DNA of 64,000 nucleotides from Ensifer adhaerens. GTDB taxonomy: Bacteria > Pseudomonadota > Alphaproteobacteria > Rhizobiales > Rhizobiaceae. The stretch covers positions 50,684 to 114,683 of the forward strand of contig NZ_JABEKT010000005.1 in assembly GCF_013283195.1 (NCBI RefSeq), given 5' to 3'. The notes below the pieces were generated by a model. The model saw only the letters and a list, made by a program, of their open reading frames with translations, was not told where the DNA came from and made no database searches. Positions 1 through 64,000 of the stretch are shown in pieces (position 1 is the stretch's first letter; each line of letters begins with the position of its first letter). Made by a program: the position numbers and the translations under genes.

Positions 1-2
1 TG

Positions 3-134
3 GCCGGCATGAAGGACAGTAAGGTCATCGTCGCCATCAACAAGGACGAGGAGGCACCGATCTTCCAGGTCGCCGACTACGGCCTCGTTGCAGACCTGTT
101 CGAAGCTCTGCCGGAGCTTGCAAAGGCGCTGTAA
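3..134 (+). CDS. etfA: Electron transfer flavoprotein alpha subunit, C-terminal end (partial)
   Basis: Only the last 43 residues and the stop are present; the gene begins before the window. The tail contains [20 protein letters not shown] followed by a [11 protein letters not shown] stretch, which is the FAD-binding C-terminal end of ETF alpha (FixB family). ETF alpha/beta accepts electrons from acyl-CoA dehydrogenases and passes them to ETF-ubiquinone oxidoreductase. Its place just ahead of a 3-hydroxybutyryl-CoA dehydrogenase gene fits fatty-acid/PHB metabolism. A perfect 10-bp hairpin (208-232) with a short T-run lies between the two genes. Confidence 0.9.
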
Positions 135-207
135 CCATTCGCCAACCGCACGGCCTGAGCCTCAAGGAAAAGGGCTGGCAAAAGCGCGGACTTGGCATTA
201 ACAATCT

Positions 208-238
208 ACCGGGCCGGCCAGACCGGCCCGGTATTTTC
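208..238 (+). terminator. Rho-independent terminator after etfA
   Basis: Ten-base arms at 208-217 (ACCGGGCCGG) and 223-232 pair perfectly around a five-base loop and are followed by ATTTT. It lies 74 bases after the etfA stop and 54 bases before the hbdA start, so the two genes are probably at least partly uncoupled. Confidence 0.7.
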
Positions 239-291
239 GTATATGACGGCGGCACGGCCGCCAAAATTCTTGAAGATGGATGTTCGCCGCG

Positions 292-1164
292 ATGATCAAG
301 ACGGTCGGAGTTATTGGTGCCGGGCAAATGGGCTGCGGCATTGCGCATGTTTCGGCCATGGCCGGATACAAGGTGCAGATCTACGATCTTGCCGCTGACC
401 GCATCGAGGCGGGCCTTGCCACCGTCAACGGCAACCTTGCTCGTCAGGTGTCGTCCGGCAAAATGACCGACGAGGCCCGCAAGGCAGCACTTGCGCTGAT
501 CAAGGGTTCGTCCGACATCAACGACCTCTCGCAGGTGGACCTCGTCATCGAGGCGGTCACCGAAGACGAAACCATCAAGCGCAAGATCTACGGCCAGGTA
601 TGTCCTGTCATGAAGCCGGAAGCGCTGCTTGCGACCAACACCTCGTCGCTGTCGATCACCCGCCTGGCATCGGCCACCGATCGTCCGGAAAAGTTCATGG
701 GCATCCATTTCATGAACCCGGTTCCGGTCATGAAGCTGGTCGAGCTCGTGCGCGGCATCGCCACCGACGAAGGCACATTCAAGGCCGCCAAGGAATTCGT
801 CGGCACGCTCGACAAGACCGTGACCGTCGCCGAAGATTTCCCGGCCTTCATCGTCAACCGCATCCTGCTGCCGATGATCAACGAAGCGATCTACACGCTC
901 TACGAAGGCGTCGGTACGGTCGAGGCGATCGATACCGCCATGAAGCTCGGCGCCAACCATCCGATGGGCCCACTGCAGCTTGCCGACTTCATCGGCCTCG
1001 ACACCTGCCTGTCAATCATGCAGGTGCTGCACGACGGCCTGGCGGACTCCAAGTACCGCCCCTGCCCGCTGCTGGTCAAATACGTCGAGGCCGGCTGGCT
1101 CGGCCGCAAGTCCGGTCGCGGCTTCTACGACTACCGTGGCGACGTCCCGGTGCCGACCCGCTAA
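292..1164 (+). CDS. hbdA: 3-hydroxybutyryl-CoA dehydrogenase
   Basis: NAD(P)-dependent enzyme interconverting 3-hydroxybutyryl-CoA and acetoacetyl-CoA in the cytoplasm (short-chain fatty acid and polyhydroxybutyrate metabolism). The 290-residue length matches the family. The N-terminus MIKTVGVIGAGQMGCGIAHV is the Rossmann GxGxxG nucleotide site; the IHFMNPVPVMKLVELV segment carries the family's catalytic histidine and NPVP motif; the C-terminal half, with GRGFYDY near the end, is the helical 3-hydroxyacyl-CoA dehydrogenase C-domain. An in-frame ATG at 280 would add four residues; 292 is preferred because the conserved beta strand starts there. A hairpin terminator follows at 1186. Confidence 0.95.
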   Translation: MIKTVGVIGAGQMGCGIAHVSAMAGYKVQIYDLAADRIEAGLATVNGNLARQVSSGKMTDEARKAALALIKGSSDINDLSQVDLVIEAVTEDETIKRKIYGQVCPVMKPEALLATNTSSLSITRLASATDRPEKFMGIHFMNPVPVMKLVELVRGIATDEGTFKAAKEFVGTLDKTVTVAEDFPAFIVNRILLPMINEAIYTLYEGVGTVEAIDTAMKLGANHPMGPLQLADFIGLDTCLSIMQVLHDGLADSKYRPCPLLVKYVEAGWLGRKSGRGFYDYRGDVPVPTR

Positions 1165-1185
1165 TCGACCCAATTCAGAAATTCC

Positions 1186-1211
1186 AAGCCCGGCGAAATG
1201 CCGGGCTTTTC
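1186..1211 (+). terminator. Rho-independent terminator after hbdA
   Basis: Arms AAGCCCGGC (1186-1194) and GCCGGGCTT (1200-1208) enclose a five-base loop and run into TTTTC. It ends 28 bases before the stop codon of the converging tlpA gene and could serve both strands, since the opposite strand has AA before the stem. Confidence 0.75.
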
Positions 1212-1238
1212 AGTTGTCGGAGAGTGATAGCCCGGCGA

Positions 1239-1910
1239 TCAGCTGCCGGCGGCGGGCGCGATTGCCGCGCCGATCAGCGCCTTGGCGTCGTCGCTGTCCC
1301 ACGCGGCCGGGCCATTCATAGAACCGATCAGGCATCCCTTGTCGTCCAGCAGCAACGTTGCTGGCAGGCCGAAGGCAAGACCTTCCTTCTTCAGATTGTT
1401 GAAGACGCCCATCGACGCATCGCGATAGTAGCGAAGGTCATGGACTGCGGTCTCGTTGAGGAAGGCCTTCGGCTTTTCGTCGTCGCCGACATCGATGTTG
1501 ATGGCGACCACCTCGAACTTGTCGCTGCCGAGAGACTTCTGCAGCGCATTCAGCGCTGGCATCTCCTCGCGGCAGGGTCCGCACCAGGTGGCCCAGAGAT
1601 TGACAAGCAGGGTCTTGCCGGCAAAGGCTGAAACCGTCGTCGGCTTGCCCTCAGGATCGTTGAAATCGAGCGCGATCGGGCGCGGCGACGCGGCCGGCGA
1701 CATCGCGGCCACCTGCCCCTTCATGAACGGTGTCAGCGAGGTTACCTTTTCGCCGGTCAAGGGGCATACGGCAGCCGCCGTTTCGGTCGTCTCGGCATTG
1801 CCAGACCCCGTCTCCTTCACGTATACCGCAGCCGCACCGACGATCACGCCGAACACGGCGGCGAGCGCGAACAATTTCACGGCCGGGGGGGATTTCTTCT
1901 GGTCGGACAT
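1239..1910 (-). CDS. tlpA: TlpA-family thiol:disulfide interchange protein
   Basis: Membrane-anchored periplasmic thioredoxin (223 residues) that keeps cysteines reduced for cytochrome oxidase/c-type cytochrome assembly. An N-terminal signal anchor (about residues 12-31, [19 protein letters not shown]) precedes a linker and a thioredoxin fold with the active site [13 protein letters not shown] and the cis-proline region GLPATLLLD. Two additional cysteines occur ([18 protein letters not shown]), as in rhizobial TlpA. The ATG at 1910 is chosen over one seven codons upstream because GGAG sits six bases before it. The gene diverges from argH with only 26 bases between the start codons, as in other rhizobia. 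Confidence 0.9.
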
Positions 1911-1936
1911 TTCATTCTCCAAGGCGGGCATTCTTC

Positions 1937-3340
1937 ATGGCTGACGGCAATTCCGAGACGAAATCCTCCAACCAGATGTGGGGCGGTCGCTTCGCCTCGG
2001 GTCCGGACGCGATCATGGAGGAGATAAATGCCTCGATCGGCTTCGACAAGAAGCTCTATGGCCAAGACATCCGCGGCTCAATAGCGCATGCGACCATGCT
2101 TGCGCATCAAGGCATCATTTCGGCTGAGGACAAAGACAAGATCGTTCACGGTCTCAACACGATCCTGTCAGAGATCGAAAGCGGCCAGTTCGAGTTCTCG
2201 CGCCGCCTCGAAGACATCCACATGAACATCGAGGCGCGGCTTGCGACCCTGATCGGGCCGGCCGCCGGCCGGCTGCACACCGCCCGCTCGCGCAACGACC
2301 AAGTTGCGCTCGACTTCCGCCTCTGGGTCAAGGAAGAGCTGCAGCGGACCGAAAAGGCCCTGACCGGCCTGATCGCCGCCTTCCTCGACCGCGCCGAGGA
2401 ACATGCCGAGACCGTCATGCCCGGCTTCACCCATCTGCAGACGGCCCAGCCCGTCACCTTCGGCCATCACTGCATGGCCTATGTCGAAATGATCGGCCGC
2501 GACCGCACGCGCGTGCGCCACGCCATCGAGCATATGGACGAAAGCCCGATTGGTGCCGCCGCCCTTGCCGGCACCGGCTTCCCGATCGATCGCCACATGA
2601 CCGCCAGCGCCCTTGGCTTCGCCGGCCCGACCCGCAACTCGATCGATACGGTTTCCGACCGCGATTTCGCGCTCGAATTCCTGTCGATCGCGGCGATCGC
2701 CGCCACCCACCTGTCGCGCCTGGCCGAAGAGATCGTCATCTGGTCGACGCCGCAGTTCGGCTTCATCCGCCTGTCCGATGCGTTTTCGACCGGCTCGTCG
2801 ATCATGCCACAGAAGAAGAACCCGGACGCTGCCGAACTGGTGCGCGCCAAGACCGGCCGCATCAACGGTTCGCTGATCGCCCTTCTGACCGTCATGAAGG
2901 GCCTGCCGCTCGCCTACTCCAAGGACATGCAGGAAGACAAGGAACAGGTCTTCGACGCCGCCGAGAGCCTCGAACTCGCCGTTGCCGCGATGACCGGCAT
3001 GGTGCGTGACATGACCATCCGCGCCGACCGGATGAAGGCGGCTGCCGGCTCTGGCTATTCGACTGCGACCGACCTTGCCGACTGGCTGGTGCGCGAAGCG
3101 GGCCTGCCCTTCCGCGATGCCCACCACGTCACCGGCCGTGCCGTAGCCCTTGCCGAGCAGAAGACCTGCGACCTCGCCGATCTCACGCTCGAAGACCTGC
3201 AGTCGATCCATCCCCAGATCACCGCAAAGGTGTTCGATGTGTTGACTGTCGAGGCCTCGGTTGCCAGCCGCACCTCCTTCGGCGGCACGGCTCCGAACGA
3301 GGTTCGCAAGCAGATCGCCTGGTGGCGCGCCCGCAACTGA
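1937..3340 (+). CDS. argH: Argininosuccinate lyase
   Basis: Final step of arginine synthesis: argininosuccinate to arginine and fumarate. The 467-residue product has the N-terminal [11 protein letters not shown] substrate-binding segment, the [13 protein letters not shown] region, and the fumarase/aspartase signature [12 protein letters not shown], whose serine is the catalytic residue in this superfamily. The open frame extends upstream to 1730, but homologues begin shortly before WGGRF, so the ATG at 1937 is used. It is followed by a lipoprotein gene and lysA in the same direction, a conserved alphaproteobacterial order. Confidence 0.97.
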
Positions 3341-3490
3341 TGCTTGTCTCCCGAAACTGCCCGTCAGTTTCGGGGCAACGGCCTGCCTCGACACAAGCGC
3401 CTGAAACAGGTCGCAGAATCAGGGTGCACAAGCGCCGGAAAAATCGATAAGACATCGCACCAGCATCAGTCTCCGCGAAGGAAAATCACG

Positions 3491-3685
3491 ATGACATTCA
3501 CGAAGGCGGCCCGGTTTGCGCTTCTTCTGGCGATCCCCGGGCTGGTTCTTGCCGGTTGTGGACGCAAGGGCGACCTCGACCGACCCGGCTCGACGGCACC
3601 GATCAACACCTTGACCCCTGCCGGAACCGTCGAAAAGAAAGAACAGGCAGACGACCGCCGTTTCCTGCTCGATCCCCTCCTCTAA
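3491..3685 (+). CDS. lptM: Small LptM-like lipoprotein
   Basis: Sixty-four-residue protein with a signal peptide (FALLLAIPGLVLAGCG) ending in a lipobox LAGC, followed by the short GRKGDLDRP motif typical of the YifL/LptM family. In enterics LptM binds the LptD-LptE lipopolysaccharide translocon and helps its maturation; that role is carried over here by family resemblance only. It lies between argH and lysA, exactly where this family is found in many proteobacteria, and its stop is 16 bases before the lysA GTG. Symbol assigned by family and context. Confidence 0.75.
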   Translation: MTFTKAARFALLLAIPGLVLAGCGRKGDLDRPGSTAPINTLTPAGTVEKKEQADDRRFLLDPLL

Positions 3686-3700
3686 GCCGAGCCACGCCCC

Positions 3701-4969
3701 GTGAATCATTTCGAATACCGCGACGGAATCCTCTACGCCGAAGACGTGCCGGTGACCGACATCGCCCGCGCCGTCGGAACGCCCTTCTACTGTTATTCGA
3801 CCGCAACGCTCGAGCGGCACTACAAGGTCTTCTCCAAGGCCTTTGCCGACGTCGATGCGATGGTCTGCTATGCCATGAAGGCCAATTCCAACCAGGCGGT
3901 GCTGAAGACGCTTGCGCGCCTGGGCGCCGGCGTCGACGTCGTGTCGGGCGGTGAACTGCGCCGCGCGCTGGCCGCCGGCATTCCGGCATCCCGCATTATG
4001 TTTTCGGGTGTCGGCAAGACGCCGCAGGAAATGGATCTTGCGCTCGAAGCCGGCATCTACTGCTTCAATGTCGAGTCCGAGCCGGAACTCGAGGTCCTGA
4101 ACCAGCGCGCCGTTCGCGCCGGCAAGCGTGCCCACGTGTCCTTCCGCATCAACCCGGATGTCGACGCGCGCACCCACTCGAAGATCTCGACCGGCAAGAA
4201 GGAAAACAAGTTCGGCATTTCGTGGGAGCGCGCCCGCGCGGTCTACGCCCATGCCGCAACGCTGCCGGGCATTCAGGTCACCGGTATCGACATGCATATC
4301 GGTAGCCAGATCACCGAGCTGCAGCCCTTCGATGACGCCTTCAAGCTCTTGCGCGAGCTGGTCGACACGCTGCGCAGCGACGGCCATGCGATCGATCACG
4401 TCGACATCGGCGGCGGTCTCGGCATTCCTTACAAGGAAGACAACAATCCGCCGCCGCTGCCCGACGCCTACGCCGATATCGTCAAGAACCAGCTGCAATC
4501 GCTCGGCTGCAAGATCGTCACCGAGCCGGGCCGGCTGATCGTCGGCAATGCCGGCATCCTCGTGACCGAAGTCATCTACGTCAAGGATGGCGGCGACAAG
4601 ACTTTCGTCATCGTCGACGGTGCCATGAACGACCTGATCCGCCCAACGCTCTATGAAGCCTATCACGAGATCAGACCGGTCCGCATCTCGGCCGCCAACG
4701 CGCCCCGCATCAAGGCTGATGTCGTCGGCCCGGTGTGCGAGACCGGCGATTATCTGGCGCTCGACCGCGAAATGGCCATGCCGAAGCCGGGCGATCTCTT
4801 CGCCATCAGCTCGGCAGGCGCCTATGGCGCCGTCCAGGCCAGCACTTACAACAGCCGGCTTCTGATCCCGGAAGTGCTGGTCAAGGGCGACCGCTTCCAC
4901 GTGATTCGGCCGCGCCAGAGCTATGACGACCTGATCGGGCTCGATTCCGTCCCGGACTGGCTCGACTGA
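3701..4969 (+). CDS. lysA: Diaminopimelate decarboxylase
   Basis: PLP enzyme making L-lysine from meso-diaminopimelate. The 422-residue protein has the fold-type III barrel with the PLP lysine in VCYAMKANSN (about residues 50-56), the HIGSQI strand, the glycine-rich phosphate site DIGGGLG, the EPGR motif, and GPVCETGD with the catalytic cysteine contributed across the dimer. Translation starts at a GTG, 16 bases after the small lipoprotein gene. A GC-rich stem at 4999-5018 follows the stop codon. Confidence 0.97.
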   Translation: MNHFEYRDGILYAEDVPVTDIARAVGTPFYCYSTATLERHYKVFSKAFADVDAMVCYAMKANSNQAVLKTLARLGAGVDVVSGGELRRALAAGIPASRIMFSGVGKTPQEMDLALEAGIYCFNVESEPELEVLNQRAVRAGKRAHVSFRINPDVDARTHSKISTGKKENKFGISWERARAVYAHAATLPGIQVTGIDMHIGSQITELQPFDDAFKLLRELVDTLRSDGHAIDHVDIGGGLGIPYKEDNNPPPLPDAYADIVKNQLQSLGCKIVTEPGRLIVGNAGILVTEVIYVKDGGDKTFVIVDGAMNDLIRPTLYEAYHEIRPVRISAANAPRIKADVVGPVCETGDYLALDREMAMPKPGDLFAISSAGAYGAVQASTYNSRLLIPEVLVKGDRFHVIRPRQSYDDLIGLDSVPDWLD

Positions 4970-4998
4970 CCAATCATCGGATCGAACGATGATCTGTG

Positions 4999-5027
4999 GA
5001 TCGCCCGCCCGGGCGATCACGATTTTG
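4999..5027 (+). terminator. Putative terminator after lysA
   Basis: Nine-base perfect arms GATCGCCCG (4999-5007) and CGGGCGATC (5010-5018) with a two-base apex are followed by ACGATTTTG. The T-run is short and interrupted, so termination may be incomplete. The next gene starts about 100 bases downstream. Confidence 0.5.
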
Positions 5028-5122
5028 TTGTCACCCTCGTCTTCGCCACAAACGATGTTATCCTGAACCTTCAATAGGTCGGTCACGAACGGTCATGAAC
5101 GGCCGAAAGGGAACTTGGGCGG

Positions 5123-7744
5123 ATGACGCAATTCCGGCAGGATGAAACGCCACAACCGAAGTCGTTTGCCAGGACGCTGGCACTGAAGAGATTTGTCGCG
5201 CGGGCGGTCCTGATCGCCGAGCAGGTTTTGCCGCGCGCCCTCGTTCCCGCTTCGATCGTCCTTTTGTTTCTGTCGGCTGCCTGGCTCGGCCTCTTCCGCA
5301 TCGCTCCGCTTTGGCTGCATGCCAGCCTGCTCCTAGGCTTTCTCGTCGCCTTCGTCGCTTCGCTCGTCCCGCTGACCCGGTTGCGATTGCCTGGCAATGT
5401 CGATGCCGACCGCATGCTGGAGGAGCGCAACGACCTGCCGCACCAGGCGATCCGCGTCCAGGATGACATGCCGGCAACCGGCGGCGCTTTCGGCCAGGCG
5501 CTGTGGCGCGAACACCAGACGCGCATGGCGGGCATGATCCGCGCACTCGACACAGGGCTGCCGCGTCCCGACATTGCCCGCCACGACCCCTTCGCGCTGC
5601 GCGCCCTGCCGGTGCTGATCGCCTGCGTCGCTTTCGCCTATTCCTATTCCAACCGGGCAGGGCTGCTCTCGGACGCCTTCCACCTGCCGCAGCCTGCAAG
5701 CGAAGTCGCCGACATAAGGGTCGACGCCTGGGTGACGCCGCCCGCCTACACCGGACGCGCACCCGTCTTCCTCACCGGCCGCCAGGGCGTCACTTCCCAG
5801 GCCGACGAAACGGCTGCAATCACCATTCCGCAATTCAGCGACCTGACCGTGCGCGTCACCGGAGCCGGGGTGGAAGAGACCGTCCGCTACTCCGAGAACG
5901 GAACGGCAGAGCCGATCGTCATCCCGACCGCCGGTGAAAAACCGGACGAAAAGACTGCATCTGCAGAACCCGTCGCACAGACGGCGCCCGACAATAAGAC
6001 GGTTCGCAATCACCTCTACAAGATCGTCAAGGACGGTGAGCTTTCCGTCGGGGGTCAGAAGTGGACGTTCAAGATAACCCCTGACAGCGTGCCGCAGATC
6101 GCCTTCGACGGGGTGCCGAAGCCGACGCCCAACGCGTCGCTCGACATCACGTTCCTCGCATCCGACGACTATGGGATCGCGCAGGCCTGGGCCGAGATCA
6201 AGCCGCTGGATGAGCCTGTGAAGGACGCACGGCCGCTCTATCCGCTTCCCGAATACCGGCTCGATCTGCCGCGCCGCAATGCCCGCGAGGCCAAGGGCAC
6301 GACCAGCCGCAACCTCAGCGAACATCCGCTCGCCGGCAAGCGCGTTCGCATCACGCTCGTTGCCCGCGATGCCGCCGGACAAGAAGGTCGCAGTGTGCCG
6401 CAGGACATGATCCTGCCGGCACGGCAATTCTTCAACCCCTTGGCAGGCTCCGTCGCTGAGCAGCGCCAGGTCTTCGCCCTCAACGCGAACGACCTGCCGC
6501 GGGCGATCGACCTCAATGACGCGATCGCCAGTTTCGCCGAGGAAACGATCCCCAATCTTACCCATTTCCTGCTGTTGAAATCGGCCCGCTCGCGCATGGC
6601 CCTGGCCCACAACGACGACATGCTGCGCGATGCGGTCAAACATCTCTGGGAAATCGCGCTTGGCATCGAAGACGGCGATCTGTCGCTTGCCGACCGTCGC
6701 CTGCGTGATGCACAGCAGGCGCTCTCGGATGCGCTCGAGCGCAATGCGCCCGACGAGGAAATCGCCAAGCTGATGAAGGAACTGCGCGAAGCGATGCAGG
6801 AGTACATGCAGGCGCTTGCCAAGGAAGCGGCGAAAAACCCGCGCATGGCTGCCAATCCGGATCAAAACAATGTTCTGCGCCAGCAGGATCTGGAAAAGAT
6901 GATGAACCAGATCGAGAACCTGGCGCGCTCGGGCGCGCGCGATCAGGCCCGCCAGATGTTGTCCGAACTACAGCGGATGATGAACAATCTGCAGGCCGGC
7001 CGCGGCCAGCAACAGCAGGGCGAACAGAACAGCGCCATGCGCCAGCAGATGGACAAGCTCGGACAGCTGATGCAGGAGCAGCAGCGACTGATGGACGAGA
7101 CGTTCAAGCTCGACCAGGCGCAGCGCGACCGCATGCAGCGCGGTGACCCGCTGCAGGGCGAAGACAACGAGCTCTACGGCCAGGACATGCCACAGGATCC
7201 GGGCCAGCGCGGTGACGAAAACGGCGAGCCAAACCCGCTTGACGACATGACGGCCGAGCAACTGAAAGAAGCGCTGAAGCAGCTGAAGCAGCAGCAGGAC
7301 GCACTGGGCAAGCAGCTCGGTGAACTGCAGAAAGGGCTGGAAAGCCTCGGCATCAAGCCGGGCAAGGGTTTCGGCGACGCCAAGCGCGAAATGGACGGCG
7401 CCTCCGGGTCTCTCGGCAAGGGCCAGGGCGAACCGGCCGTCGGCAGCCAGGGCCGCGCACTGCAGGCGTTGCGCGAAGGCGCCCAGGACATGATGAACCA
7501 GATGCAGGCCCAGGGACAGGGACCGGGTCAGGGCGTGCCACAATATGGGCAGAACGGCCGCGATCCGCTCGGCCGGCGCCAACAGAATGCCGGTCCTGAC
7601 TTCGGCGACCAGGTCAAGGTGCCGGATGAAATCGATACCCAGCGGGCGCGCGAGATTCTCGACGAGATCCGCCGCCGGCTCGGCAACACCCTGTCGCCGG
7701 AAGCCGAGCGGCAGTACCTCGAGCGATTGCTCGACATGCGCTGA
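5123..7744 (+). CDS. TIGR02302 family membrane protein (DUF4175)
   Basis: Large protein (873 residues) of a family restricted largely to Rhizobiales and relatives; its biochemical role is unknown. Two hydrophobic segments near the N-terminus (about residues 37-85) and one near 155-172 suggest it is anchored in the inner membrane. The middle part contains beta-rich stretches, and the C-terminal third (about 555-820) is very rich in Gln, Met, Asp and Arg with repeated amphipathic helices (for example QQQGEQNSAMRQQMDKLGQL), probably a coiled coil. It closes with DEIRRRLGNTLSPEAERQYL, a conserved tail of the family. It is followed by a clean terminator. Confidence 0.8.
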   Translation: MTQFRQDETPQPKSFARTLALKRFVARAVLIAEQVLPRALVPASIVLLFLSAAWLGLFRIAPLWLHASLLLGFLVAFVASLVPLTRLRLPGNVDADRMLEERNDLPHQAIRVQDDMPATGGAFGQALWREHQTRMAGMIRALDTGLPRPDIARHDPFALRALPVLIACVAFAYSYSNRAGLLSDAFHLPQPASEVADIRVDAWVTPPAYTGRAPVFLTGRQGVTSQADETAAITIPQFSDLTVRVTGAGVEETVRYSENGTAEPIVIPTAGEKPDEKTASAEPVAQTAPDNKTVRNHLYKIVKDGELSVGGQKWTFKITPDSVPQIAFDGVPKPTPNASLDITFLASDDYGIAQAWAEIKPLDEPVKDARPLYPLPEYRLDLPRRNAREAKGTTSRNLSEHPLAGKRVRITLVARDAAGQEGRSVPQDMILPARQFFNPLAGSVAEQRQVFALNANDLPRAIDLNDAIASFAEETIPNLTHFLLLKSARSRMALAHNDDMLRDAVKHLWEIALGIEDGDLSLADRRLRDAQQALSDALERNAPDEEIAKLMKELREAMQEYMQALAKEAAKNPRMAANPDQNNVLRQQDLEKMMNQIENLARSGARDQARQMLSELQRMMNNLQAGRGQQQQGEQNSAMRQQMDKLGQLMQEQQRLMDETFKLDQAQRDRMQRGDPLQGEDNELYGQDMPQDPGQRGDENGEPNPLDDMTAEQLKEALKQLKQQQDALGKQLGELQKGLESLGIKPGKGFGDAKREMDGASGSLGKGQGEPAVGSQGRALQALREGAQDMMNQMQAQGQGPGQGVPQYGQNGRDPLGRRQQNAGPDFGDQVKVPDEIDTQRAREILDEIRRRLGNTLSPEAERQYLERLLDMR

Positions 7745-7776
7745 CCCTCGGTCAGAAGTACAGCCGGAAACGACAA

Positions 7777-7816
7777 CGCCCTTGGCTCGGAACCGCGCCA
7801 AGGGCGTCTTCAATTT
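7777..7816 (+). terminator. Terminator after the TIGR02302 gene
   Basis: Ten-base perfect arms CGCCCTTGGC (7777-7786) and GCCAAGGGCG (7797-7806) are followed by TCTTCAATTT. It sits between two converging genes and may act on both strands. Confidence 0.65.
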
Positions 7817-7872
7817 GTAAGAGCGTCAGACCGCCAAGGCACTGCCCGCATTCGGGCCGCGGGACAGAGACG

Positions 7873-8232
7873 TCAGGCAGCCAGCGCTTGTGCCACGGCC
7901 TTGCGGATATCTGGCAGAGAAAAGGGCTTGGAGATGACGTCGACGATCTTGTCGGCGAGATCGTCGGCTCGTTCGCGTTGCTCGGCATAGCCGGTCATCA
8001 GCAGGATCTTCATCGCCGGAAAGGCGGCGGACGCCTGGTGGGTCAACTCGATACCGTCCATCACAGGCATGCGGATGTCCGAAAGAAGCAGATCGAAATT
8101 CTCGGTCTGCAGGCAGGCAAGTCCGTCTGCGCCGTCTCCAGCCTCCACGGTCTCATGCCCATCGAGCCTCAGGGCTCGCGCGACGAACGAGCGCAATGCA
8201 TCCTCGTCCTCGGTAATCAGGATCTTCGCCAT
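7873..8232 (-). CDS. cpdR: Single-domain response regulator, CpdR-like
   Basis: Stand-alone receiver domain of 119 residues. The acidic pair TEDEDALR, the phosphoacceptor region LLLSDIRMPVMDG, the MTGY threonine/tyrosine segment and the SKPF lysine are all present, with no output domain. In sequence and length it matches CpdR1 of Sinorhizobium, which, when unphosphorylated, directs ClpXP to degrade CtrA in the cell cycle. Two ATGs are adjacent (8235 and 8232); GGGAGG lies five bases before the second, which is preferred. The gene stands alone and converges with the TIGR02302 gene. Function is by family assignment. Confidence 0.8.
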   Translation of the reverse strand: MAKILITEDEDALRSFVARALRLDGHETVEAGDGADGLACLQTENFDLLLSDIRMPVMDGIELTHQASAAFPAMKILLMTGYAEQRERADDLADKIVDVISKPFSLPDIRKAVAQALAA

Positions 8233-8525
8233 CATGGCCTCCCGCGTTCGCTGCGACGGCACGGCTCTATCGCGGAGAGACCGGCCCATTCCAATGGATA
8301 CGGCAACGCTCACGAGAAATGTGACGGCAGGCCGCAGCGGCGCGCAAGACCCTTGAGGGGACGAAGCGCGACACCCCCCCAAACAACCAGCTTTTTCTTT
8401 GTGTTCGGTAAACGCCGGGCGGCTGGATTTCGGAATGTCGGATCGGCAGGCCCGGTTCCGGGCGATCCCGGAGGTCGTTGCAGCGCCACGGTCGCAAATG
8501 CCGCAGCGCTGCCTACGCTCGCCTT

Positions 8526-9071
8526 TTACTCGGCGTCGCCGGTGACAACACCCACGAAAGGCAATTCGCGGAACGCGTAGGCCACGTCCATGCCGTAGCC
8601 GACGACGAAATGGTCAGGGCATTCGAAGCCGACATAATCAGCCTCAAGCTCGACCTTGCGCTTGACGCGCTTGTCGAGCAGCACGGCGATCGTGACGTTG
8701 CGCGCGCCGCGCTCGAACATCAGTTCCTTGGCAAAGCGCAGGGTGCGGCCGGACTCGAGAATATCGTCGATCAGAAGCACGTCGCGGCCATGCACGTCGC
8801 TGTCGATGTCCTTGATGATCTTCACGCCCTGGGAGACCGTGCCAAGCCCGTAGCTCGACAGCGTGATGAACTCGACCTCAGGTGCAAGCCCGGTGTTGTG
8901 CATGGCACGGATCAGGTCTGCAGCGAAGATGAACGAGCCCTTCAACACCGCGATCACCAGCAGATCCTTGTGGGGACCTTCGACGATCATGTCGGCAAGC
9001 TCGGTGTTGCGTGCGGCGATCGTTTCTGCCGTGTAAAGGGGCTCGATATTCTTTCCGCGAACGACGGGCAT
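8526..9071 (-). CDS. hpt: Hypoxanthine phosphoribosyltransferase
   Basis: Purine salvage enzyme transferring phosphoribose from PRPP to hypoxanthine or guanine (181 residues). The PRPP loop VLLIDDILESGRTL is clear, as is the LKGSFIFAADL substrate-binding segment near the N-terminus and the late VGYGMDVAYAFRELPFVGVV segment. It is monocistronic: 63 bases separate it from the next upstream gene on the same strand, and about 290 bases without a gene separate it from cpdR downstream. Confidence 0.93.
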   Translation of the reverse strand: MPVVRGKNIEPLYTAETIAARNTELADMIVEGPHKDLLVIAVLKGSFIFAADLIRAMHNTGLAPEVEFITLSSYGLGTVSQGVKIIKDIDSDVHGRDVLLIDDILESGRTLRFAKELMFERGARNVTIAVLLDKRVKRKVELEADYVGFECPDHFVVGYGMDVAYAFRELPFVGVVTGDAE

Positions 9072-9134
9072 GCGGTTTCTCCAGCGTTTCTTCCGGAAGA
9101 CCAGCGCCTTCCCTTTCGCGCCCGCTTAGCACAA

Positions 9135-9800
9135 TCAGCGCGCGGAGACACCGTTTTCGGCGAAGGAAACCTTCACTTCCGGCATTTTTCCACCTGCATA
9201 TGGGAGCCTGGTCACGAAGCGGCGGCTCTCGCCGGGCGCAATGGCAGCGCCCTCCGGCATCAGTCGCGTCGCCGTAACCTTGCGGCCGTTGCTGACAATA
9301 TCCACCACGATCAACGGCAAGCGCTGCAGGTCGGAGGAGAAATTGTCGATGGAGCCGTAGACGGAAAGCACCCTCATGCCGCCGGAATAATCGAGCGAGG
9401 TGGTGATGTCGGAGATGGCGAGCGGATCGCGCGCAACCCCGCCACCGGTCGAAAGCGCGATAATGCCCGCAAAGACCGCAAGCGCGAAACCGGCGACAAG
9501 CCCTGCAAACTGGCGGGCCGGCATGGCGCGCAGCCGCGCCTCGGCGAAGGACAGCAGACGCCTTGCCGCGGTCTGCTCGTCGCGAACGACCGTCAGGATC
9601 GGGGCATCGCGTCGGGTCTGCTTGTTGTCGTTGAAAACCGGATAGGGATTGCGACGGGCCGTCGTTGAAACCGTCTCGAACTCTGCCTCGATGTAGTCGA
9701 CGCGGCGCGCGGCGGTTGCAGGCTTTCGCCGGGCGCGGTCCGGCGGAAGCAGATCGGCATAGGCCTTGGCGCCAGCCGTTTTCGTGCGGAATGCCTGCAT
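9135..9800 (-). CDS. Conserved membrane-anchored protein of unknown function
   Basis: Protein of 221 residues, not assigned to a named family here. A basic, Arg-rich cytoplasmic N-terminus (about 1-95) is followed by one hydrophobic segment (FAGLVAGFALAVFAGIIAL, about 98-116) and a C-terminal domain of about 100 residues with an immunoglobulin-like beta pattern (VYGSIDNFSSDLQRLPLIVV, PGESRRFVTRLPYAGG). Such FxxR/DUF3426-like domains occur in other single-pass proteobacterial proteins; this comparison is tentative. The ATG at 9800 has GGGAGG eight bases upstream. It diverges from ftsEX, suggesting, but not showing, an envelope or division link. Confidence 0.7.
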   Translation of the reverse strand: MQAFRTKTAGAKAYADLLPPDRARRKPATAARRVDYIEAEFETVSTTARRNPYPVFNDNKQTRRDAPILTVVRDEQTAARRLLSFAEARLRAMPARQFAGLVAGFALAVFAGIIALSTGGGVARDPLAISDITTSLDYSGGMRVLSVYGSIDNFSSDLQRLPLIVVDIVSNGRKVTATRLMPEGAAIAPGESRRFVTRLPYAGGKMPEVKVSFAENGVSAR

Positions 9801-10094
9801 CGCTTTTCCTCCCGGATCGCCGACGGACGTACCATCAGTGCGAAACCATCGGGCAATGCGCCGATCCCGTGCGGTGCAAGAATCTGGGCATTGCATCAAA
9901 TCTTTCCGACACGTAAACCAAAATGGTTAATGCTTCGGAAAGAGGTCGCGAAACCGGCGTCTTTTCATGAAAAATTAACCGCTGCTTAACCATGGTTCCG
10001 CTGGCGGTTTTGCCTTTCGTTGCTTGTCGTCCTATGCGCAGATGACCGGCCTTCAGCAAAACTGCATGGGTCGTGAGAGAGACTGGGCTACCCT
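9801..10094. promoter_or_regulatory. Divergent promoter region with a CtrA box ahead of ftsE
   Basis: This 294-base AT-richer stretch separates ftsE (plus) from the membrane protein (minus). It contains TTAA at 9975-9978, a seven-base spacer and TTAAC at 9986-9990, a perfect match to the alphaproteobacterial CtrA consensus TTAA-N7-TTAAC. An additional half-site GGTTAA lies around 9923-9928. The full site is 105 bases before the ftsE start codon, so it could control a promoter upstream of ftsE. Confidence 0.6.
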
Positions 10095-10754
10095 TTGATT
10101 CATTTTGAGAACGTCGGATTGCGTTATGGTATGGGGCCGGAAATTCTTCGGGACCTGACCTTCGATATTCCGCGTCGGTCGTTCCAGTTCCTGACCGGCC
10201 CATCCGGCGCCGGCAAGACGACGCTTCTGCGCCTGCTCTTCCTCTCGTTGCAGCCGACGCGCGGCCTGATCCGCATGTTCGACCGCAACATTTCGACGAT
10301 CCCGCGCGAAGAATTCCCGATGCTGCGCCGCCGCGTCGGTATCGTCTTCCAGGATTTCCGCCTGCTCGACCACCTCACCACCTACGAAAACGTCGCCCTC
10401 CCCTTGCGCGTGCGCGGCAAGGACGAATCGAGCTACCGCGCCGACGTGCTGGAACTGCTGAAATGGGTCGGTCTTGGCGAACGTATCAATGTGTTGCCGC
10501 CGGTGCTGTCGGGCGGTGAGAAGCAGCGCGCCGCCATCGCCCGGGCGCTGATCGACCGCCCCGAAATCCTGCTCGCGGATGAGCCGACCGGCAACGTCGA
10601 TCCGCCGATGGCCCGCCGTCTCCTCAACCTCTTCCTCGAACTCAACCGGCTCGGAACCGCCGTCGTCATCGCCACACACGATCTGTCGCTGATGGATCAG
10701 GTCGAGGCGCGGCGCATGATCCTTTCGCAAGGGCGGCTCGATATCTATGAGTGA
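10095..10754 (+). CDS. ftsE: Cell division ATP-binding protein FtsE
   Basis: Cytoplasmic ATPase of the FtsEX complex, which drives peptidoglycan hydrolase activation at the septum. The 219-residue ABC domain has the Walker A GPSGAGKT (residues 35-42), the signature LSGGEKQR and the Walker B/D-loop ILLADEPTGNVD. Translation begins at TTG (10095), giving MIHFENVGLRYG, the usual FtsE start. The 3' end overlaps ftsX by eight bases, indicating translational coupling. A CtrA box lies upstream. Confidence 0.95.
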   Translation: MIHFENVGLRYGMGPEILRDLTFDIPRRSFQFLTGPSGAGKTTLLRLLFLSLQPTRGLIRMFDRNISTIPREEFPMLRRRVGIVFQDFRLLDHLTTYENVALPLRVRGKDESSYRADVLELLKWVGLGERINVLPPVLSGGEKQRAAIARALIDRPEILLADEPTGNVDPPMARRLLNLFLELNRLGTAVVIATHDLSLMDQVEARRMILSQGRLDIYE

Positions 10755-11772
10755 GAGCCGCACCAAACGCACCCACGAGGTGCCGGAGCAACAGCCGGAA
10801 CCGCAGCAGCCGCGCCGCACCGAGATGCGCGTGCGCCCGATGGGGCCCATTGTTCCCTCGACGAACGTCTCCGGCCACGCGCTGATGTGCGTCATCGCCA
10901 TCATGTCGTTCCTCGCCTGCCTGACGCTCGGCGGCGTCAGCATGGTGCGGGCCACGGCACAAAGCTGGCAGAGCCAGATTTCCCGCGAGATCACCATCCA
11001 GATCAAGCCGGACGACAATCTCGACATGGAAAAGGCGCTGGCCGACGCGCGCGACCTGGCCCTGACCTTCAGTGGCGCGACCGGTGGCAACATCGTCGAC
11101 CGGGCAGCCACCGCACGCCTGCTCGAACCCTGGCTTGGCGAGGGCCTCGACCTCGACGAATTGCCGGTTCCACGCCTTGTCATCATCACCATCGATGAAA
11201 ACAACCCACCCGATTTCGCCGCCATGCGCAAGGCGCTGACCGAGATCATCCCCCAGGCCTTTCTCGACGATCACCGCACCTGGGTCGACCGGCTGGTGGC
11301 GATGGCCAACACCACCGCGATGATCGGCACCGGCGTGCTCGTCCTTGTCTTTTCGACCATGGTGCTGACCGTCATCTTCGCCACGCGCGGGGCTCTCTCC
11401 GGAAACCGCCATATCGTCGAAGTGCTGCATTTCGTCGGCGCCGAGGCCGGTTTTGTGGCGTCGGAATTCCAGAAACATTTCCTGAGGATAAGCCTCAAGG
11501 GGGCCGGTGCCGGCGGGCTGCTGGCGGCACTGTTCTTCGCGCTTGCCGGCTATTGGCAATCCCGCACCCTCGCAACCCCGGAAACCGATCAGGCGACAGC
11601 CCTCTTCGGCACGTTCACCATCGGTTACGGTGGGTATCTCGGCATTCTTGCCATCATGATCGTGATTGCGGTGTTGACGACGCTGACGGCGCGGCTCACG
11701 GTAACCCGCACGATCTATGAGATCGACCTGATCCGCTCCGACCCCGGACGTACGGATACCTACCAAAGCTGA
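10747..11772 (+). CDS. ftsX: Cell division protein FtsX
   Basis: Integral membrane partner of FtsE, 341 residues. A proline/glutamine-rich cytoplasmic N-terminus (about 1-38) precedes TM1 (about 47-67), a periplasmic loop of about 120 residues that should contact the hydrolase or its adaptor, and three more TM segments toward the C-terminus (near 192-212, 252-272 and 295-315), the MacB/FtsX permease topology. It overlaps ftsE by eight bases. The periplasmic loop carries the AWLGEGLDLDELPVPRLV-like segment typical of alphaproteobacterial FtsX. Confidence 0.93.
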   Translation: MSESRTKRTHEVPEQQPEPQQPRRTEMRVRPMGPIVPSTNVSGHALMCVIAIMSFLACLTLGGVSMVRATAQSWQSQISREITIQIKPDDNLDMEKALADARDLALTFSGATGGNIVDRAATARLLEPWLGEGLDLDELPVPRLVIITIDENNPPDFAAMRKALTEIIPQAFLDDHRTWVDRLVAMANTTAMIGTGVLVLVFSTMVLTVIFATRGALSGNRHIVEVLHFVGAEAGFVASEFQKHFLRISLKGAGAGGLLAALFFALAGYWQSRTLATPETDQATALFGTFTIGYGGYLGILAIMIVIAVLTTLTARLTVTRTIYEIDLIRSDPGRTDTYQS

Positions 11773-11838
11773 CGCCCCGATGTTTCGCCTTTATTCGATC
11801 CATGACTTGCCGCAATCTGGCGCTATCTGAAGAGAATC

Positions 11839-12567
11839 ATGATGGCGCAAGGACTTCGCGGGAGCGGGATGGCCGGAGGAGGTAAATGGCAAGGCGGGGC
11901 CGAGCAGGAACGCCGACGCCGTGGTCCTTTGCGCAAAATTCTCCGCCGCACGTTCTTCGTTCTGCTTGTGCCGTTTGCGATCGTCGTCGCGGCCTTCCTC
12001 AATTTCGCCGACACTGTCGCCTCGCTGCAGCCTCCCGACAACCCGAAGGCAGAGGCGATCGTCGTCCTGACCGGCGGCTTCCAGCGCATCGACCAGGCGG
12101 TCGATCTGCTGAAGTCCGGGGCCGGCAAAAGGCTGCTGATTTCGGGCGTGCACCCGGCAACGACCGGCAGCCAAATCCGGCGCAACACCCAAAGCTCGGC
12201 GGATCTCTTCAAATGCTGCGTCGACATCGGTCACGAGGCAATCGACACGATCGGCAACGCCACCGAGGCCAGCCAGTGGATCAGCGACCGCGGCTACAAG
12301 CGCGTGCTCGTCGTGACCAACAATTACCATATGCCGCGTAGCTTGCTGGAGCTGCGTCGCGCTCGCCCTGAGACCGAATTCATCGCCTATCCCGTCGTCA
12401 ATTCCGATCTCAAGACGACGAACTGGCTGCGCAATCCGATGGTGCTGAAATCGATCCTTCTGGAATTCGGCAAATATACCGTCGCCTCCGTGCGCGACAT
12501 CGCTGGCGCTCGGCCGGCGAGCGGTTTGCGCACCGTTCCCTCGCGGGCGACACCGGCCGAAGAATAG
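11839..12567 (+). CDS. YdcF-like (DUF218) envelope protein
   Basis: Protein of 242 residues with a basic N-terminus, one hydrophobic anchor (about 41-55, FFVLLVPFAIVVAAF) and a DUF218 domain. Diagnostic stretches are IVVLTGGFQRIDQAVDLLKSG, LLISGVHP, the NTxSSADLFKCCVDIG region and VLVVTNNYHMPRSLLEL. Related proteins (SanA, YdcF, ElyC) take part in envelope or vancomycin-barrier functions, with no firmly known reaction. The start ATG at 11839 follows a GAAGAGA ribosome-binding site; a second ATG follows immediately. It lies 66 bases after ftsX and may be co-transcribed with ftsEX and the acyltransferase gene. Confidence 0.8.
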   Translation: MMAQGLRGSGMAGGGKWQGGAEQERRRRGPLRKILRRTFFVLLVPFAIVVAAFLNFADTVASLQPPDNPKAEAIVVLTGGFQRIDQAVDLLKSGAGKRLLISGVHPATTGSQIRRNTQSSADLFKCCVDIGHEAIDTIGNATEASQWISDRGYKRVLVVTNNYHMPRSLLELRRARPETEFIAYPVVNSDLKTTNWLRNPMVLKSILLEFGKYTVASVRDIAGARPASGLRTVPSRATPAEE

Positions 12568-12692
12568 ACGTCGGCACGCTTCCATCAGCAAAGTGAGAAC
12601 GAGCGGTTTTCCTTCGGCCTTTATTCGTGTACGCAGCGATCCACCGGTCCACGGGCCGGATGTAACTGAACTCGCCTCTCGAGAGCCTCCTG

Positions 12693-13484
12693 ATGATCGT
12701 CCTGCGTTCGGTCCTTTTCAATCTGGTCTTCTACGTCAATCTGATCCTGCAGATGGTCGTCTTTACGCCGGCCTATTTTCTGGTGTCGCGAAAGACGGCC
12801 TGGTTCGTTCCGAAGAACTGGGCGCGCAGCAATCACTGGCTGTTCGAAAAGATGGTGGGCACGACCTTCGAGATCGAAGGTTTGGAGAACATTCCGAAAA
12901 GCGGCTACATCTTCGCGCCCAAGCACCAGTCGTTCTGGGACGTCTACGCGCTCCTGCCCTGGCTGAACGACCCCTTCTTCATCCTCAAGCGCGAGCTGAC
13001 CTGGATCCCGCTCTTTGGCTGGTACATCCGCAAGCAGCGCATGGTGCCGGTGAACCGGGCTGCCCGTGGCCGCGCCATGACCGAGGTCATGGATCGTGCC
13101 AAGCAGGAAATGGCCTCCGGCCGCGAGCTGATCATCTATCCCGAGGGCACCCGGCGTCCGCCCGGCGCGCCGCCGCACTACAAGTATGGCATCGCCCGGC
13201 TCTATCGCGACCTGAATGTGCCTGTCGTGCCGGTCGCCATGCATCCCGGCCTGTTCTGGCCGCGCCGCAAGTTCTTGCGCTTCCCCGGTCATTTCAAGGT
13301 GCGCGTGCTGCCGCCGATCGAGGCCGGCCTCGATCCGGACGAATTCCTCGCCCGGCTGATCGACGTGACCGAGACGGCAAGCGACGAGCTTCTGCTCGAG
13401 ACCGTCAGGGACAACCCGCATCTGCCGCTGCCGCCGACGGCAAAGCAGCGCCTCGCCGAGTTGAAGGCGATGGGCCGCAGCTAG
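12693..13484 (+). CDS. plsC: 1-acyl-sn-glycerol-3-phosphate acyltransferase
   Basis: Second acylation of phosphatidic acid synthesis at the inner membrane. The 263-residue protein has a hydrophobic N-terminus (about 4-31), the acyltransferase HX4D motif HQSFWD (H78, D83) and the substrate-binding block YPEGTRRPPGAPP. It follows the YdcF-like gene by 125 bases on the same strand. The stop overlaps by four bases the stop of a converging gamma-glutamylcyclotransferase gene. Rhizobia often carry several PlsC paralogues (including ornithine-lipid OlsA), so the precise acceptor is uncertain. Confidence 0.88.
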   Translation: MIVLRSVLFNLVFYVNLILQMVVFTPAYFLVSRKTAWFVPKNWARSNHWLFEKMVGTTFEIEGLENIPKSGYIFAPKHQSFWDVYALLPWLNDPFFILKRELTWIPLFGWYIRKQRMVPVNRAARGRAMTEVMDRAKQEMASGRELIIYPEGTRRPPGAPPHYKYGIARLYRDLNVPVVPVAMHPGLFWPRRKFLRFPGHFKVRVLPPIEAGLDPDEFLARLIDVTETASDELLLETVRDNPHLPLPPTAKQRLAELKAMGRS

Positions 13485-14044
13485 ATCGGCTGCGGCTGCG
13501 CTGCAGCCGGCGACTTCGCGTTCAGCGTCGCCACGACTTCTTCGAGCCAATGATCGCGAATGCCCATCTCTTTGAGGTGGGCAAGCGTGTTGAACACATA
13601 TTCGCTGTTCGGGCCCGACTTTCCCGACGAGACGGCGACGATCGCCGCCGCTTCCGGGGCGCTGAGCGCACCGGCATATTGCACATGGGCGCGATCGATC
13701 ACGTAGGCCAGCGCCGGGACGCGCCGCCCGTCGGCAAGCTGCACCGGCATCGTCTTCTCCTTGTAGACATGGGTGACGAGTTCGCGCTCGCGCAAATAGT
13801 CGACGACCGCGGTCTTGTCGCTGCCATCGACGCGAAAGGCCGTGCCGATACAGGAGCCGCCATAGTCGAGCCCGAGCACCAGTCCTGGCCGCTGCTGCGT
13901 GCCGCGATGGACCCACGAGCGCACGCACAACGCCCGGCGATAACCGAACGCCCGCGCCGTCGATCTTTCCTCGAACCGGAAGCCCGGGTTCCACATCAGC
14001 GACCCGTAGCCAAAGACCCAAAATTCGTCCATATCCACTGTCAT
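13481..14044 (-). CDS. Gamma-glutamylcyclotransferase (ChaC family)
   Basis: Protein of 187 residues with the family's N-terminal FGYGSLMWNPGF substrate loop and an AYVIDRAHVQYAG segment; ChaC-type enzymes cleave glutathione to 5-oxoproline and Cys-Gly in the cytoplasm. The presumed catalytic glutamate lies in the central part and was not pinned down. ATGs at 14044 and 14032 are both possible; the conserved fold starts at WVFGYGSL just after the second. It converges on plsC with a four-base overlap of the stop codons. Confidence 0.85.
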   Translation of the reverse strand: MTVDMDEFWVFGYGSLMWNPGFRFEERSTARAFGYRRALCVRSWVHRGTQQRPGLVLGLDYGGSCIGTAFRVDGSDKTAVVDYLRERELVTHVYKEKTMPVQLADGRRVPALAYVIDRAHVQYAGALSAPEAAAIVAVSSGKSGPNSEYVFNTLAHLKEMGIRDHWLEEVVATLNAKSPAAAQPQPI

Positions 14045-14238
14045 TCAATCCGCGCTGTCTGCTCGTCGCCGAATCGTCGGCTCATCGGTGGCCAGCCATG
14101 TCGGTTTTTCTACGGCACAGCATCCCGGCACGGAAGAGACAAGTCGTCCCCGTGCATAGAATGAAAGATAATAAGCAGGATCGGCGGCGCCACCCGAAAG
14201 GCGGCCGCGGTCTCAAGTTTTGTGGAGTACGCGCTATC

Positions 14239-15252
14239 ATGACCGCAACCGCAGTCGCCAATCCCTCGCCGGTCGCCCGCAAGTTCCGCTGGCTGATCGC
14301 CGGCATCGTAATCGTCTGTGCCGCCTACTCGGCCGGCTGGTTCGTCGTGGCCGACCGGGTCGAAAAGCGCCTGACGGCACACCTGGCAGACGGCCGGGCA
14401 AACGGGCTTGGCGGCGAATGCATCAACATGGATGTGCGCGGCTTCCCCTTCCGCATCGGCCTCTTCTGCGACAAGGTCAATCTCGACGACACTCGCCGCG
14501 GCGCCTCCGCCTCCTTCGGGGCGCTTCGCACGGCAGCCCAGGTGTACCAGCCCGGCCATGCGATCATCGAGCTCGACGGCCCGGCTGAACTGCGCGTGGC
14601 GCCCGACCTCAAAGTGTCGGCTGACTGGACGCTGCTGCATGCCAGCGTCCGCGCGACGCTCTCTGGGCTCGACCGCAGCTCGCTCACCTATGACAACCTG
14701 ACCGGCACCGTGCGCCTTCCCGTGAGCGGCGACAGCTTCGGTTTCGGCGCAAGCCACGGCGAAGTGCATTTGCGCCGCAACGGCAACGACCTCGACGCAG
14801 CCTTGAGCGTCGACAAGCTCGACCTCCGCCCGGAAAACGGCGCGAGCTTCGCGCCGCCCGCCAACATCGCCGCCGACCTGACATTCGTCGACAAGGCAAG
14901 CTGGATGGGCTCGGGCATCCCGACGCCGGCCATGCTGCGCGGCAGCAAGGGGGAACTGCGCCAGATGACACTCGACCTCGGCTCCGGCATGAACGCCAAG
15001 CTGTCAGGTCCTTTCTCGGTCAACGACCAGGGGCTGATTTCCGGTGAACTTTCGCTGACGATGAGCAACATCGATGCCTGGCGGCAGAACCTCGTCACGC
15101 TCATCCCTGACGACGCGAACCTCGTCAACAACACCGCCAACATGCTGAAGGCCCTTGCCAACGGCAAGAACGAGGCGACGGTGAAGCTCAACGTGCGCGA
15201 CGGCACCGCCTTCCTCGCCTTCATCCCGATCGGCGTGCTGCCGACGCTCTGA
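14239..15252 (+). CDS. DUF2125 domain-containing envelope protein
   Basis: Protein of 337 residues of unknown function. A hydrophobic N-terminal segment (WLIAGIVIVCAAYSAGWFVV, about 16-35) is likely an uncleaved anchor, with the rest in the periplasm. The body contains ECINMDVRGFPFRIGLFCD, a paired-cysteine motif diagnostic of the DUF2125 family, and repeated beta strands. The open frame extends upstream to 14098, but the ATG at 14239, with GGAG 11 bases upstream, gives the usual length. It converges on tyrC, separated by a strong bidirectional terminator. Confidence 0.8.
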   Translation: MTATAVANPSPVARKFRWLIAGIVIVCAAYSAGWFVVADRVEKRLTAHLADGRANGLGGECINMDVRGFPFRIGLFCDKVNLDDTRRGASASFGALRTAAQVYQPGHAIIELDGPAELRVAPDLKVSADWTLLHASVRATLSGLDRSSLTYDNLTGTVRLPVSGDSFGFGASHGEVHLRRNGNDLDAALSVDKLDLRPENGASFAPPANIAADLTFVDKASWMGSGIPTPAMLRGSKGELRQMTLDLGSGMNAKLSGPFSVNDQGLISGELSLTMSNIDAWRQNLVTLIPDDANLVNNTANMLKALANGKNEATVKLNVRDGTAFLAFIPIGVLPTL

Positions 15253-15298
15253 TCAAGAGCGGCGCCTCCTGCGGCATTGACAGGAAGAGCAAGAATAG

Positions 15299-15342
15299 AA
15301 AAAGCCCGGGTCTTGGATCAAGTCCACCACCCGGGCTTTCTT
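15299..15342. terminator. Bidirectional terminator between DUF2125 gene and tyrC
   Basis: Ten-base perfect arms AAAGCCCGGG (15301-15310) and CCCGGGCTTT (15330-15339), with A-tract on one side and T-tract on the other, between two converging genes. The 19-base loop is long but the stem is strong. Confidence 0.75.
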
Positions 15343-15353
15343 GTGCGCAATGA

Positions 15354-16280
15354 CTATTTCTGGTCCATCGCGTGGCGGCCGAAGTCGGGCATGGCCGTAT
15401 CCTGGCCGGCCTGAATGATCGAGCGGCGGATCGCGCGGGTGCGGGTGAAGAGGTCGAACAGCTTGTCGCCGTCGCCCCAGCGGATTGCCCGCTGCAGATA
15501 GGCAAGGTCCTCGGAAAACCGCGACAGCATTTCCAGGATCGCATCCTTGTTGTGCAGGCAGACGTCGCGCCACATGGTCGGGTCGGATGCAGCAAGACGC
15601 GTGAAGTCGCGGAAACCGGACGCGGAATATTTGATGACTTCGGATTCGGTCACCGCCTCCAGATCGTCCGCCGTGCCGACGATGTTGTAGGCGATGATGT
15701 GCGGCAGGTGCGAGACGATCGCCAAGACCTTGTCGTGATGCTCGGCATCCATTTCCTCGACCATCGAGCCAAGCGTTTCCCAGAACCGCCGCAGCCGGGC
15801 GATCGCTTCCTCGTCCTGGCCGGCGGGCGGCGTCAGGATACACCAGCGGCCGCGGAATAGGCCAACGAAGCCGGCATCCGGGCCGGAGTGCTCGGTACCG
15901 GCAATCGGATGGCCCGGCACGAAATGGACCGTGTCGGGCAGATGCGGCGCCATCTGGGCGATGACCGAGCCCTTGGTCGAGCCGACATCGGTGACGATCG
16001 CACCCGGCTTCAGGTGGGCGGCGATTTCCTGAGCGACTGCACCCGACGCACCAACCGGCACCGAGACGATGACGAGATCGGCACCGCGCACCGCGTCGGC
16101 AGCCGACAGCGTATAGCGGTCGCCAAGCCCAAGCTCTTCGGCCCGCGCAAGCGTCGCCTCGCTGCGGGTGGAAATCACCAGGGTCCCGGCGAGCTGCTTC
16201 TCGCGGATTTCCCGGGCAATCGATGAGCCGATGAGGCCGATGCCAATAAGCGCGATCGTTTCAAACTGCTGTGTCATCAT
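15354..16280 (-). CDS. tyrC: Prephenate/cyclohexadienyl dehydrogenase
   Basis: NAD(P)-dependent oxidative decarboxylation of prephenate or arogenate in tyrosine synthesis (308 residues). The Rossmann site [15 protein letters not shown] lies at about residues 11-25; the mid-part has [10 protein letters not shown] and [15 protein letters not shown], the catalytic-histidine region of TyrA enzymes. No chorismate mutase or ACT domain is attached. The start codon overlaps the hisC stop (ATGA, 16277-16280), so it is translated from the hisC-tyrC operon; this pairing is common in alphaproteobacteria, where HisC also transaminates aromatic precursors. ATGs at 16280 and 16277 are equally possible. Confidence 0.92.
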
Positions 16281-17383
16281 TTCCGTCCCATGAAATCTGT
16301 CAGTGCCGCGATCACGCCCTCATTGGCCTCCTGCGAGCCGATGGTCATGCGCAAGGCATTGGGAAAGCCGTAGGCTGCAACCGCGCGCAGGATGTAGCCG
16401 CGAGCGGTGAGGAACGTGTCCGCGTCGATCGCGCGCTTGCCGTCCTCGTCCGGGAAGTGGATGAGCACGAAGTTGGTCACCGATGGCGTCAGCGTGAGGC
16501 CGAGCGCCTCCAGCGCGCGGCTGACGTGCTCCAGCCAGGTCAGGTTATGGTCCACGGCTTTAGCGACGAAGGCCTGATCGCGCACGGCAGCGGCACCGGC
16601 TGCGATCGATACCGCACTGAGGTTGAACGGCCCGCGCACCCGGTCGACCGCGTCGATCACTTCCGGAGGCGCGTACATCCAGCCGATGCGCAGGCCGGCA
16701 AGCCCGTAAATCTTGGAGAAAGTGCGGGTCATGACGACGTTGCGGTTGGCCGACACCAGTTCGAGCCCGGCCGCATAATCGTTACGGCGAACATATTCGG
16801 CATAGGCAGCGTCGAGCACCAGAAGCACGCCCTCGGGCAGGCCCGCATGCAGGCGGCGGACTTCGTCGACCGGGATATAGGTGCCGGTCGGGTTCGCGGG
16901 ATTGGCGAGGAAGACCATCTTGGTGCGCTCGGTCACGGCAGCGAGGATCGCGTCGACGTCGACCGTCGCATTCCGTTCCTTGACCGTAACGGGTATGCCG
17001 CCGGCGGCGGTGATCTGGATCTTGTAGACCAGGAACCCGTGCTCGGTGATAACGCCCTCGTCGCCGGGCGAAAGGTATGTGTGGCAGAGCAGGCCGAGCA
17101 ATTCGTCGGAACCATTGCCGCACAGGATGTTGGCCGGGTTGAGGCCGTGCACGGCGCCGATCGCCTCGCGCAGCGCCCGCGCCTGGCCGTCGGGATAGCG
17201 CTCCAGGTTGAAGGCCGCCGCCTGGAAGGCTTCGATCGCGCTCGGGCTCGCGCCGAGCGGCGTCTCGTTGGAGGAAAGCTTGTGAACCTTGGCGACGCCG
17301 GGGGCATGCTCCTTGCCGGGCACATAGGCGGCAATATCCAGTATGCCGGGACGCGGCTGCGGGCTCTTGGAGGCAAGGCTCAT
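16277..17383 (-). CDS. hisC: Histidinol-phosphate aminotransferase
   Basis: Fold-type I PLP aminotransferase of histidine synthesis (368 residues), probably also acting on aromatic 2-oxo acids given its coupling to tyrC. Visible motifs: [19 protein letters not shown] near the N-terminus, [11 protein letters not shown], the PANPTGT loop, DAAYAEYV, and the PLP lysine in [16 protein letters not shown]. The ATG at 17383 begins [17 protein letters not shown]; an upstream TTG at 17416 is in frame but less likely. It overlaps tyrC by four bases. Confidence 0.94.
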
Positions 17384-17474
17384 CGGGTCAGCTTTCAAGG
17401 CAGGAAAGAAGGCCAAGCCAATACCGGCGCAATCGGGATTTGTCGAGGGTCGGCAGGCCCTGTGAGGGCAGCGA

Positions 17475-18239
17475 TCACGACTGAGCGCGAGGCCGGTCCC
17501 GGGTGCTTGGGATACCCTGCGGGGCCAGCACCGGCACGAACACGCGGCGTGATGCGCGCGCAGCGACCGGCAGGCCCTGATAGAGCCGTTTCTGTGCCTC
17601 GACCACGATCACCCCTGAGAAGACAGGCCACAGCGACCGACCGAGCCGCTCGAAGCCGCGGCGCAAGCGCAGGATCATCTTCAGCTTCGATGGCGGGAAG
17701 AACAGCGCCTCCGCCGAGGCGCCGGGCGTAAAGTTCGTCTCACGCAGGAGCGCCGTCAGCTGGCTGCGCGAATAGGGCCGGCCGGAGCCGAAGGGCGTAT
17801 GCTCCATGCGCGCCCAGACGCCGCGACGGTTGGGCACGACGATGACGAGCCGCCCACCCGGCGCCAACACCCGCCAGATCTCCTTCATCGTCTCGCGCGG
17901 GCTTTCGGCAAATTCCAGCGAATGCACCATCAGCACCCGGTCAATCGACGAATCGGGCAGCGGCAGCTCCTCGTCGAACACCAGCGCCGTCGAAGACAGC
18001 TCGGCAACCGGCCAGTTCACCGCGCCCTGCCCCGCCGGCATGAAGGCGAAGGTCCGCTCCGTGTCCTTCCGGAAGCGCTCGAGATAAGGCACGGCATAGC
18101 CGAGGCCGACGAGCCGCTCCTCCGGCAGCCGCGCCCAGACGGACGACAGCGCCATGGTCACGGACTGTTCCGCCATGCGGCCCAGTTCGGAGTGGTAGAA
18201 TTCGCGGAGGTCGACGATATCGGTGTGCATGCGCAACAT
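17475..18239 (-). CDS. SAM-dependent methyltransferase (class I)
   Basis: Protein of 254 residues. The central part, [20 protein letters not shown], the helix [23 protein letters not shown] and the following strand-loop are the class I methyltransferase core (the motif after the SAM-binding loop); the canonical GxGxG loop is weak ([14 protein letters not shown]). The substrate is unknown. It is divergent from gloB, and the same pairing is seen in other rhizobia, suggesting a link to thiol or methylglyoxal chemistry, but this is inference. The ATG at 18239 has AAGG five bases upstream; another ATG lies three codons inside. Confidence 0.8.
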
Positions 18240-18410
18240 GTTAGCCTTGAAGCGGTAGACTTCAAGGCAAGCCTCGCTACATTCGACGGCAGTCCCAGCC
18301 GCGCCGCGCTCTTGTGAGCGTCAAAGCGCGCGGCCGCGTCAAACGCGCCGCATGATTTTCGTCGATCCGATCGAACATCATGCGGCGGAAACCCGATCGG
18401 AAGATTTGCC

Positions 18411-19181
18411 ATGGCCGCACTCGAACTCGACCTTTTTCTTTGCCGTACCGACAATTTCGGGGTTCTCGTGCATGACCTCGCAAGCGGCGCCACGGCGTCG
18501 ATCGATGCGCCTGAGGAGCAGCCGATCCTGGAGGCGCTGGAGCGGCGGGGCTGGACGCTCACCCACATCTTCACCACGCACCACCATGGAGACCACGTGG
18601 CCGCCAACGTCGCGCTCAAGGAGCGTTTCGGCGCCACCATCATCGGCCCGGCGGCGGAGGCGTCGAGTATCCCCGGCATCGATAAGAGCGTGCGTCACGG
18701 CGAGCGCTTCGACTTTGCCGGCCACCCGGTCGACGTCATCGAGACGCCTGGCCACACCGCCGGCCATATCTGTTTCCACCTCCCCGAAGACAAACTGCTC
18801 TTTGCCGCCGACACGCTGTTTGCGCTCGGTTGCGGCCGCCTGTTCGAGGGAACACCGGAGACGATGTGGCAATCGCTCAGCCGCCTTCTCGCCCTGCCCG
18901 ACGACACAACCGTCTATTTCGGCCACGAATACACATTGTCGAACGCGCATTTCGCCGTGACCATCGATCCCGATAATGCCGAACTGAAGGCGCGTGCCGC
19001 CGAAATCGAGGAAACGCGTTGCGATGGCGGCTTTACCGCGCCGACGACCATCGGCCTTGAAAAGCGTACCAACCCGTTCCTGCGCGCCGCAGACCCGAAG
19101 ATTCGTGCCCGTCTCGGCATGGAAGGCGCTGCCGACGCGGCTGTCTTTGCCGAGGTCCGCAAGCGCAAGGATAACTTCTGA
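18411..19181 (+). CDS. gloB: Hydroxyacylglutathione hydrolase (glyoxalase II)
   Basis: Hydrolyses S-lactoylglutathione to lactate and glutathione, completing methylglyoxal detoxification. The 256-residue metallo-beta-lactamase fold carries the di-metal motif THHHGDH (residues 56-62), the ETPGHTAGH histidine, the [14 protein letters not shown] metal aspartate and YFGHEYT histidine, plus the C-terminal substrate domain ([11 protein letters not shown]). The stop overlaps the start of the following cupin gene by one base (TGATG), so they form an operon. Confidence 0.93.
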
Positions 19182-19624
19182 TGACGACCGACAACGAGCT
19201 GACACCCGCCGCCATCATCGAGATCCTCGGGCTGACCCGCCATCCCGAGGGCGGCTGGTATGTTCAGACCTTCCGAGACGGCAATGGCGGGCCGCGTGGC
19301 CACTCGACGGCGATCTACTACCTGTTGGAGCGCGGCGAACGCTCGCACTGGCATCGGGTGCGCGATGCAGCCGAGATCTGGCATCACTATGCTGGTGCGC
19401 CGCTGGAGCTCAGCATCGCAGCCGACGGCGCGCCGGCAACGGTGCTGCGCCTCGGTCCCGGCATTCTGGACGGCGAGCGCCCACAGGGGCTGGTGCCGCC
19501 CAACTGGTGGCAATCGGCCGTCTCGCTCGGCGACTGGACGTTGGTCGGCTGCACCGTGGCGCCGGGCTTCGATTTCTCGGTCTTCGAGATGGCGGCCCCC
19601 GACTGGGCACCGCCTGAGGCTTAA
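19181..19624 (+). CDS. Cupin domain protein (DUF985 family)
   Basis: Protein of 147 residues whose N-terminus IIEILGLTRHPEGGWYVQTFRD and following STAIYYLLERGERSHWHRV are characteristic of the DUF985 cupin family; further on come AEIWHHYAGAPLEL and VPPNWWQSA. The cupin histidines (SHWHRV, HHY) suggest a metal or sugar-like ligand site, but no reaction is established. It is translationally coupled to gloB. A palindromic mosaic element starts at the stop codon. Confidence 0.85.
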   Translation: MTTDNELTPAAIIEILGLTRHPEGGWYVQTFRDGNGGPRGHSTAIYYLLERGERSHWHRVRDAAEIWHHYAGAPLELSIAADGAPATVLRLGPGILDGERPQGLVPPNWWQSAVSLGDWTLVGCTVAPGFDFSVFEMAAPDWAPPEA

Positions 19625-19740
19625 AGCGCGTCGCGATCTTTCAGATTCGCTTGGCGCGCTTTAAATTCTTGCTTTTGCGCATGTCGTTATCGCAAAACCG
19701 CGGCACACTTTTGCGCGACATGCTTTGATCCAACGAGCCC
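19622..19740. repeat. Rhizobial palindromic intergenic mosaic (RIME-like), copy A
   Basis: Two nested palindromes lie between converging genes. AAAGCGCG near 19624 pairs with CGCGCTTT near 19656-19663 around TCGCGATCTTTCAGATTCGC; CATGTCG at 19680-19686 pairs with CGACATG at 19717-19723 around a GCAAAACCGCGG core. This layout is that of repeated intergenic mosaics scattered through Rhizobiaceae genomes. It may also end transcripts from both flanking genes. Confidence 0.65.
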
Positions 19741-19743
19741 GTT

Positions 19744-20634
19744 TTACTCCGCCGGCTGCGCCGCCGCTCGCCCCTTGCGAAAGATCATGTCCTTGGCGGC
19801 CAGCACGGCACCACCGGTGACGAAGAGACATGCGGCGGCAATGCGCCACGATGGCTCGGCAAAACCGAACAGGATGAGGATCAACGTCGACAGAACCGGT
19901 GCTGCGTAGCTGGCAACGCCGAGCAGCTGGATATTGCCGTTCTTGACGCCGAAGTCCCAGGCATAAAAGGCAGCCCCCACCGGCAGCAGCCCGAGACCGG
20001 CAACCGCCAGCCACTCGAATGTCGTTGCCGGCCACACCGTCGTCTCCAGGCCGAGATGACACAGGAACGAGAGCAGCGACGTCGCCAGGCAAAAGCCGGT
20101 GACGACGTCGGTCGAGACCGCTTCGAAGCGGCGCGTCAGAAGCGAATAGCCTGACCACGTGAAGGCGCACAGCAACGCGGCGCCGTAGCCCATGAGATAG
20201 GCGTCGTCAAAGGCGATGCCGTTGCGGGCGATGATCATGATCGTACCCATCAGGCCCGAACACGCGCCAGCGACATGATACCAGCGCAGCCGCTCGCCCG
20301 GCAGAAGAGCTGAGCCGACAACGATCAATAGCGGCCAGAGATAGGCAATCAGGCCCGCCTCGACGGCCGGTGCGTTGCGAAGCGCGGTAAAGTAGAGAAA
20401 ATGATAGCCGAAAAGACCGGCGATGCCGGTGATCCACACCTTGGCCGGCTGCTTCAGCAGCGCAAGGCGCTCTGGCTTCAGCGCGAGAACGATCAAACCC
20501 GGGATGCTGCCGATAAGGAAACAGATCGCCGACAACTGGAACGGCGGCATCTTGCCGGACGCTGCGGTAAACAGCGCCAGAAGCGACCACATCAAAATCG
20601 CGGTCGCACCGATCAACGTCGCCTTGAATTTCAT
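19744..20634 (-). CDS. DMT-superfamily exporter (EamA, YddG-like)
   Basis: Inner-membrane protein of 296 residues with about ten hydrophobic segments forming two EamA repeats. The N-terminal ATAILMWSLLALFTAASGKMPPFQ and GYHFLYFTALRNAPAVEAGLI, PLLIVVGSALLPGERLRWYH and WSGYSLLTRRF stretches resemble the aromatic amino acid exporter YddG, which moves aromatic amino acids or related small molecules out of the cell. Substrate here is not established. It stands alone, converging with the gloB-cupin operon across a mosaic repeat. Confidence 0.82.
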   Translation of the reverse strand: MKFKATLIGATAILMWSLLALFTAASGKMPPFQLSAICFLIGSIPGLIVLALKPERLALLKQPAKVWITGIAGLFGYHFLYFTALRNAPAVEAGLIAYLWPLLIVVGSALLPGERLRWYHVAGACSGLMGTIMIIARNGIAFDDAYLMGYGAALLCAFTWSGYSLLTRRFEAVSTDVVTGFCLATSLLSFLCHLGLETTVWPATTFEWLAVAGLGLLPVGAAFYAWDFGVKNGNIQLLGVASYAAPVLSTLILILFGFAEPSWRIAAACLFVTGGAVLAAKDMIFRKGRAAAQPAE

Positions 20635-20731
20635 GTCTTATCCCCTGTGCGGCTCCTTGGCGAAAGCCGGCGCGGATAAAATCACGACTCGCCGAAAAAT
20701 GTTAGTGCCCGGTCGCCACCGACTGGTGGTT

Positions 20732-21508
20732 TCAACCGCCGAATCGCGTGGCCGAAACCGTCACCGGACCAAGCTTGGTCGGTATGCGAACATAGACCGG
20801 CGCATAGACATCGACGGCGTCCGACTTGGCAAACCAGATTTCCATGGTCTGCAGACGCTTGAGATACTCGACGTCCTCGCGCCCCTTCTTGTAGCCCGCC
20901 CTTGGAACGAAGCGGATGCCGCAGACGATCGCCTCGCCGTCGAAGCCCTTGGTCTTGAACGGCCTGGTTCCTTTCGCCGACAGCTTGATGTCGAGACGCG
21001 ATTCGCCATCGAAGATCGGCAGCGTGTTGGGGCAGACGCGGGCCTTACCCGGAATGATCAGGCCGGACAGCGGGTCGAGCACGTTGCGCATGTCGCGAGA
21101 GGTCACCGGCACCCAGTTCTTCGGTAGCGGCGTGCGCTTCGGTGTCATGCTGGCATGCACGACGTTGCCGTTGGCATAGGTGACATTGATCGCCCGGCCC
21201 TTCTTGCCGCTGCGATAGGACATCGAATATTCGTTTGCGCGCAGATGGTCGCGGCCGATGACGCCCGAAACACGGGTCTGGCCCGATGTCCGACTGAAGA
21301 TGTCGACGAGACCGGCCGAATGCAGTGTTCCTGAAATGGTGTAGCGATTCTTTTCAAGGGCCGTATGGAATGACGCTCTCGCAAGCGGCAATCCGGCAAG
21401 CGAAATGCTGTAATCGGTCTGATGCTCGATATCCGCAGCAAGCGATGCTGTGGAAAACAATGCCGCCGACAAAAGCGCTACCGCGCGAGAACCGATGCGC
21501 AACTTCAT
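20732..21508 (-). CDS. DUF3108 periplasmic protein
   Basis: Protein of 258 residues with a cleavable signal peptide (AVALLSAALFSTASLAADIE, cleavage near residue 24). The mature part has the DUF3108 pattern: YSISLAGLPLARASFHTAL at the start, SYRSGKKGRAINVTYANG in the middle, and DPLSGLIIPG, CPNTLPIFDGESRLDIKL and the C-terminal IWFAKSD...PVYVRIPTKLGPVTVSATRF. Function unknown; beta-rich proteins of this family are thought to be envelope-located. It is divergent from rpmB with a 390-base interval. Confidence 0.82.
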   Translation of the reverse strand: MKLRIGSRAVALLSAALFSTASLAADIEHQTDYSISLAGLPLARASFHTALEKNRYTISGTLHSAGLVDIFSRTSGQTRVSGVIGRDHLRANEYSMSYRSGKKGRAINVTYANGNVVHASMTPKRTPLPKNWVPVTSRDMRNVLDPLSGLIIPGKARVCPNTLPIFDGESRLDIKLSAKGTRPFKTKGFDGEAIVCGIRFVPRAGYKKGREDVEYLKRLQTMEIWFAKSDAVDVYAPVYVRIPTKLGPVTVSATRFGG

Positions 21509-21898
21509 ACCCTAAGAGATCCATCACTCGAATGTCGTCGCAATGCCTTGGAATGCAGGTCGTTTGCGGCTTTTCTACGCCTTTTCCGGGAGATCCGGCC
21601 GCCGGGGCCAAAGCCGCGCCAAGGACTTCTTCTGCATCCACAGGACAACAGATAGCGCATCACGAATGGGCTTGGAATGGCCATCGCGAAGCATTAGTGT
21701 GGCCGCTATCAAGCCTGCCTGATGCAGAAACAGCCGCAAGAAACCGCGGTTTTCCGAGAATGCAAGAGGTTTGGCTTGACGGGCGGGCTGTCTCTGACTA
21801 TAGAACCGCAACTTTCCAATAATGGCCAACAGGAACGCGGCCTGGGCTCTGGGCCCGCTACCGCATCGTCCGGCGGCGATAAAGAGAATAGGTGTACC
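21509..21898 (+). promoter_or_regulatory. rpmB promoter and leader
   Basis: The interval holds no convincing gene. A strong sigma-70 type promoter is visible: TTGACG at 21776-21781, a 17-base spacer, and TATAGA at 21799-21804, reading toward rpmB. The expected transcript start near 21811 leaves about 88 bases of leader before the rpmB ATG at 21899. The remaining 260 bases toward the DUF3108 gene show no feature I can name, apart from that gene's own upstream region. Confidence 0.65.
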
Positions 21899-22195
21899 AT
21901 GTCCCGTAGTTGCGAATTGACCGGCAAGGGCGTCCAGTCGGGCAACAATGTCAGCCACGCCAACAACAAGACCAAGCGCAAGTTCCTTCCGAACCTGTGC
22001 AACGTCACGCTGATTTCCGATGCTCTCGGCCAGCGCTTCCGTCTGCGCGTTTCCGCAGCCGCTCTTCGCTCGGTTGAACACCGTGGCGGCCTCGACGCTT
22101 TCCTCGTGAAGGCTGACGAGAACGAGCTGAGCATGCGCGCTCGCCTGCTGCGCCGTCAGATCGTCAAGAAGAACGCTGAAGCTGCCGCCGCTTAA
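21899..22195 (+). CDS. rpmB: 50S ribosomal protein L28
   Basis: Ribosomal large-subunit protein of 98 residues. [27 protein letters not shown] is the conserved L28 N-terminus, lacking the second CxxC pair of zinc-binding L28 forms, followed by [34 protein letters not shown] as in alphaproteobacterial L28. It has its own consensus-like promoter and is closed by a clean intrinsic terminator, so it is monocistronic. Confidence 0.96.
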
Positions 22196-22227
22196 TCGGC
22201 GTTAGCGTCTGTCTTCGACACGACTTT

Positions 22228-22264
22228 AAAAAGGCTTGCGGGTTTATCCGGCAAGCCTTTTTCT
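22228..22264 (+). terminator. Rho-independent terminator of rpmB
   Basis: Arms AAAAAGGCTTGC (22228-22239) and GCAAGCCTTTTT (22251-22262) with a loop of eleven bases and a terminal T-run. A textbook intrinsic terminator, 33 bases after the rpmB stop. Confidence 0.9.
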
Positions 22265-22290
22265 CGTGTGTAATTTGCAGATTTCATCGG

Positions 22291-22349
22291 CCAGGCGTCC
22301 AAGCCTGGCTTCCGCGCAACTGGTGGCATCTCCCAGGATAAAAAAATGC
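22291..22349 (+). ncRNA. Candidate preQ1-type riboswitch in the leader of the queuosine transporter gene
   Basis: The leader can form an H-type pseudoknot. P1 pairs CTGG (22320-22323) with CCAG (22333-22336); the loop GCAT (22326-22329) is followed by a C and is complementary to ATGC (22346-22349), which contains the start codon; between them lies the A-rich GATAAAAAA linker. This is the layout of class I preQ1 riboswitches (short P1, loop pairing with a tail, C next to P2, A-rich linker). The AGGA ribosome-binding site (22335-22338) overlaps the P1 strand. A competing hairpin, CCAGGC (22291-22296) with GCCTGG (22303-22308), could exchange with a GCCTGG/CCAGG pairing that also covers the AGGA. 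The stem is only four pairs, so this is a candidate. Confidence 0.45.
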
Positions 22350-22984
22350 TTATCAACCGCACGTTCTTTGTCTACGTCGCACTCATGACCCTGGTGGTCG
22401 TTGCGTCGAACTTCCTCGTTCAGTACCCGCTGCCAGGCTCGATCGCCGGCATGCAGCTCGGCGATCTCCTGACCTGGGGCGCCTTCAGCTATCCCTTCGC
22501 CTTCCTCGTCACCGACCTGACCAACCGCCATTTCGGCCCGCGCATTGCGCGTCGTGTCGTCGTCGTCGGCTTCCTCGTGGCGATCGTCCTTTCCTTCTTC
22601 GCCGCCACGCCGCGCATCGCGATTGCCTCCGGCTCCGCTTTCCTGTTCGGCCAGCTGCTGGATATCTCGGTGTTCAACCGGCTCCGCCGCCAGAGCTGGT
22701 GGCAGGCGCCGCTGGCGGGCTCGCTGATCGGCTCGGCGCTCGACACGGCGATGTTCTTCTCCTTCGCCTTCGCGCCGTTCTTCGTGTTCTTCGGACCGAA
22801 CGACAGCTTTGCCTTGGAGACGGCGCCCCTGCTCGGCATTCTTGCCACAGAGGCCCCGCGCTGGATCTCCTGGGCGCTCGGCGACCTCTCGGTGAAGATC
22901 CTCTGCGGCATCGTGATGTTGCTGCCCTATGGCGCGCTGATGAGCGTGATCAAGCCCATGCCTGCGGGCAAGGCCGCGGCCTGA
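22346..22984 (+). CDS. yhhQ: Queuosine precursor transporter (YhhQ/VUT family)
   Basis: Inner-membrane protein of 212 residues with about six hydrophobic segments. VVVASNFLVQYPL, GDLLTWGAFSYPFAFLVTDLTNRHFGP and GQLLDISVFNRLR are hallmark motifs of the COG1738/VUT family, whose E. coli member YhhQ imports queuosine precursors preQ0/preQ1 for tRNA modification. The ATG at 22346 is preceded by AGGA and an A-rich spacer. The leader shows a preQ1 riboswitch-like fold, which would fit feedback control of uptake. A terminator hairpin (23010-23032) follows. Confidence 0.88.
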   Translation: MLINRTFFVYVALMTLVVVASNFLVQYPLPGSIAGMQLGDLLTWGAFSYPFAFLVTDLTNRHFGPRIARRVVVVGFLVAIVLSFFAATPRIAIASGSAFLFGQLLDISVFNRLRRQSWWQAPLAGSLIGSALDTAMFFSFAFAPFFVFFGPNDSFALETAPLLGILATEAPRWISWALGDLSVKILCGIVMLLPYGALMSVIKPMPAGKAAA

Positions 22985-23009
22985 TCCATCTCAGACAGCT
23001 GAATTGACG

Positions 23010-23033
23010 ACGGGGCCGATTGGCCCCGTTTTC
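23010..23033. terminator. Terminator between yhhQ and the converging esterase gene
   Basis: Arms ACGGGGCC (23010-23017) and GGCCCCGT (23022-23029) around GATT, followed by TTT. The converging gene's stop is at 23032-23034, so the same hairpin could only form at the very end of its transcript. Confidence 0.75.
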
Positions 23034-24024
23034 ATTTGATCAGCCGGAATTCCAGCATGAGATTGCGCTCGAGGATCGAGTGGTTGTCGTCGGAAACGAC
23101 GATGACCCTGATATCACCGTCAGGGCCAGCGACCACGTCGAGGCCCTCCATATTGTCGATCTGATAGCCCATGTCGGCTTCGAGAATGACGTCGCCGTCG
23201 ACCACGGCGCCTGGCCGGATGGTGGCACCGGGAATGCGGCGGATGCGCATGCCGAGCCCGGAGGCGAAGTTGAACCGCCGCTCCAGGAGCAGGAGATCGC
23301 CATCGGGCAGGAAAGCGCCGTCGGTGACGGCGTAGGGTTCTGTGCGAACAACTGCGAAGGCGCCCTTCATCGGCCCGTCGAGAATGCCGGCCAGCAGATT
23401 GTCCGCCTTGTCGACGCTGCGCTCCGACACCGTGACGGCAGCGCCGCCGAGCGGACTGTCAGCCGGTGAAACGGCCACGGTTTCGAGCCCGCCATTGCTG
23501 CGCAGTTCGGTTGCCGGAAACGGCAACGGCACGCTGCCGACTGGCCCCGAAACGGAAAACCCGGGGTCCGGGTAGATATCGATGCGGTGGGACTGCTCGT
23601 AGCTGACGATCACTTCGCCTTCGCGTAGCGCCAGACCTTCCGAATCCACCTTCCACTTTTCCAGCCCGACCGCGCCGCTCCTGTCGGCCATCGGCGTCGC
23701 CGTCAGGTCCGTCAGGCCGGAAAGCTTGCCGGCGGCGTCGCGGGTCACGGCCCCTTCGAGCCAATGACCAGTATCCATGACTGCAACAAAAGAGGCTCCA
23801 TCCGGACGGAAGCGGATCGCCGAGACGGCGCCGAACAGCGCATTGGACGACGTCATCTCCAGGCCGCCGATGAACTCCAGCTGGCCAAACCGCGTCTGGC
23901 TGGAACCAACCTTGAAAGCATCGATCTGCCGACTGCGGATCGGCAGCGTCTCGCTGTCACTGGCAGCCATAGCCGGACAGGCCGACGCCAGCAGGCAAAG
24001 AACGAGGAGGCCGCGACCAAGCAT
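23032..24024 (-). CDS. Secreted phytase-like esterase domain protein
   Basis: Exported protein of 330 residues with a signal peptide (GLLVLCLLASACPAMAAS). The mature part is a beta-propeller-like sequence: GGLEMTSSNALFGAVSAIRF, FVAVMDTGHWLEG, KWKVDSEGLAL, VSYEQSHRI, ATELRSNGGLETVAVSP, DGDLLLLERRFNFASGLGMRIRRI and YQIDNMEGLDVV are the pattern of the "esterase-like activity of phytase" family. Substrate unknown. The ATG at 24024 starts the signal peptide; 16 upstream codons without signal character are excluded. It lies 105 bases after cobT on the same strand, so it may be read from the cobS-cobT transcript. Confidence 0.8.
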   Translation of the reverse strand: MLGRGLLVLCLLASACPAMAASDSETLPIRSRQIDAFKVGSSQTRFGQLEFIGGLEMTSSNALFGAVSAIRFRPDGASFVAVMDTGHWLEGAVTRDAAGKLSGLTDLTATPMADRSGAVGLEKWKVDSEGLALREGEVIVSYEQSHRIDIYPDPGFSVSGPVGSVPLPFPATELRSNGGLETVAVSPADSPLGGAAVTVSERSVDKADNLLAGILDGPMKGAFAVVRTEPYAVTDGAFLPDGDLLLLERRFNFASGLGMRIRRIPGATIRPGAVVDGDVILEADMGYQIDNMEGLDVVAGPDGDIRVIVVSDDNHSILERNLMLEFRLIK

Positions 24025-24129
24025 ATGAGGATGTTCCTTCGGCGGGCAGGAAAGGCAGGGAGGGAACGACAAGCGTGCCGCCGTCTTCTGGGATGAACGG
24101 GGCGGCTACAAGTCGCCCCGGTTAAGCGA

Positions 24130-26025
24130 TTATCCTGCGCGGCGAGCTCGCCCGGGACGGCGGCGCATGCTTTCGTCTTCGAACAGATCGGCAAGCTGCT
24201 CGGTCATCGCGCCGGCCAGCTCGTCGGCATCGACGATCGTCACGGCCCGGCGATAGTAGCGCGTCACGTCGTGACCGATGCCGATCGCCAGGAGTTCGAC
24301 CGGCGAGCGCGTCTCGATCTGCTCGATGACGGCGCGCAGATGCCGCTCGAGATAGTTGCCCGGGTTGACCGACAGCGTCGAGTCGTCGACCGGCGCGCCA
24401 TCCGAAATCATCATCAGGATGCGGCGTTGTTCGCGCCGCGCCATCAGCCGCTCATGCGCCCAGATCAGCGCCTCGCCGTCGATGTTCTCCTTGAGCAGTC
24501 CCTCGCGCATCATCAGCCCGAGATTGCGGCGCGCACGCCGCCATGGCGCATCGGCCGACTTGTAGATGATGTGGCGCAGGTCGTTGAGGCGGCCCGGCGA
24601 CTGCGGCTTGCCGCCAGCCAGCCACTTCTCGCGCGATTGCCCACCCTTCCACGCCTTGGTGGTAAAGCCGAGGATCTCGACCTTGACGCCGCAACGCTCG
24701 AGCGTGCGCGCCAGAATGTCGGCACAGGTCGCCGCAACCGTGATCGGCCGGCCCCGCATGGATCCGGAATTGTCGATCAGGAGGGTCACGACCGTATCGC
24801 GGAAATTGGTGTCCTTCTCGCGCTTGAACGACAGCGGCTGCATCGGGTCGATGACGATGCGCTGCAGGCGGGCGCTGTCGAGATAGCCCTCCTCCAGGTC
24901 GAACTCCCACGAGCGGTTCTGCTGCGCCATCAGGCGGCGTTGCAGGCGGTTGGCCAGCCGCCCGACCGCGCCCTGGAGGTGCGACAGCTGCTTGTCGAGG
25001 AAGGCGCGCAGGCGGTCGAGTTCCGCCTCGTCGCACAGTTCTTCGGAAGCGATGGTCTCGTCGAATTCACGGGTGAAGACGGTGTAGTCGACCTTTTCGT
25101 TGAAGTCGGCAAAGGGCTGGTTCGGGCGCTTGACCTCGCCTGGTGTCTCGCTGTCCTCGTCGCCCTCGTCCTGCAGGTCGTCGTCGGAAATCTCCGCGCC
25201 GTCCATCTCGCCTTCTTCCATCTGCTCTTCGGCAGCCTGGTTCTCGTCGGCAGGAGCGGCGTCGTCGCCGGCTTCCTCGTCGCTGGCGCTCTCGTCCTGC
25301 TCCTGGCTGCGCGGCTGATCCTCGTCGGTCTCGCTTTCCTGCTCGTCCGGCTCGATGTCATCGTCACCGTATTTCTCGGCCACATCCATCGATGTCAGCA
25401 TGTCGCGCACGACACGGGCGAAGGCCTGCTGGTCGTTGAGCGTCGACGACAGGTTCTTGATGTCTCCGGCGGCCTTCTCCTCGATGAAGTCGCGCCAGAG
25501 ATCGAGCACCTTGCCGGCGGATGCCGGCGGCTTCTCACCGGTCAGCTTTTCACGCACCAGAAGCGCAACGGCCTCGCCGAGCGGTGCATCCGCCTGCTTG
25601 CTGATCGCGCCGAAATTGGCCTTGGAATATTTCTCTTCGAGCATCGAGCTCAGGTTCTTGGCAACACCTTCCATGCGCAGCGAGCCGATCGCCTCGACAC
25701 GCGCCTGCTCGACAGCGTCGAAGATCACCCGCGCATCGGCACCCTGCGGCGACATCGTCGCGTGGATGCGCGCATCATGACAGGCCTTCCGCAGCGCCAT
25801 GCTGTCGCCAAGCCCTCGCGTCACGGCGAGTTCCTGCCGCGTCGGACGCTTCGATATTTCAGGCAGGCGGATGCGCTCACCGGTGATCCCCGGCCGCTCG
25901 TTGGCGAAGGCCACCTCCACCTCGGCATCGCCAGCAATCGATCGGATGCAGCCGGAAAGCGCCCGCTTGAACGGTTCGGCGGCATTTTCACGCGTGGTCG
26001 GCTTTGCCTTGGAGTTCGAGCTCAC
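24130..26025 (-). CDS. cobT: Cobaltochelatase subunit CobT
   Basis: With CobS and CobN forms the aerobic ATP-dependent cobaltochelatase that inserts cobalt into hydrogenobyrinate diamide during B12 synthesis. The 631-residue protein has an N-terminal helical part, a long Asp/Glu/Gln-rich linker (about 220-290), and a C-terminal von Willebrand A domain with the MIDAS motif [10 protein letters not shown] (about 411-420) and later [11 protein letters not shown]. The CobT characterised from 'Pseudomonas denitrificans' comes from an Ensifer-type organism, which agrees with this context. It is 105 bases downstream of cobS on the same strand; no cobN is present in the window. Confidence 0.95.
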
Positions 26026-26095
26026 GACAGTTCCTTCTTCAGCCAGAGGCGATGATACCCCGGCGGGATATCATCGAGTTTGCCACAAAGTCACA

Positions 26096-26124
26096 GGTCG
26101 CCTTCCCTGGGGGGGAAGGCGACC
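26096..26124 (-). terminator. Hairpin between cobS and cobT
   Basis: GGTCGCCTTCCC (26096-26107) pairs with GGGAAGGCGACC (26113-26124), 12 perfect pairs with a five-base loop. On the coding (minus) strand it starts six bases after the cobS stop and is not followed by a T-run, so it looks more like a partial attenuator or mRNA-stabilising stem setting CobS above CobT than a full terminator. Confidence 0.55.
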
Positions 26125-26130
26125 CATGGA

Positions 26131-27129
26131 TCAGGCGGTGGCTTCAAGCACGATGTTGGCGGCGCTCTCCTTGAGCTCGACGCCGAAAGCGCGCTGGTAA
26201 TGCTCGGCGACCAGCGCCCGCTCCAGCTCGTCGCACTTGTTGAGGAAGGTTACGCGGAAGGCGAAGGCGATATCGCCGAAGATGTAAGCGTTCTCGGCCC
26301 AGGTAATGACCGTACGCGGGCTCATGACCGTCGAAAGGTCGCCGTTGATGAAGGCGGCGCGGGTAAGATCCGCGACGCGCACCATCTTGGAAACGGTCTC
26401 GCGGCCCTTGTCGGCCGTAAAGCCCTTGACCTTGGCAGCGACGATGTCGACTTCCTTGTCATGCGGCAGGTAGTTGAGCGTCGTGACGATCGACCAGCGG
26501 TCCATCTGCGCCTGGTTGATCTGCTGCGTGCCGTGGTAGAGGCCGGTGGTGTCGCCGAGGCCGACCGTGTTGGCGGTCGCAAACAGGCGGAACGCCGGGT
26601 GCGGGCGAATGACGCGGCTCTGGTCGAGCAGCGTCAGGCGGCCGGAAGATTCCAGCACGCGCTGGATGACGAACATCACGTCCGGACGGCCGGCGTCGTA
26701 CTCGTCGAAGACGAGCGCGACATTGTGCTGGTAGGCCCAAGGCAGAATGCCGTCCTTGAACTCGGTGACCTGCATGCCGTCCTTGACGACGATCGCATCC
26801 TTGCCGACGAGGTCGATACGGCTGACATGGCTGTCGAGGTTGACGCGTACGCACGGCCAATTCAGGCGCGCTGCGACCTGTTCGATGTGGGTGGACTTAC
26901 CGGTACCGTGATAGCCCGAAACCATCACGCGTCGGTTATGGGCAAAGCCTGCGAGAATGGCGAGCGTGGTTTCGCGGTCGAAGAGGTAGTCAGGGTCAAG
27001 GTCCGGCACATAGGCGTCAGCCTTGGAATAGGCGGGAACGCGCAAATCCGTATCAATGCCAAAAACCTCCCGAACCGAGACGGTCGTGTCGGGGAGGTTG
27101 GAAATGTCGAGGTCAATCTTGCTCATCAT
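26131..27129 (-). CDS. cobS: Cobaltochelatase subunit CobS
   Basis: AAA+ ATPase of the cobaltochelatase (332 residues). Walker A is [11 protein letters not shown] (about 71-81), Walker [15 protein letters not shown], with sensor-1 region [21 protein letters not shown]; the N-terminus [24 protein letters not shown] is the CobS signature. Two adjacent ATGs (27129, 27126) follow a GGAG site. A J-domain protein gene lies 70 bases upstream and cobT follows after a hairpin. Confidence 0.95.
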
Positions 27130-27199
27130 GTCTCCAGAGCGGCCACCGGCGGCACCCGCGCATTCGCCTGCAAAAGTGCTTCTGTAATAATCCGCGTTG

Positions 27200-27826
27200 T
27201 TAGCAGAAACCAGCCTGTTTTAACAATTGGTAGGCCTGAATTACTGCACGAAAACGCTCCTCCGATCCCCTGTCTCCGCCATTGGCATCAGGGTGATGTT
27301 TCTTGACCAGCTCCTTGTACGCCGCCTTGATATCGCTGGCGGTCGCCGACGCGCCAAGGCCGAGCGTTTCATAGGCCTTGGCTTCGAGCGTTTTCAGCTT
27401 GCGCTGCCGCGGCTCTGGACGACCGGCGCGCGCCTTTGCCTCGCTGACGAAGCCAAAGGGATCGCGCATGCGCGCCTGGGCGCCCGCGGAGCCCGAACGG
27501 GTCTGCGATTGGGTCGGACCGTTCTTGGCGTTCTTGTTGACGCCGACGGTCCAGGTCGGGCGATGTCCCGTTATCGCTTCCTTCTGGTAGCGCGCGACCT
27601 CGCTATCGGAGAGACCGGAGAAAAAATTGTAACCCTTGTTGTATTCCTTCACATGCTCGAAGCAGAACATGAAGTATTGCCCCTCGGCGTTGCGGCCGAC
27701 GGGTGCACGATGAACGCCGTTCTTGTCGCAGCCGTCCCATTGACAGGTGGGAGCGGTAGGCTCAGCGCGCGGCTCGACCTTGCGCCGTGTCCGAATGCGA
27801 TCGAAGTATTTTGAATCGAGTCTCAT
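27200..27826 (-). CDS. J-domain protein linked to cobST
   Basis: Protein of 208 residues whose C-terminal 55 residues form a J-domain: [33 protein letters not shown]-type sequence with the HPD tripeptide that stimulates Hsp70 ATPase. The N-terminal half has [18 protein letters not shown] and [19 protein letters not shown], containing a C-x4-C and a C-x2-H pattern that may bind metal. This architecture (J-domain last) is typical of an alphaproteobacterial family next to cobS; a role in cobaltochelatase assembly is only inference. Start ATG 27826 ([12 protein letters not shown]) or 27835. Divergent from bolA. Confidence 0.82.
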
Positions 27827-27978
27827 GGCGCTCATTATGGGGCTTGGCCGGAGCCACAACAAGAATTGACAAACCGGAATGTTGCTGGCTTTGTGCGGGC
27901 CTTTTGCGCCGCCGAGGCAGCATCGCCGGACCCGCACGAAACAAGGGCGTCCAGCAACCAAGGAAATGGGACGGAAGA

Positions 27979-28260
27979 ATGTCGCTCAGGGATACGATCG
28001 AACAGAAACTGACCGAAGCCTTCCATCCCGAACGGCTGGCCGTGATCAACGAAAGCCACCTGCATGCGGGCCACCAACCGGATTTCGACGGCGGCGGTGA
28101 AACCCATATGCGCGTGCGCATCGTTGCCGATGCCTTTGCCGGTATGAGCCGGGTGGCGCGCCACCGCGCCATCAACGACCTCCTGAAGCCCGAACTGGAT
28201 GCCGGCCTGCACGCGCTGGCCGTCGAGCCGGCGGCACCGGGCGAGCCGACACGCTGGTAG
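27979..28260 (+). CDS. bolA: BolA family protein
   Basis: Small protein of 93 residues. The BolA fold is seen as IEQKLTEAFHPERLAVINESHLHAGH, then THMRVRIVADAFAGMSRVARHRAINDLLKPEL and GLHALAVEPAAPGE; the conserved histidine of RHRAI and the HxGH region match BolA proteins that pair with monothiol glutaredoxins in iron-sulfur/iron sensing. Preceded by GGAAGA. It ends three bases before the stop of the converging CorC-like gene and diverges from the J-domain gene across about 150 bases holding both promoters. Confidence 0.88.
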   Translation: MSLRDTIEQKLTEAFHPERLAVINESHLHAGHQPDFDGGGETHMRVRIVADAFAGMSRVARHRAINDLLKPELDAGLHALAVEPAAPGEPTRW

Positions 28261-28263
28261 TCG

Positions 28264-29571
28264 TCAGGCGATCGGCGTCTGGTCGTCTGCCGGGCGGATC
28301 CTCAATTTGGTGATCCGATTCTTCACCCGCTTCATCACGATGAAGCGCTTGCCGTGGAAGGTGAAGGCCTGACGTTCCTCCGGAATGCTCTTCGATTCGT
28401 GGATCACCAGACCTGCAACCGTCGTCGCTTCCTCGTCCGGCAGCGACCAGTCGAGCGCGCGGTTGAGATCACGGATCGGCACCGAGCCATCGACCACGAT
28501 CGAGCCGTCCGCCTCCTGGCGAACGCCCTGGATGTCGAGGTCGTGCTCATCGGCGATATCGCCGACGATCTCCTCCAGAATGTCCTCGAGCGTTACCAGT
28601 CCCTGAACCTGGCCATATTCGTCAACGACGATGGCAAGGTGCAGCTTGCGACGCAGGAAGGCGTTGAGCTGATCCTTGAGATTGGTCGTGTCGGGAACAA
28701 ACCACGGCTTTTGTGCGATCTTGACGATATCGAGATTTTCCGGCTCGACATCAGGTTCGGCAAGCGCGCGCAGAAGATCCTTGGAATGCACCACCCCGAT
28801 GATGTTGTCGGCAGCACCGCGCCACAGCGGCAGCCGCGTGAACGGGCTCTGCAGGATCTCGCGCACACAGATCTCCGGCGGATCGTCGGCATTGATCGCC
28901 CGCATGTTGGTACGGTGGATCATGATGTCGGAAATCTCGAGTTCGCCGAGATCGAGCACGCCGCCAAGACGATCCCTGTCGGCCTTGATCACCGACCCCT
29001 CACGGTGCAGCAAGTCGACCGCGCCACGCAACTCGTCATGCGCCGATAGCATCGACATCTCGGACGAAAGGTTGACGCCGAAAAGCGAAAGGATGCGGCG
29101 CACGATGCCGTTGACGAGGCTCGAAATCGGGCCGGCCACGGCAACGAACAACCGAACCGGAGCAGCCACGGCAAGTGCGAAGCGGTCCGGCGAGGCGATC
29201 GCCCAGCTCTTCGGCAGCACTTCGGAAAAGATCACCAGCAGCACCGTCATGACGACGGTGGCGATCGCCACGCCCGAATTGCCGAACAGGCCGATCAGCA
29301 GGCTCGTCGTCAGCGACGAGGCGAGAATGTTGACGAGATTGTTGCCGATCAACAGAGCGCCGATCAGCCGGTCGCGCCGCTCGATCAGCCGGTTGACGAT
29401 ACCAGCCCGCTCATCCCCATTGTTTTCGAGCGAATGCATGCGCGAGCGCGAGGCAGCCGTCAACGCTGTTTCGGAGCCGGAAAAGAAGGCGGAAAACAAC
29501 AAGAGACAGAAGACCGCGAAGATCGACAGCCAGTATTCGCCAAGAAACGCCAGGAACGCTTCGCCACTCAT
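28264..29571 (-). CDS. CNNM/CorC-type transporter (hemolysin family protein)
   Basis: Membrane protein of 435 residues: an N-terminal DUF21/CNNM transmembrane domain with about four hydrophobic segments (about 12-180, including FFSGSETALTAASRSRMH), two CBS domains (about 215-335, containing DIMIHRTNMRAINADDPP and LVTLEDILEEIVGDI) and a C-terminal CorC_HlyC domain (IVVDGSVPIRDLNRALDWSLPDEEATTVAGLVIHES). Such proteins are linked to magnesium or cobalt export. It follows aroB on the same strand with a four-base overlap, so it belongs to the aroK-aroB operon. Confidence 0.9.
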   Translation of the reverse strand: MSGEAFLAFLGEYWLSIFAVFCLLLFSAFFSGSETALTAASRSRMHSLENNGDERAGIVNRLIERRDRLIGALLIGNNLVNILASSLTTSLLIGLFGNSGVAIATVVMTVLLVIFSEVLPKSWAIASPDRFALAVAAPVRLFVAVAGPISSLVNGIVRRILSLFGVNLSSEMSMLSAHDELRGAVDLLHREGSVIKADRDRLGGVLDLGELEISDIMIHRTNMRAINADDPPEICVREILQSPFTRLPLWRGAADNIIGVVHSKDLLRALAEPDVEPENLDIVKIAQKPWFVPDTTNLKDQLNAFLRRKLHLAIVVDEYGQVQGLVTLEDILEEIVGDIADEHDLDIQGVRQEADGSIVVDGSVPIRDLNRALDWSLPDEEATTVAGLVIHESKSIPEERQAFTFHGKRFIVMKRVKNRITKLRIRPADDQTPIA

Positions 29572-30701
29572 TGCGGACGCTTTTCCCGAAGGAAGCTCAG
29601 GACCTCGGAGGCCGGCACGTCGTCGGCGACGAAGGACTGGCCGATGCCGCGGGTCAGGATGAACGTCAGCTTGCCGCCCTTGACCTTCTTGTCCTGGGCA
29701 ATCGCGTCCATCAGCTTTTCGGCCGGCGGCAGGCTGCCCGGGATTTCGTCCATGCGCGTCGGCAAGCCGACGGCGCGCAAATGCGCTTCCACACGGGTCG
29801 CATCGTCGGCGCTCGCAAGGTTCATGCGCGTCGAAAACTGATGCGCCAGCACCATGCCGATCGAAACGCCTTCGCCATGCACCAGACGGGCGCTGTCGTA
29901 CTCGGTGGCAGCCTCGAGCGCGTGGCCAAAGGTGTGCCCGAGATTGAGCAGCGCGCGCAGGCCGTTTTCGCGCTCGTCCGCCGCCACGACATCGGCCTTG
30001 GCCTGGCAGCTGACGGCAATCGCCTCGATGCGAGCCGCACCGCCGGAAAACACCGCCTGCCAGTTTTTTTCCAGCCAGGCGAAGAAGTCCGGCTTGTCGA
30101 TCAGCCCGTATTTCGCGACTTCGGCGTAGCCGGCGCGGAACTCGCGCTCACTCAGCGTGTCCAGCACATCTGTGTCGGCCAGCACCAGATCCGGTTGATG
30201 GAAGACGCCGATCAGGTTCTTGCCGTGCGGCGAATTGATGCCGGTCTTGCCGCCAACCGAGGAATCCACCTGCGCCAGCAATGATGTCGGGATCTGGATG
30301 AAACGCGAGCCGCGACGCACGATGCCGGCCGCAAAGCCGGTGAGGTCGCCGATGACGCCGCCGCCAAGGGCGATCACCGCGTCGTTGCGCTCGATCCGGG
30401 CGCCGAGGATGGCCTCGCAGGCAGGAATGAGATGCTCGAAGCTCTTGGTCTTTTCGCCGGCGGGCAACACCAGCGACACGGCCTCGATATCTCTCTGCTT
30501 GAGGCTTGCCATCAGCGGCTCGAGATAGCGCGGACCGACATTTTCGTCGGTGATAACGGCGACCTTGCGCCCCTTGAGGCGCGACGCAATCTCGTTGCCG
30601 GCAGCCGCGATCAGCCCCGGGCCGATCAGGATGTCATAGGAACGATCGCCGAGATCGACACGCACCTTGCGTTCGGCAGCAGGCATCACATGGTTATTCA
30701 T
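29568..30701 (-). CDS. aroB: 3-dehydroquinate synthase
   Basis: Second step of the shikimate pathway: DAHP to 3-dehydroquinate, NAD- and metal-dependent (377 residues). Visible motifs: YDILIGPGLI, the ALGGGVIGDLTGFAAGIVRRG dinucleotide/substrate loop, PTSLLAQVDSSVGGKTGIN, the metal-binding ALLNLGHTFGHALE histidines and a second conserved VHGEGVSIGM histidine. It overlaps aroK by eight bases and the CorC-like gene by four, so all three are co-translated. Confidence 0.95.
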   Translation of the reverse strand: MNNHVMPAAERKVRVDLGDRSYDILIGPGLIAAAGNEIASRLKGRKVAVITDENVGPRYLEPLMASLKQRDIEAVSLVLPAGEKTKSFEHLIPACEAILGARIERNDAVIALGGGVIGDLTGFAAGIVRRGSRFIQIPTSLLAQVDSSVGGKTGINSPHGKNLIGVFHQPDLVLADTDVLDTLSEREFRAGYAEVAKYGLIDKPDFFAWLEKNWQAVFSGGAARIEAIAVSCQAKADVVAADERENGLRALLNLGHTFGHALEAATEYDSARLVHGEGVSIGMVLAHQFSTRMNLASADDATRVEAHLRAVGLPTRMDEIPGSLPPAEKLMDAIAQDKKVKGGKLTFILTRGIGQSFVADDVPASEVLSFLREKRPQ

Positions 30702-31284
30702 CGTTGGGCACTTTCCGGAAATCTATGACGGCGGTGAGAACATCCTCCACCATCGTCTCCTTGTTCACATCGCGCGACATCACCGTCAGATCGGCTTCGG
30801 CATAGATCGGATAGCGAGCGCGCATCAGGTTTTCGAGCGTCTGTTTGGGGTTCTCGGTCTTCAAGAGCGGTCGGGTGTCGCGCTTGTTGACCCGCTCCCA
30901 CAGCACGTCGAGTTCCGCATTGAGCCAGATCGTCAGGCCGCCGCGCTTGATCTGGCGCCGTGATCGCTCGTTGATATAGGCGCCGCCGCCGGTCGAAACG
31001 ACGCGAGGTCCGGTGCGCAGCAGGCGCTTCAAAACGCGCGTTTCCAGCGCCCTGAACTCGTCCTCGCCATAACGGGCAAAGAGATCGCTGATCGTCATGC
31101 GTGAGACGCGCTCGATCTCGTGGTCGGAATCGACGAAGGGTATGCCGAGCGCCTGCGCCGTCAGCCGACCGATCGCCGATTTTCCGGCACCCATCAGGCC
31201 GATGAAAACGAGATTGCGTTTACCGAGTGCAAGCTTCGCCCGTTCGGCAAGCGTCGCGGAAACCGGTTCGATCACGTCGTTCAT
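30694..31284 (-). CDS. aroK: Shikimate kinase
   Basis: ATP-dependent phosphorylation of shikimate (196 residues). Walker A LMGAGKSAIGRL at about residues 29-40, the PFVDSDHEIER shikimate-binding aspartate, the STGGGAY loop and the LID region with R near KTENPKQT. The ATG at 31284 (MNDVIEPVSATLAER) is chosen over an upstream one because the conserved core begins about 20 residues later. First gene of the aroK-aroB-CorC operon and divergent from the xerD-side genes. Confidence 0.94.
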   Translation of the reverse strand: MNDVIEPVSATLAERAKLALGKRNLVFIGLMGAGKSAIGRLTAQALGIPFVDSDHEIERVSRMTISDLFARYGEDEFRALETRVLKRLLRTGPRVVSTGGGAYINERSRRQIKRGGLTIWLNAELDVLWERVNKRDTRPLLKTENPKQTLENLMRARYPIYAEADLTVMSRDVNKETMVEDVLTAVIDFRKVPNDE

Positions 31285-31525
31285 TGGACTTCTTGTTCCC
31301 CATTCCCTTCCGGTATCGACAAATCGGGGTGGAGCGTCAAGCCGTCGCGGCCCTCCGTGCAAGCTTCTTGAACTTGGCGAAAGGGGCGTTCATATAGATT
31401 GGGCATCCGCCAACGGGCCACGTGTCCATCCAGACGCGCAACAGGCTGCCGCAACACATTCAACGGCTGCATGATTTTATACCTGGATTCGCTCCGGTTT
31501 AAGCAACCATGCAGAGGAGACTGAA

Positions 31526-31675
31526 ATGCCCACCCTCTTCCGGTTCCTGTTTTTCTGCGGCGTCATCGCCGGGCTGGTCTATGGCACGATGATCGCGCTC
31601 GTCACCTTCGTCGAGCCGGTCGAGCGGAATGTGACCGTGAAGATCCCCTCCGAGCGGGTCAACAAGACACAATGA
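31526..31675 (+). CDS. Small single-pass membrane protein upstream of xerD
   Basis: A 49-residue open frame, too short for a usual length cut-off. GAGGAGA lies eight bases before the ATG. It has one strongly hydrophobic segment ([21 protein letters not shown], about 5-25) and then a short polar tail ([20 protein letters not shown]). Its stop overlaps the xerD start as ATGA (31672-31675), which supports translation. The sequence is not one I can name; similar small genes precede xerD in other rhizobia by my recollection. Confidence 0.75.
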
Positions 31676-32634
31676 GCGACCTTTCCGCGGCACATGTCGA
31701 GGCCTTCCTCGAAATGATGAGCGCCGAACGCGGCGCCGCCGTCAACACGCTGCAATCTTACGAGCGCGACCTGGAAGACGCGTTATCCCACATGCGCAGT
31801 CGAGGAACGGGCCTGACGGGTGCGGTGACCGACGATCTCCGGCATTATCTCGCCCATCTCGCCGGCCAGGGTTTCAAGCCCTCTTCACAGGCCCGCCGGC
31901 TGTCGGCGCTCCGGCAATTCTACAAATTCCTCTATGCCGAAGGTCTGCGCGGCGACGACCCGACCGGCATTCTCGATGCGCCGAAGAAAGGCAGAAGCCT
32001 GCCGAAGACGCTGAGCATTGACGACGTATCGCGACTGATCGGTCAGGCAGAGAGCGAAGCCGCGGCAACGACGGGCGGTCCGGAGCGGCTGTCCAGGCTG
32101 CGCATGCATGCGTTGATGGAACTCCTCTACGCCACCGGCATGCGCGTCAGCGAATTGGTGTCGCTGCCTGCAAGCGTGCTTGCCCAGGACGGGCGTTTTC
32201 TCGTCATCCGCGGCAAAGGCAATAAGGAGCGGCTTGTGCCCTTGTCGCAGGCAGCAATCCGCGCGATGCGCACGTACGGTTCGGCTCTGGCTGAAGAGTT
32301 TGCGAAAGCGGACAAGGGCGAGCGCGAAAGCCCGTGGCTGTTTCCGTCATCGGCAAAGGCAGGGTTTCTTCCCCGCCAGGTCTTTGCCCGGGACCTGAAA
32401 TCGCTGGCATCGCGCGCCGGCATCCGCGTGGCGACGATCTCGCCGCATGTGCTGCGCCATGCCTTCGCCAGCCACCTGCTTGCCAACGGCGCCGACCTTC
32501 GTGCCGTGCAGGAACTGTTGGGTCATTCGGACATTTCCACGACACAAATCTATACACATGTTCTGGAAGAACGGCTGCACGACCTCGTGCAAAACCATCA
32601 CCCTCTTGCCAAACAGGCGAAAAAACAGGATTAG
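31672..32634 (+). CDS. xerD: Site-specific tyrosine recombinase XerD
   Basis: Chromosome dimer resolution at dif with XerC. The 320-residue protein has the SAM-like N-terminal core-binding domain ([22 protein letters not shown]-like segment) and a C-terminal catalytic domain with the arginine in [10 protein letters not shown], the [16 protein letters not shown]-x-x-R box, and the tyrosine in [15 protein letters not shown]. Its start is coupled to the small membrane protein gene. Context (stable core genes, accA next) indicates the housekeeping recombinase rather than a mobile-element integrase. Confidence 0.92.
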
Positions 32635-32698
32635 GACCGCCGGGCAGGCTGGTTTCGGCCGGCAGATCCTTGTCGCAAAACGATCGGAAACGCATCTC

Positions 32699-33652
32699 AT
32701 GCACAACTATCTCGATTTCGAAAAACCAATCTCCGACCTCGAAGGCAAGATTCTCGAACTGAAGAAGCTCGCCGGCGAAGACGAGAGTGTGAACACTTCG
32801 GATGAGGTCGAACGGCTCGAGACACGGGTCCGCGATGCGATGGCCGAGATCTATTCGAAGCTGACGCCGTGGCAGAAGACCCAGGTCGCCCGCCACCCCT
32901 CGCGCCCGCATTTCCTCGATTATTCGGCAGAGCTCTTCACCGAGTTCACACCGCTTGCCGGCGACCGCAACTATGGCAACGACGAGGCCATCCAGGCCGG
33001 GCTTGCGCGCTTTCGCGGCATGCCGGTCGCCGTCCTCGGCCAGGAAAAGGGCAGCGATACTAAGTCGCGCATCAAGCACAATTTCGGCAGCCCGCGCCCT
33101 GAAGGCTACCGCAAGGCGATCCGCATCATGGAAATGGCCGACCGCTTCGGCCTGCCGCTGATCACGCTGATCGACACCGCCGGTGCCTATCCCGGCGTCG
33201 GCGCGGAAGAACGCGGCCAGGCGGAAGCCATCGCCCGTTCGACGGAAATGTGCCTGAACGTGCGCGTCCCGATCGTCACCGTCGTCATCGGCGAAGGCGG
33301 CTCCGGCGGCGCGATCGCGATCGCCACCGGCAACCGCGTCTACATGCTCGAGCATGCCATCTACAGCGTCATCTCGCCGGAAGGGGCGGCCTCGATCCTC
33401 TGGCGCGATTCGACCCGCGCCAAGGAAGCCGCCAGCAACATGAAGATCACCTCTGAAGATCTGAAGGCGCTGGGTGTGATCGACGGCATCATTCCCGAGC
33501 CCGTCGGCGGCGCGCACCGCGATCCGCAGTCGGTCATCGCCCGCACCGGAACGGTGATCGCCGATGCGCTGAAGGAACTGTCCGGACGCAATGGCGACGA
33601 ACTGCGCACAGATCGCCGACAAAAGTACCTCAATATCGGCCGGAACCTCTGA
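32699..33652 (+). CDS. accA: Acetyl-CoA carboxylase carboxyltransferase subunit alpha
   Basis: Carboxyltransferase alpha chain for malonyl-CoA formation (317 residues). [22 protein letters not shown] is the typical alphaproteobacterial start, followed by [45 protein letters not shown] and the C-terminal AHRDP region. No accD or acetyl-CoA carboxylase biotin carrier is in the window; alpha and beta subunits are encoded apart here. The ATG at 32699 lies 64 bases after the xerD stop. Confidence 0.96.
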
Positions 33653-33744
33653 TTCCCGGCGATTGTTCGCCAGAGAATTCGCAACCGCAAATCGGACTGT
33701 GGCCAAACCTTGGCCATATTCGTGGCGTCATGAACAACTGTCTG

Positions 33745-33785
33745 TGCAGGGCGCCCTGCAAGGTTAAGAATTCGTGAAGTATAAT
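33745..33785 (+). promoter_or_regulatory. Likely promoter and palindromic operator ahead of the L,D-transpeptidase gene
   Basis: A perfect 16-base palindrome (33745-33760, TGCAGGGCGCCCTGCA) is followed by a perfect TATAAT (33780-33785). No good -35 hexamer stands 16-18 bases upstream, which fits a promoter helped or gated by a protein on the palindrome. A further inverted repeat, TGGCCAA-N3-TTGGCCA (33700-33716), lies upstream. The predicted start (about 33792) leaves a leader of about 70 bases. Confidence 0.45.
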
Positions 33786-33864
33786 GGCTTACTGATTCCC
33801 TAAGAGCCCTCCCCGTCGGACGCGGCTCGCACTGACGAGTTTTGGTTTGAACGGGCTTTCGCTG

Positions 33865-35310
33865 ATGCGCTTGAGAAACCTTGTAGCCACCGCCACTGTT
33901 GCCGCGCTGCTTGCGGGCTGCACCAACGATGCCCTGGATACGGCGACGGTCGATCTTTCGACCGTCAAGAACAAGACCGAGTACCAGCTTTCCAGCAAGA
34001 TGGCCGCCAAGATGAGCGAGCTCGGGATGCAAAAGACAGCCCCGATCGCGCTGCGCATCTTCAAGGAAGAAGGCACGCTCGAGGTCTGGAAGGCCAATAC
34101 CTCCAACCGCTTCCAGTTGCTGAAGAGCTACAAGATCTGTGCCTGGTCGGGCAAGCTCGGCCCGAAGGTGAAGGAAGGCGATCGTCAGGCCCCGGAAGGC
34201 TTCTATCCGCTGTTCCCGCAGCAGCTGAACCCCAATTCGAAGTACTACCTGGCGATCAACACCGGCTACCCCAACACCTATGACCGCGCCAACGGCCGGC
34301 AGGGTACGCATCTGATGATCCACGGCGCCTGTTCGTCGTCCGGCTGCTACTCGATGACCGACGAGCAGATGATCGAGATTTTCGCGATGGCACGCGACGC
34401 CTTCAAGGGCGGGCAGCAGAGCGTCCAGCTGCAGGCGTTCCCCTTCCGCATGACCGCCGAGAACATGGCGCGTCATCGCAACAATCCGAACATCGAATTC
34501 TGGAACATGCTGAAGGTCGGCTACGATCAGTTCGAAGTCACCAAGCGTCCTCCGGAAATCAATGTCTGCGAGAAGAAGTACGTCTTCAACCAGCAGGGCA
34601 GCGGCGCATTCAATCCGGGCGGAACATGCCCTGCCATGTCGACCCCACCCGCGCTTCAGATGGCCATGTCGACCTTCGAAAAAGGCTACAAGCTCGACTA
34701 CGACAAGGCCATGAAGAAGTATGACGGCATGGTCTGGTATGAGCCGAGCGAGGCCGAGCGTAAGGCGATCGTCGCCAAGCAGCGCGCCGGCCGCGAGCTT
34801 GCCTATGCCCCGACCGGCAACTCGATCGATGCCGGCAAGCTGATGAAGGCGAGCGACCTCGAAAAGAAGCTGGCCGAACAGAAGGAAGCCGAAGAAACCA
34901 AGGTTGCTGTCGAGATCCAGAAGAAGGAACTCGAAAAAGCAACCAAGGGCGGCACCCATGTGCCGGTTCCCGCCGCCAATCCTGTACCCCAGCCGGTGCT
35001 GCAGGCAGCCGTCGAACAGCCGGCCAAGAACTCCTTCTGGAACCTGTTCTCCAAGAGCGAACCGGCAGAACAGGCGCAGCTCACACAACCACCCCCTGAA
35101 CTGCAGGCAGCCGTGCAGCCACAGGCGCAACCTGCCGGAGCAGCGGCGAAACAGACCCGCTCAGTCGCAGCCCCGCAGAAGGCACAGCCTGAAGTGACCG
35201 CCGTGTCCGCGGCAAATGCCGAAGTCACCGTTGCGCCGACGACCGAAGCGCCGGTCGCCGTAGAAGAGCCGCCGAAGAAGCGGCCGTTCTGGAAGATCTG
35301 GGGCAATTGA
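33865..35310 (+). CDS. L,D-transpeptidase lipoprotein (YkuD domain)
   Basis: Protein of 481 residues with a lipobox (VAALLAGCTND) after a short signal, so probably anchored to a membrane in the periplasm. The YkuD domain at about 45-165 has the catalytic HLMIHGACSSSGCYSM (histidine, then Ser-x-Gly-Cys), which forms 3-3 peptidoglycan crosslinks or attaches outer-membrane proteins, the dominant crosslink type in rhizobia. The C-terminal part (about 335-470) is Ala/Pro/Gln/Glu-rich and likely disordered. An upstream TTG (33847) is in frame; the ATG at 33865 gives a better signal peptide. A palindromic promoter region precedes it. Confidence 0.85.
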   Translation: MRLRNLVATATVAALLAGCTNDALDTATVDLSTVKNKTEYQLSSKMAAKMSELGMQKTAPIALRIFKEEGTLEVWKANTSNRFQLLKSYKICAWSGKLGPKVKEGDRQAPEGFYPLFPQQLNPNSKYYLAINTGYPNTYDRANGRQGTHLMIHGACSSSGCYSMTDEQMIEIFAMARDAFKGGQQSVQLQAFPFRMTAENMARHRNNPNIEFWNMLKVGYDQFEVTKRPPEINVCEKKYVFNQQGSGAFNPGGTCPAMSTPPALQMAMSTFEKGYKLDYDKAMKKYDGMVWYEPSEAERKAIVAKQRAGRELAYAPTGNSIDAGKLMKASDLEKKLAEQKEAEETKVAVEIQKKELEKATKGGTHVPVPAANPVPQPVLQAAVEQPAKNSFWNLFSKSEPAEQAQLTQPPPELQAAVQPQAQPAGAAAKQTRSVAAPQKAQPEVTAVSAANAEVTVAPTTEAPVAVEEPPKKRPFWKIWGN

Positions 35311-35546
35311 TGCCTGAGGAAGCAAAGACGGTCTACGACCTCAGGGGGCTTAAGTGCCCCCTTCCCGTTTTGAAGGCCCGCAAGCGCATCGCCTCCATGG
35401 CCGCAGGCGCGCTGCTCGAGATCGAAACGACCGATCCGATGGCAGTCATCGACATCCCGCATTTCTGCCGGGAAGACGGCCATAGCCTCGAGGCCGCCTC
35501 GCCTGCCGACGGCGGTCATCGCTTCCTGATCCGCAAGGGCGGCTGA
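35310..35546 (+). CDS. TusA-like sulfurtransferase domain protein
   Basis: Protein of 78 residues of the SirA/TusA/YedF family: YDLRGLKCPLPVLKARKRI contains the conserved CPxPVL cysteine motif, followed by the alpha/beta sandwich ALLEIETTDPMAVIDIPHFCREDGH. Family members pass sulfur as a persulfide on the cysteine; TusA acts in tRNA thiolation, but many relatives have no known partner. It shares one base (TGATG) with the preceding gene, so the two are co-translated. A long inverted repeat follows. Confidence 0.85.
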   Translation: MPEEAKTVYDLRGLKCPLPVLKARKRIASMAAGALLEIETTDPMAVIDIPHFCREDGHSLEAASPADGGHRFLIRKGG

Positions 35547-35601
35547 AGCACACAGCGCCTACGTCTCTCATCCAAGCCGATGGCGTCCGCACGTCAAAGA
35601 A

Positions 35602-35635
35602 CAGGGATGAAGCCGGATTATCGGCTTCATCCCTG
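35602..35635. terminator. Fourteen-base-pair stem after the LDT-TusA operon
   Basis: CAGGGATGAAGCCG (35602-35615) pairs perfectly with CGGCTTCATCCCTG (35622-35635) over a six-base loop. There is no T-run downstream, so it may be a factor-dependent terminator or an mRNA-end stabiliser rather than an intrinsic terminator. Confidence 0.5.
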
Positions 35636-35661
35636 CGGTCCGCGCTTTACCAAACGCCCCC

Positions 35662-35859
35662 TCATTCCTCGCGGAAGGCTCTGAGCATCTGGTCGGAGAA
35701 TGGTTTTGTGAGGTACGAGATCGCGGTTCTCTCATCGGTCTGGACGAACACTTCGACGGGCATTCCGGGCATGAGCTTGCGGCCGCCGAGCTTGTCGAGC
35801 GGTTCGGTGATCTCGACGGTTGCGAGATAGAAGGGTTGTCCGGTGTTGCGGTCGAGCGA
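35662..35859 (-). pseudogene. Remnant of a HlyD-family type I secretion adaptor (PrsE-like)
   Basis: Only the C-terminal 60-65 residues survive: SLDRNTGQPFYLATVEITEP, LGGRKLMPGMPVEVFVQTDE and RTAISYLTKPFSDQMLRAFR are the end of a periplasmic adaptor (membrane fusion) protein of type I secretion, as in PrsE for exopolysaccharide glycanase export. Upstream the frame continues as unrelated sequence to 36105, so the start and central domains are gone, and no ABC partner (PrsD) or outer-membrane factor is nearby. It marks a past deletion or recombination next to the sensor kinase gene. Confidence 0.75.
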
Positions 35860-36138
35860 CTTTGGTCCCCACCGTTCTCGGACCTTAGTCTGAGCAAGAT
35901 TTCGCATGCCGGCGTTGCGCGAATGTCCGCAAAGCTTTGGCACCCGCCTCGGGCAGCCCTGCCTGTGACGCAGGTCCTTCTCGGTTGGAAAGTTAACCGT
36001 AACCATTTGATTGACTACAGAATTCCCTTGCCTCAATTGCGACTTTTGGCTTCTTTTGACGGACGATGCCGGAATTGGCGGAGGCATTTTTAAGGAATAG
36101 AGCATATAAGATCGCAGAAACGCGATCGGACAAGTCTC

Positions 36139-37632
36139 ATGGATGCCGGCGGGAACAACACCGAAATGGCCAAGCGCATCTTTCCGCTGAACCTGAGCAG
36201 TTCAGCCACTCTGCAAAAGCTGGCGTCGACATTCCAACGGCTCCGGCTTGAAGTTCGGTTCATCATCATCGCCTCGTTTATCGTCGTGGCGCTGATGATC
36301 GCGCTCGCGATCTGGACGACAAGCCGCCTTGAGAGAACCGTGTTCAACAGCGTCGGCTCGCTCGGCGCCGCCTATCTTCAGACGTTCGTTGCACCGCTGA
36401 TCTCCGAGGAAGACATCAAGAGTGGCGTCCTTCCGCCCGTCGTAGAAGACAAGCTGAAGCTGCTTCTCGGCACCAGCGCTCTCGGTCAGCATGTGCACGA
36501 ACTGAAAATCTGGGGTCCCGACGGGGGCCTGATGTATTCGACGTCAGGCAAGCAGATCGACGAAGAGGTTGTCTTTGAAGAGCTGCAGCGTGCCTTGGCG
36601 GGAGAAATCGTCGTCTCTCGCACCATGATCGAGAAGCATGAATATACCGGCGAAGAGCAGCGCGGCATGTACATCGAGGTCTACGCGCCCCTCGTGCGCG
36701 ATGAGGCCGGCAAGGTGCTGGTGGTCGGCGAATTCTACGAGCGTCCCGATTTTCTGAGGGGTGAGCTGTCAACTGCCTGGCGCGAGACGGTCACCATCGT
36801 GCTCCTCGTTTCGGTGCCGATGCTGGCGCTGCTCTTCCTGATCGTGCGTAGCGGCAGCCTGCTCATCGATCGGCAACACGCGGCCATCCGCCACAGTCTT
36901 GGACGGGCACTTGAACTGTCCAACCAGAACCGTCGGCTGCGCGCAGCGGCAGAAACGGCCCGACTCGAGGCCGGCAAGCTCAATGAGATGATCCTCGACC
37001 AGATCGGATCCGATCTGCACGACGGCCCGGTCCAACTGCTGACCTTGCTCAAGTTGAAGCTCAGCGACATGGCCTCGCCGCCGACCGGCGGCCAAACCGC
37101 AGCGGCCATCAAGCCGCAAGAAATCGACAGGCTGGTCAGCACGGTTACGACGGTTCTTGAAGATCTGAGGAACATATCCTCCGATCTCGTGCTGCCGGAA
37201 CTCGACGACATGTCGCTGAACGATACGATCCTGCTCGCGGTAAGGCGGCATGTGGATCTCATAGGCCGCGATGTCGATGTGGTCGGGCTGATCGCATCGC
37301 AGAAGGTGGATGCACACCTGAACATCTGCGTCTATCGCTTCATCCAGGAAGCGTTGATGAACAGCGAACGGCATGCGCCGGGCAACGGCCAGCATCTGCG
37401 CTACGGCACGCGCCACAACCGTCTGTTCATTACAGTGGCCGATGTGGGCGACGCACCATCGACATCAGTGACCCCGCGCAGCACGGCGCGGACCGGGCTC
37501 GGTACCATCACGCAGAAACGCCGCATTCGCGCCTTTGGCGGCCGCATGCGGATGATCCGCCGGCCAAACGGCATGGTGGTGACCGCGGTTCTGCCGCTCG
37601 ATCACAGCGGCGGCCCGTTCGATCGTCCATAG
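36139..37632 (+). CDS. Sensor histidine kinase (HisKA_3, LuxR-type partner)
   Basis: Membrane histidine kinase of 497 residues. Hydrophobic segments near 42-62 and 215-236 flank a periplasmic sensor of about 150 residues. The dimerisation box QIGSDLHDGPVQLLTLLKLKL places the phosphorylated histidine at about residue 294; the HATPase part shows CVYRFIQEALMNSERHAPG (N box) and RTGLGTITQKRRIRAFGGRM (G box). This is the NarX/LiaS type that works with LuxR-family regulators, one of which converges from 38452. The ligand is unknown. Confidence 0.88.
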   Translation: MDAGGNNTEMAKRIFPLNLSSSATLQKLASTFQRLRLEVRFIIIASFIVVALMIALAIWTTSRLERTVFNSVGSLGAAYLQTFVAPLISEEDIKSGVLPPVVEDKLKLLLGTSALGQHVHELKIWGPDGGLMYSTSGKQIDEEVVFEELQRALAGEIVVSRTMIEKHEYTGEEQRGMYIEVYAPLVRDEAGKVLVVGEFYERPDFLRGELSTAWRETVTIVLLVSVPMLALLFLIVRSGSLLIDRQHAAIRHSLGRALELSNQNRRLRAAAETARLEAGKLNEMILDQIGSDLHDGPVQLLTLLKLKLSDMASPPTGGQTAAAIKPQEIDRLVSTVTTVLEDLRNISSDLVLPELDDMSLNDTILLAVRRHVDLIGRDVDVVGLIASQKVDAHLNICVYRFIQEALMNSERHAPGNGQHLRYGTRHNRLFITVADVGDAPSTSVTPRSTARTGLGTITQKRRIRAFGGRMRMIRRPNGMVVTAVLPLDHSGGPFDRP

Positions 37633-37676
37633 ATTTGGTTGATTGTTCGTCGACTTGCACAATCGCCGTCACGGCT

Positions 37677-37772
37677 CAGAGCGCCGCATTCGCGCGGAAT
37701 GCGGCGCTCTGGTGCATTGTTTCTGCAGCATCTTGTCCGCCTTCGGTGAAACCACTCGAAGGCAGGATGCTC
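37677..37772. repeat. Palindromic intergenic mosaic (RIME-like), copy B
   Basis: Between the converging kinase and regulator genes lies a perfect 15-bp stem (37677-37691 with 37697-37711, five-base loop) followed by a second imperfect palindrome (about 37728-37772, AGCATC...GATGCT arms around CTTCGGTGAAACCACTCGAAG). The two-palindrome layout and AGAGCATCCTGCC-type end resemble the mosaics at 19622 and 48931. It probably also terminates both transcripts. Confidence 0.6.
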
Positions 37773-38452
37773 TAGTTGATGCGCCGTGATGCGCCGCGCT
37801 CGGCAGAGCCGTCGGGCAGGACATCCAGGCGCTGCGCTGCCAGCACCACTTCCACACGGTTCCTGACATCGAGTTTCTGCATCAAGACCGTCATGTAATG
37901 TTTGACGGTCTTTTCGCTGATATCAAGACAGGCCGCTATTTCGCGGTTCGTGCTGCCACGCATGAGATGGCGAACGATCTGCTCCTCGCGCAGGCTCAGG
38001 CGTCGTTGTGCCTGAGACCGCCGGCGGATTTCCGCTGTTTTCATGGCCATGATGACCTTGGTCGCGAACCCCGCCGTGATGAACGTCTCGCCGTCATAGA
38101 CGGTGCGTATGGCCTCGTGAAGGTCGCTGGCGCTGCTGCCTTTCAGCACATAGCCAGAGACTCCGTAATTCAGGACTTGTATCGCGGTTTCAATGCTTGA
38201 ATTTGCGGTGAAGACGATGATCCGCGTGTCTTTGTATTTTTGCGCAACCAGCTCGATAGCCGCAATGGCGTCGCCGGGCATGCTCAAATCGAGCACGAGA
38301 ACTTGAGGTGAAAATTCTTCAACTATTTTCAAAGCATCGACCGCGTTTTCGCCCTTCGCGACGATCTCGAGGTCACTTTTTCCAGAATATAAACTGACCA
38401 GCCCTTCCAGAAGGATCGGATGGTCGTCAACAAATGCAACTGATATCGACAT
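37772..38452 (-). CDS. LuxR-family response regulator
   Basis: Two-domain regulator of 226 residues. The receiver has the acidic pocket FVDDHPILLEG, phosphoacceptor aspartate in VLVLDLSMPGD, FTANSS and the YVLKGSS lysine; the C-terminal LuxR HTH is LSLREEQIVRHLMRGSTNREIAACLDISEKTVKHYM-like. It converges with the HisKA_3 sensor kinase; the domain types match and the genes are end to end, so they are probably a cognate pair despite opposite strands. A CtrA-like TTAA-N7-TTAA sequence lies 65 bases upstream of its start. Confidence 0.88.
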   Translation of the reverse strand: MSISVAFVDDHPILLEGLVSLYSGKSDLEIVAKGENAVDALKIVEEFSPQVLVLDLSMPGDAIAAIELVAQKYKDTRIIVFTANSSIETAIQVLNYGVSGYVLKGSSASDLHEAIRTVYDGETFITAGFATKVIMAMKTAEIRRRSQAQRRLSLREEQIVRHLMRGSTNREIAACLDISEKTVKHYMTVLMQKLDVRNRVEVVLAAQRLDVLPDGSAERGASRRIN

Positions 38453-38903
38453 GGTCGTTGCTCTCCCTCCGCAACGAACATGCTAGTTCATCAGGTTCGC
38501 GTTTAAAAGAACACACTTAACTTCTAGTTAATTTAGAAAGTGAACGGATACCGCGGCGGCACGAACGAAGATACGGGTGGTACGTCTGAAACACAGCCGA
38601 AATATTCGCGTTGTGATCTAAGAAATAGACAAGCACCCTTTAGACGGGAACCCGTAAAATCCAGACTATTACAATCTTTACAATTGCTTATGCGACCAAA
38701 GGGTCACTCGGCTGGGCGCAACCCGGGAGGAGGGAAACGCGAGGCAGCGTTTTCTGGAGAATCTCGGTACATTTTAAGTAACGCCAGAATATTAGCCCAA
38801 AAATGTTTGCCGTCGCCGCCAATGATCACCCGAAAGTACTACGGATTTTAACCTTATTGCACAGCATTGGCAGAAAGACGCCGCCGACTGCAGCGTTAAA
38901 ATC
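38453..38903. other. Gene-poor AT-richer interval upstream of the response regulator
   Basis: No convincing gene was found in these 451 bases. The part nearest the regulator gene carries TTAA-N7-TTAA at 38517-38531 (spacer CTTCTAG), close to a CtrA box but lacking the final C. The rest (38540-38900) is less GC-rich than its neighbours and has an open frame of 103 codons with atypical composition and no ribosome-binding site, which I do not call. Confidence 0.4.
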
Positions 38904-40064
38904 CTAGAACTTCATGCCGGGGACAACCAAGGGATTGTCCGAAAGCGCCTGGGCATCGGGACGATCGATTCGCGGCTTTCCGGTGAAGGCATCGAAAAGG
39001 TCGCGCACGAAAGCTTCGCTCAGCCCCTTGGTGATCAAGACCATGCGTGTCCGCCGATCGACCGGATCCGGCCAGGCGGTCAGCCGCTCCGGGGTATGAA
39101 AGACGTTCTGCACGCCGTGAAGCACCAGCGGTCGCTCCGGGTTGTCGGAAACGGAGACGATCGCCTTCATCCGCAGCAGTTTTTCGCCATGGGCCGAGCG
39201 CAGGAGATCGATGAACATGTCGAGCGCCATCGGTTCGATCGGCCTGTCATGCAGGATGCTGAACGAACGAATGTCCGCACCATGACGGGTCACATCGTGG
39301 TGGTGGTGGTGGCCATGGTCGTGGTGATGGTGATGGTGATCCCCACCATGGTGATGGTGGTCGTGACCATGGTGGTCGTGGTCGTGATCCGCCTCGTCCT
39401 GCAGCCAGCGGCCGACATCGGCGATCTTCGAGGCCGGGTCATAGAGGCCGCAGGCAAATAGTTCACCCTTGCCCGCCTCGGGACCGTCTCCGTCGATGAA
39501 TGGCGCACGCGGATTGATCCCGCGCAGGCGCGACCGCAGCTCGTCCAGTTGCTTGCCATCGGCGAGGCCAGCCTTGCTGATGACGATGCGATCAGCGACC
39601 GCGACCTGCTTCAGCGCTTCCTCGTGGTTGGCAAGCGTCTGCAAGCCATTGACCGCATCGACCACCGTCACCACACCGTCGAGGCGGAAACTCTGGGCGA
39701 TTATCGGATTGCCGATCACCGACTGCAGCACCGGCGCCGGGTCGGCAAGCCCGGTCGTTTCGATGACGACGCGCTTCAGCGGCTTGATGCGCCCCGTCTG
39801 CATCCGGTCCATGAGGTCGGCAAGCGTATCCACCAGTTCGCCGCGCACCGTGCAGCACAGGCAGCCGTCGGAAAGCTCGATGACGCCGTCGCTCGAGGCT
39901 TCCACCAGGAGGTGATCGATCGAGACATCGCCGAACTCGTTGATGATCACGGCCGTGTCCGAGAGATCCGGATCCTTCAGCAGACGGTTCAAAAGCGTCG
40001 TTTTGCCCGCACCGAGAAAACCGGTCAGGATCGAAACCGGCACCGCCGGCAGTGGGCTAACCAT
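38904..40064 (-). CDS. COG0523 GTPase with His-rich loop (CobW/ZigA-like)
   Basis: P-loop GTPase of 386 residues: Walker A LTGFLGAGKTTLLN (residues 13-26), the metal motif GCLCC (C68, C70, C71), and the C-terminal CobW domain (ADIRSFSILHDRPIEP to the end). Between the domains is an exceptional metal-binding segment at about 228-260 rich in His and Asp (groups of three to six His). COG0523 proteins deliver zinc, or cobalt, to client metalloenzymes; CobW in B12 synthesis is one member, ZigA/ZagA another. No B12 gene is adjacent, so zinc handling is as likely. It is 12 bases after the carboxypeptidase gene, on the same strand, so possibly an operon. Confidence 0.85.
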   Translation of the reverse strand: MVSPLPAVPVSILTGFLGAGKTTLLNRLLKDPDLSDTAVIINEFGDVSIDHLLVEASSDGVIELSDGCLCCTVRGELVDTLADLMDRMQTGRIKPLKRVVIETTGLADPAPVLQSVIGNPIIAQSFRLDGVVTVVDAVNGLQTLANHEEALKQVAVADRIVISKAGLADGKQLDELRSRLRGINPRAPFIDGDGPEAGKGELFACGLYDPASKIADVGRWLQDEADHDHDHHGHDHHHHGGDHHHHHHDHGHHHHHDVTRHGADIRSFSILHDRPIEPMALDMFIDLLRSAHGEKLLRMKAIVSVSDNPERPLVLHGVQNVFHTPERLTAWPDPVDRRTRMVLITKGLSEAFVRDLFDAFTGKPRIDRPDAQALSDNPLVVPGMKF

Positions 40065-40076
40065 GGAAAACTCCGA

Positions 40077-41198
40077 TCAGAGGCTCGGCCGCGGCACCGG
40101 GATCGGCACATTGGCGACGTCGCCCTGGCCGGCCGGATCAGAGCCGGCCTTGGCCAGCTTGTCGCCGCTGCCGGGGATGAGGCCGGCAAAGGCCAGCTTC
40201 AGCGGGCGGTTGATCTCGTGGATGAACGGCGAAAGCAGCTTCTGCCGTCCGGCTTCGTCGCGACCTTCGCTGCGCACCTTGGCGGCGGCCTGCGAGCAGA
40301 TCTGCTTGCTGACGTCGGCAACCAGGTCGCGTGTTTCGCCATAGGGCGCAATCTGCACCAGCGATGGCTTGGCCGCTCCCGAGGTCGTCAGCGCCATTTG
40401 CAGCAGCCGCGCGGATTCATCGGCACGGGCGCCGAGGCTGTCCTCGCCAAGCACGACCGAAACGACGCTGCGGCCGTCGCGCGTCGCTGAGGAGACCTGG
40501 TTGAAACCGGACGCGCAGATGAAGCCGGTCTTCATGCCGTCAGCGCCTTCGAAGCGGCCGATCAGCATGTTGTAGTTCGGGTAGTCCTTCTTGCCGGTGG
40601 TAAATCCTTCCAGCGAGAAATAGGAAGCATATTCGGGAAACTCGCGCTTCAGCGTGATCGCCAGCACCGCAAGGTCGCGCGCTGTGGTGTACTGGCCCGG
40701 CCCCGGCAAGCCGTTGGCGTTGACGAAATGCGACGACGTCATGCCGATGCGGCGCGCCTCGGAATTCATCCGGTCGATAAAGGCGGGCTCGGAGCCACCA
40801 ACGGTTTCGGCGATCGCCACCGCCACGTCGTTGGCCGACTTCACCAGCATCATCTTCAGGGCGCTGTCGAGCGTCATCGCCTGGCCGGGCTTGTAAAACA
40901 TCTTGCTCGGCGGCTCGGAGGCGGCGTTCTTGGTCATCACGACCGGGCTCGTCAGCGCCAGCTGTCCCGATTTGATCGCCCGGAAGGCGGTATAGGCCGT
41001 CATCAGCTTGGTCAGCGATGCCGGATACCATTTCTGGAAGATATCCTGGTGCTCGTAAACCTTCAGTGTATTGACGTCGACGACGAGCCGCGGATTGGCA
41101 AATGCCGGCAAAGCCATGAGAAGGCTCGCGCAGGTGCCAGCCACGACACCCATTGCCTTTGCCTTGCCACGCGTGAAAAATCCTGCTGTCACTACCAT
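40077..41198 (-). CDS. D-alanyl-D-alanine carboxypeptidase (S11 PBP)
   Basis: Periplasmic penicillin-binding protein of 373 residues that trims the terminal D-Ala of peptidoglycan peptides. A signal peptide (VVAGTCASLLMALPAFA) precedes the S11 domain with PASLTKLM (S-x-x-K), VKSANDVAVAIAE (S-x-N) and GMKTGF (K-T-G). The C-terminal 90 residues (PFIHEINRPLKLAFA onwards) are a basic/Pro-rich extension instead of the usual amphipathic anchor, as in many rhizobial DacC/D proteins. The ATG at 41198 (MVVTAGFFTRGKAKAMG) starts a normal signal. Coupled closely to the COG0523 GTPase gene; diverges from the M20 amidohydrolase gene. Confidence 0.9.
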   Translation of the reverse strand: MVVTAGFFTRGKAKAMGVVAGTCASLLMALPAFANPRLVVDVNTLKVYEHQDIFQKWYPASLTKLMTAYTAFRAIKSGQLALTSPVVMTKNAASEPPSKMFYKPGQAMTLDSALKMMLVKSANDVAVAIAETVGGSEPAFIDRMNSEARRIGMTSSHFVNANGLPGPGQYTTARDLAVLAITLKREFPEYASYFSLEGFTTGKKDYPNYNMLIGRFEGADGMKTGFICASGFNQVSSATRDGRSVVSVVLGEDSLGARADESARLLQMALTTSGAAKPSLVQIAPYGETRDLVADVSKQICSQAAAKVRSEGRDEAGRQKLLSPFIHEINRPLKLAFAGLIPGSGDKLAKAGSDPAGQGDVANVPIPVPRPSL

Positions 41199-41338
41199 AG
41201 ACCTCGAAATTCCGCTGTTGCCTCGTCTCGTTCGGCTATTTAGCCTATATGGCGAGGAGATGGCAAAGCCCATTCATTGGCTGCTGCGCCAATCCACCGC
41301 AGATAGATGTGATCGAACAGACCGACAGGACGTATCTC

Positions 41339-42502
41339 ATGCCGATTCTCAACCGTGCCGCCGAACTGCAAAACGAAGTCACCGAATGGCGGCGTCATCT
41401 GCACAAGAACCCCGAGCTCCTGTTCGCGGTGGAAAATACGGCAGCCTTCGTCGAAAATAAACTGAAGGAATTTGGCGTTGACGAAATCGTGACTGGCCTT
41501 GGCCAGACGGGCGTCGTCGGCCTCATCAAGGGCAATCTCGGTCCCGGCCGCACCATCGGCCTTCGTGCCGACATGGATGCGCTGCCGATCACCGAGACCA
41601 CTGGCAAGCCCTGGGCGTCGGAAACATCCGGCAAGATGCACGCCTGCGGCCATGACGGCCACACCGCCATGCTGCTTGGCGCGGCCAAGTACCTGGCCGA
41701 GACGCGCAACTTTGCCGGCAGCGTCGCCGTGATCTTCCAGCCAGCCGAAGAAGGCGGCGGCGGCGGCCATGAGATGGTCAAGGACGGCATGATGGAGCGG
41801 TTCGACATCGCCGAAGTCTACGGCATGCACAATATGCCGGGCATGCCCATTGGTCATTTCGGCAGCCGCGTCGGCGCGATCATGGCGTCAACGGACGAGT
41901 TCACCATCACCATCAAGGGCCGCGGCGGCCATGCGGCCCAGCCGCACAAGACGATCGACCCGATCGTCATCGGCACCCAGATCGTCACCGCGCTACAGAC
42001 GATCGCGTCGAGAACCGTCGATCCGCTCGCATCGGTCGTCGTCTCGGTCACCACGTTCAACGCCGGCTTCGCCCACAACGTGATCCCGGAGGAAGCTGTG
42101 CTCGGCGGCACCGTGCGCACACTGAAGCCGGAAGTGCGCGATATCGGCGAGACCCGCATCCGGCTGATCGCCGAAGGCATCGCCGACGTCTATGGTGCCA
42201 CCGTCGACGTCTGGTACAGCCGCAACTATCCCGTGACCGTCAATCATGAGGACGAAACGGCCTACGCGCTGAAGGCGGCTGCCGAAATCGCCGGCGAAGG
42301 CAACATCAGGCCGTCGCTCGACCCGATGATGGGCGGAGAAGACTTCTCCTATATGCTGCTCGCCCGCCCGGGCGCGTTCATCTTCATGGGCAACGGCGAC
42401 ACCGCCGGGCTGCACCACCCCGCTTATGATTTCAACGACGAAGCGATCCCGCACGGGATCTCCTATTGGGTGAAACTCGCGGAAACGCGACTTGCCGCCT
42501 GA
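41339..42502 (+). CDS. M20-family amidohydrolase (hippurate-hydrolase-like)
   Basis: Metal-dependent amidohydrolase of 387 residues. RADMDALPITE, SGKMHACGHDGHTAMLLGAAKYLAE and IFQPAEEGGGGG hold the metal ligands and catalytic glutamate of M20D amidohydrolases; DPIVIGTQIVTALQTI and VIPEEAVLGGTVRT belong to the dimerisation/lid domain. Members cleave N-acyl amino acids or indole-acyl amides; the substrate is not evident. An Lrp regulator gene begins 22 bases after its stop on the same strand. Confidence 0.87.
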   Translation: MPILNRAAELQNEVTEWRRHLHKNPELLFAVENTAAFVENKLKEFGVDEIVTGLGQTGVVGLIKGNLGPGRTIGLRADMDALPITETTGKPWASETSGKMHACGHDGHTAMLLGAAKYLAETRNFAGSVAVIFQPAEEGGGGGHEMVKDGMMERFDIAEVYGMHNMPGMPIGHFGSRVGAIMASTDEFTITIKGRGGHAAQPHKTIDPIVIGTQIVTALQTIASRTVDPLASVVVSVTTFNAGFAHNVIPEEAVLGGTVRTLKPEVRDIGETRIRLIAEGIADVYGATVDVWYSRNYPVTVNHEDETAYALKAAAEIAGEGNIRPSLDPMMGGEDFSYMLLARPGAFIFMGNGDTAGLHHPAYDFNDEAIPHGISYWVKLAETRLAA

Positions 42503-42524
42503 GGCGCGGGCGGGAGGCGGCACC

Positions 42525-42989
42525 ATGCATCAGATCGACAAGATAGACCGTAGAATTCTCAACATCCTGCAGGCGGACGGCCGGATCACCAATCTGGAGC
42601 TTGCCGATCGCATCGGCCTGTCGCCGACGGCGACCAGCGAGCGGCTGCGCCGGCTGTTGAAGGAAGGCTATGTTTCGGGCTTCGGCGCCCGCCTCGATCC
42701 GCAGAAACTCGGCTTCGGCCTGCTCGTCTTCATCGAGGTCATGCTCGACAAGACGACGCCCGATGTCTTCGACCAGTTCGCGACCGCCATCAAGCAGGCG
42801 CCGGCCGTGCTCGAATGTCACATGGTCGCCGGCGGCTTCGACTATCTCGTCAAGACCCGCTTCGAGGATATGGCGGCCTACCGCAACTTCCTCGGCCAGG
42901 TGCTGTGGACGCTGCCGGGGGTCAAGGAGACCCGCACCTACGCCGTCATGGAAGAGATCAAGAACGACGGCCCGCTGCCGCTCGTTTGA
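42525..42989 (+). CDS. lrp: Lrp/AsnC family regulator
   Basis: Regulator of 154 residues. The N-terminal HTH MHQIDKIDRRILNILQADGRITNLELADRIGLSPTATSERL-type block is followed by the RAM ligand domain (LLVFIEVMLDKTTPD, VLECHMVAGGFDYLVKTRFEDM). GGGAGG sits before the ATG at 42525, whereas an upstream TTG frame at 42492 overlaps the amidohydrolase. The segment GYVSGFGARLDPQKLGFG resembles the global leucine-responsive Lrp more than specific AsnC proteins. Terminated by a 12-bp hairpin. Confidence 0.85.
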   Translation: MHQIDKIDRRILNILQADGRITNLELADRIGLSPTATSERLRRLLKEGYVSGFGARLDPQKLGFGLLVFIEVMLDKTTPDVFDQFATAIKQAPAVLECHMVAGGFDYLVKTRFEDMAAYRNFLGQVLWTLPGVKETRTYAVMEEIKNDGPLPLV

Positions 42990-42999
42990 ACAAAACAAG

Positions 43000-43038
43000 A
43001 ATGGTCCCGGGACCCGATCGGCACCCGGGACCATTTCC
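43000..43038. terminator. Bidirectional terminator between lrp and the alcohol dehydrogenase gene
   Basis: AATGGTCCCGGG (43000-43011) pairs with CCCGGGACCATT (43024-43035), 12 perfect pairs with a 12-base loop, followed by TCCG. It sits in the 56 bases between the two converging genes, so it can end both transcripts. Confidence 0.65.
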
Positions 43039-43045
43039 GACAAGC

Positions 43046-44095
43046 TTATGCCGCGTTAAGCGAAGCCATGTCGATGACGAAGCGGTAGCGCACGTCGCTC
43101 TTGACGACCCGCTCATAGGCTTCATTGATCTCCTGGATCTTGATCGTTTCGATCTCCGAAACGATGTCGTGCTCGCCGCAGAAGTCGAGCATTTCCTGGG
43201 TTTCCTTGATCGAACCGATCATCGAGCCGGAAATGCTGCGGCGCGCGGGCACCAGCGAGAAGGCATGCACCGGCACGGCATTTTCCGGGATGCCGACCAG
43301 CACGAAATTGCCGTCGACCTTCAGCAGGTTGACATAGGCGTTCCAGTCGATCTCGGCCGCCACCGTGCAGATAATCAGATCGAACGTGCCCTGCAGCGCC
43401 TTGAAGGTTTCCGGATCATTGGTGGCATAGTAGTGGTCCGCACCGAGCTTCAGCCCGTCTTCCTTCTTGGAAAGCGTCTGGCTGAGAACGGTAACATCAG
43501 CGCCCATGGCGTGGGCAAGCTTGACGCCCATATGGCCGAGACCACCCATGCCGACGATCGCGACCTTCTTGCCGGGACCAGCCTTCCAGTGACGGAGCGG
43601 CGAGTAGAGCGTAATGCCGGCGCACAGCAGCGGCGCCGCCGCATCGAGCGGCAGGTTTTCCGGGATCGACAGCACGTAGCCTTCCTTGACGACGATGCTA
43701 TCGGAATAGCCGCCCTGGGTCGCGGTCTTGCCGTCCGCCTCGAGGCCGTTATAGGTCACGACCAGACCCGGCATGTAATGTTCGAGATCGAGATCGCGCG
43801 TCGCACAGGTGGTGCAGGAATCGACGAAACAGCCGACGCCGGCGCGGTCGCCGACCTTGAACTTGGTCACCTTGGAGCCGACGGCGGTGACGATGCCGAC
43901 GATTTCATGGCCGGGAACCATCGGGAACACCGAGTTGCCCCATTCGTTGCGTGCCTGGTGAATGTCGGAGTGGCAGACGCCGCAATATTTGATGTCGATC
44001 ACCACGTCGTCGTCGCGCGGCTCGCGACGTTCGAAGGTGAAGGGCGTAAGCGGTTTCGACGCGTCGGTCGCCGCATATCCTCTTGCAATGGCCAT
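43046..44095 (-). CDS. NAD(P)-dependent zinc alcohol dehydrogenase (YahK-like)
   Basis: Medium-chain dehydrogenase of 349 residues. The catalytic zinc site is [14 protein letters not shown] and VPGHEIVG with a later cysteine; the Rossmann part has [17 protein letters not shown]. The structural-zinc loop ([21 protein letters not shown]) shows only three of the usual four cysteines. Homologues reduce or oxidise aromatic and aliphatic aldehydes/alcohols. The ATG at 44095 begins [16 protein letters not shown]. It is divergent from an AraC-family regulator, with direct repeats between them, the usual arrangement for autogenous control of such an enzyme. Confidence 0.9.
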
Positions 44096-44192
44096 CAGTC
44101 TGTCCTTCAATTTTGGGAGATGCGAAAAGCCGAGCGTTACCGGCAGATCGCAGGCAGGGACTATGCGTTCGCCATCGACAAAAGCGTTATCG

Positions 44193-44224
44193 CGATCCTG
44201 CAAAGTTTTTGCCCGATCCTGCAA
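44193..44224. promoter_or_regulatory. Direct repeats likely bound by the AraC-family regulator
   Basis: CGATCCTGCAA occurs twice (44193-44203 and 44214-44224), start-to-start 21 bases, two helical turns, in the 219-base interval between the dehydrogenase (minus) and AraC (plus) genes. AraC-family proteins commonly bind pairs of direct repeats at this spacing with two HTH motifs per subunit. Confidence 0.5.
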
Positions 44225-44314
44225 GAATGAAAAATGCATAATGGCAAGTACGCTCCGAAGCCCTATCTGAGCATAGCCTCACACAATGCTAAGCCACTGG
44301 AAAGACCAAAGAAT

Positions 44315-45256
44315 ATGACAGCCACGCGACAGACTGCCAGACAGGACATGATGGACGTCATTGCCCGGATCACCGGGAAAGACGGCGATCACCGGACTGC
44401 AATCCCCGGTTTGAGCATTCATCGTCATTCCGGCGATGCGCCGGTCAACTGCGCCGCGTACAAGCCGAGCCTTGCGGTCATCGTTCAGGGCGCCAAGCGC
44501 GTGGTGCTGGGCGACGAGACGCTGATCTATGGCGCATCCGATTATCTGCTGACGTCGATCGACCTGCCGGTGTTGTCGCAGGTCTGCAAGGCTTCGGCCG
44601 ATGAACCCTATCTCAGCTTCGCCTTCCAGATCGATACGGCCAAGATCCCGGCATTGCTCGATTTTCTGGCGCAGGGGCCACTGCCAACGACCGCCTCGCC
44701 GCGGGGTATGACGGTCAGCAAGATCACGCCTGACCTCGAGGACGCAGCCCTCCGGCTCCTGCGCCTGCTCGACCGGCCCGATGACATTCCGGCACTGCTG
44801 CCGCTGGTCGAGCAGGAGATCCTCTATCGCCTGGTCACCGGCCCACACGGCCATCGGCTTCGCCAGATGGCAACCGCCGAGAGCCAGCCTCACCAGGTCG
44901 GCCGCGCCGTCGCCTGGCTGAAGGAGCACTACTCCCGGCCATTGCGCATCGACGACCTGGCAAGCCGCGTCTCGATGAGCGTCTCGTCGCTGCACCACCA
45001 TTTCAAGGCGATCACGGCCATGAGCCCGCTGCAGTACCAGAAGCAGTTGCGACTGCAGGAGGCACGGCGCCTGATGCTGGAGGAAAGCCTCGATGCGGGC
45101 GACGCCGGCCATCAGGTTGGCTACGAAAGCCAGTCGCAGTTCAGCCGCGAGTATGCCCGCCACTTCGGCGAGCCGCCGATGCGCGACATCGGCCGCGTGC
45201 GCCGAACGCTGGTCGAGCGCTTCGCCGGCGGGGCGGAAATACTGAGCGAAGGCTGA
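44315..45256 (+). CDS. AraC-family transcriptional regulator
   Basis: Regulator of 313 residues. The N-terminal part GLSIHRHSGDAPVNCAAYKPSLAVIVQGAKRV is the AraC_N type ligand/dimerisation domain common beside YahK-like dehydrogenases; the C-terminal two HTHs lie at about 205-300 (PLRIDDLASRVSMSVSSLHHHFKAITAMSP and AGHQVGYESQSQFSREYARHFGEPP). It is divergent from the dehydrogenase gene, which it most likely controls, in response to an unknown aldehyde or alcohol. The open frame extends upstream to 44234, but ATG 44315 is the typical start. Confidence 0.88.
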   Translation: MTATRQTARQDMMDVIARITGKDGDHRTAIPGLSIHRHSGDAPVNCAAYKPSLAVIVQGAKRVVLGDETLIYGASDYLLTSIDLPVLSQVCKASADEPYLSFAFQIDTAKIPALLDFLAQGPLPTTASPRGMTVSKITPDLEDAALRLLRLLDRPDDIPALLPLVEQEILYRLVTGPHGHRLRQMATAESQPHQVGRAVAWLKEHYSRPLRIDDLASRVSMSVSSLHHHFKAITAMSPLQYQKQLRLQEARRLMLEESLDAGDAGHQVGYESQSQFSREYARHFGEPPMRDIGRVRRTLVERFAGGAEILSEG

Positions 45257-45310
45257 GCGAAAAGGTCTCAGCTTCCTTCCATATCCCCCGTTTCGATATC
45301 CCCGGGAATA

Positions 45311-45745
45311 TCAGCTCCGTTCGATATCCCGCCGGAGCACGATCGACGTCGTCAGGTCCTCGACATTATCCATGGTCGCCACCTCATTGCGCAGTTCGTT
45401 CAGCGCATTGATCGATCCGACCTCGACCTCGACCACCAGATCGAGCTGGCCGCTGACGGACGAAACCTTGCGTACCGAGGAAAAGCCCGCGAGCCGGTCG
45501 AGCACGCCGATCGATGGCGTGCGCTGGAGGGTGACGAGCAGGAAGGCCTGGATCTGTCCCTCCTCCAGCTGGCCGATATCGGCGCGGTAGCCGCGGATGA
45601 TGCCCGCCTTTTCGAGACGCGTGACCCGCTCCGTCGTCGCACTTCTGGAAAGCCCGATCCGGCCCGCCAGCGACTTCATCGGGATGCGCGCCTCCCGCGA
45701 CAGGATGCTCAGGATCGTCCGGTCGATCGCGTCGATGTCCTGCAT
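45311..45745 (-). CDS. Lrp/AsnC family regulator beside the split kinase/phospho-lyase gene
   Basis: Regulator of 144 residues: HTH block DIDAIDRTILSILSREARIPMKSLAGRIGLSRSATTERV, then the RAM domain (IQAFLLVTLQRTPSIG, KVSSVSGQLDLVVEVEVGSINALNELRNEV). Divergent from the kinase/M23/phospho-lyase gene at 45874, with a perfect inverted repeat between (45795-45813). This layout implies it senses an amino acid or amine and controls that gene. The ATG at 45745 (MQDIDAIDRTIL) fits the family better than the upstream one. Confidence 0.85.
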   Translation of the reverse strand: MQDIDAIDRTILSILSREARIPMKSLAGRIGLSRSATTERVTRLEKAGIIRGYRADIGQLEEGQIQAFLLVTLQRTPSIGVLDRLAGFSSVRKVSSVSGQLDLVVEVEVGSINALNELRNEVATMDNVEDLTTSIVLRRDIERS

Positions 45746-45794
45746 GATTTCTGCCTCCGAGCGCGCCGACAAGATGACGGTTATTATAAACATA

Positions 45795-45813
45795 ATGCCG
45801 GTGCAACCGGCAT
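45795..45813. promoter_or_regulatory. Palindromic operator candidate for the AsnC-type regulator
   Basis: ATGCCGGT (45795-45802) and ACCGGCAT (45806-45813), eight-base perfect arms around GCA, centred in the 128-base divergent interval and next to an AT-rich run (TTATTATAAACATAA, 45781-45795). Lrp/AsnC sites are often imperfect palindromes of about 15 bases; this one is perfect and of similar size. Confidence 0.5.
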
Positions 45814-45873
45814 ATTGCCGGATGCATGCCTGGGCCGCTCGTGCAACTCTGCCGCCAAGACAAAGGGCTCCCT

Positions 45874-48800
45874 ATGAACGACATGCTGAAGACGACACCA
45901 GACTTTTCCATCGACCAGGCGGCAGCGTTGCTGAAGCAGCATTACGGCCTTTCCGGCACGCTGTCGTTGCTTGCCAGCGAACGCGACCAGAACTTCAAGG
46001 TCGAGGCAGAAGGCGGCGCCAGCTATATCCTGAAGGTCGTCAATGCCGCCGAACCGGAGGTCGAGAGCGATTTCCAGACGGCGCTGCTGAGCCACGTCGC
46101 AACCTTCGCCGGTGAATTGCCGGTGCCGCACATCCGGCCGACCCTGGCCGGCACCAGCCTTGCCGAAACCACCAGCCAGCACGGCGTGCACCACCGGCTG
46201 CGTCTCGTCAGCTGGGTATCGGGCGTTCCGCTTGCCGAAACCGGCCGCAACGCCGCAGCGCTCCAGTCGCTCGGCCATATGCTCGGCCGCTTCGACGCCT
46301 CGCTGAAGGGCTTCATGCATCCGGGCGCGCTGCGCGACCTCGACTGGGACATCCGCAACGCCGGCCGTTCGAGGGACAGGCTCGCCCATATCTCCGCCCC
46401 TGAAGACCGGGCGCTGCTGGAACGTTTCCTCGCCCGCTTCACGCAATCGGTTGAGCCGAAGCTGGCGACGCTGCGCTCGGCCGTCATTCACAACGACGCC
46501 AACGACTGGAACGTGCTGGTCGACAAATCAGATCATGACCGTATCTCGGGCCTGATCGATTTTGGCGACGCGCTTTATGCGCCTGTCATCGCCGAAGTCG
46601 CGATTGCCGCCGCCTATGCCGGGCTCGACCATCCCGATCCGATCGGCGCCACGGCCGCCATCGCCCGCGGCTTCCACGCCGAATATCCGCTGCTGGAAGA
46701 AGAAGTCGATCTTCTCTTCGACCTTATCGTCATGCGCCTCGTCACATCGGTGACCATCTCCGCCTCGCGCCGCGCGCACACGGCCGACAATCCCTATCTC
46801 GCGATCAGCGAAAAGCCGGCCTGGACACTGCTGCGCAAGCTCGACCGGATGAACCGTCGCTTCGCCACCGCGATCCTGCGCAAGGCCTGCGGTTTTGAGG
46901 CTGCACCCGGAACGCGCAGCGTTGCCGCCTGGATCGCCGACAACCGCAAGACGCTTACGCCCCTTCTGGAGCGCCCGGCTGCGACCTATCCGGCAGCGCT
47001 CGTGCCCTATGGCGATCCTGATCATCCGATGACGGTCAAATCCGCAGGCGAACAGCCGGATGAAGCCCAGTCCATCTGGGAAGACTATTGCCGCGAAAAC
47101 GGCATCGACCTCGGCATCGGCCCCTGGGGTGAGGCCCGCACGGTCTATGCCGGCGAGATGTTTGTCTCGCGGCTGGTCGAGAACAACCGCCGCACCCACC
47201 ATCTCGGCCTCGACCTGTTCATGGCCGCCGGCACCAAGGTCTTCACACCAGTGGCCGCCACTGTCGTCAGCGTCGAGATCGAACAGGACCCGCTTGGCTA
47301 TGGCTGCCTGATTGCGCTTCGCCACGAGCCCGAGGGCTGCCCGCCCTTCGTGTCGCTCTGGGGCCATATGGCGCATGAGGCGATCGGCCGGATCAGGGCC
47401 GGCGACCGGCTCGAAGCCGGCGCGCTTGTCGGTGAAATGGGAACGCCGAAGGAAAACGGCGGCTGGGCGCCGCACCTGCACCTGCAGCTTTCCATCGACC
47501 CCAGCCTCTCGGCCACCGAAATCCTCGGCGTCGGCGAACCGCAATATCTCGACGTCTGGGCCGAACTCTTCCCCGATGCGCGCACCTTCGCCGGTATTGC
47601 CGAAGAGTTTTACGCGAAAACCGGTCGCGCGCATGACGAGATCGTCAAGCTGCGCAAGGAACTGCTGCTGCCGAACCTCTCGATCTCCTACGAAAAGCCG
47701 ATCAAGTTCGTGCGCGGCGAAGGCGTCTGGCTGATCGACGATCAGCGGCCGCGCCTATCTCGACTGCTTCAACAATGTCTGCCACATCGGCCATGCCCAT
47801 CCGGCCGTGGTCGAGGCCATGGCGAAGCAGGCAGCGACCCTCAACACCAACACCCGCTACCTGCACGACAACATCGTCGCCTATGCGGAACGGCTGACAG
47901 CGACGCTGCCCAAGGAATTGACGGTTGCCGGTTTCGTCAACAGCGGCTCGGAAGCAAACAGCCTGGCACTGCGCCTAGTGCGCGCCCATACCGGCCGCGA
48001 AAATGCCATCACGCTCGACTGGTCCTATCACGGCACCACGCAGGAGCTGATCGACATCAGCCCCTACAAGTTCCGTCGCAAGGGTGGCAAGGGTCCGAAG
48101 CCGCATGTGCATGTGGCTAATGTTCCCGACAGCTATCGCGCCCCGGCGGACTGGCCGGCCGAGGAACACGGCAAGCGTTTTGCCGAAAGCGTTGCCGAGC
48201 AGATCGCCGCCATGCAGGCCAAGGGCGAAGGTCCCGGCTTCTTCATCGCGGAATCGATCCCGAGCGTCGCCGGCCAGGTGTTCCTGCCCGACGGCTACCT
48301 GAAGGAAGTCTACCGCCTGGTGCGCGAAGCCGGCGGCGTCTGCATCGCCGACGAGGTCCAGGTCGGTTTCGGCCGCGTCGGCAGCCATTGGTGGGCGTTC
48401 GAGACCCAAGGCGTGGTTCCCGACATCGTCACCATGGGTAAGCCGATCGGCGATGGTCATCCGCTCGCCGCCGTCGTCACCACTCGTGAGGTCACCGACA
48501 GCTTCAACAACGGCATGGAGTACTTCAACACCTTCGGCGGAAACCCGGTTTCCTGCGCCGTCGGTCTCGCGGTGCTCGATGTCATCGAGGGCCAGGGCCT
48601 GCGCGGCAACGCGCTTGCCGTCGGCAACTATCTCATCTCCTCCTTCAAGGCGATGCAGGCGCGCTACGAGGTGATCGGCGACGTGCGCGGCATGGGGCTG
48701 TTCCTCGGCATCGAGCTGGTGACCGACCGCAAGACCAAGGCACCCGCCACCGAATTTGCCCGGGCGGTTTCCAACGGCGCCCGCCAGCGCGGCGTGCTGA

Positions 48801-48931
48801 TGGGGACGGAAGGGCCGCATGACAACGTCTTGAAGATGCGCCCGCCGATGATCTTCTCGAAACGCGACGCGAATCATCTGCTCGCCGTGCTCGAAGAGAC
48901 CTTTGCGGATGTGAGCAAAAGGCTCGGTTAA
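45874..48931 (+). pseudogene. Kinase / M23 / class III phospho-lyase fusion, frameshifted
   Basis: Reads as one protein of about 1018 residues interrupted by a one-base shift. Frame 1 (45874 to about 47740) encodes an APH-type kinase (Brenner loop VIHNDANDWNVLV with H206 and N213; LIDFGDALYAP) and an M23 domain at about 440-540 (HLGLD and HLHLQ zinc motifs). Frame 2 continues from about 47745 with [20 protein letters not shown], then a class III PLP enzyme with lysine in [19 protein letters not shown] and [13 protein letters not shown]. Removing one base near 47740 (GATCAGCGGC) restores the frame. The PLP part closely resembles animal ETNPPL/PHYKPL phospho-lyases, and the kinase resembles hydroxylysine kinase. 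Genuine mutation versus read error cannot be told. Confidence 0.82.
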
Positions 48932-49032
48932 AGCATTTCCAGGAAAAGTGCGGAGCGGTTTTCCGTCAGGAAATGCTTAAAAACAGAGACATAGAGCGTT
49001 TCTGTGTTTCCGTCTAAATCGGAAACGCTCTA
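48931..49032. repeat. Palindromic intergenic mosaic (RIME-like), copy C
   Basis: AAAGCATTTCC (48931-48941) pairs with GGAAATGCTT (48969-48978) around AGGAAAAGTGCGGAGCGG; then AGAGCGTTTCTGTGTTTCC (about 48992-49010) pairs with GGAAACGCTCT (49021-49031). This is the same two-palindrome layout, with closely related motifs (AGAGCATTTCC, AGAGCGTTTC), as known rhizobial intergenic mosaics. It lies immediately after the split fusion gene and ahead of a solute-binding protein gene. Confidence 0.7.
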
Positions 49033-49143
49033 AAGGCCGAGCTCGATACCGCCGAAAAGACAGCCAGTTGGCCGGGACGCACACGCGCCCCGGCAGCGAA
49101 GACGCATGCCTTCAAAACAGCATAACAAGAGGAGAACAGGACA

Positions 49144-50154
49144 ATGAAATCAGCAATTCTAGCGCTTGCGAGTGCGGCGTTTCTCGCCGGAACGGCCGCC
49201 AGCGCCGCCACGCTCGACGTCGTCAAGGAACGCGGCGAACTTCGCTGCGGCGTCAGCCAGGGCGTGCTCGGCTTTTCCGCGCCGAACGACAAGGGCGAGT
49301 GGAGCGGCTTCGACATCGACTTCTGCCGCGCGGTCGCAGCCGCCACACTCGGCAACCCGGACAAGGTCAAGTACGTGCCGCTCTCGACCAAGGAGCGTTT
49401 CACCGCGCTGCAGTCGGGCGAAGTCGACCTGCTTTCGCGCCAGACCACCTGGACACTGTCGCGCGACAGCGATCTCGGCATGAGCTTCGTCGGCGTCAAC
49501 TACTATGACGGCCAAGCCTTCATGGTGCGCAATGACCTTGGCGTGAAAAGCGTCAAGGAACTTTCGGGCGCCTCAGTCTGCACGGAAACCGGCACGACCA
49601 CCGAGCAGAACATGGCCGACTATTTCAGCTCCAACAACATCCAGTACCAGGTCATCGCCTTTGAAAAGCCCGACCAGACGATCCAGGCTTTCAACACCGC
49701 ACGCTGCGACGTCTACTCGACCGACGCCTCGGCGCTCTACGCGCAGCGTCTGACGCTGAACGACCCGGACCGCTTCGTCGTCCTGCCCGAAGTCATCTCC
49801 AAGGAACCGCTTGGCCCGGCCGTGCGCCAGGGCGACGAGCAGTGGTTCAAGGTCGTCCGCTGGACCTTGTTCGCGATGATCGAAGCCGAAGAGCTTGGGA
49901 TCACCAAGGAGAATGCGACGAAGATGCAGGAGAGCGGTACGGTCGGCCAGAAGCGCTTCCTCGGCATCGACAACGAAGCCGGCAAGGCTCTGGGTCTCGG
50001 GCCGACCTGGGCCTTCCAGGCGATCTCCGCCGTCGGCAACTACGGCGAAGTGTTCGAAAAGCACCTAGGCAAGGACAGCGCGCTCAAGATCGACCGCGGC
50101 CTCAACAAGCTCTGGAACCAGGGCGGCCTGATGTACGCGCCGCCGGCGCGCTGA
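49144..50154 (+). CDS. Amino acid ABC transporter substrate-binding protein (AapJ/GltI-like)
   Basis: Periplasmic binding protein of 336 residues with a signal peptide (LALASAAFLAGTAASAAT). The mature sequence LDVVKERGELRCGVSQGVLGFSAPNDKGEWSGFDIDFCRAVAA and VDLLSRQTTWTLSRDSDLGMSF are typical of cluster-3 polar amino acid binders such as AapJ. No permease or ATPase gene is next to it, so it must either use a transporter encoded elsewhere or the gene is a relic. GAGGAGAACAGGACA lies before the ATG. It ends at a strong intrinsic terminator. Confidence 0.9.
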   Translation: MKSAILALASAAFLAGTAASAATLDVVKERGELRCGVSQGVLGFSAPNDKGEWSGFDIDFCRAVAAATLGNPDKVKYVPLSTKERFTALQSGEVDLLSRQTTWTLSRDSDLGMSFVGVNYYDGQAFMVRNDLGVKSVKELSGASVCTETGTTTEQNMADYFSSNNIQYQVIAFEKPDQTIQAFNTARCDVYSTDASALYAQRLTLNDPDRFVVLPEVISKEPLGPAVRQGDEQWFKVVRWTLFAMIEAEELGITKENATKMQESGTVGQKRFLGIDNEAGKALGLGPTWAFQAISAVGNYGEVFEKHLGKDSALKIDRGLNKLWNQGGLMYAPPAR

Positions 50155-50220
50155 TCCAAAGCAAATCCGGGGAAGGCCTTTCCCCGGAACTGCGCCAACC
50201 AACAGACCAGCCAACCAACT

Positions 50221-50249
50221 CGCCGCGGCCCTCACCGCGGCGTTTTTTT
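50221..50249 (+). terminator. Rho-independent terminator after the binding-protein gene
   Basis: CGCCGCGG (50221-50228) and CCGCGGCG (50235-50242), eight perfect pairs with a CCCTCA loop, followed by seven T. A second stem, CCGGGGA/TCCCCGG (50168-50187), precedes it. Confidence 0.9.
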
Positions 50250-50427
50250 GTTTCCGGAATTTGGCGAAAGACGACAGTATTCTGCCTTTCCAGAGCAAGG
50301 CCTTGGCGTAACGTCCCAGCGGCAGCTTTCCAAGGGCGCTGGAGGGCCGGACCGCGCGGCGACGATCGACAAGTATCCCTCATCACGGCAAGATCGGGAA
50401 ATCAGCAGTCGGACCACAAGACCCCTC

Positions 50428-50556
50428 ATTTCTGTGCTTGTGACAGAAATCTCTAGCAGTTCCATAGGAACTGCGGGACCAGCTCAAGTCCTTGGGCTGG
50501 AAAGTCCTTCGGCCCGACCGACGTCGGGCCACTGGATTCCGGCACAAGGCCGGAAT
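50428..50556. repeat. Array of five consecutive hairpins
   Basis: In 129 bases: ATTTCTGT/ACAGAAAT (50428-50450), GCAGTTCC/GGAACTGC (50456-50474), CCAGCTCAAG/CTTGGGCTGG (50479-50500, one wobble pair), GGCCCGA/TCGGGCC (50511-50530) and ATTCCGGC/GCCGGAAT (50536-50556), all otherwise perfect. No open frame crosses it convincingly. The last unit (GGATTCCGG...CCGGAATGA) is a recurrent alphaproteobacterial motif by recollection; the array could be a composite mosaic repeat, a strong boundary for the converging livH transcript, or a structured RNA. Confidence 0.6.
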
Positions 50557-50632
50557 GAGGGAGTGGGACGGTCTTGTTCAAACAGCGGGGTCCGTGATCC
50601 GCGGCGTTTCCAACCAGTAGGCCGCAAGCCCT

Positions 50633-51520
50633 TCAGAGCTTGACGATTGTCTTGCGTGCAAGCAGGCCCTGCGGCGCGAAGAGAAGCACACCGATGACGA
50701 GCAGGATGGTGAAGGCGTCGCGGTAGCTGAGCAGGCTTTCCGGCAGATAGGCCTGCAGGAACACCTCGATGAAGCCGAGCAGGAAGCCGCCGGCAACGGC
50801 ACCGGAAAGGCTGCCGAGCCCGCCGATGATCGCGGCGATGAACGCCTTGAGAACCGGCAGGAAGCCCATCAACGGATCGACGCTGCCGCGCTGCGCCACC
50901 CAGAGAATGCCGGCAACACCCGCGAGCAGCCCGGAAATGGCAAAGGCGGTCGCCACAACTGCGTTGGCGCGAATGCCCATCAGCCGGACGATGGCGAAAT
51001 CCTCGGATGCCGCGCGCATAGCCCGACCGAGAACGGTGGTGCGCAGGAACAGATTGAGCCCGACGAGCATAATGACGGTGACGAGGATCGAGGTACCCTG
51101 GATGAGGCCGAGATGTAGGCCGCCGATCTCGATCGTGCCGGAAAAGCTCTCCGGCATCGGCACGGGCTTCGGCCGCGCAGAGATGAAATTCTGGAAGATG
51201 ACGCGCAGGATGGCGCTGACTGCAAAGCTGGTCAGAAGCAGCGTGGTGCCGCTGGCACCGCGCACCGGCCGGAAGGCGACGCGCTCCATCAGCATGGCAA
51301 GCACGACGGCGATCATCAGCGCGCCGAAGACGGCGAGCGGGAACGGCAGGCCGAGCAGCAGCGCGAAGCACAGGCCGTAGCCGGCTGCCGTCATCAACTC
51401 GCCATGGGCGAAATTGATCAGCCCCATGATCGAGAAGACGACCGCAAGCCCGAGCGCGAGAAGCGCATAGGTGCCGCCGAGGCTGAGCGCATTGACCAAC
51501 TGCTGCAGGAACATGTCCAT
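50633..51520 (-). CDS. livH: Branched-chain-type amino acid ABC transporter permease (LivH)
   Basis: Inner-membrane permease of 295 residues with about eight hydrophobic segments. MDMFLQQLVNALSLGGTYALLALGLAVVFSIMGLINFAHGE is the standard LivH N-terminus; the cytoplasmic EAA-like loop is RAMRAASEDFAIVRLMGIRANAVVATAFAISG. Last gene of the import operon reading toward the hairpin array; 26 bases after livF. The substrate is better judged from the operon context (amino acid or amide) than from this protein. Confidence 0.9.
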   Translation of the reverse strand: MDMFLQQLVNALSLGGTYALLALGLAVVFSIMGLINFAHGELMTAAGYGLCFALLLGLPFPLAVFGALMIAVVLAMLMERVAFRPVRGASGTTLLLTSFAVSAILRVIFQNFISARPKPVPMPESFSGTIEIGGLHLGLIQGTSILVTVIMLVGLNLFLRTTVLGRAMRAASEDFAIVRLMGIRANAVVATAFAISGLLAGVAGILWVAQRGSVDPLMGFLPVLKAFIAAIIGGLGSLSGAVAGGFLLGFIEVFLQAYLPESLLSYRDAFTILLVIGVLLFAPQGLLARKTIVKL

Positions 51521-51546
51521 TGTCGTGACCTCTTTGCCCCCGGGCC

Positions 51547-52284
51547 TCAGGCGCCGAGATAGGCGCCCTGGATTTCGGTTGAATTGCGAAGCTCGGCGGC
51601 AGTGCCGGAGAGCACGATGCGGCCATTCGCCATGACGTAGCCGGCGTCAGCGATTTCAAGCGACAGCGCGACGTTCTGTTCGACCAGCAGGATGGTCAGG
51701 CCCTTCTGGCGCAGGCCGGCGATCAGGTCGAAGATCAGGTCGACAACCTGCGGCGCGAGCCCAAGCGAAGGCTCGTCGAGCAACAAGAGGTCGGGCGAAG
51801 ACATCATCGAACGCGCGATCGCCAGCATCTGCTGCTCGCCACCGGACAGCGAACCGGCCTTCTGGCTGAGACGTTCTTTCAGGATCGGGAAGCGCGAAAG
51901 CATGTCTTCGCGCACTTCGGAGATAGCACCCCGCGCCTTGTGCATGGCGCCGCCGAGCAGCAGGTGCTCGTCCACCGTCAGGCTCGGAAAGATGCGCCGC
52001 CCTTCAGGCGTCAGCGTCATGCCGAGCCGGACGATCTGTTCCGGCGGCAGGCCGGAAATGTCCTGGCCATTGAACGACACTCGCCCTGCCCTCTTGGCTG
52101 CCAGCCCCACCAGCGCATTCAAAGTCGAGCTCTTGCCGGCGCCGTTGGCGCCGAGCAGCGTAACGATCTGGCCCTTGCCGACGGTGAGGTCGACACCCTT
52201 CAGCGCCTCGACGGCACCATAGGCGACCTTGAGGCCACTGACTTCGAGCAGCGGTTTCTGCGCGGGAATTTCACTGTGCATCAT
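51547..52284 (-). CDS. livF: Branched-chain-type amino acid ABC transporter ATP-binding protein (LivF)
   Basis: ATPase subunit of 245 residues: Walker A LGANGAGKSSTLN, TLTPEGRRIFPSLTVDEHLLLG (Q-loop/LivF-specific block), signature LSGGEQQMLAIARSMM and Walker B LLLLDEPSLGL, then the LLVEQNVALSLEIADAGYV switch. Two start ATGs lie side by side (52284, 52281). It pairs with the ATPase domain of the LivM-LivG fusion to make the transporter's heterodimeric motor. Confidence 0.92.
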   Translation of the reverse strand: MMHSEIPAQKPLLEVSGLKVAYGAVEALKGVDLTVGKGQIVTLLGANGAGKSSTLNALVGLAAKRAGRVSFNGQDISGLPPEQIVRLGMTLTPEGRRIFPSLTVDEHLLLGGAMHKARGAISEVREDMLSRFPILKERLSQKAGSLSGGEQQMLAIARSMMSSPDLLLLDEPSLGLAPQVVDLIFDLIAGLRQKGLTILLVEQNVALSLEIADAGYVMANGRIVLSGTAAELRNSTEIQGAYLGA

Positions 52285-52375
52285 CGGGGCAAAGTCCTTG
52301 CCATGGATTGCGAGACGGCCGTCTCCGGCCGATCGATCTCCGGCACCCTCGCCGGAGATCGCAAGCGGCGACAGT

Positions 52376-53539
52376 TCAGGGAGCCGGGATGTCGGCTGCG
52401 GCCGGAACACCCTGGCTGATCAGCTCGCGGTTGCCGCCTCCGATGCGCACCAGCGACACCGAGCGCAGCGGCATGCCCTGCGTGCCGGCGTAGCTGATCG
52501 GACCGGTGACGCCCTGGACGTTTTCGAGCGAAGCGATGGCATTGCGGATAGCGACCGGATCAGTGCTGTTGGCTTCGGTCACCGCTGCGTCGATTACCTT
52601 GCCGAGATCGTAGCCGTTGGCGATGTAGACCGTATCCGGCTCCTGGCCGAACTTCTCCTTGTACTTGACGTTGAAGTCGGCAAGCGGGCTGCCCTCGCTG
52701 GCAAAGCCGGCGGTGGTGAACACCACGCCGTCGACGGTGGCGCCAAGGCCAAAGGTCGTCGGCGAATCGATGCCGTCACTGCCGAGGATGGGGATGGTGA
52801 CGCCGGCGCCACGCAGCTGACGGATGAAGGCCGGGAAATCGGGCTCGTAGGCAGCCGTCATGATCACGTCGGGCGCCGGGTTCATCGCCTTGATCTTGGT
52901 GACTTCAGCACCAAAATCCTGCTGGCCCATGCTGAAGGTACCTTCGCCCAGAAGCTCGCCGCCCTTGGCCTTGAAGGCTACACCGAAATATTCCGGAAGC
53001 TTCAGCGTATAGGCGCTGTCGGGAGACTTCAGGATATAGGCCTTCTTGTAACCCTTCTCGACGGCGTAGGTTGCAAGCACCGAGGCCTGGACGTTGTCGG
53101 CCGGATAGTTGCCGAACATGTAGTCGCCGACAGCAAGCGGCATGGTCGGGGTCGTCGCGCAGAACGAGAAGGCCGGGATCTGCGCAGCCTGCGTCACCTG
53201 GCCGGCAGCGATCGACGGATCGGCGTCGCAGGGGGTGATCATGATCTTGACGCCCTCGTCGACCAGTTCCTGCGCCACCAGCGCGGTCTGGGCGGCGTCC
53301 GAGCGGGTGTCCTTGGCAACGAGCTTGATCGGGAACTTGCCGGCAGCACCGCCGGCCGCATTGATTTCCTCGACCGCCATTTCCAGGCCCTTCAGCGACG
53401 GCTGGTCATAGGGTGCAAGGCCGCCGGTCTGGGCGGTGGCAAGGCCGATCACCAGATCCTCGGCGAATGCCGGCAGCGGCGACAGCGCGAAGCCGCCAAG
53501 GATGGTGGTGAGGCACAATGTCCTGAGACTGGATTTCAT
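52376..53539 (-). CDS. Branched-chain-type amino acid ABC transporter substrate-binding protein
   Basis: Periplasmic type I binding protein of 387 residues (LivK/Peripla_BP_6 family) with a signal peptide (LTTILGGFALSPLPAFAED). The mature protein begins LVIGLATAQTGGLAPYDQPSLKGLEMAVEEINAAGG, with DTRSDAAQTALVAQELVDEG and ITPCDADPSIAAGQVTQAA in the first lobe. The cysteine and Asp residues of PCDADP replace the usual loop, hinting at an uncommon ligand. It lies between the LivM-LivG fusion gene and livF in the operon. Confidence 0.9.
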   Translation of the reverse strand: MKSSLRTLCLTTILGGFALSPLPAFAEDLVIGLATAQTGGLAPYDQPSLKGLEMAVEEINAAGGAAGKFPIKLVAKDTRSDAAQTALVAQELVDEGVKIMITPCDADPSIAAGQVTQAAQIPAFSFCATTPTMPLAVGDYMFGNYPADNVQASVLATYAVEKGYKKAYILKSPDSAYTLKLPEYFGVAFKAKGGELLGEGTFSMGQQDFGAEVTKIKAMNPAPDVIMTAAYEPDFPAFIRQLRGAGVTIPILGSDGIDSPTTFGLGATVDGVVFTTAGFASEGSPLADFNVKYKEKFGQEPDTVYIANGYDLGKVIDAAVTEANSTDPVAIRNAIASLENVQGVTGPISYAGTQGMPLRSVSLVRIGGGNRELISQGVPAAADIPAP

Positions 53540-53573
53540 CGGTAAGCTCCCTCTTTCTGATTTCGTTTGCTGA

Positions 53574-55457
53574 TCAAGCTGGATTTTGAAGACCGCTTGC
53601 ACTCGGCTGGAGGCCTCCGGCCTCGACAGCTTCGCGTTTTGCCTGCCCCGCCGAGCGGCGACGGCCGATATAGGCTTCGATCACGGCCGGATTGGCCTGG
53701 ATCTCCGCCGGCGTGCCGATGGCGATCTGTTGGCCCTTGTTGAGGACGACGACGATATCGCAGAGCCGCATGATCAGTTTCAGGTCGTGCTCGACGACGA
53801 GCAGGCCGAGGCGATACTTCGTGCGGATGCGGTCGAGCACATGCATCAGCTCCTGCGTTTCGGCCGGGTTCATGCCGGCCGCCGGCTCGTCGAGCAGCAG
53901 GTAACGCGGCTTCAGCGCCAGCGCGCGGGCAATCTCGAGACGACGCTGCGCACCATAGGAGAGCGTGCCGGCGAGCTGATCGGCAAAGCCGTCGAGCCCG
54001 ACCTCGGCCAGCACCAGCCGGGCGCTTTCCATCGGGTCCTCGCCGTTGCCCTTGAGCGCGCTTGCCGCCACTGTGACGTTCTCAAGCACGGTCAGGTTCT
54101 TGAACAGGCGGATGTTCTGAAACGTGCGTGCAAGCCCGGCAACGGGAACGGCATGCACCGGCAGCGACGCGATATCCTTGCCGTCGATCAGCACGCGGCC
54201 ACTCGAGGGCGGCACGACGCCGGAAACGCTATTGATCAGGGTCGACTTGCCGGCGCCGTTCGGGCCGATCAGGCCAGTGACGAGGCCAGGCTTGATCTCG
54301 AAATTGGCATTTTCCAGCGCAACGAGGCCGGCGAATTTCTTGCCGAGATTTTCGACCTTGAGCGTTCCGCCCGCCGGGATCGGCGCAATCTTTTGCGCAC
54401 CGTCAGACAATACCGCAGGCTTGGCGGCGAAGCGCTTCAGCCAGCCGAGACGCTCGTCTAGCTCCCGGACACCGAAAAGCCCGTCCTGCAACCGGTACAT
54501 CACCACCAGGATCGCGACGCCGATGCCGATATCGGTCAGGCCAAAAACCGTCGGCAGCGTGACGAAGCCGAGGTCGACGCCGCCTTCGAGTTTGCGCAGA
54601 AGCTCGACGATCAGCATGATCACCGCCGTGCCGCCGACGGCACCCGATACGGTGGTGACGCCGCCGAGGATCAACATGGCGAGCAGCACGAAGGTCAGGT
54701 TGAAGTAGAAATCCTTGGGTGAGAAGGCGCCGAGGAAATGCGCCAGCAGCGCGCCGGCGGCCCCCGCCAGAATGGCGCCAAGCACCCAGCCGATGAAACG
54801 ATGGAGCTTGACGTTGACCCCGACAGCCGTCGAGGCGATCTCGTCCTCGCGTGACGCCCGGAGCTTCAAGCCGGCGCTCGAGTCCCGATAGAGACGCGCA
54901 ACGGCAATTGCGGCGATGGCAAAAGGCAGCGCCACCCACAGGTTGACCGCGCGCGGAATGCCGAAGAAGGTCTGGCTGCCGCGAGTGATGTCGGTCGATG
55001 CAACCAGCACCACGTGGACGATGACAAGAAAGCCGAGCGTCGCGATCGACGCCGATGAACCGGCAAGGCGCGCAACGGGTATGCCGATCAAAACGGCGAC
55101 CAGCGCCACCACCACCAGCGCCACGGCAAGGGCCGGCAGGAACGACATGCCGATGCCGGCCAGCCATTCCGGCAGATGCGGCAGTGCCGTCTTCTGGACG
55201 ATCGGGTTGATGGTCAGTAGTCCGGACGCATAGGCACCGATCGCCATGAAGCCGACATGGCCGAAGGAAACGATGCCGGAATTGCCGGCATACATGCCGA
55301 TGCCGAGCACCGCGATCACGTTGATCATGAACAGCGTCACGAGGCGCTCGCCGCTGCCCGGAAAGACCGACGAGGCGACGGCAGCAGCCACCAGCAGCGG
55401 CAACGACGTTAAAAGGATACCGACGACGGTTTCTCGCCTGACGCGAACCATCTGCAT
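53574..55457 (-). CDS. LivM-LivG fusion: ABC permease joined to ATP-binding domain
   Basis: Protein of 627 residues. Residues about 1-330 are a LivM-type permease (hydrophobic segments; NSGIVSFGHVGFMAIGAYASG; DEIASTAVGVNVKLHRFIGWV). From about 360 comes a LivG ATPase: LKVENLGKKFAGLVALENA, Walker A IGPNGAGKSTLI (about 397-406), signature TLSYGAQRRLEIARAL and YLLLDEPAAGMNPAETQELM with the C-terminal VVEHDLKLIMRLCDIVVVL. Such a fusion fixes subunit stoichiometry. First gene of the operon; divergent from the RpiR regulator gene. Start at 55457 or the ATG two codons later. Confidence 0.92.
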   Translation of the reverse strand: MQMVRVRRETVVGILLTSLPLLVAAAVASSVFPGSGERLVTLFMINVIAVLGIGMYAGNSGIVSFGHVGFMAIGAYASGLLTINPIVQKTALPHLPEWLAGIGMSFLPALAVALVVVALVAVLIGIPVARLAGSSASIATLGFLVIVHVVLVASTDITRGSQTFFGIPRAVNLWVALPFAIAAIAVARLYRDSSAGLKLRASREDEIASTAVGVNVKLHRFIGWVLGAILAGAAGALLAHFLGAFSPKDFYFNLTFVLLAMLILGGVTTVSGAVGGTAVIMLIVELLRKLEGGVDLGFVTLPTVFGLTDIGIGVAILVVMYRLQDGLFGVRELDERLGWLKRFAAKPAVLSDGAQKIAPIPAGGTLKVENLGKKFAGLVALENANFEIKPGLVTGLIGPNGAGKSTLINSVSGVVPPSSGRVLIDGKDIASLPVHAVPVAGLARTFQNIRLFKNLTVLENVTVAASALKGNGEDPMESARLVLAEVGLDGFADQLAGTLSYGAQRRLEIARALALKPRYLLLDEPAAGMNPAETQELMHVLDRIRTKYRLGLLVVEHDLKLIMRLCDIVVVLNKGQQIAIGTPAEIQANPAVIEAYIGRRRSAGQAKREAVEAGGLQPSASGLQNPA

Positions 55458-55630
55458 TCCCCCGATTTGTCGGCCCGCCGTTCATTTTTGGCTCGGGCCA
55501 GTTCCCGAAATGAAAGTTATCCCATCTCGATCAAATGTCAATCTTGTTTCAAAAAACATTCTCTGCTAGCAATTATGTAACAAAAATTAGAAATCGGGGT
55601 TCAAGCCATCGTTTTTGGGAGGCGGAAATC
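55458..55630. promoter_or_regulatory. Divergent promoter region between the importer operon and the RpiR regulator
   Basis: AT-rich 173-base interval, unlike its surroundings. It contains TGTTTCAAAAAACA (55545-55558, a TGTTT/AAACA inverted repeat) and a further GTAACA at about 55577. These are candidate sites for the RpiR-type regulator encoded from 55631, which would then control both the importer and the downstream enzyme genes. Confidence 0.45.
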
Positions 55631-56512
55631 GTGGCAATCCGGGATCGACTGACAGACGGAACCATCACCTTCACACGATCGGAACTGAAGATCGTGCGAC
55701 AGCTGCTGGCGAACTATCCGGCAGCGGGACTGAATACCGTTGCCTATCTGGCCTCCTCGGCGGGGGTCAGCAATCCGACCGTCGTGCGCTTTGCCAACAC
55801 GCTCGGCTTCGAGGGTTATCCGGAATTTCAGAAGGCATTGCTCAGCGAAGTTCAGGAGCGCATGAGCTCGCCGCTGTCGATGCTCGACGAGCGACGGCCG
55901 TCGCTGGAGCAGGAGAATTTCTACCAGTACTTCCTGCGCGCCAGCATCCATGCGCTCGAAGCCTCGATGCAGATGCTGCCGTCGGAGGATTTCGAGGCAG
56001 CCGTCGACGCAGCCGCCGACACGAGCGCGCGAGCGCATTGCCTCGGTGGACGTTTCAGCGGCTTTCTCGCCGGCCTGCTCTGGTCGCATATGAAGCAGCT
56101 CAGGGGCGACACCCGCTGGATCAACGGCAGCCAGGCCGACCAAGTCGATCAGCTCGTCGATCTCGGCAAGCGCGACGTGCTGTTCGTCTACGATTACCGC
56201 CGCTACCAGAACGACACCATTCGCTTCGCCCGGCAGGCGGCCGCACAAGGCGCCCGTATCGTACTGTTCACCGACCGGTGGCTTTCGCCTATCGCCGATT
56301 TTGCCACCGTCACGCTGACGGCGCCGGTCGACACGGTCTCGCCCTATGACACGATGGTGCCGGCAATCGCCCAGACGGAAGCGCTGATCGCGGCGCTGAC
56401 GGCCCGTCTCGCCACCCAATCCCGTGCCCGCATCGAGAAGATGGAGGAGCTGCGCCGCGGCTACGCCATCACCGAAGACGCTCTCAACCCGAACGTCGAC
56501 GACGGCCGCTGA
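55631..56512 (+). CDS. MurR/RpiR-family transcriptional regulator
   Basis: Regulator of 293 residues: N-terminal HTH_6 (FTRSELKIVRQLLANYPAAGLNTVAYLASSAGVSNPTVVRFANTLGFEGYPEFQKAL) and a SIS domain at about 115-250 (RAHCLGGRFSGFLAGLLWSHM, DVLFVYDYRRYQNDTIRFARQAAAQGARIVLFTDRW). The GTG at 55631 is chosen: GGGAGGCGG lies before it, whereas the ATG at 55535 lacks a site and falls in the AT-rich promoter. SIS domains here usually bind phosphorylated or amino metabolites. It diverges from the importer operon and is first in the direction of the catabolic genes. Confidence 0.88.
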   Translation: MAIRDRLTDGTITFTRSELKIVRQLLANYPAAGLNTVAYLASSAGVSNPTVVRFANTLGFEGYPEFQKALLSEVQERMSSPLSMLDERRPSLEQENFYQYFLRASIHALEASMQMLPSEDFEAAVDAAADTSARAHCLGGRFSGFLAGLLWSHMKQLRGDTRWINGSQADQVDQLVDLGKRDVLFVYDYRRYQNDTIRFARQAAAQGARIVLFTDRWLSPIADFATVTLTAPVDTVSPYDTMVPAIAQTEALIAALTARLATQSRARIEKMEELRRGYAITEDALNPNVDDGR

Positions 56513-56555
56513 CACGCCTGCCGCAAGGCCAGAACCACAACCGAGGAGAATCCGA

Positions 56556-57218
56556 ATGAGTGCCGTTACAGTGAAGGTCGGGGACGACATGCTGAGACGC
56601 GACAGCGACTACGAGCGCGGCCGCACGTCAGTGCTGTTCGTCGACATGCAGCGCATCTGGTGCGAACCCAATCTCGATCCGACCCACCCGCAGGACGCCG
56701 ACAGCTATTATCACAAGCGGCTGCGCCAGACGGTGATCCCCAACCAGGTCCGCATTTTGGAGGCCGCCCGCGCTGCGGGCTGCGAAGTGCTGCACACCAT
56801 CATCGAGAGCCTGACGCTTGACGGTCGCGACCGCTCGCTCGACCATAAACTGTCCGACATGCATGTGCCGAAGGGCTCGCCCGAAGGTCAGGTCATTCCG
56901 GAGCTGGCGCCTATCGACAACGAGATCGTGCTGCCGAAGACCTCGTCCGGCGTCTTCAACTCCACCAACATCGATTACATCCTGCGCAATCTCAACACCC
57001 GCTACCTGATCATCGCCGGCGTCATCACCGACCAGTGCGTCGACATGGCAGTGCGTGATGCGGCCGATCGCGGCTACCTCGTCACCGTCGTCAACGACGC
57101 TTGTGCGACCTACAGCCCCGAGCGCCACGAAGGCGCCCTTCGCGCCTATTCCGGCTACTGCTGGACCACCGATACCGACACTGTCGTCAGCCGCATTCAG
57201 GGCCTGCGCCAGGCCTGA
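56556..57218 (+). CDS. Cysteine hydrolase (isochorismatase-like family)
   Basis: Amidase-type hydrolase of 220 residues. The catalytic triad residues are visible: D in SVLFVDMQRIWC, K in VLPKTSSGVFNSTN, and C in GVITDQCVDMAVRDAADRGY, with a cis-peptide next to VIT. Members split amides, ureido or N-carbamoyl compounds. The gene is 43 bases after the RpiR gene with GAGGAG before the ATG, and 36 bases before the GS-like gene, consistent with one operon. Substrate unknown. Confidence 0.87.
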   Translation: MSAVTVKVGDDMLRRDSDYERGRTSVLFVDMQRIWCEPNLDPTHPQDADSYYHKRLRQTVIPNQVRILEAARAAGCEVLHTIIESLTLDGRDRSLDHKLSDMHVPKGSPEGQVIPELAPIDNEIVLPKTSSGVFNSTNIDYILRNLNTRYLIIAGVITDQCVDMAVRDAADRGYLVTVVNDACATYSPERHEGALRAYSGYCWTTDTDTVVSRIQGLRQA

Positions 57219-57254
57219 GCCATCGCCGAAGATCTTGAGACAAGAGGGGAATTC

Positions 57255-58601
57255 ATGACCGAGACCAACAACGGCAAGGCGCACTCCGCACTGACGGAAC
57301 TCGCAACCTTCGTCACCACCGATATCGCCGGCATCACCCGCGGTCGCAGCTTCGCCGCCTCGCAGATCGACGACTACCTGCGCAAGGGCGTCGGCTGGGT
57401 CCCGGCCAATCTGGCGTTGACGCCGTTCGACCAGATTGCCGAGAACAATCCCTGGGGCTCTTCCGGCGACCTCCGGTTGATGGCCGATCCGGCGAGCAAG
57501 GCGCGCGTCACCTGCCTGCCCGACGTCACGCCGCTGCATTTCTATCATTCCGATATCACCGACCTCAAGGGCGACCCGTGGGAGTGCTGCGTGCGCAGTT
57601 TCCTCAAGCGCACCCTTGAGGAGTTCGAGCGTGAGGCCGGCCTGAAAGTCATCTCCGCCGTCGAGCAGGAATTCCAACTTCTCGGCGTCGATTGGCCCGA
57701 CGCGCCATCCTTCGGCCTGCGCGCCGAGCGCCGTGCCGACCCCTTCGGCCCGCTGCTGATGACGGCGCTGCAAGAGGCGGGTGCCGAGCCGGAAATGTTC
57801 CTGCCGGAATACGGCAAGGACCAGTTCGAGATCACCTGCCGGCCTGCGGATGCACTGACGGCGGCCGACCGCGGCGCGACGATCCGCGCCATCACCAAGG
57901 AGGTAGCAGCGCTCTTCGGCTGGAACGCGAGCTTTGCGCCGAAGACGAGCGCCAACGGCGTCGGCAACGGCGTGCACCTGCATGTGAGCTTCACGGATCT
58001 TGACGGCAACCCGGTCACCTTCGACGCATCCCGCCCAGGTCGCTTGTCGAAAGTTGCCGGCTCCTTCGCCGCCGGCGTCATCCGCCATCTGCCGGCATTG
58101 ACTGCCTTCACCGCCCCGTCGGTGCTGTCCTACATGCGGCTCGTTCCGCATCATTGGAGCGCCGCCTATACCTGCCTCGGCGAGAAGAACCGCGAGGCAA
58201 CGCTGAGAATTTGCCCAACGCTGGATCTTCCCGGCAGCAACCCGGCCAAGCAGTTCAACATGGAATACCGCGCCGCCGACGCCTGCGCGAGCCCGCATCT
58301 GTCGTTGGCCGTGCTGCTGAAGGCCGGCCTCGAAGGCATCCGTGCCGGGCTCGAACAGCCGCCGCTGATCAACTCGGACCCATCGGATTTTTCCGACGCG
58401 GACCAGAAGAAGCTCGGCATCCGTCGCCTGCCGTCCAGCCTGCCGGAAGCACTCGAAACGCTTGCCGAAGACAAGGTGGTGACCGGCTGGTTCGCCAAGG
58501 ACTTCCTCGATTGCTACGTCGCGATGAAGCGCAAGGAAATCGAGATCGTCGATGGCCTCTCGCCTGATGAACTCTGCGCCCGCTACGCGGCCGTCTACTG
58601 A
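57255..58601 (+). CDS. Glutamine synthetase-like ligase
   Basis: Protein of 448 residues of the GS fold, resembling type III/gamma-glutamyl-amine ligases such as PuuA rather than housekeeping GlnA. It has the beta-grasp N-domain (TDIAGITRGRSF, GVGWVPANLALTPFD) and a catalytic domain with EQEFQLLGV, PEYGKDQFEITC, NGVGNGVHLHVSF, PHHWSAAYTCLGEKNREATLRICP and the NMEYRAADACASPHL region. Likely joins glutamate (gamma-carboxyl) to an amine, but this is inference. Located between the hydrolase and the formylglutamate-amidohydrolase-like gene. Confidence 0.85.
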   Translation: MTETNNGKAHSALTELATFVTTDIAGITRGRSFAASQIDDYLRKGVGWVPANLALTPFDQIAENNPWGSSGDLRLMADPASKARVTCLPDVTPLHFYHSDITDLKGDPWECCVRSFLKRTLEEFEREAGLKVISAVEQEFQLLGVDWPDAPSFGLRAERRADPFGPLLMTALQEAGAEPEMFLPEYGKDQFEITCRPADALTAADRGATIRAITKEVAALFGWNASFAPKTSANGVGNGVHLHVSFTDLDGNPVTFDASRPGRLSKVAGSFAAGVIRHLPALTAFTAPSVLSYMRLVPHHWSAAYTCLGEKNREATLRICPTLDLPGSNPAKQFNMEYRAADACASPHLSLAVLLKAGLEGIRAGLEQPPLINSDPSDFSDADQKKLGIRRLPSSLPEALETLAEDKVVTGWFAKDFLDCYVAMKRKEIEIVDGLSPDELCARYAAVY

Positions 58602-58616
58602 TACGGATAGGCTCCC

Positions 58617-59438
58617 ATGACTTCGACAACGGCCATCAAGAGCCCCGACGCCCGACGCGGTCGGCACGACCCTCGCCAGCCACTTCTGGCAATCGACGAG
58701 CCGCCGCCCTATGCGGTGTTCAACCCGGACGGCACGTCGCCGTTCCTTTTGCTCTGCGAGCATGCGTCCAACCGCATGCCGCGCGCGCTCGGCGACATGG
58801 GCCTGCCCGAATACGAGCGGCGCCGCCACATCGCCTGGGACATCGGCGCGCTGGCGCTTGCCCAGCACTTAAGCCTCAGCCTCGATGCACCGCTGTTCTT
58901 CACCAACTATTCGCGGCTGGTGATCGACTGCAACCGCCCGCTTTCGGCACCGTCCTTCATCCCGGAAGTCAGCGAAACGACGGAGATCCCGGCCAACCGG
59001 GATCTCACGGAGGCTGAGCGCAGGCAACGCGTGGACACGCTGTTCAGACCCTTCGCCGATGCGGTAACCCGACGCCTCGACCTGCTCGAAGCGAAGGGCG
59101 AGAAGTCGTTCGTCGTCGGCGTGCACAGTTTCACGCCCGTCTATTTCGGCAAGCCACGGCCATGGCAGGCGGGTATTCTCTATCGCGACGCCGAGGCTTT
59201 CGCACATTCGATGATCCGTGGCTTGAGCAGCGAAGAGCAACTGACGATCGGCGACAACGAGCCCTACAACATTCACCCGGACGAAGATTATACCGTGCCG
59301 GTGCATGCGGATGCGCGCAAGTTGCCGGGTGTGCTGATCGAGGTCCGGCATGACCTGATCGACACCGACACAGGCGTTGCCGCTTGGGGCGAGCGTCTCA
59401 CCCGTTGTCTTCGGGCGAGCCTTGAGGAGTGCCGCTAG
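58617..59438 (+). CDS. N-formylglutamate amidohydrolase-family protein
   Basis: Protein of 273 residues of the FGase family, which in histidine degradation removes formate from N-formylglutamate. LLLCEHASNRMPRALGDMGLPE carries the metal/substrate EHA motif; IAWDIGALALA, FFTNYSRLVIDCNR, VGVHSFTPVYFGKPRPWQAGIL and IEVRHDLI are conserved family blocks. Adjacent aminotransferase and GS-like genes suggest it hydrolyses a gamma-glutamyl or acylated intermediate rather than N-formylglutamate, though no direct evidence exists. Stop overlaps the next gene's GTG by one base. Confidence 0.86.
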   Translation: MTSTTAIKSPDARRGRHDPRQPLLAIDEPPPYAVFNPDGTSPFLLLCEHASNRMPRALGDMGLPEYERRRHIAWDIGALALAQHLSLSLDAPLFFTNYSRLVIDCNRPLSAPSFIPEVSETTEIPANRDLTEAERRQRVDTLFRPFADAVTRRLDLLEAKGEKSFVVGVHSFTPVYFGKPRPWQAGILYRDAEAFAHSMIRGLSSEEQLTIGDNEPYNIHPDEDYTVPVHADARKLPGVLIEVRHDLIDTDTGVAAWGERLTRCLRASLEECR

Positions 59439-60757
59439 TGACTGAAGGCCTCTACGCCAGAGACGGACAGGCAATCGCCAACCTGCAGAAGCTGCGCTTC
59501 TTTCCGCTCGCCATCGCCGGTGGACATGGGGCACGCCTCATGGAAGAAGACGGCCGCGAGCTAATCGACCTCTCCGGCGCATGGGGGGCTGCAAGCCTCG
59601 GCTATGGCCATCCCGCACTCGTGGAGGCCGTCTCGCGCGCCGTCGCCAATCCGGCTGGCGCAAGTGTGCTGTCGGCCGCCAATGCGCCGGCAACCGCTCT
59701 TGCCGAAAAACTGCTCGGCCTCTTCCCCGGCGAGGGACGCAACAAGGTGTGGTTCGGCCATTCCGGTTCGGACGCCAACGAGGCGGTCTTCCGGGCGATC
59801 GCTAAAGCGACCGGCCGCACCGGCGTCATCTCCTTCGTCGGCGCCTATCACGGCTGCACCACGGGTTCGATGGCCTTTTCCGGCCACAGCGTCCAGGCGG
59901 GTGCGACCAAGGCGGAAGGCCTGATCCTGCTGCCCTTCCCCGACCCCTATCGACCCTACCAGGGCGATGCGAGCGGCGACGCAATCCTCGACCTCCTGAA
60001 ACATCAGTTCGCAACCACGGCACCGCCGGAGAAGATTGGCTGCGCCTTCATCGAGCCGATCCAGTCGGACGGCGGGCTGATCGTGCCGCCGAAGGGGTTC
60101 TTCCAGAAATTCGCCGATCTCTGCAGGCAGCACGGCATTCTCGTCGTTTGCGACGAGGTGAAGGTCGGGCTTGGCCGCAGCGGCAAGATGCACTGCTTCG
60201 AACACGAGGATTTCGTTCCCGATATCCTGACGATCGGCAAGGGCCTCGGCGGCGGCCTTCCACTTTCCGCCGCAATCGGCCCGGCAGAGATCCTGGACTG
60301 CGCCACAGCCTTCGCGATGCAGACCCTGCATGGCAACCCGGTCTCGACGGCGGCCGGCCTGGCCGTACTAGAGACCATCGAGCGAGAGGGGTTGGCGGAC
60401 GCGGCCGAGCGTAAGGGCGAACGGCTGCGCGAAGGTCTGCGGCAACTTGCCGGACGCCACGCCCTGATCGGCGATGTGCGCGGACGTGGCCTGGCCACGG
60501 GTGTGGAACTGATTACCGACAGCGGCAGCCGGGAACCGGCATCACGAGAAACGGCCAAGCTGATCTATCGCGCCTATGAGCTCGGCCTCGTCCTCTATTA
60601 CGTCGGCATGAACTCCAACGTGCTGGAGATGACTCCACCGCTGACGATATCGGACACCGAGATTGACCAAGCGCTCGACATTCTCGACCGCGCCTTCGGC
60701 GATGTCAGAGCTGGCCGGGTTTCCGACGCTGCGCTTGCCGATTTTGCCGGCTGGTAA
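59438..60757 (+). CDS. Class III aminotransferase
   Basis: Fold-type I, class III PLP aminotransferase of 439 residues. The PLP lysine lies in DILTIGKGLGGGLPLSAAIG; WFGHSGSDANEAVFRA, SFVGAYHGCTTGSM, CAFIEPIQSDGGLIVPP and VCDEVKVGLGRSG are family blocks, with QTLHGNPVSTAAGLAVLE late. Members use omega-amino groups or act as mutases (GSAM). Start GTG at 59438 is set by GAGGAG eight bases upstream; a GTG nine bases earlier overlaps that site. Ends 21 bases before the converging stop of the 975-residue fusion gene. Confidence 0.88.
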   Translation: MTEGLYARDGQAIANLQKLRFFPLAIAGGHGARLMEEDGRELIDLSGAWGAASLGYGHPALVEAVSRAVANPAGASVLSAANAPATALAEKLLGLFPGEGRNKVWFGHSGSDANEAVFRAIAKATGRTGVISFVGAYHGCTTGSMAFSGHSVQAGATKAEGLILLPFPDPYRPYQGDASGDAILDLLKHQFATTAPPEKIGCAFIEPIQSDGGLIVPPKGFFQKFADLCRQHGILVVCDEVKVGLGRSGKMHCFEHEDFVPDILTIGKGLGGGLPLSAAIGPAEILDCATAFAMQTLHGNPVSTAAGLAVLETIEREGLADAAERKGERLREGLRQLAGRHALIGDVRGRGLATGVELITDSGSREPASRETAKLIYRAYELGLVLYYVGMNSNVLEMTPPLTISDTEIDQALDILDRAFGDVRAGRVSDAALADFAGW

Positions 60758-60778
60758 GATCGGCACGGGGGGCGTTGC

Positions 60779-63706
60779 CTACCAGCCCTCGTCCAGCACC
60801 CGCGTCAGCATGTCGGCGAAGAAGTCGGCGCTCTCGCGGCTGAGGCAGAGCGGCGGCTTGATCTTCAAGACGTTGAGGTGATCGCCGGTCGGCTGCATGA
60901 TGACCCCGAGCTCCAGCAGGCGGTCGCAGATGGCGGCCGTCTCCTCGCTCGCCGGCTCCAGCGTGTCGCGATCGCGCACGAATTCGACACCGAGATAAAG
61001 CCCCATGCCGTGCACCGCACCGACGATCGGAAACCGTTGCGCAAGCGCTTCGAGCCTGGTTTTGAGATAGCCGCCGACGACACGGGCGTTTTCCTGCAGC
61101 TTCTCTTCGTCGATGAGATCGAGCACCGTCTGGCCGACGACGGAGCTGACCGGGCTGCCGCCGGAGGACGAGAAGAAATAGCCTTCCTTCTCCAGCGCAT
61201 CGGCAATCTCGCGCCTGGTGATGACGGCACCGAGCGGGTGGCCGTTGCCCATGCCCTTGGCGATGGTGATGATATCCGGCACCACGCCCTGCTCCTCGAA
61301 ACCCCAGAAATAGTCGCCGAGCCTGCCATAGCCGACCTGCACTTCGTCGGCGATGCACACGCCACCGCGCTGGCGAACCATGGCATAGACGGCATCGAGA
61401 TAGCCTTTCGGCAAGGGAATGCCGCCGGCGTTGCCGTAGACCGGCTCGCAGATGAACCCGGCAAGCCCTTCGCCTGCGTCCTCCAGTTCGCGCAGCTTGG
61501 TCGCCACCGACCGCACGTAAGTGTCGGTGGTGTCGGCGCCGCGGAATTGTCCACGATAGGTATTGGGCGCGACGACAGCATGCACCCAGTCGGGACGGGT
61601 CTCAAGCGCCCGCGGGTTGTCGGCGATCGAAGTCGAGACCGCGTCGCTCGCCACCGTCCAGCCATGATAAGCCTCGAGCAGGCTGACGACATTGCGCTCA
61701 CCGGAAAATGCCCAGGCGAGACGCAAGGCAAGGTCGTTCGCCTCCGAGCCACTATTGACCAGGAACACCGTGTCGAGACCGTCAGGCGCAAGCGCTGCAA
61801 GCCTTTCGGAAAACTCGGCAACTGACGCATAGTGAAAGCGCGAATTGGTGTTGAGCAGCGACCATTGCCGACCGACCGCTGCCGCCAGCCTTGGGTGCCC
61901 GTGGCCAAGGATCGTCACGTTGTTGACCATGTCGAGATAGGCCCTGCCCTCGACATCGAACAGGTGCTCCTTCCAGCCGCGCTCGATCTGCGGCGGCTTG
62001 CTGTAGTAGTTCTTCTGCGGCCTGGCGAAATGCTGCTGGCGGCGATCAAGCAGGTCTGCCGAATGCGGCGCCGGCGCGTCGCAGTCGAAACCGAGAATGC
62101 CAGAGGGTGACGGGCAGAGCACGCGCCAGGCCTCGGCCTGATGGGCCGGGACAAACAATGGCGCGATCAACCCCGGTTCGCGGCAGAGCTGTACCCGCAT
62201 CAGCCCAAGCCCGTGGCCGGCCTCGACCACCGTGCCGACCGGCGCACCGGCGGCAACCGTCTCCTCAGCGTCCTCGGGCGGCTCCAGACCGGTGAGATGG
62301 AGAACGACTGCAGGACCGTTCAGCACCACCCGTCCGTCATGCCATTCGGTTCCGCCGGCAAAGGGCGCTCTGACGACAGTGCCAACAGGCAGGCACAGAT
62401 CGACATGCAGCGCAAAGGTCGAAGTCGGTCGCGACGCGCGAAGCGCACTCTCGGTCAGCCGATATTCGCCGTAACGGGTGGACGCCATGCCGATCGCATG
62501 CGCAGCCGTCTGCAACAGTGACGCTGGAAGGCCCTGGTGCTGCCACCGTTCCTCGGGAAGCAAGGGGCTGAGGATGGAAAGGTCGATCTGGCGCACGCCG
62601 GCCGGCTCGATCTCGACGAGCAACCCTTCGCCGATCACCGGCAGCGTTTTTTCAGGCGCGGCATCGACAGCGCGCAGGATCGCCTGCTGCATCAGCGCCG
62701 GCGGCACGGAAACGGCGACGTCGAAGATCGCACGTTCATGGGCGGCATTGCCCTGAACGTATGCATTGTCAGGGTCGATGGTCAGCTGCTGTTCGGAACT
62801 GGCGACCAGCACCGCGGCGCGCGCAACGACCAGCGGCCACAATGCCTTCAGTTCGCTTTCCTCGAGCGGGCAAACCGCATGAAAAGCCCTGATGGCCGGC
62901 AGGATGAAGAACGGATCGCCATCGGCATGATGCAGCAGCGAGGCACAGGTCACCGCCAGTTCGGCGACGAGCCAGCCTTTGAGAAGGTCGCCGAAATCGA
63001 TGACGCTGTCCGGCACCGTTCGACCCGCGGCATCCGGTTGCCCGACGACATTGTCGTCGGTGACGTCATGGTGGATGGCTTGTACGCGCAAGTCGGCGGT
63101 CAGCGTCTGAAGCCGGCGCATGGCGCCCACCATGGCCTCGGCAATCCGTTTCTTCAGCCCCTCGTCGTTCATGGCGGCAAGCAGGTGAAGCGCGACAGGG
63201 GCGGCATGCCTCAGGTCCCATTGCAGCTCGCGGTCAAGGCCCGGATGGTCGAAATCACGCAGCGCCACCGCCAACCGTCCGGCGATATCGCCGAGTGCTG
63301 CCACCGTTTCCGCGCTCAGATGCTTGCGGCGGGTCAACGGCACGCCTTCGAGATAGGTCAGCAGGCGAACGCGATAGGCCTCTCCGCGCACCGTCGTCTC
63401 GACAATGTCGTTGCCGTCGAGCGCACGCACCACCTGCGGCGCACGCACCGAACCTGCCTGGCGGGCGAGATGCAGCAAGGCGGCGTTCTGGGCCTGCAGT
63501 TCCTGCAGGTCATAGGCTGCCCGGCAGATCTTGAGGACAAAACGGGCCTCGCCCGTGTCGATCCGGTAGTTGCGGTCCTGCTGGCTGCCGAGTTCGCTCA
63601 AGGTGCCGGAGAGGCCGAAATGCTCCAAGAGGATGCGCGCAGCGTCGTCAGGCGCGACATCGGGCCTTGGCAATTCCGTGCGAAGCTTCAGCGCGTCTTG
63701 AACCAT
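60779..63706 (-). CDS. Kinase / degenerate M23 / class III PLP fusion protein
   Basis: Intact 975-residue relative of the split gene at 45874. N-terminal APH-type kinase: RNYRIDTGEARFVLKI, Brenner loop IHHDVTDDNVVG (about 208-219), SVIDFGDLLKG. Middle: about 425-520, an M23-like barrel that keeps one histidine (ALHVDLCLP) but lacks the H-x-H pair (GLGLMRVQLC), so zinc is probably not bound. C-terminal PLP enzyme from about 560: [34 protein letters not shown] lysine K817 in IITIAKGMGNGHPLG, SSSGGSPVSSVVG. Likely role: phosphorylation of a hydroxy-amine then elimination or transamination, inferred. Reads from a HutC-like gene 62 bases upstream. Confidence 0.85.
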   Translation of the reverse strand: MVQDALKLRTELPRPDVAPDDAARILLEHFGLSGTLSELGSQQDRNYRIDTGEARFVLKICRAAYDLQELQAQNAALLHLARQAGSVRAPQVVRALDGNDIVETTVRGEAYRVRLLTYLEGVPLTRRKHLSAETVAALGDIAGRLAVALRDFDHPGLDRELQWDLRHAAPVALHLLAAMNDEGLKKRIAEAMVGAMRRLQTLTADLRVQAIHHDVTDDNVVGQPDAAGRTVPDSVIDFGDLLKGWLVAELAVTCASLLHHADGDPFFILPAIRAFHAVCPLEESELKALWPLVVARAAVLVASSEQQLTIDPDNAYVQGNAAHERAIFDVAVSVPPALMQQAILRAVDAAPEKTLPVIGEGLLVEIEPAGVRQIDLSILSPLLPEERWQHQGLPASLLQTAAHAIGMASTRYGEYRLTESALRASRPTSTFALHVDLCLPVGTVVRAPFAGGTEWHDGRVVLNGPAVVLHLTGLEPPEDAEETVAAGAPVGTVVEAGHGLGLMRVQLCREPGLIAPLFVPAHQAEAWRVLCPSPSGILGFDCDAPAPHSADLLDRRQQHFARPQKNYYSKPPQIERGWKEHLFDVEGRAYLDMVNNVTILGHGHPRLAAAVGRQWSLLNTNSRFHYASVAEFSERLAALAPDGLDTVFLVNSGSEANDLALRLAWAFSGERNVVSLLEAYHGWTVASDAVSTSIADNPRALETRPDWVHAVVAPNTYRGQFRGADTTDTYVRSVATKLRELEDAGEGLAGFICEPVYGNAGGIPLPKGYLDAVYAMVRQRGGVCIADEVQVGYGRLGDYFWGFEEQGVVPDIITIAKGMGNGHPLGAVITRREIADALEKEGYFFSSSGGSPVSSVVGQTVLDLIDEEKLQENARVVGGYLKTRLEALAQRFPIVGAVHGMGLYLGVEFVRDRDTLEPASEETAAICDRLLELGVIMQPTGDHLNVLKIKPPLCLSRESADFFADMLTRVLDEGW

Positions 63707-63768
63707 ATGTCGCCTCCATCACATCCGGCACCATGCCGACTTCCGAATCGACCGAACGGGTCTCCCGA

Positions 63769-64000
63769 CTATTGCGACATACCTTCAAGGCGATAGCGCG
63801 TCCCGGGATAGAGCAGGCGCGCCGTCGTCACATTGGCGGTGTCGGACCAGGTACGACGCCGGATCATCAGGCAGGGCTCGTTGCGGTCGATGCCGAGCAG
63901 CTTGCATTCCCATGGTTGCGGCGAAACCGCCTCGACGATCTGTTCGGTACGGGTGATCGGCGCCACCGCCGTCAGATAGGCGTTCGGCGTCATGTCGCGG
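63769..64000 (-). CDS. GntR-family regulator, UTRA/HutC-like C-terminus (partial)
   Basis: Only the last 76 or so residues are in the window (the start is beyond 64000). The tail TPNAYLTAVAPITRTEQIVEAV, CKLLGIDRNEPCLMIRRRTW and VTTARLLYPGTRYRLEG is the end of a UTRA ligand domain as in HutC, the histidine/urocanate-responsive repressor. It is upstream of, and on the same strand as, the 975-residue fusion gene, with 62 bases between, so it probably controls that gene. Whether the ligand is urocanate or another amine cannot be judged. Confidence 0.75.
   Translation of the reverse strand, partial: RDMTPNAYLTAVAPITRTEQIVEAVSPQPWECKLLGIDRNEPCLMIRRRTWSDTANVTTARLLYPGTRYRLEGMSQ

What the first reader, a model, noticed from the sequence alone, without database searches (positions are those of the whole stretch)
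45874..48931. Bacterial kinase-M23-phospho-lyase fusion, split by a single-base insertion
One long protein appears to join a hydroxylysine-kinase-like domain, an M23-like domain with intact zinc motifs (HLGLD, HLHLQ) and a class III PLP domain with [32 protein letters not shown] and NVLKMRPPM. Human ETNPPL/PHYKPL have the same blocks, and a bacterial kinase plus phospho-lyase fusion was noted when those enzymes were identified. A function coupling phosphorylation to elimination of phosphate and ammonia is predicted, but the M23-like insert is unexplained. The frame breaks near 47740.
Basis: partly seen in the sequence, partly recalled or inferred. Interest (0 to 1): 0.75.

Follow-up and report, generated by a model that had tools for sequence, protein, structure and literature searches.

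The report
Hydroxylysine-degrading fusion enzyme, one copy broken
A soil bacterium carries a broken copy of a widespread three-part enzyme that, judging by the genes it travels with in other bacteria, probably breaks down hydroxylysine, an amino acid typical of animal collagen.

Summary
Window 45874-48931 encodes an APH kinase, an M23 domain and an ETNPPL-type PLP phospho-lyase, split by one net extra base near 47740. The break is private: 15 of 15 other Ensifer genomes held carry the gene intact. The architecture is not new; NCBIfam NF004799 ('hypothetical protein') models all of it. New here is family-wide evidence. The five M23 zinc/catalytic residues are kept in 79 of 79 readable relatives from about 12 phyla, yet M23 is modular: some paralogues have a dead M23 and some direct kinase-lyase fusions lack it. 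Context in part of the family points to collagen hydroxylysine: a YgjK/MGH1-type glycosidase plus a beta-galactosidase, or hydroxyproline genes. In 41 Bacteroidota genomes with the gene, YgjK-type genes occur in 6, each within 3 kb of it, and 9 of 47 proline-racemase-family genes lie within 10 kb, 0.29 expected. The window genome's intact copy B sits in a glycosidase operon. Best reading: kinase plus phospho-lyase convert hydroxylysine to aminoadipate semialdehyde, ammonia and phosphate; M23 probably frees hydroxylysine from peptides. No activity was tested.

The parts
45874..47740 (+). Copy A, first piece: APH-type kinase (Pfam residues 32-272) and M23 domain (442-540); its frame runs on out of register to a stop at 48120
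   Evidence: intact in 15 of 15 other Ensifer genomes
46480..46570 (+). Kinase catalytic loop (IHNDANDWN) and DFGD motif
   Evidence: sequence; the D, N and D are kept in 79 of 79 relatives
47195..47490 (+). M23 zinc/catalytic residues: HxxxD (HLGLD), WGH, HxH (HLHLQ)
   Evidence: all five kept in 79 of 79 readable relatives
47735..47765 (.). Frame break: one net extra base relative to the other Ensifer genomes, inside a GC-rich stretch with a short palindrome
47765..48931 (+). Copy A, second piece: class III PLP phospho-lyase domain in the next frame; the first start listed in this frame (GTG 47807) lies inside the domain
45311..45793 (-). Divergent Lrp/AsnC-family regulator
   Evidence: an Lrp-type gene lies in the flanks of 27 of 80 related loci
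49144..50154 (+). Amino-acid ABC substrate-binding protein (SBP_bac_3), next gene downstream of copy A
   Evidence: same order in Shinella zoogloeoides, S. meliloti Ak57 and Pararhizobium records, not in Shinella sp. PSBB067
60779..63706 (-). Copy C: intact 975-aa paralogue, kinase - degenerate M23 - phospho-lyase; member of NF004800 (PRK06149.1)
   Evidence: NF004800 1566.9 bits, cut-off 973; M23 ligands lost in 8 of 8 copy-C proteins examined

Best explanation
Copy A belongs to a widespread bacterial family (kinase - M23 - PLP phospho-lyase) that catabolises 5-hydroxylysine, mainly from collagen. Proposed steps: (1) the M23 zinc peptidase domain, inside the cell, frees hydroxylysine from short glycine-rich collagen peptides; (2) the APH-type kinase uses a nucleoside triphosphate to phosphorylate the C5 hydroxyl; (3) the PLP domain eliminates phosphate and ammonia, giving 2-aminoadipate 6-semialdehyde, which enters lysine-type catabolism. 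Copy B acts after an alpha-glucosidase and a beta-galactosidase have removed the Glc-Gal disaccharide that collagen carries on hydroxylysine. In this genome copy A is interrupted by one extra base, so it would give a kinase-M23 polypeptide without a joined lyase; copies B and C stay intact. Shown: domains, conserved catalytic residues, the private break, gene context. Inferred: substrate, reaction order, role of M23, cytosolic location. Estimates: family acts on hydroxylysine 0.75; copy A specifically 0.55; M23 is a working peptidase for hydroxylysine peptides 0.4.
For: Lyase: best solved relatives are the two phospho-lyases 6TOR (464.8 bits for A, 486.9 for B, 343.5 for C) and 5G4I (345.8/303.8/269.2), then 192-210 bits; the model of an intact orthologue fits 6TOR with TM 0.96 by target, 49% identity. 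M23 region: model pLDDT 93.4; Foldseek list of M23/LytM-fold proteins. Catalytic residues of all three domains kept in 79 of 79 relatives, except the first kinase H (H in 71, Y in 8). Context: YgjK/MGH1-type glycosidase in the flanks of 6 of 80 loci and 5 of 46 further loci; beta-galactosidase partners GH42 (S. meliloti, L189, L191-L193), GH35 (L119, L146), GH2 (L161); the window genome's own copy B likewise. In 41 Bacteroidota genomes with the gene, YgjK-type genes (NF007525, E up to 1e-30) occur in 6 and lie within 3 kb of it in 6 of 6; one of the six (G413) was chosen beforehand for this, so 5 of 5 without it. 4-hydroxyproline epimerase (575.2 and 592.5 bits, cut-off 376) beside the three-domain gene with a DHDPS-family gene; 9 of 47 proline-racemase-family genes within 10 kb, 0.285 expected. 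Glc-alpha1,2-Gal-beta-Hyl is the collagen unit (PMC8626586, PMC8537180; passages).
Against: No biochemical data. Copy A's own clade shows no glycosidase or hydroxyproline gene in its flanks by my queries; it travels with Lrp and amino-acid transport genes. By those queries 70 of 80 loci and 28 of 46 further loci have no glycosidase, galactokinase, DHDPS-family, 4-hydroxyproline-epimerase or D-amino-acid-dehydrogenase neighbour. Four of the six YgjK cases are close relatives (80-92% identity) and four of the seven racemase cases are 59-74% identical, so independent associations are about three and about four. The wider MGH1-like family PF22422 is not rare: in 8 chosen genomes 6 had it, often away from the gene, and it rings in 7 of 14 control genomes. 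The solved lyase relatives found are named phosphoethanolamine phospho-lyase or simply phospholyase; the hydroxylysine enzyme was not compared. M23 is absent from direct fusions that sit in the same kind of glycosidase operon, so it is not needed for the core reaction.
Confidence: 0.6

Rival explanations
1. Amino-alcohol enzyme: the kinase phosphorylates ethanolamine or 1-aminopropan-2-ol and the lyase yields an aldehyde, ammonia and phosphate, as in an old bacterial amino-alcohol kinase/phospho-lyase route (recalled, not looked up).
For: The nearest solved lyase acts on phosphoethanolamine (6TOR, 49% identity). For copy A no neighbour names the substrate beyond an amino-acid binding protein.
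Against: Neighbouring binding proteins tested are amino-acid type (SBP_bac_3; best NCBIfam hit lysine/arginine/ornithine, below cut-off). Hydroxyproline genes and Glc/Gal-removing operons beside other members fit hydroxylysine. An aldehyde dehydrogenase was detected near only 3 of 80 and 2 of 46 loci with one query.
Confidence: 0.2
2. The M23 module is only a structural or regulatory spacer between kinase and lyase, not a working hydrolase.
For: Copy C keeps a degenerate M23 in 8 of 8 proteins examined and so do L179-L181; direct fusions do without it. EnvC, whose LytM domain is a regulator, is among the fold matches.
Against: All five zinc/catalytic residues are kept in 79 of 79 (a set chosen by full-length similarity to an M23-bearing query) and in 35 of 38 further three-domain proteins, although 30 of 41 aligned M23 regions are only 26-33% identical to the first. 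A mere spacer would not be expected to keep them.
Confidence: 0.3
3. The frame break is a sequencing or assembly error and the strain's gene is intact.
For: Break private to this genome; it sits in a GC-rich stretch with a short palindrome; the piece after the break shows no relaxed constraint (dN/dS 0.046 and 0.042 against two relatives; 0.021-0.050 for three intact pairs).
Against: Between 43046 and 63706 it is the only indel against the nearest genome that falls in a probable coding region (aligned parts, judged by eye from ORF and likely start positions), so the assembly is not generally error-ridden there. A recent true mutation would look the same. A relative (S. medicae USDA1037, L098) has a frame break elsewhere in the gene.
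Confidence: 0.5
4. Programmed frameshift or genuine two-gene organisation at this place.
For: Adjacent separate kinase and lyase matches exist in five genus genomes elsewhere, and Herbaspirillum has a hydroxylysine-kinase-annotated gene next to an aminotransferase gene and an Lrp gene (PMC13275390, passage).
Against: 15 of 15 genus orthologues are a single frame at this site; the lyase frame has no listed start before the domain.
Confidence: 0.02
5. The PLP domain is an ordinary class III aminotransferase.
For: Pfam and record annotation say aminotransferase; for copy C the margin over other class III enzymes is smaller (269 against 210 bits).
Against: For copy A the weaker of the two solved phospho-lyases still leads the next solved enzyme by 153 bits.
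Confidence: 0.06

Closest known systems
NCBIfam NF004799 (PRK06148.1, 'hypothetical protein') and NF004800 (PRK06149.1, 'aminotransferase')
   Same: NF004799 covers the whole kinase-M23-lyase protein; genus orthologues of copy A score 1649-1666 bits against a cut-off of 1128 and copy B 1353.9. Copy C is a full NF004800 member (1566.9 bits, cut-off 973).
   Different: No substrate is stated. The window copy A itself fails the full-length score because it is in two frames.
Human ETNPPL (6TOR), and human PHYKPL with hydroxylysine kinase
   Same: Lyase domain 49% identical to 6TOR, TM 0.96 by target; an APH-type kinase as partner (human kinase recalled).
   Different: Human enzymes are separate proteins without M23 (recalled); PHYKPL and the human kinase were not compared.
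Arthrobacter phospho-lyase A1RDF1 (5G4I/5G4J)
   Same: Second best solved lyase, 345.8 bits for copy A.
   Different: Solved as a 446-residue chain holding the lyase only.
M23 peptidases (lysostaphin, LytM, EnpA, ShyA)
   Same: Fold and HxxxD / H / HxH residues; TM by target up to 0.66, by query under 0.4 because the modelled stretch is longer than the domain.
   Different: Known ones act on peptidoglycan outside the cytoplasm (recalled); here the domain lies between two metabolic enzyme domains.
Collagen-utilisation cluster of Colwellia MAG BB5 (PMC7883544, passages)
   Same: Hydroxyproline epimerase, D-hydroxyproline dehydrogenase, deaminase, hydroxyproline dipeptidase, peptidyl-prolyl isomerase: gene types also seen beside some members of this family.
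   Different: The passages name proline and hydroxyproline use; the search listing counts 0 occurrences of hydroxylysine in the paper.
GH63 YgjK and GH65 PGGHG/kojibiose hydrolases (PMC7263609, PMC9061262, PMC8626586, PMC8537180; passages)
   Same: Neighbouring glycosidases score 387.6 (L119), 353.6 (L189), 347.8 (L161) and 360.2 (L193) bits to the YgjK model NF007525; PGGHG removes glucose from Glc-alpha1,2-Gal-Hyl.
   Different: All below the YgjK equivalog cut-off of 625 bits, so not YgjK itself; substrate untested.

Membership tests
NF004799 / PRK06148 family | Full-length match over the curated cut-off (1128 bits) | tested here: not met
   Window copy A: 854.9 and 777.5 bits in two frames. 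Genus orthologues meet it, 15 of 15.
NF004799 / PRK06148 family | Kinase, M23 and class III PLP domains in this order | tested here: met
PLP phospho-lyase (ETNPPL/PHYKPL type) | Closer to phospho-lyases than to transaminases or racemases; PLP lysine and aspartate present | tested here: met
PLP phospho-lyase (ETNPPL/PHYKPL type) | Elimination of phosphate and ammonia from an O-phospho amine | not testable with these tools
   needs enzyme assay
Hydroxylysine kinase (APH superfamily) | APH fold with HxD(x4)N and DFG-type aspartate | tested here: met
   PF01636 99.4 bits; residues; profile hits to solved APH-type kinases, best E 1.9e-10; single-sequence search 0 hits
Hydroxylysine kinase (APH superfamily) | Phosphorylates 5-hydroxylysine | not testable with these tools
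   context only
M23 zinc peptidase | HxxxD, catalytic H, HxH in the M23 fold | tested here: met
M23 zinc peptidase | Zinc binding and peptide hydrolysis | not testable with these tools
   needs assay
Collagen hydroxylysine pathway | Genes for removing Glc and Gal, or for hydroxyproline use, beside the enzyme | tested here: inconclusive
   Met for copy B and for part of the family; not met for copy A's own neighbourhood

The most novel reading that the evidence does not exclude
Bacteria of many phyla carry a single intracellular enzyme that takes collagen's hydroxylysine all the way from peptide to semialdehyde: an M23 peptidase domain, a fold known from peptidoglycan work, recruited between a kinase and a phospho-lyase to free the amino acid, with glycosidase operons that first strip the Glc-Gal unit. 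This would be a bacterial route for glycosylated hydroxylysine, for which my paper searches (open-licence library, listings) showed no described bacterial catabolism.
Probability: 0.4. Interest if true: 0.75.

Novelty: new variant of a known kind. Interest (0 to 1): 0.6.

Why it matters
Hydroxylysine and its Glc-Gal disaccharide are typical of collagen. A bacterial enzyme family and operon type for using it would fill a gap in how collagen carbon and nitrogen are recycled in soil and sea, give a function to a large family now named 'hypothetical protein' or 'aminotransferase', and give the M23 peptidase fold a metabolic role inside the cell. It is directly testable in Sinorhizobium: S. meliloti Ak57 has copies A and C and S. 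meliloti 1021 has copy B; copy A in strain 1021 was not checked.

Tried and rejected
Two-gene organisation or programmed frameshift: rejected by 15 of 15 single-frame orthologues. Plain aminotransferase: disfavoured by scores. A search for guessed S. meliloti locus tags listed three papers; passages of two held nothing on this gene, the third was not opened. Dioxygenase, DprA and topoisomerase neighbours in Latescibacterota and Acidobacteriota looked incidental. Paper searches (listings; open-licence library only) showed no description of bacterial hydroxylysine catabolism by such a fusion; one returned 0 papers at three of six terms. Discarded results: the 'after the break' dN/dS values against the window are one codon out of register (which stopped with an error after two comparisons, is used instead; the intact pairs are in register); row L030 was on the wrong strand. 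Left out of counts: L098 (frame-broken); L160 and L195 of the 48 loci (no focal gene by my ORF picking). Flank counts are over 80 loci, of which L135 has no flanking ORF. My gene calls in flanks are a simple longest-ORF choice and miss some genes (a proline-racemase-family gene of G659 seen was missed).
Full report
Where it is. The window lies in a 7.07-Mb draft genome (20 contigs) on a 446-kb contig. Contig lengths of four sister genomes (G001, G005, G006, G009) equal those of named Ensifer records, so the genus is taken to be Ensifer (inference).

The observation. Frame 1 from 45874 carries an APH kinase and an M23 domain, frame 2 a class III PLP domain. NCBIfam NF004799 (PRK06148.1, 1015 positions, 'hypothetical protein') covers positions 1-622 in the first frame and 622-1013 in the second. 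In the genus, 15 of 15 other genomes held have the same gene in one frame without stops (1649-1666 bits). Against them the window has one net extra base near 47740. Against the nearest genome (92.4% DNA identity over the gene) 27 indels were seen in 27,720 aligned bases, 23 of them not multiples of three; between 43046 and 63706 only the one in copy A falls in a probable coding region, by my reading of ORF and likely start positions (some others lie in the N-terminal overhang of listed ORFs; 35859-43045 was not examined that way). Constraint is still visible on both sides of the break: dN/dS 0.13 before and 0.046 after against L022, 0.109 and 0.042 against L031; three intact pairs give 0.096-0.111 and 0.021-0.050. 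The break is therefore recent or an error; these tools cannot tell which.

Paralogues. The same genome has copy B (C12:954902-957904, 1354 bits, intact), copy C inside the window (60779-63706, minus strand, 975 aa) and a stand-alone 434-aa lyase-like frame (C15). Copy C belongs to the sister model NF004800 (1566.9 bits, cut-off 973). In S. meliloti Ak57 copies A and C flank the same amino-acid binding protein next to histidine-use genes. Copy C has lost the M23 ligands in 8 of 8 proteins examined, while its kinase and PLP motifs remain. Five genus genomes list adjacent kinase and lyase matches that skip the M23 positions (G001, G002, G005, G006, G010).

The family. A scan of one genome per species returned 80 loci, the best of 587 confirmed. 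One (S. medicae L098) is frame-broken elsewhere. In the other 79, from about 12 phyla by record title, the five M23 residues, the kinase D/N/D and the PLP D/K are all kept; the first kinase H is H in 71 and Y in 8. The set is biased towards full-length relatives. Full-length members over the NF004799 cut-off occur in 10 of 398 genomes sampled from the window's phylum, 22 of 345 from the phylum of L141 (Bacteroidota) and 6 of 369 from the class of L146. From the last two sets I fetched 48 loci and found the focal gene in 46: 35 three-domain proteins with all five M23 residues, 3 with a degenerate M23 (L179-L181), 7 direct kinase-lyase fusions of 760-785 aa with only 6-9 residues where M23 would be, and 1 lyase alone. 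M23 is thus a module that is kept whole, decayed or absent.

Structure. The M23 region of an intact Ensifer orthologue is predicted at pLDDT 93.4 and pTM 0.90; of 52 Foldseek matches at E up to 0.001, the 50 listed are M23 peptidases or LytM-fold proteins such as LysTt72, EnpA, lysostaphin, ShyA and Csd1/2, with phage structures, SpoIIQ and LECT2 among them; TM by query is 0.28-0.39, by target up to 0.66. The full protein is predicted at pLDDT 91.2, pTM 0.77; its top match is human ETNPPL 6TOR (TM 0.96 by target, 49% identity), then A1RDF1 5G4I. By sequence 6TOR and 5G4I lead for A, B and C alike. The kinase domain has no close solved relative: single-sequence search 0 hits, profile search 5 hits, best amicoumacin kinase E 1.9e-10.

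Context of copy A. A divergent Lrp/AsnC gene and a downstream amino-acid binding protein in this window and in Shinella zoogloeoides, S. meliloti Ak57 and Pararhizobium records; the Shinella sp. PSBB067 record differs downstream. In several Pseudomonas, Brucella/Ochrobactrum and Paraburkholderia relatives transporter-sized genes follow; the one binding protein tested there is SBP_bac_3 (L086). This says amino-acid-like substrate, no more. No glycosidase or hydroxyproline gene turned up beside copy A-type genes by my queries.

Context of copy B and of part of the wider family. S. meliloti pSymB: LacI regulator, amino-acid ABC genes, SDR, copy B, sugar ABC transporter, MGH1-like glycosidase, LacI regulator, GH42 beta-galactosidase. 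The window genome matches this set by similarity searches. L119 and L146: YgjK/GH63-like glycosidase, focal gene, GH35. L161: GH63-like, focal gene, GH2 LacZ-type. L189, L191, L192, L193: GH63-like, GH42, direct kinase-lyase fusion. L134, L137, L150, L153, L154 and L157 carry galactokinase and a DHDPS-family gene before the focal gene, L152 a truncated galactokinase and the DHDPS-family gene, L151 the DHDPS-family gene alone (L150's galactokinase 273.4 bits to TIGR00131, cut-off 226.65). An Xaa-Pro dipeptidase-type gene lies near 8 of 46 loci and near L137. L167, L169, L170 and L171 have a DHDPS-family gene and a 4-hydroxyproline-epimerase-type gene before the focal gene, L167 and L169 also a D-amino-acid-dehydrogenase-type gene, and L169-L171 a sodium symporter after it; the epimerase of L167 and L169 passes the NCBIfam cut-off (575.2 and 592.5 bits, cut-off 376). 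By the same queries 70 of 80 and 28 of 46 loci show no such neighbour.

Check over whole genomes. In the 41 Bacteroidota genomes that have the gene, YgjK-type genes (NF007525, E up to 1e-30) occur in 6 genomes, and in 6 of 6 the gene found lies within 3 kb of the focal gene; G413 was the seed of the sample and already known to have this, so the fair figure is 5 of 5. Proline-racemase-family genes number 47 in 33 genomes; 9 of them, in 7 genomes, lie within 10 kb of the focal gene, against 0.285 expected at random. Relatedness lowers the independent count to roughly three and four lineages (identities); for three cases the chance figures are 3e-6 (glycosidase) and 0.003 (racemase). Against the reading: the broader MGH1-like family PF22422 is common and often lies elsewhere in the 8 genomes looked at.

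Interpretation. Collagen carries Glc-alpha1,2-Gal-beta on 5-hydroxylysine (PMC8626586 and PMC8537180, passages). An alpha-glucosidase, a beta-galactosidase from any of three families, galactokinase, hydroxyproline genes and a kinase plus phospho-lyase of the hydroxylysine/ethanolamine type are what a cell needs to use that unit. YgjK has galactose at its +1 site in a complex (PMC7263609, passage) and its natural substrate was assumed to be an alpha-glucoside other than nigerose (PMC9061262, passage); that its glycosynthase makes Glc-alpha1,2-Gal is recalled. A collagen cluster described in Colwellia has the hydroxyproline part (PMC7883544, passages). The M23 step is the least certain: M23 peptidases cut next to glycine (recalled), and collagen has glycine at every third place, so freeing hydroxylysine from glycine peptides is the simplest proposal, but nothing here tests it.

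What is broken in this strain. Read as it stands, copy A yields kinase and M23 followed by a scrambled tail to 48120; the lyase frame has its first listed start inside the domain. Intact copies B and C remain, so loss of copy A need not abolish the pathway.

Noticed in passing
window 60779-63706 (-): Copy C, a paralogue with intact kinase and PLP motifs but a dead, shortened M23 domain, the same in 8 of 8 copy-C proteins examined; NF004800 member.
   Followed up: partly
window 55535-60757: Genes before copy C: RpiR/SIS-like regulator, isochorismatase-like, glutamine-synthetase-like, N-formylglutamate-amidohydrolase-like and class III aminotransferase ORFs (labels by eye from the ORFs; the aminotransferase also), a possible separate amine-catabolic cluster.
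   Followed up: no
L098 (Sinorhizobium medicae USDA1037), at or before codon 485 of the focal gene: A second frame break, at another place, in a copy A orthologue.
   Followed up: no
L187, L189-L194: Direct kinase-lyase fusions without M23 in Bacteroidota, four of seven in GH63-GH42 operons; L189 also has a SusD-like gene by a sub-cut-off hit.
   Followed up: partly
L046 (Shinella zoogloeoides plasmid), beside copy A: D-aminopeptidase, P1 peptidase and M55 peptidase genes next to the Lrp gene: peptide-use genes beside an M23-bearing enzyme.
   Followed up: no
A3 alignment, residues 72-78 and 140: Invariant G, E and R before the M23 core and a further invariant His (H140) in 42 of 42 aligned M23 regions; possible substrate site. 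The His is also kept in copy C.
   Followed up: no
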